Part shown: positions 1 to 22,385 of the stretch, one piece after another
Numbering within the stretch: the first letter of the stretch is position 1
Layout of the letters: every line of letters begins with the position of its first letter
Origin: a virus
Length of the DNA stretch: 22,385 nt
Reading direction: 5' to 3' (one strand)
IMG/VR virus record: IMGVR_UViG_3300047362_000403
Location: 1 to 22,385 of that record
Position numbers and translations under genes: made by a program
Notes under the pieces: model-generated
Told to the model about the DNA's origin: nothing
Seen by the model: only the letters and a program-made list of their open reading frames with translations
The model's database searches: none

Positions 1-982
1 TATTTGACATAGGGTAGTTTGCTTTTGTATCTTCAATATCTTTCATACAGTTTACATGTTGTTCATTACTAAAGTAATCATTCTGATGTAAACAAACCAA
101 AGTTCCTTCTGGCAAATCATCATACCATTGATTGTCCATATGTTCACAACTCGTATTCACTACCATGTTTATTCTGCCTAGAGATTGTGTTGACATTTCA
201 TCTACATCTAAGTCATACTGTTTAATCTCTGCCTCTTTGTCTTTGTTGAGGCGTTCTCTTGTTGCACTATTAATATAAAAAAGTTCTGTTCCGTCCCATT
301 TACATTCGTTAACATCAGCAAAATAAGATGCGAATCTATTATCATCTAACTCTTCTGCATACAATCGCTTACATGGTCCAATAACTGCTGGATCTTTATC
401 TAGACTAATAATTTTATGTATGTCAAATTGTGAATACAAGAAGTGTGCAATAAAGTTATACCAGCCGCCATAAAAAACAACATTTCCTAATTTTTGTGTT
501 CCAACTACGTTTGCTAACTCAGACACTAGCCAAATTTTACTTCTAATTTGTCCTCTACTAAAGAAATCTCCCAAGTCTGGCAAGTCCAATTCGTTGTTTG
601 CGAAGTATTGCATAAACCTTGCAGTACGAGCAATAAGTTCTTCTTCTGGCATATACCAAGCAATAAGTCCTATCAACTGTCTTGCCTTAACTTCATAATC
701 CTCTAGTTCAGTATGCATAGCAATATTAAAAAAGCTCTGCAACTTATCACTCATTTCCATTGTCTTGGCATCACGCACTCCGTTTGACGGATCCCATAAC
801 AATTCTTTCCTTGCGTACTTTTTTGTCATATTAATTAAAAAGTCACGTTTACGATACTTGTTATCATGATATAATGCACGGAATATTAATTCAAAATCAT
901 CTTCGTATGATTCTGTAAAGCGAAAGTATTCACTCAATCCACATAACCAGTGGTGTTGCTCTTGAAAATCAGAGTGCTTCAT
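1..982 (-). CDS. SAM-dependent methyltransferase-like protein (C-terminus beyond left edge)
   Basis: An open frame runs on the minus strand from an ATG at 982 to the window edge (about 327 codons, no stop), so the C-terminus is missing. Its 5' end overlaps the stop of the glycosyltransferase-like gene upstream, which suggests translational coupling. The middle has a Rossmann-type pattern: a GGWYNFIAHFL stretch after NVVFY, then an acidic strand end (ISLDKDP), later INMVVNTSCEHMD and a strand LPEGTLVCLHQND. This order resembles the motif I / post-I / motif IV arrangement of class I methyltransferases. The N-terminal 130 residues are helical and unrecognised. The substrate is unknown. The operon partners (glycosyltransferase-like, amidinotransferase-like, P-loop) suggest modification of a glycan or small molecule. 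The fold call is by eye and moderate in confidence; the reading frame itself is clear. Confidence 0.6.
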   Translation of the reverse strand, partial: MKHSDFQEQHHWLCGLSEYFRFTESYEDDFELIFRALYHDNKYRKRDFLINMTKKYARKELLWDPSNGVRDAKTMEMSDKLQSFFNIAMHTELEDYEVKARQLIGLIAWYMPEEELIARTARFMQYFANNELDLPDLGDFFSRGQIRSKIWLVSELANVVGTQKLGNVVFYGGWYNFIAHFLYSQFDIHKIISLDKDPAVIGPCKRLYAEELDDNRFASYFADVNECKWDGTELFYINSATRERLNKDKEAEIKQYDLDVDEMSTQSLGRINMVVNTSCEHMDNQWYDDLPEGTLVCLHQNDYFSNEQHVNCMKDIEDTKANYPMSN

Positions 983-1673
983 CAAATTGCTCCTTTAACC
1001 ACTTCCAATCATTAATCTTGCGAAGTGCTTCTTTGTTGTATTTGTAGTGAGTTCCAAAATCTTTTCCTTGATTAGCACCAAGTATAGCATATTCACCGTA
1101 ACGTCTATTATCACCACGTGTACACCATACTTCTAACCTATATGCGTCATCAATTTGTTTATTATGATCCACAATTCCACTTGCTAATTTAGTACATTCA
1201 CGAAATGCACTGCGCCATGTATTAAAAGGATCAGTATTAAACTGTGTAATATTACTTATCTCGAATAACGGTTTAAACTTAGCACCAATACTTGTGGTCA
1301 TATCTACGTTAAATTCTTTACATTTTAATAAATGTTTTTTAGGAAAAAGTTTAACCGCGCCATATCCATATATAAGGTCATTAATAGGATTATGACTTCT
1401 GTATGTAAACACACATTCAGTTTCAGGCACACCTGGATATGCCTCACGTCTATCACTTGGATTAAACTTAAACTGAAAATTAGGTTGTATTACTGCATCT
1501 GCATCACATACATAAAAGTAATTTGTTCTACTTTCTTCAGCACAGGCTTTATGTGCATTAAGTAATCCTTCTACACCATCAATACGTTTTGCATTGGGAG
1601 CAAAGTGTTTTAGTATTTCAAAGTTATCATCTGCCTCTGGCTCACCAAATGTGAGCATGAATACGTCAAGCAA
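969..1673 (-). CDS. Glycosyltransferase-like protein with DxD motif
   Basis: A protein of about 234 aa. It opens with a hydrophobic strand and EP-A motif (DVFMLTFGEPEADDNF), followed by FAPNAKRIDGV, an AHKACAE helix and a DAD motif at residues 57-59 (YFYVCDADAV), the usual metal and nucleotide-sugar site of GT-A glycosyltransferases. A donor or acceptor cannot be read from the sequence. Start choice: the frame is open upstream to a GTG at 1691 and has an ATG at 1658, but a TTG at 1673 lies 6 bases after GGAGG and gives the natural start of the first beta strand. With this start it overlaps the preceding gene's stop by 8 bases. It is the third gene of a minus-strand run and overlaps the methyltransferase-like gene that follows. 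Similar proteins are, to my recollection, found in marine T4-like phages. Confidence 0.65.
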   Translation of the reverse strand: MLDVFMLTFGEPEADDNFEILKHFAPNAKRIDGVEGLLNAHKACAEESRTNYFYVCDADAVIQPNFQFKFNPSDRREAYPGVPETECVFTYRSHNPINDLIYGYGAVKLFPKKHLLKCKEFNVDMTTSIGAKFKPLFEISNITQFNTDPFNTWRSAFRECTKLASGIVDHNKQIDDAYRLEVWCTRGDNRRYGEYAILGANQGKDFGTHYKYNKEALRKINDWKWLKEQFDEAL

Positions 1674-2730
1674 AATAATCCTCCAGTTCACCTTCTCTGT
1701 CTATATCACTTGTGATACAATGTATACCACCACCCCAAAAATATCTATGACGAAAATGACTCACATGTTGTTCAATTCCGTTCTCTTTTAATTTCTTTTT
1801 TACGTCTGGATTATCTCTGAATACAATAACATTTGATTCATCTATGCTTAGTATGTTTGCATCAAATACATTACGAGTGCAATATTCTTGCCACCCGTTG
1901 TCCAACCATTCATACACAAGTTCTTTTCTTTCTTGATCAGCATCTTTATTCCACATTTTCCAACTACGACTTTGTTTATATTCTAACCACTTATCCATTT
2001 TAGCCCAACTATCATTTAATACACTAATAACAGTCCAGCCTGGAAATGTACTTGCATAACGTGGTGCTTCGTATAAACTTAATAACACGCCTGGTTTAAG
2101 AGGCCTATAACCTCCATCTTGAAATCCAAGCACATCAAAATATCTATTGTCATATTCACTTGCAAATTCATTAACAAACTTATCAAACTCTGTTGTTGGT
2201 AATGGGAAGTTTTGAAATGTTCCTAAACTATATGTAATTCTTTTACCAATCTTAGTAATGTAGCCTTCAGCATTTAATACTGTGTCACTGTGTTTAATTG
2301 AATTACCATGACTTTCTACATAGTCTAAAATATTTTGATACTGTGGTAGTTGATATGGTTTCAACCAATGTATAAACTGTTCACCCAACATCATAAACCA
2401 GTCACGCGGTTCCATTGGTGGAGGCAAAAGACAATCAAACGTAGGAAAGTCTGTCTCTCCATTTTGAAATCCATATTGTTTAAAGAATGCGTTATTTGTT
2501 TTTCTTTTGACAAACTCTGCTTTTTCTGCTACAACAGGTCTAATCGTTTCTACATTAAACTGGTGTAGCAAATTAATAAGGTGTTGGTAATCTTCTTCTG
2601 TTTCTTCCGCTATGCGTTGCCATCTACTTCTTGTGCCACTGTCTTCAATAAAGTTATAAAACTCTGGAGCATAACTTTTTCCAACAATACACTTGCGAAG
2701 TGGCTGAAACATGCAATGACGTTTTAGCAT
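1666..2730 (-). CDS. Amidinotransferase-family (pentein fold) protein
   Basis: A 354-aa protein resembling glycine/inosamine amidinotransferases, which transfer the amidino group of arginine through a cysteine intermediate. Visible motifs are the N-terminal WQRIAEETEEDY helix, PPPMEPRDWFMMLGEQ (about 103-118, the PRD region of the family), NVFDANILSID (287-297) and the C-terminal HRYFWGGGIHC with the expected nucleophile Cys338. Where active members have HxDxxxxPLxPG, this protein reads FQDGGYRPLKPG (203-214), so the catalytic His seems to be absent by eye. Activity is therefore uncertain. The ATG at 2730 overlaps the stop of the P-loop gene by 7 bases, giving tight coupling. It is probably involved in modifying a small molecule or a glycan with neighbouring gene products. 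The family call is fairly secure; the activity is not. Confidence 0.65.
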   Translation of the reverse strand: MLKRHCMFQPLRKCIVGKSYAPEFYNFIEDSGTRSRWQRIAEETEEDYQHLINLLHQFNVETIRPVVAEKAEFVKRKTNNAFFKQYGFQNGETDFPTFDCLLPPPMEPRDWFMMLGEQFIHWLKPYQLPQYQNILDYVESHGNSIKHSDTVLNAEGYITKIGKRITYSLGTFQNFPLPTTEFDKFVNEFASEYDNRYFDVLGFQDGGYRPLKPGVLLSLYEAPRYASTFPGWTVISVLNDSWAKMDKWLEYKQSRSWKMWNKDADQERKELVYEWLDNGWQEYCTRNVFDANILSIDESNVIVFRDNPDVKKKLKENGIEQHVSHFRHRYFWGGGIHCITSDIDREGELEDYFA

Positions 2731-3347
2731 TTACTATCCTTTATTGCTTTCTTTACTTCTTTATCCAACCAGTGTTCTTTTACTGGTGATATGTATTTCT
2801 TATTCGCATCCTCTTTTAGGATATTATCTATCTCTTGTTCCCACCAACATATAGGCCAGTTCATCTCCTTTGCTAGGCTTTGGAGATATTTGTCTTTATA
2901 CAAATATAATAGTTCCTGGCTAAGAAAGTTAGTAGGCAACAAACTTTCTAAATTAGACAGAATATATGGTGTTGTGTGTTCGCCTCTTACTCTTATCTGT
3001 TGCATTTCTAATATGTTTTGATCTCTACCTATTACTGCGAGTTGTACTTCACAGTATTGTCTGGCTATATCAATAAACTCTCTGTAGTTAGGTAATGATT
3101 GTTTACCGTTGTATACAAAGGGACAACTGATACTAGTTACATAATAATCTGATTGTGTCCAATCAAACTCTGATAGTAACTTAGGATCATTCCAACATTG
3201 ATAAAATGGTTCGTACTGGTGTCCTTCCCAATATACTTTGTTTAATGAATCCCAACCAAAGACATTATCGTGTAACGCAAATATTTTACTAAACAAATGA
3301 TTGCCTGAACCTTGTGGTCCAGTCATAATCAACATACGCTTTTTCAT
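2724..3347 (-). CDS. P-loop NTPase / sulfotransferase-like protein
   Basis: A 207-aa protein beginning with a short strand and a glycine-rich loop, MLIMTGPQGSGNHLFSK (residues 5-21). This looks like a P-loop or a sulfotransferase-type phosphate-binding loop. A C-terminal segment (WPICWWEQEID) is Trp-rich. No other motif lets me separate a nucleotide kinase from a sulfotransferase. It is the first gene of the minus-strand run that continues into the amidinotransferase-like, glycosyltransferase-like and methyltransferase-like genes. A late-promoter-like TAATAAATAAG lies about 30 bases upstream on this strand. The start ATG at 3347 is preceded by AGGAC. Similar proteins occur, as I recall, in marine T4-like phages, but no function is established. 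Confidence 0.55.
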   Translation of the reverse strand: MKKRMLIMTGPQGSGNHLFSKIFALHDNVFGWDSLNKVYWEGHQYEPFYQCWNDPKLLSEFDWTQSDYYVTSISCPFVYNGKQSLPNYREFIDIARQYCEVQLAVIGRDQNILEMQQIRVRGEHTTPYILSNLESLLPTNFLSQELLYLYKDKYLQSLAKEMNWPICWWEQEIDNILKEDANKKYISPVKEHWLDKEVKKAIKDSKC

Positions 3348-3356
3348 GAAAGTCCT

Positions 3357-3378
3357 AAGTATAAATAACTGTATACTT
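3357..3378. repeat. Inverted repeat within the divergent promoter region
   Basis: AAGTATA (3357-3363) is repeated inverted as TATACTT (3372-3378) with an 8-base spacer, exactly between two divergent transcription units. It overlaps the TATAAATA element. It may be an operator, or simply the result of two opposed AT-rich promoters. Confidence 0.5.
3360..3367 (+). promoter_or_regulatory. T4-type late promoter (exact TATAAATA)
   Basis: An exact TATAAATA octamer ends 31 bases before the ATG at 3399, in the right orientation for the 3399-5077 block. This is the sequence read by the phage-encoded late sigma (gp55 type) in T4. No -35 box is needed in that system. Confidence 0.65.
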
Positions 3379-3386
3379 ATTTATTA
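3376..3386 (-). promoter_or_regulatory. Late-promoter-like element for the 3347-to-1 minus-strand operon
   Basis: Read on the minus strand the sequence is TAATAAATAAG, matching the ATAAATA core found before the other gene blocks. It ends about 28 bases before the ATG at 3347. It faces away from the plus-strand TATAAATA, making a bidirectional promoter. Confidence 0.5.
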
Positions 3387-3398
3387 TATAGGCAAATC

Positions 3399-4373
3399 AT
3401 GCCCCTGTCAACCATTAATCATAAAAACAAAGAAAATTTATTGTCCTTTTGGGACTGGATGGAAACTACCGGCAGAGCAAAGGTAGTAAAGTTTACTGCT
3501 GATGCATTGACAATGCGTCACCTGCTTAATAATGATACAAAGGCTAGTACATATGACCTCATTAAGGTATTCAGTGATAGAATTGATACATTTAAAAATG
3601 TAAATCCCGATATGAAGGAATATTTTATTAAAGATAGTATACAAGAAGAATGGACACAGGATTCTGAGGATTTATATATCTGTTACCAAATGTTTAAAAC
3701 TAAATGGTTACTAGAAGATATAAGAAAAAACGGACAACAAGCACCCGTACAACTCTGTCAATCAGGACGTAACTATTTTATGCACCCAGGTAGTGATAAA
3801 AAATATAGCACAATATTTTTAAATAATCAAGACTTAAATGGGTTTTACGTTTGGTATCCAGAGTTAGATAATACTCCGTGGCATTGGACACACCCTCATC
3901 ATACGATTGTACGAACACCTGAAGAGTTTTTGGATATGTTTGACAAACATGAAGATCCAACGTTTAAAATTTTTAATGATACGGTAACTATAACATGTGA
4001 TAGTGCTACAGTTAACCACAACCACATACAACCATTAGCAGATGGAATGCATTTATCATGTAAAAAATGGCAAAAATGGTTAACACCAGAGAAGTTTAAA
4101 TTAGAACTACCAACACTTACATACACAGATGCTGTTCATAGAATAAAAATGGAACAAGAAAAACACCAACTTAAAAGCATAACGTTTGTAGGAGATAACT
4201 ATTTTTATATGGGAAGATATAGATGGACACGCAAAAATGATATTTGGTGGCCTGACCTATATAATCATTTTCCTAAAAACCTATACGATACAGAACATAA
4301 ATTTGATCCACAAAGGGCTATATACATGAAGCAACGAAGGGCAAACCTAAGTATGCATAGAGGAGCGGTATGA
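3399..4373 (+). CDS. Uncharacterised phage protein, 324 aa
   Basis: I do not recognise a named family. It is a soluble protein with no signal peptide or membrane segment. It is rich in Trp, His and Tyr (WYPELDNTPWHWTHPHH at about 148-164) and has a PVQLCQSGRNYFMHPGSDKKYS segment (about 116-137). That segment recalls the small-molecule or ParB-like 'P-x-G-x-Y-x-x-HPG' loops seen in other marine phage hypotheticals, but only weakly. The ATG at 3399 follows a TATAAATA element by about 31 bases. The stop overlaps the ATG of the next gene in an ATGA junction, so it is probably co-translated with the GT8-like glycosyltransferase and may act in the same pathway. The function is unknown. Confidence 0.6.
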   Translation: MPLSTINHKNKENLLSFWDWMETTGRAKVVKFTADALTMRHLLNNDTKASTYDLIKVFSDRIDTFKNVNPDMKEYFIKDSIQEEWTQDSEDLYICYQMFKTKWLLEDIRKNGQQAPVQLCQSGRNYFMHPGSDKKYSTIFLNNQDLNGFYVWYPELDNTPWHWTHPHHTIVRTPEEFLDMFDKHEDPTFKIFNDTVTITCDSATVNHNHIQPLADGMHLSCKKWQKWLTPEKFKLELPTLTYTDAVHRIKMEQEKHQLKSITFVGDNYFYMGRYRWTRKNDIWWPDLYNHFPKNLYDTEHKFDPQRAIYMKQRRANLSMHRGAV

Positions 4374-5077
4374 AAATACATATAGGCTATGATGAAGCAA
4401 TGCATGAAGCGAGTTTAGTTTGTGAGTATAGTATACACAAATATGCAAAGTATCATTTAGAAACATACTTTTTAAAATTAGATGAACTAAAACAAAAAGG
4501 CTATTACTATAGGGAAGATGACGATAGTGCTAGTACTGATTTTGCTTATAGTAGATTTTTGGTTCCTTTCCTAAACAATCATCAAGGCTGGAGTATGTTT
4601 GTTGATAACGACTTTTTATTTGTAACTGATGTTTGTACGTTATTTGATTATATTGACCGTGATCCACAGGCATCTAATAAGGCAGTGTATTGTGTTAAGC
4701 ATCTACCATATCAACCAAAGAATGAAACTAAGTTTTGGGGAAAGGTTCAACATTCATTCCCTCGTAAAAACTGGAGTAGTTTAATGATTTTTAATAACAG
4801 TCATCCAGCAACTAAAAAACTTACACCATTAACCATTGCAAACGCAACGCCACAGTGGCTACATAGATTTGGTTGGTGTAAAGATGATGAAATAGGTTCT
4901 ATAGATTTAAAATGGAATTGGTTAGTTGGTGAATATAATGATCCGACACCTGATATATTTCCTAGAGCCTATCACTATACAAATGGTGGGCCCTGGAACG
5001 GAGTACACGGACAAACTTTTGAAAAGTTATGGTTAGATATGTATAAAGAAATGACCGGGCTTCCTTATATAACGTAA
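4370..5077 (+). CDS. GT8-like glycosyltransferase
   Basis: A 235-aa protein starting with MKIHIGYDEAMHEA, the opening strand typical of GT-A transferases that act on nucleotide sugars. It carries TDFAYSRFLVPFL followed by WSMFVDNDFLF, in which D79-x-D81 forms the metal-binding DxD motif. Downstream are a SSLMIFNN segment and, near the C-terminus, HYTNGGPWNG, which resembles the H-x-(T/G)-G-x-x-PW closing motif of GT8 enzymes. It has no membrane segment and is probably cytoplasmic. It overlaps the previous gene by ATGA. A role in modifying host surface glycans or phage tail glycans is plausible. The family call is fairly good, the donor is unknown. Confidence 0.7.
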   Translation: MKIHIGYDEAMHEASLVCEYSIHKYAKYHLETYFLKLDELKQKGYYYREDDDSASTDFAYSRFLVPFLNNHQGWSMFVDNDFLFVTDVCTLFDYIDRDPQASNKAVYCVKHLPYQPKNETKFWGKVQHSFPRKNWSSLMIFNNSHPATKKLTPLTIANATPQWLHRFGWCKDDEIGSIDLKWNWLVGEYNDPTPDIFPRAYHYTNGGPWNGVHGQTFEKLWLDMYKEMTGLPYIT

Positions 5078-5092
5078 AAAATAGCACATATT

Positions 5093-5101
5093 AATAAATA
5101 C
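5093..5101 (+). promoter_or_regulatory. Late-promoter-like element AATAAATAC
   Basis: AATAAATAC lies about 36 bases before the ATG at 5137 and opens the block of six small plus-strand genes. It is followed at 5126-5131 by a run of six G that serves as the ribosome binding site, 5 bases before the ATG. The same G-run leader recurs before 9638, and shorter G runs before 12350 and 14042. Confidence 0.6.
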
Positions 5102-5136
5102 ATATATAATAGACTATTTGGATCTGGGGGGATCAA

Positions 5137-5415
5137 ATGGATTTTTTACAGTTTGTATCAGAAGTCGGTTTTCCAGTCGCAGGGGCGATAGCGGCCGGCT
5201 TTTTTGTTTTTACTACACTAAAATTTATATTAAGCAGTGTAACTGGTAGCGTTAATGGACTTAAAGGCATCATTAATGCACTAGACAATCGTGTTCAAAC
5301 TATGAACAATGACTTAGTAAAAATTGATACACTTATGAGCTATGCCCTCGGCGTAAAACCTAATATAGACAGGTTAGCCGCTAATGAGGGGAAAGAAGAC
5401 GCAAGACGCGACTAA
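5137..5415 (+). CDS. Small membrane protein with coiled-coil tail (holin-like?)
   Basis: A 92-aa protein with one N-terminal hydrophobic helix (about residues 8-32, GFPVAGAIAAGFFVF), then an amphipathic helical stretch (NALDNRVQTMNNDLVKIDTL) likely to form a coiled coil, and a charged tail. The plan of short N-terminus, GFP, single helix and coiled coil resembles small phage membrane proteins of the YvrJ/BhlA kind sometimes called holin-like. The protein at 5814 is clearly related. Strong G-run ribosome site 5 bases before the ATG. It is the first gene of a block read from the AATAAATAC element. The function as a holin is only a guess. Confidence 0.6.
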   Translation: MDFLQFVSEVGFPVAGAIAAGFFVFTTLKFILSSVTGSVNGLKGIINALDNRVQTMNNDLVKIDTLMSYALGVKPNIDRLAANEGKEDARRD

Positions 5416-5429
5416 AAAAGGAAACAGAA

Positions 5430-5639
5430 ATGTACTTAAAAAATTATGATATTGTTAAACTAGGTGAAGGTTTTAGATTAGTAAATCAAGCCGATCCAGA
5501 AGATAAACATGACCCAATCGACCAAGGATTATTTAAACCAGGTGACACTTTCACTGTAAATTATAACGGATGGCTAGAACATGTAGGGAACCGTTATGAA
5601 GAAATTATAGCACAAGCAAAAGCGGAGAAAGAGCAATGA
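5430..5639 (+). CDS. Small PGD-F-VN-GWL protein, copy 1
   Basis: A 69-aa soluble protein of unknown function. Its centre reads LFKPGDTFTVNYNGWLEHV, and the next gene has the corresponding LYQPGDVFIVNEQGWLVK, so the two are tandem paralogues. The pattern suggests a small all-beta domain. The ribosome site AAGGAAAC precedes the ATG. Its stop overlaps the next start (ATGA), so the pair should be made in equal amounts. It sits between two related membrane proteins, which hints that the four act together at the envelope. Confidence 0.6.
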   Translation: MYLKNYDIVKLGEGFRLVNQADPEDKHDPIDQGLFKPGDTFTVNYNGWLEHVGNRYEEIIAQAKAEKEQ

Positions 5640-5842
5640 TGTGGTTAGATTATACTATAGACCAAGGACCTCACGGATTTACCGTAAGAGGTGATTGGCC
5701 TGGAGAAGTTATGGGCCTAGACCGTGAAGGTAATAAAGGCTCTAAATCAACACCGTTGTACCAACCTGGAGATGTATTCATTGTTAATGAACAAGGATGG
5801 TTAGTAAAACAGAATGACAGGGGAACTAGCGGCAGCGATTAA
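5636..5842 (+). CDS. Small PGD-F-VN-GWL protein, copy 2
   Basis: A 68-aa paralogue of the preceding protein. The two share the (Y/F)-(K/Q)-PGD-x-F-x-VN-x-x-GWL core but little outside it. A PGEVMGLDREG segment in the N-terminal half has no counterpart in copy 1. It starts with ATGATG inside the ATGA junction, and its last 29 bases overlap the start of the next gene. There is no signal peptide or membrane helix. The function is unknown. Confidence 0.55.
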   Translation: MMWLDYTIDQGPHGFTVRGDWPGEVMGLDREGNKGSKSTPLYQPGDVFIVNEQGWLVKQNDRGTSGSD

Positions 5843-6146
5843 AGATTTTGGATTTCCCATTGTTGCTGCGATGGGATTAGGTTACTTCGTTTACTATGTA
5901 TGGAAATGGGTGACCACCGAAATTAAACCAGTTGTTGGAGAGGCTAACGCTACTCTAATAGGATTGATTGATCGTATTAGAATGTTAGATAATGATCTAA
6001 TACGACTAACACAAAAACTTCAAATGGTTTTGGAGTTTAAAGAAGAGTATGAAAAAATGACAGGCAGGAAACTTGATATAGACTTAGATGATATTGAGAG
6101 TTTGAAGCAAGGGGGAAAAGATGCTAAAAGAAAGCAAGTGGAGTAA
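5814..6146 (+). CDS. Small membrane protein with coiled-coil tail, paralogue of 5137 protein
   Basis: A 110-aa protein with the same plan as the 92-aa protein at 5137: a hydrophobic helix (DFGFPIVAAMGLGYFVYYVWKW, about 11-32) followed by an amphipathic segment (LIDRIRMLDNDLIRLTQKLQ, about 49-68) and a charged C-terminus. Shared features are GFP(V/I), the G-(F/Y)-FV core and the M-x-NDL repeat in the coiled coil. The start at 5814 overlaps the previous gene by 29 bases with only a weak ribosome site. No later start is convincing because the GFP motif begins at once. The last 26 bases overlap the next small gene. It may form hetero-oligomers with the 5137 product. Confidence 0.55.
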   Translation: MTGELAAAIKDFGFPIVAAMGLGYFVYYVWKWVTTEIKPVVGEANATLIGLIDRIRMLDNDLIRLTQKLQMVLEFKEEYEKMTGRKLDIDLDDIESLKQGGKDAKRKQVE

Positions 6147-6279
6147 TTGGTGGGATAACCTACCGGAACATACAAAAGAATATTTAGAAGCACAACCAAT
6201 TTGGCATAATAAAGATATGTTAATATGCGCCAGCGTTGCGTTTGTGTTAGGATTAATTGTGGGAGGTTTCATTGGATAA
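6121..6279 (+). CDS. 52-aa single-span membrane protein
   Basis: A short gene of 53 codons with an ATG at 6121 preceded at good distance by a GGGGG run (6111-6115). The protein has a soluble N-terminus rich in Trp (SNWWDNLPEHTKEYLEAQPIWH) and a C-terminal hydrophobic helix (ICASVAFVLGLIVGGFIG, about 35-52) ending at the stop, which suggests a tail-anchored or small membrane protein. It overlaps the previous gene by 26 bases and the next by 8. I recall similar short WWDNLPEH proteins from marine phages, but no function. Confidence 0.55.
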   Translation: MLKESKWSNWWDNLPEHTKEYLEAQPIWHNKDMLICASVAFVLGLIVGGFIG

Positions 6280-6481
6280 TTGGAATGATGATCACATGTT
6301 TACACCAGCACAGAAAATTTATTTCCTATTTTGTGGTATTGTAGTAGCATTATGTATTAGTTATGTTACATACCTAGCATATGACTACAGAATTGAAAAT
6401 AAATTTGTGGAAACTATTAGTCCTAAGGATTATTGGGCAGAAGTTCCTAAATGGGAATGGAAACCTGTGTTTACTTCGTAG
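6272..6481 (+). CDS. 69-aa membrane protein with TTG start
   Basis: The frame is open from a TTG at 6257, but the better start is the TTG at 6272, which lies 5 bases after GGGAGG and overlaps the previous stop by 8 bases. The resulting protein begins MDNWNDDHMFTPAQK. It has one membrane helix (about 17-38, YFLFCGIVVALCISYVTYLAY) and a Trp-rich C-terminal part (WAEVPKWEWKPVF). It ends the plus-strand block, and its last 11 bases overlap the end of the convergent adenylate cyclase gene. The function is unknown. Confidence 0.5.
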   Translation: MDNWNDDHMFTPAQKIYFLFCGIVVALCISYVTYLAYDYRIENKFVETISPKDYWAEVPKWEWKPVFTS

Positions 6482-8519
6482 TAGCGATAAACACACCGTT
6501 CCAATCTTCTGGTAAGTCTTGCGTTTTCATATATTCGCAACGCTCTATCCACATATCGTAGTAACCATTCATTCGGCCATCAAACTGTTTCTTGAGGTAA
6601 TTACATTCACTAATTGCTTCGTCAAAATTCTGTGCTCTGTATGCCTTATGCATACCATCGTGTCTCTTTCGTGCTTTTATATCTTTTTGTTTAACATCAT
6701 CTAGCACGGTATATATTCTAATACCTATTGTTTTGCCTTTAACAGCAAGTTCATCAATTTTAAGATAAAAGAAATCATCTTTGGTTACATCATATGTGTT
6801 TTCTCCTACTAGCAATACACAACCATACTCTTTACACTTGCTTTCTATTCTAGCGGCTGTACTTACAGCATCTCCCAATACATCATATGAATGCCTCTGG
6901 GTAGATCCCATTTCACCAAGATAACCGAGACCAGTATTAATACCAGCACCCATACCCACTGGAGGGCGTCCTTCTGCTGTAATTTTATCATTAAACTTCT
7001 CCACTGCTTTTAACATGTTCAGTCCACATTGAACTGCTGACTTAGGATGGTGTGGATCATCTATAGGTGCATTGTGTATGTGCATACTTGCATCACCTAT
7101 ATACTTGATAACCATACCATCTGAATCTAATATAGGCTGTGTAATTGCATCCATATAACCATTCATTATTTTAGTTAATCCTTTTACATCATCTCCGAAT
7201 GACTCACCGAGCGGAGTGAAGCCACGCAAATCACTAAAACAAATACTAACTTCGCGCTTCATGCCTTCTTTGATTAGTGCAGGATTTTCTTGTAGCATAC
7301 GCACGACTGTTGGTGATGCGTACCCAGCAAACTGTTTCTTAATCTCTTGTTTCTCTAAGAATTCCTTAATAAAGCGGTTGAATGTTGCGTGGAACCCAAC
7401 GAGTGTTAATGCTATTAACGGCATGCTTACATCAAGCAAATATAAGTGATTTTGCCATGCGTGTAATGCACCATAAGTTAATAAACCGCCAAATATTAGG
7501 AATGAGCCTCCTATAATCCAATATGGTGTAAGTCCGACTATAAGGATAATTGTTAACGAAACAAACACTGTTGCACCAATCTCTGCTAAGAAAGCCCAGA
7601 ATGGACGCTGTATTTGATCTCCATCTAATACTGTTTGTAATGTTACTGCACCCGGCATATAATTATATTGCGGGCCTTTAGGACTGGCTATAGTACCTCC
7701 TATGCCATCCGCTGTTATACCAAGTATAACTGTTTTACCTTCCAATGACCAGAATTGATCTTCATCAGCGGCACTAACTTCTGTGAACCACTTATTCCAA
7801 CGTAACCAAATTTGTCCGTTCGGGTCTGTACTAATAATCGGATAACCAGGTACTCTTACTTTTTCTACCCCACCATCGTTTGCTTTAATTTGGTAACTAG
7901 GTGCGCCTGTTGCTACACGAATAACTTCGATAGCAATACTAGGGTAGGTATCTTCTCCAACTCTCATAATGAGTGGAACTCTGCGTACAACACCATCAAT
8001 TTCTGGTGCTGTATTAAGTACGCCTACGCCTGATGCATTTTCTCCTAATAATGGTATAGGACCCAACATACCAGGCCATTCAAACAAGTACGGAAGTGGA
8101 TCTCCTATTTTTGCAACTCCGCGTGGTACTGCATTTTTATTTGCCTGTAAACTTCCTACTTGTGCTATAATAACACCGTTATCGAATACCGCATCTGCTA
8201 AGTATTTGTCACCACCAAGTCTGTCGTCCTCGCTGAACAATATAGGCAAAACGATAATACCCGCTCCGGCTTCTCGTAACTTCCAAATAATATTTGAAAG
8301 TACTTCTCTATTCCAGGGCCATTGTCCATATTTTTCTATGGCGGCTTCGTCAATTGTAACGACTGCTATATCTTTGCTTTGCACATATTCATCTTGTTGT
8401 TGTAACAAATCGAAACTTTTTAATCTGACTGTTTGTACTACAAAATTATCGCTATAGTGAAATGAAATTACAACTAATGCCGTAATCAAGGCGACTGCCC
8501 AATGTGCAAAATACTTCAT
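6471..8519 (-). CDS. CHASE2-domain class III adenylate cyclase
   Basis: A 682-aa membrane-bound cyclase predicted to make cAMP from ATP in response to a periplasmic signal. Order: an N-terminal membrane helix (5-22), a periplasmic CHASE2 domain (about 30-305, with IAVVTIDEAAIEKYGQWPWNR at 51-71), three membrane helices (about 309-380), a linker and a catalytic domain (about 420-605). Metal-binding Asp430 (FSDLRGFT) and Asp476 (KYIGD) are present, as are adenine-selecting Lys472 and Asp546 (SYDVLGD) and Arg557. The usual Asn of VNLAAR is Ser553 (VSTAAR). The C-terminus ends DWNGVF, as in cellular CHASE2 cyclases, so the gene is full length. It starts one base after the thermonuclease stop. A membrane signalling cyclase is odd in a phage, and the nearby FecR gene is its common bacterial neighbour. 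Confidence 0.9.
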   Translation of the reverse strand: MKYFAHWAVALITALVVISFHYSDNFVVQTVRLKSFDLLQQQDEYVQSKDIAVVTIDEAAIEKYGQWPWNREVLSNIIWKLREAGAGIIVLPILFSEDDRLGGDKYLADAVFDNGVIIAQVGSLQANKNAVPRGVAKIGDPLPYLFEWPGMLGPIPLLGENASGVGVLNTAPEIDGVVRRVPLIMRVGEDTYPSIAIEVIRVATGAPSYQIKANDGGVEKVRVPGYPIISTDPNGQIWLRWNKWFTEVSAADEDQFWSLEGKTVILGITADGIGGTIASPKGPQYNYMPGAVTLQTVLDGDQIQRPFWAFLAEIGATVFVSLTIILIVGLTPYWIIGGSFLIFGGLLTYGALHAWQNHLYLLDVSMPLIALTLVGFHATFNRFIKEFLEKQEIKKQFAGYASPTVVRMLQENPALIKEGMKREVSICFSDLRGFTPLGESFGDDVKGLTKIMNGYMDAITQPILDSDGMVIKYIGDASMHIHNAPIDDPHHPKSAVQCGLNMLKAVEKFNDKITAEGRPPVGMGAGINTGLGYLGEMGSTQRHSYDVLGDAVSTAARIESKCKEYGCVLLVGENTYDVTKDDFFYLKIDELAVKGKTIGIRIYTVLDDVKQKDIKARKRHDGMHKAYRAQNFDEAISECNYLKKQFDGRMNGYYDMWIERCEYMKTQDLPEDWNGVFIATTK

Positions 8520-8520
8520 G

Positions 8521-8943
8521 TTAAACTATTATTCCCTTTTCAGTTAGTAATTGTCTGTTATCTAAATGTGCTTGTTGAATATCATCTTTACTTTGTCCAT
8601 GATATTCAACTGCGTGACCTTCGTCAATCATCATCTTGTTCAAGTTCACGCCGTCTTTCCAAACTGTACCTAGTACACGACCGAATTTTCCTTTTTCGTT
8701 ATCTAGTACCGTTGATACAATAATATCTTTACATAATCTTTCTTTTAGCCATGCTTTTGCTAAAAGTCCATATTTCTTCTCAACCTTATCTCTGGTTCTA
8801 CTTTCTGGTGTATCTATACCATACAATCTAACACGAGCTTCAAGTAGTACATCAAAACCTAAATCAAGTACACAATCAAATGTGTCACCATCTATTACCT
8901 TTACTATAGACTTTACTCTATAGTTGAATGCTGTTACTGACAT
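8521..8943 (-). CDS. Thermonuclease (staphylococcal nuclease-like, SNase family)
   Basis: A 140-aa single-domain nuclease with no signal peptide, hence probably cytoplasmic. The family motifs are complete: KVIDGDTF (15-22) with the Ca-binding Asp20, RLYGIDTPES (39-48) carrying Arg39, Asp44, Thr45 and Glu47, which match Arg35, Asp40, Thr41 and Glu43 of the staphylococcal enzyme, and GKFGRVLG with Arg89 (Arg87 equivalent). The C-terminal helix with GHAVEYHG is also typical. Similar nucleases occur in T4-like marine phages and may help degrade host DNA. A ribosome site (CGGAGAG) and an AAATAAATAC late-promoter element lie upstream. The cyclase gene follows after one base, so both are probably on one late transcript. 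Confidence 0.9.
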   Translation of the reverse strand: MSVTAFNYRVKSIVKVIDGDTFDCVLDLGFDVLLEARVRLYGIDTPESRTRDKVEKKYGLLAKAWLKERLCKDIIVSTVLDNEKGKFGRVLGTVWKDGVNLNKMMIDEGHAVEYHGQSKDDIQQAHLDNRQLLTEKGIIV

Positions 8944-8963
8944 GTTTCTCTCCGTTTCCTAAA

Positions 8964-8973
8964 GTATTTATTT
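8964..8973 (-). promoter_or_regulatory. Late-promoter-like element AAATAAATAC before the nuclease-cyclase pair
   Basis: On the minus strand AAATAAATAC ends 20 bases before the ATG at 8943. It overlaps the stop of the small gene at 8972. It matches the element before the 158-aa protein at 9679-9688 in all ten bases. Confidence 0.6.
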
Positions 8974-9160
8974 AAGAAACCTTTTTAAATTGATACCATT
9001 GAGGACAGGGAACGTCCCACGGCAAATATAACCGCGGAGGATAATGATAATACATTTTAGATACGTTATACGGAGCTCGATATTCACACACTCGAGTTAA
9101 TTGGTTATTATATATCCAACTGTGTGTAGCAAAAACCCCCGTTAATGCTATCCACAGCAT
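8972..9160 (-). CDS. 62-aa protein with N-terminal hydrophobic segment
   Basis: The frame is open upstream, but the ATG at 9160, one base after the stop of the preceding 158-aa gene and behind GGAAAGTGG, is the best start. The protein begins MLWIALTGVFATHSWIY, a hydrophobic stretch that could be a signal or anchor. The rest is rich in Tyr and Pro (MYYHYPPRLYLPW) and carries two Cys. I do not recognise it. Being coupled to the 158-aa protein, it may belong to the same virion or lysis function. Moderate confidence that it is translated. Confidence 0.45.
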   Translation of the reverse strand: MLWIALTGVFATHSWIYNNQLTRVCEYRAPYNVSKMYYHYPPRLYLPWDVPCPQWYQFKKVS

Positions 9161-9161
9161 G

Positions 9162-9638
9162 TTACCACTTTCCTTGGCTTGCACCCGCTATATATATTAG
9201 CCCACCAAGGAGCCCGGCTCCTACTATTGCTAACAATACACCAACAATCCACGCTATTATTTGTTCTTTGCGTTCTTCTGCAGCATATATTGCTTCTCGT
9301 TGTTCCTTACGCATTTGAACTTCCATGCGTACGATTTCATCCCAAGCACTCGGTCCATAATAAAGACTGATATACTGTCGCATTTCCTCACGCATTTCTT
9401 TTGCTTTTTGTTTGTGTGCCCAAATTTCCATGGCGTTGGCTTCTATGCCTCCGCCTAATGCTTTATACCATTTAGGTTTTTCTGCTTTTTGATGTGCGTA
9501 GTCTAAATCACTAAGAGCCTTGCCCCACTGTCCTAGTTGTGAGTACATACTCTGGATATCTTTTCCAGTGTTAATTGCACTTTTAATACCATTGAAGGCA
9601 GCCGTGGCTGCACCGATAGCCGTTATTGGATCTATCAT
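9162..9638 (-). CDS. Conserved T4-like marine phage protein with C-terminal membrane helix
   Basis: A 158-aa protein starting MIDPITAIGAATAAFNGIKSA. This opening, the long helical middle (KQKAKEMREEMRQY, VQMRKEQREAIYAAEERKEQ) and the C-terminal membrane helix (about 127-151, IIAWIVGVLLAIVGAGLLGG) match, from memory, a hypothetical protein conserved in T4-like cyanophages and pelagiphages. No function is known to me; it could be a virion or lysis-associated membrane protein. The leader is strong: AAATAAATAC, then a run of six G 6 bases before the ATG, nearly identical to the leader of the 5137 gene. It is one of the better taxonomic markers in the window. Confidence 0.7.
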   Translation of the reverse strand: MIDPITAIGAATAAFNGIKSAINTGKDIQSMYSQLGQWGKALSDLDYAHQKAEKPKWYKALGGGIEANAMEIWAHKQKAKEMREEMRQYISLYYGPSAWDEIVRMEVQMRKEQREAIYAAEERKEQIIAWIVGVLLAIVGAGLLGGLIYIAGASQGKW

Positions 9639-9678
9639 TTGATTCCCCCCAGTTGAATAACATTCCTGTTATCCAATG

Positions 9679-9688
9679 GTATTTATTT
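9679..9688 (-). promoter_or_regulatory. Late-promoter-like element AAATAAATAC before the 158-aa gene
   Basis: On the minus strand AAATAAATAC is 40 bases before the ATG at 9638, followed by a CTGGGGGGAATCAA leader. The short gap 9639-9719 also contains GTTATC (9668-9673) and its inverse GATAAC (9700-9705) flanking the element. No clear terminator for the curlin gene is visible here. Confidence 0.6.
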
Positions 9689-9719
9689 AGATTTTTTAAG
9701 ATAACTTAGTTTTGTGCGA

Positions 9720-10565
9720 TTATTGTTGTGTGACGGAAACTGAACACCCGCCCACTGTTACACAAGTTTGTGAAAGTGAATAACTCTTAGGTGTATTGCT
9801 GTGTTGCGTTACTGTTATGTCACTTGCATAAGTTCCGCTAGTTGCTATGTTCATACTATGCCCTGATGAACTGCCTGGATTATAGCCTTGGTCTAAATCA
9901 AATGTGCTATTGCTATTGTCTACGTCTAAGTTGATAGTATGTGTGCCGTGTCCGTTTTGTAATACATCTGCTGTAACATAATCAGCATCAATATCAACAT
10001 TCAATGTCTTACTAACGTCTGCTTGTTGTACAACGTCTACATCTGCATAATCACCATCTATTGCAATATTGCTTTCATGTCCATTGGGACCACTGCCCCA
10101 TGTTCCATTGTTACGTTGTGCTTGCCATACATTATTGTTGTCTCCTGTAATAGCAACGTTGGTTTCATGATTACCGTCTGCATAAGGATCATCATTTCCA
10201 GCATCATTTCTGTCTTGTAGGAGTGTTACTGTATTATCGTTGCCTGTTACGGTTAGATTGGCTGTGTTATCGCCACTGTTTCCGCTCAAAGAACCTTGTA
10301 ATACTTTTACAGTGTTGCCCGTTCCTGTTGAACAAACACTCATAGCATTGTTATCGTGCCATTGCTTCAGTGTTGCTGTAGTGCCATCTCCGTCAAAACA
10401 AGCGTCTGTTAAACTAGTGCCAATGGAGTTATTTTGACCATCTTGTACAACAGTCAAAGTTAGATCATCACCTATCTGATCAAGATATATATCATTAGCA
10501 AATGCACTATTGAATTTGAATAACATTAATGTCATTGCTACGGCCAGCACCCAGCGTATAGTCAT
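9720..10565 (-). CDS. Secreted curlin-like repeat protein 2
   Basis: A protein of about 281 aa with a signal peptide (MTIRWVLAVAMTLMLFKFNSAFA, cut before ND) and a mature part low in Lys/Arg and rich in Asn, Asp, Gly, Thr, Ser and Gln. The mature N-terminus NDIYLDQIGDDLTLTVVQDGQNN is a clear curlin-type Q-x-G-x-x-N repeat, and irregular repeats follow (TGNDNTVTLLQ, TGDNNNVWQAQ, DVDVVQQ, VTQHSN, SVSVTQQ). This is the composition and spacing of CsgA/CsgB amyloid subunits, though the repeats are more degenerate. It is a paralogue of the protein at 11637. The start could also be the TTG at 10574. Either way it overlaps the FecR gene by about 60 bases. It is expected to be exported through the CsgG pore encoded nearby and may form fibres; that role is inferred. 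Confidence 0.75.
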   Translation of the reverse strand: MTIRWVLAVAMTLMLFKFNSAFANDIYLDQIGDDLTLTVVQDGQNNSIGTSLTDACFDGDGTTATLKQWHDNNAMSVCSTGTGNTVKVLQGSLSGNSGDNTANLTVTGNDNTVTLLQDRNDAGNDDPYADGNHETNVAITGDNNNVWQAQRNNGTWGSGPNGHESNIAIDGDYADVDVVQQADVSKTLNVDIDADYVTADVLQNGHGTHTINLDVDNSNSTFDLDQGYNPGSSSGHSMNIATSGTYASDITVTQHSNTPKSYSLSQTCVTVGGCSVSVTQQ

Positions 10566-11637
10566 ATAACTCAAAGTCCCCTTGTTTTAATTGTATAGTG
10601 TAACTATTATCTCTAAACATCTTTAATCGTAGATAATTATTACCAGCGTTATCTTCTCTTATGAAAACCCATCTATCTCCTTGTTTATCTAAAAATATAC
10701 CAGTTGTGGCATCAAAACCGTATATATTTTTATCTTCTTGGAGTAATTCTCTATTTTGTCTAAATAATTCATCTTGGAAAAGAACTGCCAATGCAAGGTT
10801 AAGTTGGTCTAATATATCATATAACAAGTCTGCTAACAAATAATCTGTTTCATCTAATGCTGTTTTCCATATACCCTCAATAGATGATTCAAGAGAATCG
10901 TATGCTAATACATCTAACTCTAAAAAGTCAATGCCTAAAAAGTCTGCTAACTTACGCTTCTCAAGTTCTATTTCATCCTCTTCCTCATAGTAAGGATTCT
11001 TTTTACGCAATATAATTAAACCGTTAATTTGTTCTTCAGAAATATCTAATAATAAAGGAGGCGACGGAGGAGCCATACTATGTCTAGTTACTGTTGCTTG
11101 AAATGCCTGATTTAAAATAACTATACCAGCATCTGTCTCAACTTCAATTTCTCCTGTATAACACATTCCTGCTGTATTACAACTTGGTAATAGTGTAATC
11201 ATACTACCACCCATTTCATCTACAACCATGATGAAGTCAGTACCACGCACACCGATAGTTGCACTTGGTGTTCTAATTTTTACATTTTGTTTATAACGTT
11301 TGGCTATTTGCCCTGAAGCATATCTAACTGTACCTAATGATGCTTTTATACTTAGACTTCCTATATCATTTGCAGGATCGTATACAAATTCATCAATTAA
11401 TAGTCTACTATGTTCAGTTATATCAACACGGGTTTCGTCAACAAATTCTATACTCATCTTAGCACGAGCGGTAACCGCCGTGTCTTGCATAAGAACACTT
11501 AATCCGTTTGTTGCTTCTAGAGAATCTGAGCCGCGTTCTATGGCGCCGCTACCTTTAATTTTACCTATTTCACCTACTGAAGCCGCAATATTAGGACTGA
11601 ATAATACAATAGTTAAGGCAAATACAAAGCGTAACAT
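10507..11637 (-). CDS. FecR-domain periplasmic protein
   Basis: A 376-aa protein with an N-terminal signal peptide (about 1-19) and a FecR domain (about 25-185): VGEIGKIKGSGAIERG, then DTAVTARAKMSIEFVDETRVDI, SLGTVRYASGQ and the hallmark TPSATIGVRGTDF (123-135). The C-terminal half is acidic, unrecognised and probably helical. In bacteria FecR-domain proteins act in the periplasm as signal relays, and secreted FecR proteins are often encoded beside CHASE2 cyclases. Here the gene lies between two curlin-like genes: its ATG shares one base with the upstream curlin stop (TAATG), and its end overlaps the next curlin gene. It could monitor curlin export or act on the CHASE2 domain; both are inference. 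The domain call is confident. Confidence 0.85.
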   Translation of the reverse strand: MLRFVFALTIVLFSPNIAASVGEIGKIKGSGAIERGSDSLEATNGLSVLMQDTAVTARAKMSIEFVDETRVDITEHSRLLIDEFVYDPANDIGSLSIKASLGTVRYASGQIAKRYKQNVKIRTPSATIGVRGTDFIMVVDEMGGSMITLLPSCNTAGMCYTGEIEVETDAGIVILNQAFQATVTRHSMAPPSPPLLLDISEEQINGLIILRKKNPYYEEEDEIELEKRKLADFLGIDFLELDVLAYDSLESSIEGIWKTALDETDYLLADLLYDILDQLNLALAVLFQDELFRQNRELLQEDKNIYGFDATTGIFLDKQGDRWVFIREDNAGNNYLRLKMFRDNSYTIQLKQGDFELYDYTLGAGRSNDINVIQIQ

Positions 11638-12350
11638 TAATCGCTCTGTGTAATGTCTACATCAAAACTATCGCCATTAATTGTAAGGTCTACAGTATTA
11701 TCATAAATTCCAGATTGTGTTACGTCTACAGTGCCACCGCCACCGTCAATGTCTAGTGTAATACTGTGTCCACCGACGTCTCCGTCTCCGGACTGTGTGG
11801 TGGTCACTGTAACGCCTTCATCACTGTTAGCACTTGTAGTTGCTAAACTTGTGCTGTTGTTAATATCTACAGTTAGGCTTGCACTTTGACCATCAATGTC
11901 TGAGTTAATAATATTATTATCACCCGTTACTGTGAAAGATACTGTGGAGGAATCTGCATCACTTGTTTCACCGATGTCAAAGTCGAAGGTGTTATCATCA
12001 CCTGTAGTTGTAATATTTAAAGTAACTGTATCACAATTTCCTGTCGCTGTACTTGAACACAATAAATCAACTGTGTTAGTATCACCAGTAAAGGTCCAAG
12101 TACCAGTGTAAGTAGCACCTTTAATAACAGCGGCAATATCATTGTTATCACCTGTTTGTGTAATGGAAAAAGTCATGTCATCGCCAGTTAGCGTGACGTC
12201 TGTGGTTGAATCACCAACTTGGTTGTTTTGTCCATCTTGTACAATGTCCAAATCTAAACCATCGCCTATTTGATTTATATAAATGTCGTTTGCAAGAGCA
12301 TTTGTGCTTAAGAAAGCCATAGCCGCAACGAACCAAACGTAATATTTCAT
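11637..12350 (-). CDS. Secreted curlin-like repeat protein 1
   Basis: A protein of about 237 aa. The frame opens at a GTG (12365), but the ATG at 12350, 8 bases after GGGGG, gives a clean signal peptide (MKYYVWFVAAMAFLSTNALA, cut before ND). The mature start NDIYINQIGDGLDLDIVQDGQNNQVG matches the other curlin-like protein almost residue for residue. Later repeats are degenerate: TFSITQTGDNNDIA, TGDNNIINSDID, TTTQSGDGD, VDVTQSGIYDN, FDVDITQSD. The mature part is rich in Thr, Asp, Gly, Ser and Asn and almost free of Lys/Arg, as expected of a CsgA/CsgB-like amyloid subunit. It is first in a three-gene unit with FecR and curlin 2. Two late-promoter-like elements lie upstream. Confidence 0.78.
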   Translation of the reverse strand: MKYYVWFVAAMAFLSTNALANDIYINQIGDGLDLDIVQDGQNNQVGDSTTDVTLTGDDMTFSITQTGDNNDIAAVIKGATYTGTWTFTGDTNTVDLLCSSTATGNCDTVTLNITTTGDDNTFDFDIGETSDADSSTVSFTVTGDNNIINSDIDGQSASLTVDINNSTSLATTSANSDEGVTVTTTQSGDGDVGGHSITLDIDGGGGTVDVTQSGIYDNTVDLTINGDSFDVDITQSD

Positions 12351-12369
12351 CAGATAATCCCCCACATCT

Positions 12370-12378
12370 GTATTTACT
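12370..12378 (-). promoter_or_regulatory. Late-promoter-like element AGTAAATAC, proximal, for curlin operon
   Basis: On the minus strand AGTAAATAC is 20 bases before the ATG at 12350 and is followed by a GGGGG ribosome site. It is a weaker match (GTAAATA) than the distal CATAAATAC element at 12444-12452. Confidence 0.45.
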
Positions 12379-12443
12379 AATAGTTGACCGTTTTCCTAGG
12401 TTATTCTAAATAAAAAACCATAATGGTAAATATTAATACTAAA

Positions 12444-12452
12444 GTATTTATG
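12444..12452 (-). promoter_or_regulatory. Late-promoter-like element CATAAATAC, distal, for curlin operon
   Basis: On the minus strand the element CATAAATAC matches the ATAAATAC core exactly. It would give a leader of about 85 bases on the curlin-FecR-curlin transcript. It overlaps the inverted repeat AATACT-AA-AGTATT. Confidence 0.45.
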
Positions 12453-12456
12453 CTAG

Positions 12457-12474
12457 GTGTAAAAATATTTACAC
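12457..12474. promoter_or_regulatory. Perfect inverted repeat, possible operator
   Basis: GTGTAAA-AATA-TTTACAC, a perfect 7-bp inverted repeat with an AT-rich centre, lies in the 167-base region between the divergent curlin operon and Fis-like gene. An AATACT/AGTATT repeat (around 12435-12448) and ACCAT/ATGGT (around 12417-12427) are close by. Symmetric AT-rich sites with G and C at the ends are in keeping with Fis-type binding, though it is not an exact Fis consensus. Confidence 0.45.
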
Positions 12475-12504
12475 TATTGTTTTTAAAGTATAGTTTTTGA
12501 GCAA

Positions 12505-12512
12505 GATAAATA
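12505..12512 (+). promoter_or_regulatory. Late-promoter-like GATAAATA directly before the Fis-like start codon
   Basis: GATAAATA ends 5 bases before the ATG at 12518. With T4 late-promoter spacing (core at about -13 to -6), transcription would begin at or next to the A of the ATG, giving a leaderless mRNA. No Shine-Dalgarno sequence is visible before this ATG. Confidence 0.4.
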
Positions 12513-12517
12513 TTATT

Positions 12518-12748
12518 ATGGGTACTAAAGAAGAACAAATATATTTCTATAACATGTTTGATGAAATGTGGCCAAAGGATCATGTAGATGAAATTGACCT
12601 TGCCAAAGAAGTTGAAGATTTAGAGAAAAATAAAATTGAGATTGCTATGAAAGCATGTAGTATGAATCAAACAAGAGCAGCCAAAAAACTTGGTCTTGGG
12701 CGTACTAATTTAATTGCTAAACTTAAGAAATATAAAATTATTTTTTAG
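12518..12748 (+). CDS. Fis-like DNA-binding regulator (HTH_8)
   Basis: A 76-aa protein from the ATG at 12518 (the frame also opens at a TTG, 12497). The C-terminal 40 residues match the Fis/NtrC helix-turn-helix: LEKNKIEIAMKACSMNQTRAAKKLGLGRTNLIAKLKKYKI, with the A-A-x-x-L-G-(L/I)-x-R-x-x-L-x-x-K-L-K-K signature. The N-terminal part is acidic and unlike the Fis beta-hairpin. It is the only plus-strand gene in the curli block, divergent from the curlin operon and convergent with csgG (4-base overlap of ends). This suggests a local regulator of the block binding the inverted repeats before it. It could also mimic host Fis more widely. The family call is strong, the target is inferred. Confidence 0.8.
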   Translation: MGTKEEQIYFYNMFDEMWPKDHVDEIDLAKEVEDLEKNKIEIAMKACSMNQTRAAKKLGLGRTNLIAKLKKYKIIF

Positions 12749-13569
12749 TTTTCTTTGTTAGTTTTAAATTTCCAAAGTTCATTACGCTCGCCCTCTTTGA
12801 CAAGTTCTAACACACCTTGTTCGATAGCGGCTCTCACTGCATAGTTTACAGGTTCATTTATACTAAAGCCAGTTTCTGCTTCAAGTAATTTTGTTCCTAA
12901 ATCCAAAAACTTAAACACATCTGCTCCGCTTCTGGAACTAGCAATTGTTTTTTCTGTTGCTACAGTAAGCAACACTTTTCCTGTACTAACACTCACCAAT
13001 CTCATTACAACTGTTACTGTGTCAATACGATATTCTGCTTGTGATCCTAATCCAAGATAACGAGCACCTACGCCGCCTGTTGCTACATTACTATCATAAC
13101 CAACAATACCACCTTCTAATATTAAGCCAGCAAATCGCATAGGTTTTAACGGCTGTGGACCTTTAGGTAATTCTTTTTCATATACTTCTCTGGTGTTTCG
13201 TATTAGTTGGCGCTCTTTAATAAGATGATCCATACCACCGCGCTCTAATACCTCAAACCAAGTACTGTTTCCTATTTCTGAAAGTGCTTTGATTACCCAT
13301 ACTTCACTACCTTGTGTTACTGCACTAGATAGATTAGCAATATTATCTGCAGGCTTACGTTGACCTGTCATATCTTGAAATTTATAAACAGCAATGGATA
13401 TTTTCTTACCATCTAACTCTGGAAACTTTATTAACTGTTCAGCAAGCGGTGCTGGCTGTATACGAGGAGTATTCTTCGCATCATTAAAAGTTTCAATAGC
13501 CTGTTTACCGGTTGTTGCTACACACCCTGATAACATTACACTGGCGATTACCAATGGTATAATTTTCAT
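12745..13569 (-). CDS. csgG: CsgG-like curli secretion lipoprotein
   Basis: A 274-aa protein with a lipoprotein signal (LSGC, Cys16) and strong similarity along its length to CsgG, the nine-fold outer-membrane pore that exports curlins: AVYKFQDMTGQRKP (60-73), WFEVLERGGMDHLIKERQ (104-121), a match to E. coli WFIPLERQGLQNLLNERK, GLILEGGIVGYDSNVATGGVGARYLG (148-173) and INEPVNYAVRAAIEQGV (237-253). The pore-constriction region reads KPADNIANLSSAV, where E. coli has KPYPASNFSTAV: Asn is kept (Asn79), but the aromatic Tyr and Phe are replaced (Ala/Asp and Leu80) and one residue is added. It follows csgF directly (TAATG junction). Expected in the host outer membrane. It could export the two curlin-like proteins or help open the envelope. 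Confidence 0.92.
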   Translation of the reverse strand: MKIIPLVIASVMLSGCVATTGKQAIETFNDAKNTPRIQPAPLAEQLIKFPELDGKKISIAVYKFQDMTGQRKPADNIANLSSAVTQGSEVWVIKALSEIGNSTWFEVLERGGMDHLIKERQLIRNTREVYEKELPKGPQPLKPMRFAGLILEGGIVGYDSNVATGGVGARYLGLGSQAEYRIDTVTVVMRLVSVSTGKVLLTVATEKTIASSRSGADVFKFLDLGTKLLEAETGFSINEPVNYAVRAAIEQGVLELVKEGERNELWKFKTNKEN

Positions 13570-14042
13570 TAAAAGTTGAACTCCCCGGCACCTGGAATAG
13601 TAATAGTGGTGGTTGATCCATCATCTGCAACTATTTCTAACGTAATACTTTCTGTTACCGGATCTTTTGTCCAAGTAATTGTGGAACCTTCAATCTCTGC
13701 GGTTCCTGAACTAGGACAAGTTGTACCACTTGTATCAGTACATGTCGCAAACATACTATCCACCATCTGTTTAGATAGTGTAGCGTATATTCTTGATTCA
13801 ATATTTTTAATAAACTTGTTAAGTGTAGAATTTTCTAACTCGCGTTCCAAGCGTTCCGCTTCTGCACGAGCTTCATCTTTAATGTCCTGCCTTCTATTAA
13901 ACTGTAGTTGTTCTACACTTAATACATGACTACTGTAACCGTTGCCATAATGGAAGGCAGGACTCTTAAAGGAATGTGTTAGTTCACTAGCGTATGAACT
14001 ACCTCCTATCATTGTTAATAAAACTAAAAACATTAGGCGCAT
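13569..14042 (-). CDS. csgF: CsgF-like curli assembly factor
   Basis: A 157-aa protein with a signal peptide (about 1-18, ending SSYAS). The mature N-terminus ELTHSFKSPAFHYGNGYSS matches the CsgF segment (T-x-x-F-x-(N/S)-P-x-F-G) that inserts into the CsgG channel. Next comes a charged helical linker (EARAEAERLERELENS), a LNKFIKNIESRIYATL segment similar to the CsgF middle, and a C-terminal beta region (ITWTKDPVTESITLEIVADDGSTTTITIPG) resembling the E. coli tail. It is about 20 residues longer than E. coli CsgF and has two extra Cys (CTDTSGTTC). It is first in a csgF-csgG pair, the order of many phage and bacterial versions being variable. GGGGG ribosome site and an ACTAAATAC element upstream. 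Confident. Confidence 0.85.
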   Translation of the reverse strand: MRLMFLVLLTMIGGSSYASELTHSFKSPAFHYGNGYSSHVLSVEQLQFNRRQDIKDEARAEAERLERELENSTLNKFIKNIESRIYATLSKQMVDSMFATCTDTSGTTCPSSGTAEIEGSTITWTKDPVTESITLEIVADDGSTTTITIPGAGEFNF

Positions 14043-14075
14043 AATTTAATTCCCCCGATAATTGTGCATTATAAT

Positions 14076-14084
14076 GTATTTAGT
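14076..14084 (-). promoter_or_regulatory. Late-promoter-like element ACTAAATAC for csgF-csgG
   Basis: On the minus strand ACTAAATAC lies about 33 bases before the ATG at 14042, followed by GGGGG at 14052-14056. It sits in the 50-base gap after tctA. It is a slightly degenerate copy (CTAAATA) of the ATAAATA core. Confidence 0.45.
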
Positions 14085-14092
14085 TAATCTTA

Positions 14093-15658
14093 TTATGCAT
14101 AGTCCATTGTACGAGATTTATTAAAGAATCCATACAAAAGAAGTAGGATTCCAATTACTATACATATAGCCAACGCTGGGTGTTGAATAAACGTAGGATT
14201 ATTGAATATATAGTTTGTGCTTAATAAACTAAAGTCTCCATTTAGTGCCGCTGATACTGACTGTATATCATCATAAAAGAACACATTAGATAACTGTAAG
14301 TAGGATCCTTCAATGCGTGGGAATAAAATATAAGCCATAAGTAATGCAGGTCTACTAAACTTGCCATACTTACATACCATACCAATGATACCGAACACCA
14401 CTAGCATAGTTAAATCTTCCCATACACTTGCATAGAATCTACTTGCAAGAACAGCCCAGATTGTTAACGCCAACATTGGGGGAATCCAATAATATGGGTT
14501 GATATAAACAATCTTACAACACCATCTCGCAAATACTAACATTAGAACACCTGCAAAGAATGTTCCTAACATATAACCACCCAGTAAACTATTCATAAAC
14601 TGCGTATCATCCATGATGAATGGACTACCAACTTCAAAACCTATATAAAGCCATAAGGCCATAAGTAATGCAAACACTTTGCCGCCTGGAATACCAAACA
14701 TAATAGTAGGCAATAAGCCTCCCATCTTGCCAGCGTTGTTAGCACCTTCAGGACCGATAACACCTTTGATGTTTCCAGTACCAAACTTGACTTTTTCTTT
14801 TTTGTTAAGTGCAACTGTGGCACTATAACTTGTCCAGTCACCAATACCGCCACCAGTACCAGGAAGAATGCCTACAACAAAACCAATACACCCACCCATA
14901 AAGGCTAGGTACTTGTGTTTCCAGACAGCAAGAATGCCGTCCCAAGTTTGTTTATTGTGTTCCTTACGTGAAATTCTTGCAACTTCATACTTGGTTGTCA
15001 ACGCTTCCCATAATTCTGGAAGAGCAAACAAACCTGCCGCAACAATAACAACTGGTACACCATCTTCTAAATAGGCCCAGCCGCCTGTATTTCTGACTTC
15101 GCCCATCATGCCATAACCAATGCTACCAAAGAACAAACCTATACCAATAGCACAAAGGCTACGAGCTGTGTTCTTAGTAGTAACAACTGATATTAGACAG
15201 AATGCTACAATAATAAGTCCTGCTATTTCTGGAACACCAACATAATCCGCTATTGCTCCATAAAAAGGAATAATAGCCATACCTAATGCACCAAATAATA
15301 AACCATTAATCGTGCTTACTGTAATTGCAGAACTAAGAGCGTAACTTGCCTTACCCTGCTTTGCCAGTGGAAATCCATCTACCATTGTACTTGCCGCTCC
15401 TGATGCTCCTGGTATTCCCAAGAGTACACTCGCAAAACTATCACCAATAGTACATGATACCATTGTTGCAATAGAAAACATTACAAACAGATAATTACCG
15501 CCCGCAAAATCAAAGCTCTGTACAATAACAAAGAGCATAATGATTGCTTTACCAGGGCCTGCACTAGGAATTAACCCAATTAGGCCCCCATAAAGAATAC
15601 CGGCAGTGAGCATTAACGCCCACTGCACGGCAACTGGATATGTAAGAATCCACTCCAT
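14093..15658 (-). CDS. tctA: TctA-family large permease of a tripartite tricarboxylate transporter
   Basis: A 521-aa polytopic membrane protein (about 11-12 hydrophobic segments), of normal length for TctA (about 500). Family signatures are clear: GGLIGLIPSAGPGKAI near the N-terminus, GDSFASVLLGIPGASGAAST, and the central VGILPGTGGGIGDWTSYSATV followed by FGTGNIKGVIGPEGANNAGKMGGLLPTIMFGIPGG. TctA forms the inner-membrane channel that works with the periplasmic TctC receptor and the small TctB subunit to import carboxylates using ion gradients. Here tctC lies 2 bases upstream and no tctB is present. Complete and without visible damage, so probably functional. Phage carriage suggests steering host carbon uptake; the substrate cannot be read. 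Confidence 0.9.
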   Translation of the reverse strand: MEWILTYPVAVQWALMLTAGILYGGLIGLIPSAGPGKAIIMLFVIVQSFDFAGGNYLFVMFSIATMVSCTIGDSFASVLLGIPGASGAASTMVDGFPLAKQGKASYALSSAITVSTINGLLFGALGMAIIPFYGAIADYVGVPEIAGLIIVAFCLISVVTTKNTARSLCAIGIGLFFGSIGYGMMGEVRNTGGWAYLEDGVPVVIVAAGLFALPELWEALTTKYEVARISRKEHNKQTWDGILAVWKHKYLAFMGGCIGFVVGILPGTGGGIGDWTSYSATVALNKKEKVKFGTGNIKGVIGPEGANNAGKMGGLLPTIMFGIPGGKVFALLMALWLYIGFEVGSPFIMDDTQFMNSLLGGYMLGTFFAGVLMLVFARWCCKIVYINPYYWIPPMLALTIWAVLASRFYASVWEDLTMLVVFGIIGMVCKYGKFSRPALLMAYILFPRIEGSYLQLSNVFFYDDIQSVSAALNGDFSLLSTNYIFNNPTFIQHPALAICIVIGILLLLYGFFNKSRTMDYA

Positions 15659-15660
15659 TT

Positions 15661-16761
15661 TTACTTGAGTAGTTCTTCTTTAACGAACGCATCCTGATAC
15701 TTAAACAAGTCGTTAGCAAGTACAACTAGAGTTTCAAGATTTTGTCTGTTAATTAGCGAGAACAAGTAGTCACTGTGTGCAATAACTTCATCACCTGATA
15801 ACCAAGGGAAAGCACCTAGTTTCTTATCCAAACGAGCCATTACTTCTGGATCATTTAACATTTCTGCCACTGCGGCATCAATGTCTGCTTTGAAAGGAGA
15901 GTTAGGAGCAATCCAAATTGTCTTTTGGAAACCATCTCTGTAACCTTGGAATGTTACATATGCTTCGTAAACTGGACCGCTTGGCTTTACACCGTATTCT
16001 GCTTCATAAACTTCTGGGAAGGACTGTGCGCCTTCTGGTGCATTTGGATCACCGTAAACAGAACCTTTACCGTCTACAATACCGTGTGCAAACCATACAC
16101 GACTTTTTCCTGACTCATACTCTTTAGCATAACCCATTAAAGAAGTCTGTGGGGTATCACGTGTTGCGTCTAACTGTCCTCTACGGAATGCTTGGCGCTT
16201 CTCGCCGCCTGAGTTAAATCCTGGGATAAAACGTAGTTTTTCGTTTGTACATGCTAGGAATGATTCAACTGTTGCATTTTTCTCTGGACCACAAATCATT
16301 AGTCCTACTGCAACGATGTCAGCCGCAAAGCCTGTACCGCCTGTTGCTGGAAACTTAACTACGTCATTTCTCCAGTCAACGTCTGAGTTAATTGAAACCC
16401 AAATGTTAGTATTCATCACAACTACTGGATCGTAGTTACGATAATCAAAACCACCTACGTCTTCTAGTAGGAAGCCTTCACCATTACCGCCGTGTGCAAT
16501 CATTAGTGTTGTTGGGCGATCCTGATATGAACCAGCATAGTCTTTAAGTGACTTCTTGCCTCGTTGACCTGGAAGGTAACGTGGAACAATGTTGTGTCCA
16601 TATTTTTCGAGCTTACCATTGAGCTCTTTCATTACATTGTCACCCCAGAATGCCGTACCTCCTTTACCTGGACCGTTCGGAAACTGAAGTTCGAAAGTTT
16701 CTGCTACTGCTGAAGTAGCCATCATCGTGGCGACTGCCACAATCGATAGTAGTTTTTTCAT
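15661..16761 (-). CDS. tctC: TctC-like periplasmic solute-binding protein of the TTT system
   Basis: A 366-aa protein with a Sec signal peptide (MKKLLSIVAVATMMATSAVA, cut before ET). It has a mature domain of the Bug/TctC kind: LQFPNGPGKGGTAFWGDNV near the start (the P-x-G-x-G-x-D-type opening loop in variant form), a PATGGTGFAADIVAVGLM segment and RGQLDATRDTPQTS in place of the usual G-E-(V/L)-D loop. It is somewhat longer than typical TctC proteins (about 300-330 aa), so it belongs to a divergent subgroup. It is transcribed just ahead of tctA. ACGGAG ribosome site; a 156-base leader with two hairpins lies upstream. It would capture a carboxylate-type ligand in the host periplasm; ligand unknown. 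Confidence 0.8.
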   Translation of the reverse strand: MKKLLSIVAVATMMATSAVAETFELQFPNGPGKGGTAFWGDNVMKELNGKLEKYGHNIVPRYLPGQRGKKSLKDYAGSYQDRPTTLMIAHGGNGEGFLLEDVGGFDYRNYDPVVVMNTNIWVSINSDVDWRNDVVKFPATGGTGFAADIVAVGLMICGPEKNATVESFLACTNEKLRFIPGFNSGGEKRQAFRRGQLDATRDTPQTSLMGYAKEYESGKSRVWFAHGIVDGKGSVYGDPNAPEGAQSFPEVYEAEYGVKPSGPVYEAYVTFQGYRDGFQKTIWIAPNSPFKADIDAAVAEMLNDPEVMARLDKKLGAFPWLSGDEVIAHSDYLFSLINRQNLETLVVLANDLFKYQDAFVKEELLK

Positions 16762-16843
16762 AAGTTTTCTCCGTTTGTTTACTCATAAAACTTTTGGGTG
16801 CATAATTGCACTGATTTTATATTGAAAATGATTACAATACATG

Positions 16844-16867
16844 AACCGAGCGACTCCGCTCCAGGTT
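16844..16867 (-). promoter_or_regulatory. Stem-loop in the tctC leader
   Basis: GAGCG-ACTC-CGCTC, extended by AACC/GGTT across a 2-base bulge, gives a GC-rich stem-loop in an AT-rich leader about 85 bases before the tctC start. No T-run follows on either strand, so it is not a standard intrinsic terminator. It could be a leader structure or protein site. Confidence 0.4.
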
Positions 16868-16888
16868 ATTATTGTTATTGGGAAAGAT

Positions 16889-16905
16889 AGCAAAAATCTT
16901 TTGCT
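16889..16905 (-). promoter_or_regulatory. Perfect hairpin at the predicted 5' end of the tctCA transcript
   Basis: AGCAAAA-GAT-TTTTGCT on the minus strand, a perfect 7-bp stem with a 3-base loop. If the GATAAATA at 16911-16918 is the late promoter, transcription would begin at about 16905, i.e. at the first base of this hairpin. A 5'-terminal hairpin can stabilise mRNA. It could instead be a weak terminator of the methyltransferase gene. Confidence 0.4.
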
Positions 16906-16910
16906 AAATC

Positions 16911-16918
16911 TATTTATC
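16911..16918 (-). promoter_or_regulatory. Late-promoter-like GATAAATA for tctC-tctA
   Basis: On the minus strand GATAAATA begins within the TAG stop of the methyltransferase gene and lies about 150 bases before the tctC ATG. No closer copy of the motif is found in this leader. The 156 bases 16762-16917 contain no gene that I can support. Confidence 0.45.
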
Positions 16919-17589
16919 TATTTTGTTTTCCAGACAAAATAAATTCGGTTTGCGTCTTCTCTTAAAGCCATTACTTCACAATTAAGAGCATTAGCACTAT
17001 TTAGGATAAACGTATAATCGTAGTTAAAAAAGTCAATATATTTTGCTTCCTTAGGATCATGCGTTTCACCTGGGTTAACACGAAAGTACAGTAACCCGCC
17101 AGTAGTAGTCAGACTAACTACCTTTTCTAGTTCAGCAAATACTTTTTCTGCTGATCCGAAATTAATACTACCCAATGATATAACAACATCAAATTGTTTT
17201 CCTGGGTTGTAATCTATAATAGAACTTTTAACATCAGCTCTATCATTAAAGGCATCTACACCAATTAAGTTATGTATTTTTCCTTTAAATTCATTGTAGC
17301 CACAACCAACGTCTAACACACTGCGTGGTTTCATGGCATTAATCTCATCAACTATAGCAAGACCGCTATACTTATACTTCTTAGTTTTTGGCTGCCAAAT
17401 TTTAGTAAAATAATACTCTAAGATATTTTGATCAATCTCATTGACAATATTAATTACACTCTTACCAGCAGTATTAATATTAATATTCCATATACCAGCA
17501 ATCGCTTGGTTTAGTGCATTTGAATCTCTCATTAAATGCGGTGAGTTATGGAACATTTGTTGTAACTGATTAAAAACTTTAGTATTCAT
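16918..17589 (-). CDS. Class I SAM-dependent methyltransferase
   Basis: A 223-aa protein with a clear Rossmann methyltransferase core: motif I VLDVGCGYNEFKG (about 96-108), the post-I acidic strand end LIGVDAF, then FDVVISLGSINFGS as motif IV and GGLLYFRVNPGETHDP as the later strand. It has no signal peptide or membrane segment. The first 85 residues are helical and unrecognised. It is the last gene of the minus-strand run from 21964, 12 bases after the 34-aa gene, with an AGAGGAAG ribosome site. The substrate is unknown; the neighbours suggest modification of a metabolite, glycan or protein. The fold is confident. Confidence 0.75.
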   Translation of the reverse strand: MNTKVFNQLQQMFHNSPHLMRDSNALNQAIAGIWNININTAGKSVINIVNEIDQNILEYYFTKIWQPKTKKYKYSGLAIVDEINAMKPRSVLDVGCGYNEFKGKIHNLIGVDAFNDRADVKSSIIDYNPGKQFDVVISLGSINFGSAEKVFAELEKVVSLTTTGGLLYFRVNPGETHDPKEAKYIDFFNYDYTFILNSANALNCEVMALREDANRIYFVWKTK

Positions 17590-17601
17590 TTTGTTCTTCC
17601 T

Positions 17602-17706
17602 CTAATCGTAAATATAAGGGTCTTCTTCTTGTAATTTTTTGATCTTCTTCTTTAGAGCTCGCTTGTATTTCCATTCAGCAATTTTGTTTTTAATCCAACT
17701 AATCAT
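17602..17706 (-). CDS. 34-aa basic protein of marine phages
   Basis: A 35-codon gene from the ATG at 17706, overlapping the carbamoyltransferase stop by 8 bases. The peptide MISWIKNKIAEWKYKRALKK continues with a Lys-rich helix and ends DPYIYD. It is a basic amphipathic helix throughout. I recall very similar short proteins (KNKxAEWKYxxxxKK...DPxIY) from T4-like cyanophages and pelagiphages. No function is known. Gene-like features are the overlap, the position inside a tight operon and the ribosome site for the next gene just after the stop. Confidence 0.6.
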   Translation of the reverse strand: MISWIKNKIAEWKYKRALKKKIKKLQEEDPYIYD

Positions 17707-19222
17707 GTGTACACACCTTTATGTTATATAATTTCTGCCATTCAATGGCATCTATAATTGTATCTACCATTGGCTTACCTTTAATATTTAAAGAGGTGTT
17801 TAATAACATTGGACATTTTGTCTTATTATACCATACTTCTAGTAATTTGTAAAGACTTTTATGCTCTTTTTTATTAACTGTTTGCACTCTACTTGTTCCA
17901 TCATAATGAACTATTGCTGGAAAGTCAAGTGGAAATTTACATTTGCTTGTGAATTGCATATACGGTCCAACTGGTCCGTCAAAATAGTCTTGTGCAAACT
18001 CCTCCATAATAACTGGAGCAAATGGGCGGAATTCCTGTCTACGCTTCACAGCGTTGACTCTGTCCTTTACGTCGCCACCTCTTGGATCTGCTAACAGGCT
18101 ACGGTTACCTAAGGCCCGTGGTCCGAACTCCGCCCTGCCATTGGCTACACCTGCTATGCCTGATTCTTCTAATTCCTTAATTAAACTGTTAACTGGATAC
18201 TTTCCTTCAATGTTATGTCCTAAGTAAGGTCCAGTCCATTCTATATGTTTTTGTGTATGTGCTAATACTGCTCCTAAACTACTTCCGGCATCACCAGGGT
18301 TAGGCATAATCCATACATTATCATAATATTCCTTAGCAATACTGTTGGCTACACAATTTAAAGCACAGCCTCCCATAATTACTAAATTTTTACTTCCAAC
18401 AAGACTGAGTGTATATTGTACTAGTTTCCTAAATATAAATTCATATACCGCTTGGGTTCCTGCCGCAATATCAGCATAGTCCTGTACAGTATTAAGTTCT
18501 CTTGCCCACCACAAACATCCGCGATGTAAATTGTGTTTGAAATTAACATTTATTTCGTATGGTTGTAACGGGTGAAAGAAATCCTCATAAATTTTATTAA
18601 AATATTTTTTAGGATCTCCCAAAGCAGCCATACCCATTAAGATATATTCATCTTCATTAGGTTTTAATCCAATACGTTGTGTCATAGCACTGTACCACAA
18701 ACCTAAACTATGAGGATAGCCTTGCGAAAATTTCTTGATAAGTTTTTCACCTGAACCTTCCCATATAGTAAGTGTTTCAAATTCTCCAATACTATCTACT
18801 ACCAATATAGCCGCGTCTGTATACGGACTTGTATAGTAACCGGCGGCCGCATGGCATTTATGATGCCTATGACTATGGAATCTGAATGTATCTAAAATAT
18901 CTAAACAATCATCTTCTGGTGGTAATATACTAACATCAATTCCAAACTTTAACAGATGTTGTGTTGGACCGCCCTTAAACAAGGCAGTTTTATATTGTTT
19001 TGCTTTTAGTTGGCGTAAACGTTTTAACCAATTTGTTTCATACCAATGTATTTCTCTTGGATCACCATATTCTCTTGCTTGGTCTATTAATTGTTGATTT
19101 AAATTTTTATCATTTTTTATTCCGCTACTACGTTCAGCATGGGCCGCGAATTTAATCTCATTGTCTTGAATAACTGTTAAACTAGCATCATGCGAACCAG
19201 CAGTAATACCCCATTTAATCAT
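17699..19222 (-). CDS. Carbamoyltransferase (NodU/CmcH/TobZ family)
   Basis: A 507-aa enzyme expected to use carbamoyl phosphate and ATP to carbamoylate a hydroxyl group of a sugar or metabolite. The N-terminal Kae1-like domain shows GITAGSHDASLTV (5-17), the metal and catalytic His motif HHKCHAAAGYYTS (120-132) and GGCALNC (284-290). The C-terminal YrdC-like domain has GRAEFGPRALGNRSLLADP (362-380) and RRQEFRPFAPVI. It is somewhat shorter than bacterial NodU (about 550-570), mainly at the C-terminus. It overlaps the oxygenase gene before it (ATGA) and the 34-aa gene after it. Carbamoyltransferases are known in cyanophages. The acceptor here is unknown but could be a surface glycan. Confidence 0.9.
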   Translation of the reverse strand: MIKWGITAGSHDASLTVIQDNEIKFAAHAERSSGIKNDKNLNQQLIDQAREYGDPREIHWYETNWLKRLRQLKAKQYKTALFKGGPTQHLLKFGIDVSILPPEDDCLDILDTFRFHSHRHHKCHAAAGYYTSPYTDAAILVVDSIGEFETLTIWEGSGEKLIKKFSQGYPHSLGLWYSAMTQRIGLKPNEDEYILMGMAALGDPKKYFNKIYEDFFHPLQPYEINVNFKHNLHRGCLWWARELNTVQDYADIAAGTQAVYEFIFRKLVQYTLSLVGSKNLVIMGGCALNCVANSIAKEYYDNVWIMPNPGDAGSSLGAVLAHTQKHIEWTGPYLGHNIEGKYPVNSLIKELEESGIAGVANGRAEFGPRALGNRSLLADPRGGDVKDRVNAVKRRQEFRPFAPVIMEEFAQDYFDGPVGPYMQFTSKCKFPLDFPAIVHYDGTSRVQTVNKKEHKSLYKLLEVWYNKTKCPMLLNTSLNIKGKPMVDTIIDAIEWQKLYNIKVCTHD

Positions 19223-19707
19223 AATTGTAAATCCTTAAAATCCATGTCATGTATTGCTACACGAAAAAGTAATCTATCCTGTATTGGAGATCTAACCTCA
19301 TGCTCAACCCGTGTGTTTAATAATACTGCATTTTGATAATAGTATTCTTTTCCTTCTACTACCAATGCTCCTGTGTTTTCTTTTAATGGAACTAGTATTG
19401 CAATACGAGTCATATGATCCACATGTGCAGGTAAATACCCGCCTGGTTTTGTTAAAAAGAACTCACATCTAAAATCTGTACTTTTAATATTATATTTTTT
19501 AAATAATTTAATTAAATATTTTTTTAATGGTAAATCATAATTATGTATATGATTAACATATTGCATTTTAGGTTTACGATGTGGCAAAGCATCTGAATAC
19601 TCATCATAGTCACCATATGCTTCGTTAATATCTACCCATTCACCAGCATCAATATACTTTTGAAAAAAATTAATATCACCACTTATGTCTGTTTCAATTA
19701 CATTCAT
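19219..19707 (-). CDS. 2OG-Fe(II) oxygenase / aspartyl-asparaginyl hydroxylase-like, 162 aa
   Basis: The frame opens at a TTG (19728), but the ATG at 19707 in an ATGA junction with the preceding stop is the better start. The jelly-roll signature is GGYLPAHVDH (89-98) with iron ligands His95 and Asp97, NTGALVVEG in the middle, and NTRVEHEV with the third ligand His136. Arg145 (QDRLLFRV) is well placed to bind 2-oxoglutarate. A small cytoplasmic hydroxylase; substrate unknown. Part of the coupled run with the other oxygenase and the carbamoyltransferase, suggesting steps of one modification pathway. Such oxygenases are common in T4-like marine phages. Confidence 0.75.
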   Translation of the reverse strand: MNVIETDISGDINFFQKYIDAGEWVDINEAYGDYDEYSDALPHRKPKMQYVNHIHNYDLPLKKYLIKLFKKYNIKSTDFRCEFFLTKPGGYLPAHVDHMTRIAILVPLKENTGALVVEGKEYYYQNAVLLNTRVEHEVRSPIQDRLLFRVAIHDMDFKDLQL

Positions 19708-20324
19708 TTTGTTTTCCAATGCTCCCAAAAACCCTTAGTGTCAACACCTGTCACCGCTAATCCAATACTTTGCCAGCATGTGAAACTACCAGGATCAGGT
19801 GCTAACAGGTAAGGGCCGAGTCTATACTCCCAGTCTTTAATACTTCTATTATTAAGTTCAATAATAAAAAGTTCAAAATGTTTTGGAGTTCTTAATTCTC
19901 TACTAATAAAGGGAAATTTATACCCTAATCTGTCCGCCATATATAATTGTTGTTGTATGCAATTATATGTACTAGGGCGTAATATTGCTCTACCTTGAGG
20001 TCTTCCATGTTCTGGATCTAACCAAAATCTATTAAGCAATCTCACGCTTCCAGGATAATAAAACTCTCTATCCCAACCTGTACAAAATCCAACTAATTTG
20101 TTATCACGTTTCCAAGTAGTAACAAATGGATAATTGCTAAAATTATGTCCTACATAATTATTTACCAATCTATGACCGTCAGTAATATCATTACAATAAA
20201 CATGTAATTCATCCAATAATTCAGGATGCTCACTAGGAATAAACGTGTAAATCTCTGCTGGTTTCACATCGTATTGTTCAGGTATAGGTGAATAAAGTAA
20301 ATTACGTTCGATCTCTTGAATCAT
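19704..20324 (-). CDS. Uncharacterised phage protein, 206 aa (weakly GNAT-like)
   Basis: I do not recognise it with certainty. The middle has strand-like FVTTWKRDNKLVGFCTGWDRE, then SVRLLNRFWLDPEHGRPQGRAILRPS and a helix YNCIQQQLYMADRLGYKFPFISRE. This order of strand, arginine-rich turn and helix followed by LGY recalls the acetyl-CoA-binding part of GNAT acetyltransferases, but the Q/R-x-x-G-x-G/A loop is not clear. No membrane segment. It overlaps the preceding oxygenase by 23 bases and the next by the ATGA junction, so it is translationally coupled to both oxygenases. Function unknown. Confidence 0.55.
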   Translation of the reverse strand: MIQEIERNLLYSPIPEQYDVKPAEIYTFIPSEHPELLDELHVYCNDITDGHRLVNNYVGHNFSNYPFVTTWKRDNKLVGFCTGWDREFYYPGSVRLLNRFWLDPEHGRPQGRAILRPSTYNCIQQQLYMADRLGYKFPFISRELRTPKHFELFIIELNNRSIKDWEYRLGPYLLAPDPGSFTCWQSIGLAVTGVDTKGFWEHWKTK

Positions 20325-21030
20325 TTAAGTCTGCCTGTCCATCTAAACTTATTATTAAATGTATTCTGCCTTCGGTTCCGTTGTTCTCTGCCCAGTGTTT
20401 CATTCCTGTATTAAGGAACCATACACTACCATCAGCAGGACAATGTTGTTTTAATTCTGTACCATCATAATCATACGCACACAAATAACTATCAGGATTG
20501 GTAATTATAGGAATATGTACACGAATACTGTAAGTTGTATTGTAATCAATATGTGGTTTTATCTCGTAATTAGGTGCTAAGTAAGCAAATCTTGTGCGTG
20601 TAATTGGTGATTTAAATGTATCTAATATTGTATTCCAGTATCCTTGACAAATGTCCTTGCGTTTTGTATAATTGCGTTCATCTAAAACAGGATTATAATT
20701 CTTGCTAGACTTAATTGCACTTGTCCTATAAGTTGTGATACCTTCACCACTTGGAACAATATCAGAGGGATCACCATTATATTCAGTTAAACTTAACTGT
20801 CGATAATAATCGCTTGCGCCCTTGCCTACTTCATCTTCTCGAATAAATTTATTTAAATGGAATTCTTTTTCTTTACCTAACTGTAAATAGGCAGCATCGG
20901 GATTTTTATAATTTAAATCTTGATAAGTTGTAGTATCTTTAAATGGTTCAAACGCTTCTAAAATTTTATCCATATCAAATTGATAAGGTAATTTCATAAA
21001 TGCTGGTAATTGCTTTCTATCTAATCGCAT
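20302..21030 (-). CDS. Aspartyl/asparaginyl beta-hydroxylase-like 2OG-Fe(II) oxygenase, 242 aa
   Basis: A 242-aa protein with the oxygenase core at its C-terminal half: YEIKPHIDYNTTYSIRVHIPI (155-175) giving iron ligands His160 and Asp162, ADGSVWFLNTGMKHWAENN (199-217) with the third ligand His212, and GRIHLIISLD with Arg222 as probable 2-oxoglutarate anchor. The N-terminal part, with RTRFAYLAPN before the core, fits the aspartyl/asparaginyl hydroxylase group. Cytoplasmic. Begins one base after the desaturase stop. The target could be a protein, amino acid or sugar. Fairly sure of the family. Confidence 0.8.
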   Translation of the reverse strand: MRLDRKQLPAFMKLPYQFDMDKILEAFEPFKDTTTYQDLNYKNPDAAYLQLGKEKEFHLNKFIREDEVGKGASDYYRQLSLTEYNGDPSDIVPSGEGITTYRTSAIKSSKNYNPVLDERNYTKRKDICQGYWNTILDTFKSPITRTRFAYLAPNYEIKPHIDYNTTYSIRVHIPIITNPDSYLCAYDYDGTELKQHCPADGSVWFLNTGMKHWAENNGTEGRIHLIISLDGQADLNDSRDRT

Positions 21031-21031
21031 A

Positions 21032-21682
21032 TTAATCCTTTAGGCGTTGTATCATGCCCATATTGGAAAGTGTTTCTAATACGAATCCAGTTTGATCCCA
21101 TTTGTGAAAGCGGAAATTTTTACCACTGTGATGTTCATCATGCCAACCTTCACCAGCACTTAAAACATTTACTAATGGAAAATTACGGCTAACACCGTTG
21201 ATATGACAAACTGCGTTAATTAGTCCAAATCCAATTGGTGCTAATATTGCGGGCATTACTACCCAAGCAATAAACACATAAGGACTTATTATAAAACTAA
21301 TTATGGCACTTGTCAACCATATTTTACCCCAATGTTTATGAAAAAATACCATACGTGGGTTATTAAATAAATCTTTTGAATATTTAGGTGGAAAAGTTTT
21401 CACTGTCCATAATGATAAAAAGACAGTCCAAAAGCCCTTAAACTTAGGGCTATGCGGATCTAAATCACTATCACTATGATGGTGGTGCATCCTGTGTGCA
21501 GAAATCCATCCTATTGGACTTCTACTACCTGCAAGTATTGCCATATATAATGTAATAATCTCAAATAACGGACCCGCTGTAAATGCTTTATGAGCCCAAT
21601 ATCTGTGTAATCCTGCACTAATTCCAACGTGGGCAATCATTTGATACCAAATAAATCCCACGATAATTGCTGTTAGTAGCAA
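21032..21682 (-). CDS. Short acyl-CoA / fatty acid desaturase
   Basis: A 216-aa membrane di-iron enzyme with all three histidine boxes of the delta-9 desaturase family: HRYWAH (26-31), HRMHH (63-67) and HDEHH (181-185, in GEGWHDEHHSG). Several hydrophobic segments surround them (about 3-20, 40-55, 120-160). It introduces a double bond into acyl chains and would change host membrane fluidity. It is shorter than bacterial homologues (about 250-320 aa), mainly at the N-terminus. The start is a TTG at 21682, 6 bases after AGGAG; no in-frame ATG precedes box 1 at a good distance. Desaturases are known in T4-like cyanophages. Confident. Confidence 0.85.
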   Translation of the reverse strand: MLLTAIIVGFIWYQMIAHVGISAGLHRYWAHKAFTAGPLFEIITLYMAILAGSRSPIGWISAHRMHHHHSDSDLDPHSPKFKGFWTVFLSLWTVKTFPPKYSKDLFNNPRMVFFHKHWGKIWLTSAIISFIISPYVFIAWVVMPAILAPIGFGLINAVCHINGVSRNFPLVNVLSAGEGWHDEHHSGKNFRFHKWDQTGFVLETLSNMGMIQRLKD

Positions 21683-21697
21683 GTTATTCTCCTAACT

Positions 21698-21964
21698 TTA
21701 AGTAGTTTCAGTAGAAACGTTTACACTATTCCACGTTCTTTCGCGTCCTGATGTAGCAGAAACGTGTGCATCTTTAGTTGCTTCGTCTGCATAAACTAGA
21801 ACTCTAGTAACTGATGCTCCGCCCTCATCAAGAGTTAATGTACCACTTGTTACATATTCTGTATTATCTACGCCGCAAGGACCGTGTGTTGCCTTCCAGA
21901 GATCTACACTGGCATAGGTATCACCATTCTTTGCAGTTAGTGTGTCTGTTGTTGTGTAAGCCAT
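21698..21964 (-). CDS. 88-aa Thr/Ser/Ala-rich phage protein
   Basis: An 88-aa soluble protein beginning MAYTTTDTLTAKNGDTYASVD, with a beta-rich composition and no signal peptide. It is followed by the desaturase gene after 15 bases. An excellent ribosome site (AAGGAGG, 7 bases before the ATG) and a GATAAATAC element just upstream suggest strong late expression. It could be a minor virion or head-decoration-like protein placed ahead of the modification genes, but there is no specific motif. I do not recognise a family. Confidence 0.55.
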   Translation of the reverse strand: MAYTTTDTLTAKNGDTYASVDLWKATHGPCGVDNTEYVTSGTLTLDEGGASVTRVLVYADEATKDAHVSATSGRERTWNSVNVSTETT

Positions 21965-21984
21965 GTTATTCCTCCTTATGACTA

Positions 21985-22385
21985 TTAAATGTATTTATCC
22001 ATGTTATCGCCACATATTCCATAACAATTTAATTTTTTATTTTCTGGAATAGGATTGTGACAATCTAACCATATACTTCGTGTTATATCTTGATGGTATA
22101 CTCCAGGATAACACCATATATGTCCTTTGCTAGTAAAAACAATTTTTTCGTCAGTATGATAAAAGGTATTACAACCATACGTTAATAATAAGTGAATACT
22201 ATCTAAATCTTTAGCATGACAAAAAACATTTGGTCTTTGCATGAATTTCCAAATATTATGTGTTACTCTCTCTTGAGGTTCGTCATGTCCCAAATATAAC
22301 ACATCTTTATACATTTGTAAATCTATTTCTACACCGCGGCATATACTGTAGGCATGTTTTATATAATCGTATTTGTTCTCAAATG
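21985..22385 (-). CDS. Glycerophosphodiester phosphodiesterase (GDPD)-like protein (N-terminus beyond right edge)
   Basis: The frame is open from the right edge to the stop at 21985 (133 codons visible). The visible part reads AYSICRGVEIDLQMYKDVLY followed at once by LGHDEP. This corresponds to the TIM-barrel GDPD pattern: E-x-D metal ligands after a G-x-E strand, then GHD. Later come VFCHAKDLDS, NTFYHTDEKIVFTSKG and IWCYPG, which recall a short GDPD-like group in bacterial and phage sugar-modification clusters as I remember it. Internal Met codons (e.g. at 22314) are after the metal motif and so unlikely starts. Probable role: hydrolysis of a phosphodiester in lipids or glycans, or a variant of this. 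Confidence 0.6.
   Translation of the reverse strand, partial: FENKYDYIKHAYSICRGVEIDLQMYKDVLYLGHDEPQERVTHNIWKFMQRPNVFCHAKDLDSIHLLLTYGCNTFYHTDEKIVFTSKGHIWCYPGVYHQDITRSIWLDCHNPIPENKKLNCYGICGDNMDKYI
21991..21999 (-). promoter_or_regulatory. Late-promoter-like GATAAATAC inside the end of the GDPD-like gene
   Basis: On the minus strand GATAAATAC is 26 bases before the ATG at 21964. It is made from the last codons of the upstream gene (Met-Asp-Lys-Tyr-Ile). It probably drives the whole 21964-to-16918 run of eight genes. Confidence 0.55.

Follow-up and report, generated by a model that had tools for sequence, protein, structure and literature searches.

A FecR-domain protein as a likely partner of a CHASE2 nucleotide cyclase in the curli module of marine phages

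Genes for type VIII (curli) secretion have been described in several marine phages. In a 2022 study in mSystems (PMC9599517), a module of csg, FecR and adenylate cyclase genes was found in pelagiphage podo- and myoviruses, its expression was reported, and roles in curli regulation were suggested. Its affinity was reported to be alphaproteobacterial, some of the curli regions were without FecR or adenylate cyclase (AC), and FecR, histidine kinase (HK) and AC were stated to be absent from bacterial curli operons. CHASE2 is not mentioned in the main text of that paper. In the publication on the Methylophilales phage Melnitz (PMC9004378), csgFG were interpreted as a lysis pore, the phage was said to lack CsgA/B, and the FecR and cyclase genes were not discussed, while csgF and csgG, together with hypothetical genes, were noted by Zaragoza-Solas et al. 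(PMC7029224). CHASE2 sensor domains are common in bacteria; in 2016 their signals were described as unknown, and a Burkholderia biofilm operon pairs a LysM-FecR protein with a CHASE2 histidine kinase (PMC5192318).

The stretch of DNA analysed here (the window) is a 22,385-base IMG/VR viral record. Its minus strand carries a series of genes beginning with csgF (nt 13569–14042; Pfam CsgF, 9e-12) and csgG (nt 12745–13569; Pfam CsgG, 2e-48), the latter specifying the outer-membrane curli secretion channel. They are followed by a first curlin-repeat gene (nt 11637–12365), recognised from its sequence and from synteny with Melnitz gp101 and HTVC008M gp016, the gene for a secreted FecR-domain protein of 376 aa (nt 10507–11637), and a second curlin-repeat gene (Cur2, nt 9720–10574). 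Cur2 has a Sec-type N-terminus and no Pfam match; it was assigned from its sequence and from its position, which matches that of Melnitz gp103, annotated as 'curlin associated repeat protein'. Two small ORFs and an SNase gene then lead to the gene for a CHASE2-class III nucleotide cyclase of 682 aa (nt 6471–8519). The original prediction had the coordinates and domain calls of the cyclase and FecR genes right (ORFs, Pfam), and its description of FecR as embedded in a curlin operon agrees with the csgF-csgG-curlin-FecR-curlin cassette.

This arrangement reproduces the order of the marine-phage type VIII secretion (T8SS) module (csgF, csgG, curlin repeat, FecR, sometimes a further curlin, cyclase), to which the region belongs. 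The pelagiphage module of PMC9599517 has the same genes in the same order, second curlin and cyclase included, and differs from the window upstream of csgF: the HK found beside csgF in the podovirus version does not occur at that position in the window, where TctA (Pfam) and TctC-like genes take its place. As a clue to the host, TctA was uninformative, with only 34% identity to Pelagibacteraceae. Among the other genes, that for an SNase-like nuclease immediately upstream of the cyclase gene (nt 8521–8943, minus strand; Pfam SNase) is an inconstant part of the module, found in a minority of relatives, and a 158-aa protein of phrog_32327 with a hydrophobic segment at its C-terminus (nt 9162–9638, minus strand) is recurrent, often accompanying the cyclase. 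A Fis-type HTH_8 protein of 83 aa (Pfam, 7e-12) is encoded antisense within the operon (nt 12497–12748, plus strand); in many relatives this gene lies divergently upstream of csgF.

Searches of phage isolates (tblastn) returned the cyclase of Melnitz (MZ577097; 67.6% identity) and that of Pelagibacter phage HTVC008M (NC_020484; 45.9%), and both phages share the gene order of the window. The Melnitz cassette is syntenic, with a FecR protein 44.8% identical and, as in the window, a catalytic domain carrying Ser in place of a catalytic Asn; its cyclase is only 57% identical to the window's in the sensor half, compared with 90% in the catalytic half. In HTVC008M the sensor half is 52% identical, but the cyclase is shorter and its catalytic domain (36% identity) has the canonical Asn. 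A full-length cyclase had been thought very unusual in a phage, which does not hold for this lineage, since the gene occurs in Melnitz, HTVC008M and many viral contigs, and the module was published in 2022 (PMC9599517). SAR11 bacteria are the likely hosts of these phages.

Viral contigs (IMG/VR) from three scans were annotated using HMMs derived from the window proteins, and distinct loci with enough flanking sequence were counted; the scans retain nearest relatives, and contigs may be common to several of them. All 38 FecR-centred loci with enough downstream sequence carried the CHASE2 cyclase, all 27 CsgG-centred loci carried both FecR and cyclase, and FecR was present at 30 of the 31 cyclase-centred loci. 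At the exception (L059), diverged copies of these genes stand in inverted orientation to either side, and the contig may be a chimeric assembly. Two further scans of IMG/VR, using distant FecR types from MAG contigs as queries, found the cyclase at 41/41 and 48/48 FecR loci, and so no FecR locus without it; nor did the phage collection contain a podovirus isolate with FecR but no cyclase. The presence of a cyclase at every distinct IMG/VR FecR locus with enough downstream sequence is a new observation, and it supports FecR and the CHASE2 cyclase as a conserved pair in phages. A lack of co-occurrence of cyclase and FecR across related phages had been named beforehand as grounds for abandoning the original prediction, and these counts (27/27, 38/38, 41/41 and 48/48) go the other way.

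The two domains are also neighbours in bacteria, as had been proposed. Among 112 CHASE2 genes in 115 alphaproteobacterial genomes, 39 had a FecR domain within 6 kb, where random placement would give 1.06, and 21 had a FecR gene upstream on the same strand within 2.5 kb (0.11 expected). This association, far above chance, is likewise new. In GTDB relatives from Ruegeria, other Rhodobacteraceae and Rhodospirillales, the gene immediately upstream of a CHASE2 cyclase encodes FecR, and curli genes are absent. The Ruegeria and Burkholderia pairs resemble the window in that a secreted FecR gene adjoins a CHASE2 membrane sensor, and differ in the absence of curli genes and, for Burkholderia, in having a kinase as output. 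A further new finding concerns two genomes of the Caulobacteraceae family (L226/G001 and G085/L309), in which the whole module, csgF-csgG-curlin-curlin-FecR-cyclase, lies among chromosomal genes; FecR and cyclase therefore do occur in bacterial curli operons, in contrast to the statement in PMC9599517. Of the 249 genomes sampled from the family, only two have the FecR concerned. In a tree of the sensor domains, the sequences from these operons fall inside a phage-rich clade, a placement compatible with transfer in either direction. In G085, csgF is preceded by a candidate phosphodiesterase resembling CpdA/SpdA, which was set aside as a single case below the NCBIfam cut-offs.

The FecR protein matches Pfam FecR (1e-8) and, over nearly its full length, phrog_37870 (2e-98). 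Its model (pLDDT 73) comprises a signal-peptide-like helix (residues 2–12), a FecR beta-domain (22–184), a helical middle part and C-terminal strands. Foldseek matched the model to periplasmic FecR-type anti-sigma and PupR domains (4m0h/4m0n, 6ovk), and the periplasmic FecR fold is thus common to the phage protein and to the FecR/PupR regulators of cell-surface signalling. Unlike those regulators, phage FecR is a separate secreted protein with neither a single-TM inner-membrane anchor nor a cytoplasmic anti-sigma domain, the signal-peptide-like helix being followed directly by the FecR domain; no ECF sigma-factor, FecI or FecA gene was seen adjoining it in the window (ORFs, Pfam). At its end, the conserved C-terminus has a curlin-like NxIxIxQ motif, a hint that FecR may contact curlin.

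We consider it somewhat probable that, within the curli module, FecR acts in the periplasm as partner of the CHASE2 cyclase and switches a class III domain that most likely makes cAMP. FecR would be exported to the periplasm, where its beta-domain would be a partner dedicated to the CHASE2 sensor of the membrane cyclase, whose gene follows a few genes further downstream. Its binding or release would most likely be set by the state of the curlin subunits or of the CsgG/CsgF pore, given the curlin-like strand at the end of FecR and the position of its gene between two curlin genes, and would switch the cytoplasmic class III domain, predicted to make cAMP. As CHASE2 partner, FecR is well supported by the comparative evidence; we infer the direct binding, the signal sensed and the product of the enzyme.

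The cyclase has the layout of a CHASE2 sensor. Pfam places CHASE2 at residues 14–323 (2e-37) and Guanylate_cyc at 421–597 (9e-17), and phrog_35576 matches over nearly the full length (5e-197). In the AlphaFold2 model (mean pLDDT 88), TM1 (about 7–23) precedes a periplasmic CHASE2 domain (about 24–308) and a bundle of three TM helices (309–330, 333–358 and 365–397), followed by the cytoplasmic catalytic domain (about 420–606) and C-terminal helices (612–665). The catalytic part has the class III fold, with target-normalised TM-scores of 0.84–0.89 against CyaB, CyaC and Cya2. The original prediction of catalytic metal and adenine residues is borne out by Asp430 and Asp476, the metal ligands, which are invariant in the phage alignment, and by the adenine-specifying pair Lys472/Asp546. 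It had passed over a substitution in the transition-state Asn-Arg pair: Arg557 is kept, as is Lys594, and Ser553 replaces the Asn.

Most class III cyclases have an Asn at the transition-state site. In the first set, 88 of 103 distinct phage catalytic domains carry Ser there, always together with Asp546. The Asn is retained by bacterial relatives and by most distant phage types, and of the GTDB set three have Ser, which either carry the phage module or sit on phage-like MAG contigs. Ma1120 of Mycobacterium avium, in which Ala occupies this site, has a Lys-Asp pair and is active as an adenylyl cyclase (PMC4215837). It resembles the window cyclase in that pair and in the loss of the Asn, and differs in having Ala rather than Ser, the comparison covering catalytic residues. 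By analogy with Ma1120, activity of the window type despite Ser553 is plausible. A further new result is that the catalytic domain is under strong purifying selection, since mean amino-acid identity is 0.77 while identity at four-fold sites is 0.39, near the 0.33 expected by chance. On these values recent gene conversion was rejected as the source of the similarity, and relatives with about 90% amino-acid identity in this domain and four-fold sites near saturation exclude a chance ORF.

The original proposal, of a pair converting periplasmic state into cAMP, is partly supported: the pairing is upheld by co-occurrence, neighbourhood in bacteria, co-divergence (below) and the FecR fold match, but the cAMP signal is not, given the Ser substitution and the lack of a recognised receiver. 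The cNMP-binding domain PF00027 was found in none of 39 phage records and was absent from 113 of 118 Pelagibacteraceae genomes (5/118 have one), a family that may not include the host of the window. A class III cyclase scored above the Pfam cut-off in only two of the 118 genomes, one being the module contig L227 itself. A cAMP-CRP pathway was thus not recognised in these records and genomes, and in members infecting SAR11 the cAMP route is without a known type of receiver. The result is a puzzle, in that a strongly conserved cyclase is delivered to SAR11 cells in which native cyclases and cNMP receptors are almost absent.

These findings lend some weight to an alternative in which the enzyme makes another cyclic nucleotide, mainly consumes NTP (acting, for example, on host defence or metabolism), or serves, in the type found in the window, as a sensor domain with weak or no catalysis. 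Retention of both metal Asp residues, Lys472, Asp546, Arg557 and Lys594, the purifying selection, and the activity of Ma1120 without the Asn count against it, and we regard it as possible but on the unlikely side. A Pycsar-like role might be considered, as the PADLOC PycC models match the cyclase, through the shared fold, and in G001 the cellular homologue has PycTM downstream of it. However, 18 phage records had no PycTM (PF18967), and of 30 genomes or records searched a single one had it; no PycTIR effector is indicated either, as PF00027, a part of PycTIR, was lacking in the 39 phage records; the link was rejected as a general feature. It is also conceivable, if rather speculative, that FecR and the CHASE2 cyclase form an envelope sensor that the phage installs in hosts otherwise without cyclic-nucleotide signalling. 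Through a cyclic nucleotide it would report the state of the phage's own curli secretion to a receptor other than CRP, encoded by phage or host. A receiver, if found, would show either a new cyclic-nucleotide receptor or another role for the enzyme.

FecR and cyclase could also be merely co-inherited cargo, with FecR serving the curli machinery (for example as a curlin tether at CsgG), the cyclase acting elsewhere, and their correlation reflecting linkage. The whole set of genes occupies no more than about 8 kb and moves as one block, and the curlin-like C-terminus of FecR would suit such a role. Pairwise distances at 68 distinct phage loci were compared by partial Mantel tests. Distances in the sensor half correlated with those of the FecR domain (0.60), CsgG (0.46) and CsgF (0.43). 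The correlation with the FecR domain persisted given CsgG (partial r = 0.44, Mantel P 0.002) and given all curli genes (0.41), while those with CsgG (-0.14 given FecR) and CsgF vanished once FecR was included. The partial correlation with Cur2 given FecR was 0.00, though Cur2 lies between FecR and the cyclase and is thus nearer to the latter, the poorly aligning Cur2 repeats lowering the power of this comparison. Nor did the FecR C-terminus track the sensor (partial -0.08). An independent set gave 0.60 for the FecR domain given CsgG and 0.03 for CsgG given FecR. In the L227-type set the value given CsgG was weaker (0.25), again with the FecR domain ahead of the FecR C-terminus. The partial r was also lower, 0.26 (n = 14), at loci with a large distance between FecR and cyclase; co-divergence could for these reasons come partly from shared recombination blocks.

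On sequence comparison, then, the CHASE2 sensor co-diverges specifically with the FecR domain, a new result replicated in the independent set. Because the sensor tracks this domain, and not Cur2, CsgG or the FecR C-terminus, the pattern argues for, without proving, a physical FecR-CHASE2 partnership rather than linkage alone, and FecR-CHASE2 pairs in bacteria without curli point the same way; cargo status seems unlikely. The phage module therewith offers many natural, co-diverging FecR-CHASE2 pairs, in which FecR can be tested directly as a CHASE2 ligand. The two halves of the cyclase have had separate histories: in L059 and L021 the sensor groups with that of the window and the catalytic domain is of another type, with strong support in both trees.

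Two readings from the earlier literature fit less well than a FecR-CHASE2 partnership. PMC9599517 suggested that curli transcription is under the control of a FecR reporting the status of iron or citrate, and that cAMP plays the part it has in the csgD control of enterobacteria; the presence of a FecR domain accords with this. Such a scheme would require CsgD, unreported in these phages (PMC9599517), and CRP, PF00027 being absent from them, and a FecR with a signal peptide, no cytoplasmic anti-sigma domain and no FecI or FecA gene beside it makes this reading improbable. That the module is a lysis-timing device, with CsgGF as a gated pore and the cyclase incidental, was proposed for Melnitz in PMC9004378 and is similarly hard to credit, since the Melnitz record, contrary to that account, has curlin-repeat, FecR and cyclase genes annotated beside csgFG, and all three are kept in every relative sampled.

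A Fis-type HTH_8 mini-protein is encoded antisense within the csg operon of the window (nt 12497–12748, + strand), and in many related loci an HTH_8 gene lies upstream of csgF in divergent orientation. Given this positioning, the mini-protein may be a regulator of the module. On the far side of the cyclase, and tail-to-tail with it, is a cluster of small-protein genes (nt 5137–6146, + strand) that specifies two similar single-TM proteins and two similar proteins of 68–69 aa; together they look like a tandem duplication. Genes for TctA and a TctC-like periplasmic protein (nt 14093–16761, − strand) adjoin the module, and likewise lie beside it in the related loci L004, L005 and L018. The window TctA shares only ~34% identity with TctA of Pelagibacteraceae.

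In L214 the frame of the cyclase is split into several ORFs (nt 11453–12910+), and in L010 and L206 the cyclase gene occupies the strand opposite to the module. Two loci from a Rickettsiales MAG (L230 and L231) carry CHASE2 cyclases followed by the gene for p158, the 158-aa phage companion protein; csg genes were not found in the locus sequence examined, and in L231 a FecR match occurs in a 1,300-aa frame upstream. Both loci are probably phage contigs within the MAG.

In the cellular Caulobacteraceae module L226, a PycTM (Pycsar effector) gene (nt 10470–11063), the only one in its genome, is found 442 bp downstream of the cyclase, and in the second cellular module, L309, a metallophosphoesterase gene (nt 15691–16551) lies ~430 bp upstream of csgF, its product being SpdA/CpdA-like with scores below the NCBIfam cut-offs.

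Follow-up and report, generated by a model that had tools for sequence, protein, structure and literature searches.

We analysed a stretch of DNA of 22,385 nucleotides from a marine bacterial virus (IMG/VR virus record IMGVR_UViG_3300047362_000403, positions 1-22,385; hereafter the window), part of which carries genes of a curli-type (type VIII) secretion system (Table 1). An earlier note, made from the letters alone, had placed six genes in the block 9,720-14,042, namely csgF, csgG, two curlins, a FecR-domain gene and a Fis-like gene, and profile matches together with ORF coordinates located all six there or close by. A new finding is that the module extends beyond this block and takes in a CHASE2 cyclase as well as o92 and o109, two paralogous small membrane proteins. 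Signal peptides and membrane segments in window proteins were judged by eye. Models for csgC, csgE (the gate) and csgD, which the note had listed as missing, found nothing among the window proteins scanned (a subset of the ORFs). Its mention of reported curli clusters in pelagimyophages was also correct (PMC7029224): according to the accessible text of PMC7029224 and PMC9599517, the module occurs in pelagimyophages as well as pelagipodophages, with FecR, the two curlins and an adenylate cyclase among its genes, in an organisation characterised as alphaproteobacterial, without CsgC, CsgD or CsgE.

Table 1. Features of the curli module and its neighbours in the window.
Feature	Position	Strand	Evidence or remark
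Small membrane protein o92	5137-5415	+	phrog_18771 9.8e-30
Small membrane protein o109, o92 paralog	5814-6146	+	phrog_18771 3.6e-30
CHASE2 + class III nucleotide cyclase	6471-8519	-	PF05226 2.1e-37, PF00211 8.9e-17
Membrane protein, function unassigned	9162-9638	-	phrog_32327 1e-17
Curlin 2	9720-10574	-	C-terminal Cys pair, ends VSVTQQ; overlaps FecR gene end
Curlin-like C-terminal strand(s) of the FecR protein	10510-10602	-	Yx5Q ... Nx5Q
Secreted FecR-domain protein	10507-11637	-	PF04773 1.2e-8
Curlin 1	11637-12350	-	signal-peptide-like start, predicted beta-helix
Fis-type HTH protein (HTH_8)	12497-12748	+	PF02954 7.2e-12
csgG, outer-membrane secretion pore	12745-13569	-	PF03783 1.7e-48
csgF	13569-14042	-	PF10614 8.9e-12, above cut-off
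TctA transporter, neighbour	14093-15658	-	PF01970 6.5e-77
TctC-like binding protein, neighbour	15661-16761	-	name inferred from adjoining tctA; no Pfam family at 0.1

The csgG family profile matched E. coli CsgG structures at 4.8e-68, and Cys16, at a lipoprotein-type start, is invariant in 22 aligned viral copies. All 58 viral loci found with CsgG also carry csgF. These loci are not independent and form 34 clusters (CsgG below 97% identity); csgF and a curlin are present in all 34, FecR in 31 and the cyclase in 30. The complete gene set is also present in the cultured phages HTVC008M and Melnitz. Among 50,697 phage records, relatives of FecR and of o92 were found in the same 6 records, those with the six closest CsgG genes, and 10 other records with a more distant CsgG (25-40% identity) had neither. 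We considered a chimeric window and rejected it, given that the order tctC-tctA-Fis-csgF recurs in 4 loci and that FecR, the cyclase and o92/o109 recur with csgG across viral loci. A cellular origin of the entire module was likewise set aside: a scan of genomes gave only 7 loci, 3 of them resembling phage contigs inside MAGs. Four contigs with viral-type curli genes belong to a Rhodobacteraceae MAG (G001), and no match to FecR or the cyclase was present in the 16-21 kb stretches containing six other CsgG loci, three from alphaproteobacteria and three from gammaproteobacteria.

The two curlins have the mature start NDIYxxQIGDxLxL in common, as had been noticed earlier; the ATG of curlin 1 lies at 12350 and is preceded by GGGGGA. 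Testing the curlin repeat with profile models gave a divided result: 20 of 23 members of the curlin 1 family, the window's included, matched PF07012 (E up to 0.1; best 6.2e-10), but taken alone curlin 1 (0.013-0.027 against PF07012) and curlin 2 (0.095 against the CsgB model) stayed below the cut-off. Fold prediction, which covered curlin 1, returned a beta-helix of 17 strands (pLDDT 80.8, pTM 0.78), in line with the beta-solenoid expected for both proteins in the earlier note. We base this predicted fold on the model and on a second structural look at 133 Foldseek matches, in which the 50 matches listed had Z of 10.6-17.2 with beta-helix chains foremost; in Foldseek itself no match had an E below 0.1. 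Solved curli structures were not among the matches listed, an absence that excludes nothing. Curlin 2 was counted as a separate ORF in 41 of the 58 CsgG loci, and curlin 2 counts in this set include 14 loci in which a single ORF matches both curlins. The original proposal, that the virus encodes a curli-type system together with curlins of its own, is supported, and it withstood the two checks named in the earlier note as far as they extend, namely the predicted fold of curlin 1 and the co-occurrence with csgG/csgF.

In the FecR protein, a signal-peptide-like start leads directly into the FecR part; inspection of the sequence by eye and of the predicted model revealed neither a cytoplasmic anti-sigma part nor an inner-membrane segment. 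The model has a periplasmic FecR-type fold (Z 15.5 to PupR, 6ovk_R), and mature residues 1-93 match 5ix9, the domain that anchors an antifreeze protein to the cell surface (Z 10.3, E 0.49 by sequence). No solved structure corresponds clearly to the C-terminal module (Z 5.9 or less), whose last 8 residues are modelled with low confidence; we regard two PDB sequence matches to the C-terminus (E 0.17-0.18) as due to chance. We found that this C-terminus ends in a curlin-like strand, present in 82 of 85 distinct viral FecR copies from CsgG loci; at the end of the remaining 3 stands a longer curlin-like repeat. The tail motif occurred in all 36 distinct uncut copies vs 2 of 519 other ORFs, and the tail profile aligned end to end with the end of curlin 1 (P 0.0015; controls 0.74 and 0.5; reversed 0.23), at an hhalign probability of only 17%. 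None of 5 type I FecR adhesins (see below) had the tail, nor did any of the 16 uncut sequences among 21 cellular FecR ORFs beside cyclases, 5 of which run off their stretch. On these sequence comparisons, we report the putative curlin-like FecR tail as new. A short locus without CsgG (L254) has the tail too.

These features bear on two other views of the FecR protein. PMC9599517, as far as its text is accessible, offers the view that FecR is an iron-responsive regulator tying the module to iron uptake, and the match of its fold to anti-sigma regulators agrees with this; we nevertheless consider it highly improbable and set it aside, given the signal-peptide-like start without a cytoplasmic anti-sigma part, the lack of any recognised receptor or sigma factor among the window proteins scanned, the cellular relatives, often large and encoded next to a CHASE2 cyclase, and the adhesin-like character of FecR in the type I version. 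Alternatively, FecR may be only a structural nucleator or anchor, in a CsgB-like or retention-plug role, with the cyclase as an unlinked neighbour. Both the curlin-like tail and the resemblance to the 5ix9 anchoring domain favour such a role, which we nonetheless rate as unlikely: FecR proteins are accompanied by the cyclase in phages of both the curli and the type I kind and in some of the cells, and each of 15 records that we examined has exactly one class III cyclase.

In class III adenylate cyclases, catalysis presumably involves two metal-binding Asp, an adenine-type Lys/Asp pair, and Asn and Arg stabilising the transition state. The window cyclase keeps FSD, KYIGD, YDVLGD and AAR, with Ser in place of the catalytic Asn. 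This Ser is found in 19 of 24 curli-phage cyclases, and Asn in 9 of 9 from type I phages and in 22 of 24 cellular cyclases (2 not matched). Cyclase activity in curli phages is therefore uncertain, and the window has no known cAMP target. In a quick, unrooted tree, the cyclases of curli phages (together with that of locus L263), of type I phages and of cells form three groups. Among alphaproteobacteria that lack curli, a FecR match lay within 5 kb of 25 of the 148 cyclase matches listed, where ~0.7 would be expected (148 FecR and 148 cyclase among the matches listed; 4 Mb genomes assumed; MAG G001, its class taken as Alphaproteobacteria, left out). We report this apparent cellular FecR-CHASE2 linkage as new; it suggests a little-studied signalling pair for cellular surface proteins.

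Judged by eye, o92 consists of a hydrophobic start with GFPxxG.. followed by a coiled-coil-like part. Among the best 80 of at least 594 o92 relatives, a curli, FecR or cyclase gene was present in 27 of 27 loci of at least 15 kb, and o109 in 77 of the 80 loci. Searches of 23 o92/o109 proteins at E up to 0.1 gave weak matches to the holin family phrog_4898 in 12 (best 2.6e-4), a single match to Pfam YvrJ (0.06) and no HisKA/HATPase kinase family. The short 'histidine kinase' ahead of CsgF in the accessible text of PMC9599517 is, judging by its position, probably o92/o109.

Some viral contigs replace curli with a type I secretion set and a FecR-cadherin adhesin, retaining the cyclase and the small proteins. 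Specifically, 13 viral loci found with a type I TolC all have the permease, HlyD and the CHASE2 cyclase, and 12 of them have o92/o109; in one example (L250) TolC matched at 1.3e-28, HlyD at 1.1e-48 and the permease part at 6.9e-21 over positions 140-304 of a 696-position profile, and the ATPase part is absent from that viral permease protein. The 15 records divide into 5 with type I genes and no CsgG, 9 with curli and no type I TolC and 1 with neither, although records may be fragments. A type I alternative in such phages was not found in the open PMC literature, as far as accessible, and we report it, as read from gene content, as new. That other viruses pair this sensing core with a second secretion set, unrelated to curli, points to a shared function, namely the surface display of an adhesive protein.

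The pore itself has prompted two further proposals. Tyr51 and Phe56, which we take to be the pore-constriction residues in E. coli CsgG numbering, are not kept in viral CsgG, and all 22 aligned copies have Leu at the Phe56 site. Together with the weak holin matches of o92/o109, this loss speaks for the proposal made for Melnitz (PMC9004378, as far as accessible) that CsgGF is a gated, pinholin-like pore timing lysis, with the curlins vestigial or acting as plugs. We regard this as the less likely role of the module, and as unlikely overall, considering the retention of a curlin in every cluster and of FecR in 31, and the fact that other phages combine this cyclase and these small proteins with a TolC/HlyD/adhesin set, CsgG being absent from the 5 records tested. 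In addition, the annotation of the Melnitz record lists FecR and two curlin repeat proteins, whereas the paper's accessible text states that csgA and csgB are lacking. Outer-membrane damage for lysis, one of the roles suggested in the earlier note, is weakened by the same swap to type I secretion; its other suggestions, namely coating of host cells, capture of new hosts and a block on superinfection, rank equally as candidate roles.

CsgGF might instead be an open pore for the uptake of large nutrients or cofactors, with the curlins secondary, as suggested in the accessible portions of PMC7029224 and PMC9599517; the missing CsgE gate among the window proteins scanned and the adjoining tricarboxylate-type transporter fit this idea. 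Yet it would leave unexplained both the conservation of curlins and FecR tail and the alternation with an adhesin export set, and of 17 viral tctA loci only 4 have curli genes adjoining tctA; several of the 17 break off shortly behind this gene. We consider an uptake pore very unlikely and place the TctA transporter probably outside the curli module.

The Fis-like gene is antiparallel to the module, overlaps the end of csgG and diverges from curlin 1. Its viral relatives lie antiparallel beside csgF/csgG in 51 of 70 loci; relatives of the membrane protein at 9162-9638 occur in 41 of these 70 loci and in 14 of the 58 CsgG loci. The pairing of FecR and Fis with curli had been put forward as possibly new. 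For FecR this does not hold, as PMC9599517 already includes it; the Fis gene is not named in the accessible main text of that paper, and its link to the module was not found in the open PMC literature as far as accessible, so that the recurrent antiparallel Fis-like gene, recognised by its profile and position, is reported here as new. T4-type late promoters were rejected, with one TATAAATA in the window vs 4.3 expected, at 3360 and away from the module, and the late expression assumed in the earlier note stays hypothetical. Promoter-like matches were near the shuffled number (51 vs 41.5), terminator-like matches numbered 12 vs 5.9, and no Rfam family reached its gathering score in the window.

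We give roughly even weight to the interpretation that this phage locus links a type VIII (curli) secretion module to a cyclase-based sensor in the envelope. In our best reading, infected cells would display adhesive amyloid, and FecR and the cyclase would report its state. The curlins would be exported via CsgG/CsgF to form amyloid on the infected cell. The FecR protein would remain periplasmic, connected to a curlin or to the fibre through the curlin-like strand at its C-terminus. The FecR domain could then contact the periplasmic CHASE2 domain of the cyclase, which would alter cAMP depending on whether fibre production or retention is in progress. o92/o109 may assist the cyclase or serve as holin-like pores, and the Fis-like protein, where present, may regulate the curlin promoter. 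Against this best reading, clumping was not seen in Melnitz-infected cultures, according to the accessible text of PMC9004378; the low hhalign probability of the tail alignment, the FecR C-terminal module without a clear structural match, the six cellular CsgG loci with neither FecR nor cyclase nearby and the Ser in most curli-phage cyclases weigh on the same side. More tentatively, the locus may be one version of an exchangeable marine-phage cassette that combines a single core for sensing the envelope (CHASE2 cyclase, secreted FecR protein and two small membrane proteins) with either curli or a type I adhesin; the result would be an adhesive surface structure on the infected cell, with FecR (carrying the curlin-like tail in the curli version) reporting via cAMP that the structure is built or contact made, and so timing late infection. 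Phage curli have been a riddle since 2020, with proposals that range from the capture of siblings to a pore for lysis. Between fibre and signal, the FecR tail together with the FecR-CHASE2 pair offers a concrete link that can be tested, and the different secretion system that related viruses combine with the same sensing parts hints at the purpose of the gene set.

Compared with E. coli csgBAC/csgDEFG, the window has CsgG and CsgF homologs and curlin-type substrates, but it adds FecR, the CHASE2 cyclase and o92/o109, with no CsgE, CsgC or CsgD among the proteins scanned. With FecR/PupR anti-sigma regulators it shares the periplasmic FecR-type fold (Z 15.5 to 6ovk_R), but the window FecR is secreted, has no anti-sigma domain and carries an extra C-terminal module. 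LapA-type adhesins are type I secreted and have a periplasmic retention domain. The N-terminal residues of the window FecR resemble 5ix9, and the phages with the type I swap carry an LssB-type permease part, HlyD, TolC and a FecR-cadherin protein; unlike LapA-type adhesins, the window FecR is short and reads as Sec-secreted, and the viral permease protein lacks the ATPase part. As for the pelagiphage type VIII module, the accessible text of PMC9599517 and PMC7029224 did not contain the FecR curlin-like tail, the Fis-like gene, the CHASE2 domain of the cyclase, the cellular FecR-CHASE2 linkage or the type I secretion alternative; the order given there is the same as in the window, namely CsgF, CsgG, CsgA/B, FecR, a second CsgA/B and adenylate cyclase.

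The window, a complete IMG/VR virus record of 22,385 bases, contains the genes that the earlier note had placed between positions 9720 and 14042: csgF, csgG, an antiparallel Fis-type gene, curlin 1, a FecR-domain protein and curlin 2. The curli module extends past this block, taking in a cyclase, two small membrane proteins (o92 and o109) and a recurrent membrane protein of 158 residues (membrane segments and signal peptides of the window proteins were judged by eye). Transporter genes tctA and tctC are found in the window and in phage contigs L222, L226, L227 and L229; the curli module adjoins, in the same order, in 4 of 17 viral tctA loci, and a SUP05 phage contig with a tctA domain has been published (PMC4164917).

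Coordinates of the module genes and related viral loci (positions in the window unless a locus is named)
Feature	Position	Remark
o92, small membrane protein	5137-5415	paralog of o109
o109, small membrane protein	5814-6146	paralog of o92
CHASE2 class III cyclase	6471-8519	outside 9720-14042
Recurrent membrane protein	9162-9638(-)	outside 9720-14042
Curlin 2	9720-10574(-)	
FecR protein	10507-11637(-)	
Curlin 1	11637-12350(-)	
Fis-type gene	12497-12748(+)	
csgG	12745-13569(-)	
csgF	13569-14042(-)	
tctA and tctC	14093-16761	
o92, o109 and CHASE2 cyclase of a viral locus	L263:10001-14221	no curli, no type I set
Viral type I secretion operon	L250:10533-19946, also L319-L331	permease part without ATPase

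A CsgG search of viral contigs returned 58 loci forming 34 clusters (CsgG below 97% identity), and csgF and a curlin accompanied csgG in all 34, in agreement with the co-occurrence that the earlier note had proposed to check. FecR was present in 31 clusters, the cyclase, o92 and o109 in 30 each and Fis in 7, some absences being due to contig ends. When a second search was seeded by o92 instead of CsgG, a curli, FecR or cyclase gene was found in 72 of the 80 loci taken (the best 80 of at least 594 relatives), including all 27 of at least 15 kb; csgF or csgG was present in 24 of these 27, the exceptions being L250, L263 and L279, of which L279 has matches to curlin and cyclase. Sixteen of 50,697 phage records had a CsgG match, accompanied in six by FecR and o92 relatives: two records of the cultured phage HTVC008M and four of Melnitz, which hold the six closest CsgG genes. 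Both phages have the full module set. Four viral contigs with the module (L010, L133, L257 and L261) are, at 203 to 358 kb, larger than HTVC008M or Melnitz.

The curlin repeat was matched by 20 of the 23 members of the curlin 1 family (E ≤ 0.1), in line with the proposed identity of these proteins. The structure predicted for curlin 1 (pLDDT 80.8) is beta throughout and aligns with beta-helix proteins (Z up to 17.2, with poor Foldseek E-values), which is consistent with the beta-solenoid fold that the earlier note had taken as decisive. A C-terminal V/I-x-V/I-x-Q strand is common to both curlins; a C-terminal Cys pair is common to curlin 2 sequences, among those listed, and recurs in a cellular curlin adjoining CsgG (L100). 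The curlin 2 ORF of L036, L048 and L053 has an additional N-terminal part of about 250 residues. In viral CsgG, that of the window included, Tyr51 and Phe56, the aromatic residues of the E. coli CsgG constriction, are not kept; the Phe56 site is Leu in 22 of 22 viral copies.

After a start that resembles a signal peptide, the FecR protein is predicted to have a periplasmic domain of the FecR type, helices and a beta module at the C-terminus, ending in a tail of low confidence. Its periplasmic-type domain resembles PupR (Z 15.5), and its first part a cell-surface anchoring domain (5ix9; Z 10.3). Curlin repeats follow the spacing N-x5-Q, and so do the residues invariant in 22 aligned FecR copies (Tyr346, Gln352, Gly363 and Gln374). 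A tail motif, [NSDE]x[IV]x[IV]xQ, was found in all 36 distinct uncut copies and in 2 of 519 other ORFs of the same loci (at least 150 aa). A looser motif was present in 82 of 85 copies of a wider set, the other three (L266, L269 and L270) ending in a longer curlin-like repeat. None of 16 uncut FecR ORFs next to CHASE2 cyclases in cells had the tail motif (five further ORFs, which run off the sequence stretch, lie outside this count), nor did any of the 5 FecR adhesins of the type I set. As the FecR copies are related, the motif counts are not independent trials. In a profile alignment the end of FecR was placed on that of curlin 1 (P 0.0015; probability 17%), with controls at 0.74 and 0.5 and the reversed comparison at 0.23. 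The tail could plausibly make contact with curlin.

FecR and the cyclase were also sought in 289 cellular genomes belonging to the class of G001, a Rhodobacteraceae MAG taken as Alphaproteobacteria. FecR-profile matches (E ≤ 1e-10) occurred in 99 genomes and cyclase matches (E ≤ 1e-30) in 132; among the matches listed, 25 of 148 cyclase matches, in 25 genomes (G001 excluded), had a FecR match within 5 kb, against about 0.7 expected from random placement. The FecR-cyclase pair thus occurs in cells without curli, and the viral FecR has probably gained its curlin-like end. Among the matches listed, full-length coverage of the FecR profile was confined to phage contigs of G001, and six cellular CsgG loci had neither a FecR nor a cyclase match nearby. 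Phage-like curli contigs have been binned into bacterial MAGs (L062-L064 and genome G001, which has four), so that curli could easily be ascribed to these bacteria in error.

With the Fis-like family as query, 70 viral loci were obtained. Csg genes (csgF or csgG) were present in 51, in every one of which the Fis-like gene lies on the opposite strand within 400 bases of csgF or csgG. In some of them it is ahead of csgF; in others it is between csgG and curlin 1, which is its place in the window. The remaining 19 are without csgF/csgG in the stretch covered, several of them having the 158-residue membrane protein. Judged from this divergent layout, the Fis-like protein may have a regulatory role.

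L250 is an o92 locus in which curli genes are replaced by those for TolC, HlyD, the membrane part of an LssB-type permease and a protein of 1299 residues that has FecR and cadherin domains; a CHASE2 cyclase, o109 and o92 adjoin this set. Searching with its TolC gave 13 loci (L319 being the contig of L250, and the TolC of L320 and L321 identical), all with permease, HlyD and cyclase; o92 and o109 were present in 12 and absent from L331 despite 6 kb past the cyclase. Seven have the FecR-cadherin adhesin, and the other six contigs start within 1.0 kb of TolC; in L326 and L327 the approximately 1 kb there gave no match. Two contigs with the type I set measure 138 and 148 kb; no match to this TolC was found in the 50,697 phage records. 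Across 15 records, some possibly fragments, five had the type I set without CsgG, nine had curli without such a TolC and one (L263) had neither, and each carried exactly one class III cyclase. L263 encodes a 278-aa protein between o92 and o109, without a Pfam match.

In the window cyclase the residues for metal and adenine are retained, and Ser stands at a catalytic position in place of the transition-state Asn. Among 24 curli-phage cyclases, 19 have Ser, 2 have Asn and 3 were not matched by the expression; Asn is retained in HTVC008M, in all 9 type I phages and in 22 of the 24 cellular copies. A quick tree, its root not fixed, divided the cyclases into three groups: curli-phage (including L263), type I and cellular.

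What the curli and type I versions share would be the surface display of an adhesive protein. Published hypotheses for phage curli comprise sibling capture, superinfection defence and uptake (PMC9599517), and a role in lysis has also been put forward (PMC9004378). CsgGF is less likely to be a lysis or uptake pore, since exchange of such a pore for a TolC/HlyD/adhesin set would be hard to expect; lysis by outer-membrane damage, one of the roles offered in the earlier note, is made less likely by the same exchange. The FecR-cyclase pair would be a plausible sensor, through which a fibre might act on cAMP, by way of putative cyclase activity, to some benefit, which may be sibling capture, protection from other phages or another gain.

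The central finding is not new, because phage curli clusters already appear in PMC7029224 and, with FecR and cyclase, in PMC9599517. The former reports the cluster of pelagimyophages, its function unclear; the latter describes, in podo- and myophages, CsgF, CsgG, two CsgA/B, FecR, adenylate cyclase and a short 'histidine kinase'. The pairing with FecR and Fis, thought possibly novel, is therefore not new as regards FecR, which is in PMC9599517; in the main text of that paper 'Fis' occurs only inside an author's name, and there is no mention of holin, TolC, HlyD, adhesin or CHASE. Both csgA and csgB are said to be missing in Melnitz (PMC9004378), contrary to the annotation of its record, which includes two curlin repeat proteins and a FecR protein. 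A kinase domain was looked for and not found in o92/o109, which have weak holin similarity; by their position, they are probably the short 'histidine kinase' of the published clusters (PMC9599517).

Follow-up and report, generated by a model that had tools for sequence, protein, structure and literature searches.

The question raised by this locus is whether a phage can encode a working importer of the tripartite tricarboxylate transporter (TTT) family from two genes alone, tctC for the binding protein and tctA for the permease, when the small membrane subunit TctB is missing. The sequence analysed, called the window below, is 22,385 bases long and comes from IMG/VR, where it is recorded as a virus; it is a fragment, as are most of the contigs with which it was compared.

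The tctC–tctA pair and its phage setting

ORF calls placed tctC and then tctA on the minus strand, co-directional, both complete and separated by a gap of 2 bases, in agreement with an earlier note made from the sequence alone (Table 1). The methyltransferase-like gene before tctC holds the same position, at 45–54 % identity, in L001–L006, L008–L011, L016 and L017; the window copy has no Pfam match and the L001 copy a weak match to Methyltransf_23.

Table 1. Features of the tctC–tctA locus and its surroundings (window coordinates)
Feature	Position	Strand	Description and basis
tctC	15661..16761	-	366 aa, TTT solute-binding protein, predicted secreted/periplasmic, virus-specific subfamily; ORF, AlphaFold and relatives
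tctA	14093..15658	-	521 aa, TTT permease with complete PF01970 domain, no attached TctB domain; Pfam, AlphaFold and tree
Ribosome-binding site of tctC	16769..16772	-	GGAG; read from sequence
T4-like late-promoter motif	16911..16918	-	GATAAATA, form NATAAATA; 150 bp upstream of tctC
Methyltransferase-like gene	16918..17589	-	upstream neighbour of tctC; constant in window-type relatives
csgF	13569..14042	-	curli pore partner (outer membrane), directly downstream of tctA, same direction; Pfam CsgF 8.9e-12
csgG	12745..13569	-	outer-membrane curli secretion pore, downstream; Pfam CsgG 1.7e-48
Curli-type cassette	6471–14042		CsgF, CsgG, two CsgA-like repeat proteins, FecR, CHASE2-adenylate cyclase; Pfam
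NATAAATA sites	3360, 3385, 5093, 8972, 9687, 12452, 16918, 21999		upstream of many transcription units, AMG-like ones included

The form NATAAATA is the one that we take to be typical of T4-like late promoters of marine myophages. Of the nine sites of this form in the window, eight closely precede an ORF start and are correctly oriented, compared with 11 % expected (P=2e-7), and the GATAAATA motif was found again at the same place in L001–L004. An Rfam search for RNAs found none.

Curli cassettes like the one downstream of the pair are known from pelagimyophages and pelagipodophages (PMC7029224, PMC9599517). In the window the two CsgA-like proteins were named from their repeats and position and have no Pfam match. 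The cyclase shares 68 % identity with its counterpart in OM43 phage Melnitz and 46 % with the one in Pelagibacter phage HTVC008M. A csgF gene also lies slightly downstream of tctCA in L001, L002, L003 and L009. With the cassette, the cyclase and T4-type late promoters all present, the window has features of a pelagimyophage-like T4-type phage. The T4 major capsid protein gp23 is encoded on several contigs of more distant members of the clade and was not found on the closest contigs, which are themselves fragments; a T4-type DNA polymerase is encoded on the contig of L007, whose TctA is 93 % identical, and a baseplate wedge on that of L014. These genes bear out the earlier assignment of the pair to a phage.

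Much of the window (2–19222) is an island of small-molecule- or glycan-modifying genes, with a NodU-like carbamoyltransferase, methyltransferases and glycosyltransferases, and a related 60 kb contig encodes a tryptophan halogenase (L182:6450–7967).

Permease, binding protein and the missing TctB

TctA matched PF01970 with E 6.5e-77 and 259.4 bits (cut-off 28.9), residues 15–440 covering model positions 2–422 of 423. This identifies it as a full-length member of the TTT permease family, for which ion-coupled carboxylate transport is predicted. Its AlphaFold model (pLDDT 86.7) is an all-helical membrane protein. The model had no significant match in the PDB and the TctA profile matched no PDB chain, so no mechanistic comparison could be drawn. 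Among isolated phages, TctA matches of 24–27 % identity occurred in seven records, of which four are fecal 'Bacteriophage sp.', and TctC had no match; identity of the phage TctA to cellular TctAs is about 26–31 %.

TctC has a signal-peptide-like N-terminus and is, as had been noted earlier, long and divergent: no informative match was found in Pfam, PHROGs, NCBIfam or PDB sequences, and even at E 10 there was no Pfam match, PF03401 (the Bug family) included. Some TctCs of the sister cellular group match PF03401 and others do not. Identification therefore relied on the predicted fold. The 11 best PDB structural matches of the AlphaFold model (pLDDT 90) are all TTT binding proteins, among them TphC, Bug27, TBP, Rpa4515, BugD, MatC and Bpro_3516, with Z scores of 18.4–20.4 against 13 for the next fold. 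As modelled, TctC is thus a TTT binding protein of the TctC/Bug fold. Relatives with 49–92 % identity were found in 17 viral loci with window-type pairs, in varied gene contexts. A scan of species genomes with TctC gave no relative and a second scan was therefore made with TctA; a TctC profile search of 321 Gammaproteobacteria, 367 Alphaproteobacteria and 237 Omnitrophota genomes gave no other close TctC.

Although tctC and tctA lie side by side as in a complete tripartite TTT system, the small 4-TM subunit TctB of such a system (PF07331) was found neither in the window nor in 22 related viral records. In a second search, of 23 viral records of up to 204 kb, it was missing from all but one, a 182 kb phage in which tctB immediately precedes a second tctA that belongs to the canonical clade. 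This exception indicates that phages can carry TctB and that the search can detect it; the tctB belongs to an unrelated second pair, and it was the only instance among the 23 records of the tctB elsewhere in the genome that the earlier note had named as evidence against its claim. In this gp23-bearing phage (G035), the canonical tctB–tctA (L253:4986–6919) is present besides the TctB-less pair; genes for a TonB-receptor-like protein and a 4-TM protein come after it.

Neighbouring genes gave the same picture. A TctB-like neighbour, defined as a co-directional ORF of 110–260 aa with at least 3 TM segments (Kyte–Doolittle estimates, as for all TM counts here), was present at one of 82 viral TctA loci, where it is probably spurious, and at 72 of 76 cellular TctA loci, 71 with an adjacent and one with a fused TctB (Fisher P=7e-39, a value that overstates the case since related contigs are not independent). 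Two kinds of candidate were rejected: a secreted protein of 128–141 aa encoded ahead of tctC in the L025 group lacks TM segments and resembles a small outer-membrane protein, and small multi-TM ORFs near L010, L028, L061, L080, L087 and L090 either are antisense or overlapping or show no conservation. Because TctB sequences are poorly conserved (PMC5812351), the search could have overlooked a TctB that is very divergent or encoded far away. The absence across the viral clade favours action without TctB. As judged from sequence and predicted fold, the pair is a TctB-less, virus-specific TTT variant that is TTT-like as an importer and not a complete tripartite system.

Ancestry, conservation and movement of the pair

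The viral TctAs formed one clade with 100/100 support and a stem of 1.67 changes per site, as in an earlier tree, monophyletic apart from two nested loci of cellular appearance. Its sister (support 99/94 to 99/96) comprised cellular long TctAs together with those of Virgibacillus and Lentibacillus; the trees were midpoint-rooted for drawing, and the long branches call for caution. Virgibacillus and Lentibacillus have the order tctC–tctA–tctB, with a separate, Pfam-recognized PF07331 TctB after tctA. The long TctAs, from Alpha- and Gammaproteobacteria including SAR11-like ones (L226–L245, L267–L271), are the nearest cellular TctAs and share with the phages the order tctC–tctA and the TctC subfamily (HMM 80–136 bits). 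They differ in length, at 640–750 aa with 12–16 predicted TM segments compared with about 475–522 aa and 6–11 in phages; all 20 proteobacterial loci with a sister-type TctC had tctC adjoining a TctA of 642–749 aa with 12–16 TM segments. Their C-terminal extension is probably a TctB domain, mainly on the basis of position and some four extra TM segments: it matched PF07331 weakly in some (E 5e-4 in L226; about 25–26 bits, below the cut-off, in SAR11-order copies) and not in others. The most probable history is loss of TctB on the viral stem, as a domain or as a gene following tctA, which is the simplest reading because outgroup and sister both have TctB. The earlier claim of a missing TctB thus stands, whereas its placing of the gap 'between' tctC and tctA does not, TctB being encoded after tctA or probably fused to it in the nearest cellular relatives.

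The earlier note had also looked to SAR11 or other marine bacteria for a donor. A recent one did not emerge, the viral TctA stem of ~1.6 changes per site having no close cellular source; SAR11-order genomes encode canonical tctBA and tctC with long TctA, none of them close to the phage clade. In a pattern-based scan of 84,980 species genomes only four TctAs reached 39 % identity. The 106 kb contig of L100 also encodes gp23, which marks it as a phage contig placed in a bacterial bin, and L103 has phage-type neighbours. The neighbours of L101 (Omnitrophota bin) and L102 (Marine bacterium B5-7) look cellular, yet both loci nest in the viral clade, which suggests phage-to-bacterium transfer or misbinning. 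On the bacterial contig of L102 (5995–9835), tctA–tctC lies beside homologues of phage neighbours, namely a gene like L010:10084–10752 and a methyltransferase, an arrangement that looks like phage-to-bacterium transfer.

A profile search of viral contigs gave 385 TctA-encoding stretches, of which the best 80 were examined. Two gene orders occur, tctC–tctA and tctA–tctC; the genes are adjacent in most viral loci and mostly touch or overlap. Intact pairs are present in dozens of contigs. Decay in related phages, the other sign against a functional pair named in the earlier note, is rare, with frameshifts splitting one tctA (L032) and one tctC (L090). Between the window and its close relatives L001, L002 and L005, dN/dS for tctC and tctA was 0.08–0.17. 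This shows that the pair is under purifying selection, which the earlier note had thought likely. In the same comparisons dS of tctA and tctC was 0.42–0.76, against 0.9 to saturation for csgG, csgF, fecR and the cyclase, methyltransferase and carbamoyltransferase genes. The lower dS indicates that the pair probably moved between phages as a cassette after its surroundings had diverged. Within the tctC–tctA group the TctC and TctA trees conflict, and in L012:8835–12143 a porin gene is followed by two tctC copies that differ deeply from each other and then by a single tctA; the binding protein therefore appears to have been swapped.

Possible function and alternative explanations

The explanation that we consider rather probable is that tctC–tctA is a two-part TTT variant which forms its own lineage in marine T4-like myophages, has lost TctB and feeds the cell late in infection. 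It builds on the intact genes, the TctC fold, the clade-wide lack of a TctB-like neighbour, the tree, purifying selection and cassette mobility, and from these it proposes a time of expression, transport, a substrate class and function without TctB. The ancestor would have been a cellular TTT with tctC followed by tctA, and with TctB fused to the TctA C-terminus or encoded just after it; TctB would then have been dropped on the viral stem. In the periplasm, the exported TctC would capture a small carboxylate or sulfo-carboxylate, which TctA would then import with the help of the host ion gradient, a mode proposed for the TTT family (PMC5812351). Import may supply the infected cell with carbon and energy late in infection. 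Genes neighbouring the sister group (ComA, PrpF and isocitrate/isopropylmalate-type dehydrogenases) hint at hydroxy-acids or sulfolactate as substrates; the ComA, phosphosulfolactate synthase, adjoins some SAR11-order members. Outer-membrane genes also lie near the viral pair, with CsgG/CsgF after tctCA in the window, a porin before tctC in L012 and a small outer-membrane-like protein in the L025 group, so that the phage may supply steps across both membranes. The small subunit is required in TRAP transporters (PMC5812351), which argues against easy loss of TctB. A broader version, in which TctC and TctA are an ancient, self-sufficient secondary transporter dependent on its binding protein, spread as a cassette, exchanging binding proteins and passed to bacteria more than once, is given a little under even chances.

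Two alternatives retain a third component. The phage TctA and TctC might recruit host TctB in trans and form a tripartite complex in the infected cell. Cellular systems as a rule have a third subunit, and in genomes of a SAR11-like order, which may not be the phages' host, TctB was found in 85 of 197 (~43 %) and TctA in 87 of 197, tctB usually lying right before the host tctA. The order was presumed to be SAR11 from one genome's match to a single 16S probe. However, more than half of these genomes have no TctB, the TctA partners of host TctB belong to other clades, from which the phage TctA is far removed (again ~26–31 % identity to cellular TctAs), and loss across so many phage lineages would be easier if TctB were dispensable; recruitment of the host subunit is therefore unlikely. 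No more credible is the replacement of TctB by another small membrane protein, for which DUF6552 (72–98 aa, 2–3 TM segments) is the best candidate. In 11 loci it is encoded no more than about 1 kb downstream of tctC, and in seven of these it directly follows tctC (in the tctA–tctC group, e.g. L065:3013–3231), and PF20189 (DUF6552) is present in 19 of 40 TctCA records, including the window-type L002, L005, L009, L010 and L017, compared with only two of 50,697 phage records. Yet about half of the TctCA records, several of them longer than 80 kb, have no DUF6552, the window is among the sequences in which it was not found, and it is often far from tctCA where present; and two viruses that have it, Pelagibacter phage Mosig and Marine virus AG-345-D19, yielded no TctA.

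The pair might otherwise serve a purpose unrelated to feeding, TctC scavenging or sensing a ligand or TctA altering the envelope, with effects on superinfection exclusion or lysis timing. Its position next to envelope genes (the curli pore CsgG/CsgF) and an extra amino-acid-type binding protein beside it in the L049 group are compatible with such roles, and expression from a late promoter does not demand nutrition. Transport is nevertheless a better fit to a permease core and binding protein that are kept together under purifying selection and adjacent in either order, and a non-feeding role is judged improbable. Capture of host DNA in viral contigs, or recent acquisition from bacteria, is a very improbable origin of the pair. 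IMG/VR contigs can include host DNA and the cellular-looking L101 and L102 encode such pairs, but these two nest within the viral clade, contigs of the clade encode T4 gp23, DNA polymerase or baseplate genes (gp23 even on the 106 kb 'bacterial' contig of L100), and the pattern scan of the species genomes yielded just the four TctAs that reach 39 % identity.

The closest known systems include TctCBA (TC 2.A.80; Salmonella TctI), in which a PF01970 permease and a periplasmic binding protein of the TctC fold are encoded together, as in the phage; the phage pair differs in having no TctB, a TctC outside PF03401, a viral location and a separate clade. The phage gene order corresponds to the order C–A–(B) of those TTT systems whose tctB follows tctA, for example SlcHFG for sulfolactate (PMC5812351), which has TctB and is likened here by description only. 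Stand-alone archaeal TctAs have been proposed to work without TctB (PMC5812351, PMC5898192), and in these TctC, kept in the phage, is missing as well. On marine viral contigs, tctA has been listed for SUP05 viruses as 'protein domain hit only' (PMC4164917) and 'tricarboxylate transport' near norB/nirK in an OMZ myovirus (PMC8115048); neither report was found to mention the pair, its lack of TctB or a clade of viral TctAs, and among the open-access papers searched none describing any of these was found. The role of TctB is still unknown after decades (PMC5812351), and a clade with TctA and TctC but no TctB would allow it to be tested against relatives with a fused or separate TctB. If the two-part reading is correct, a whole importer, beyond a lone binding protein, has been kept as a virus-specific lineage in marine phages, which would suggest that phage yield is limited by the supply of carboxylates.

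As a separate observation, a phage-encoded amino-acid-type ABC binding protein (SBP_bac_3) lies beside tctA at L049:1176–2225, and also in L051 and L052.
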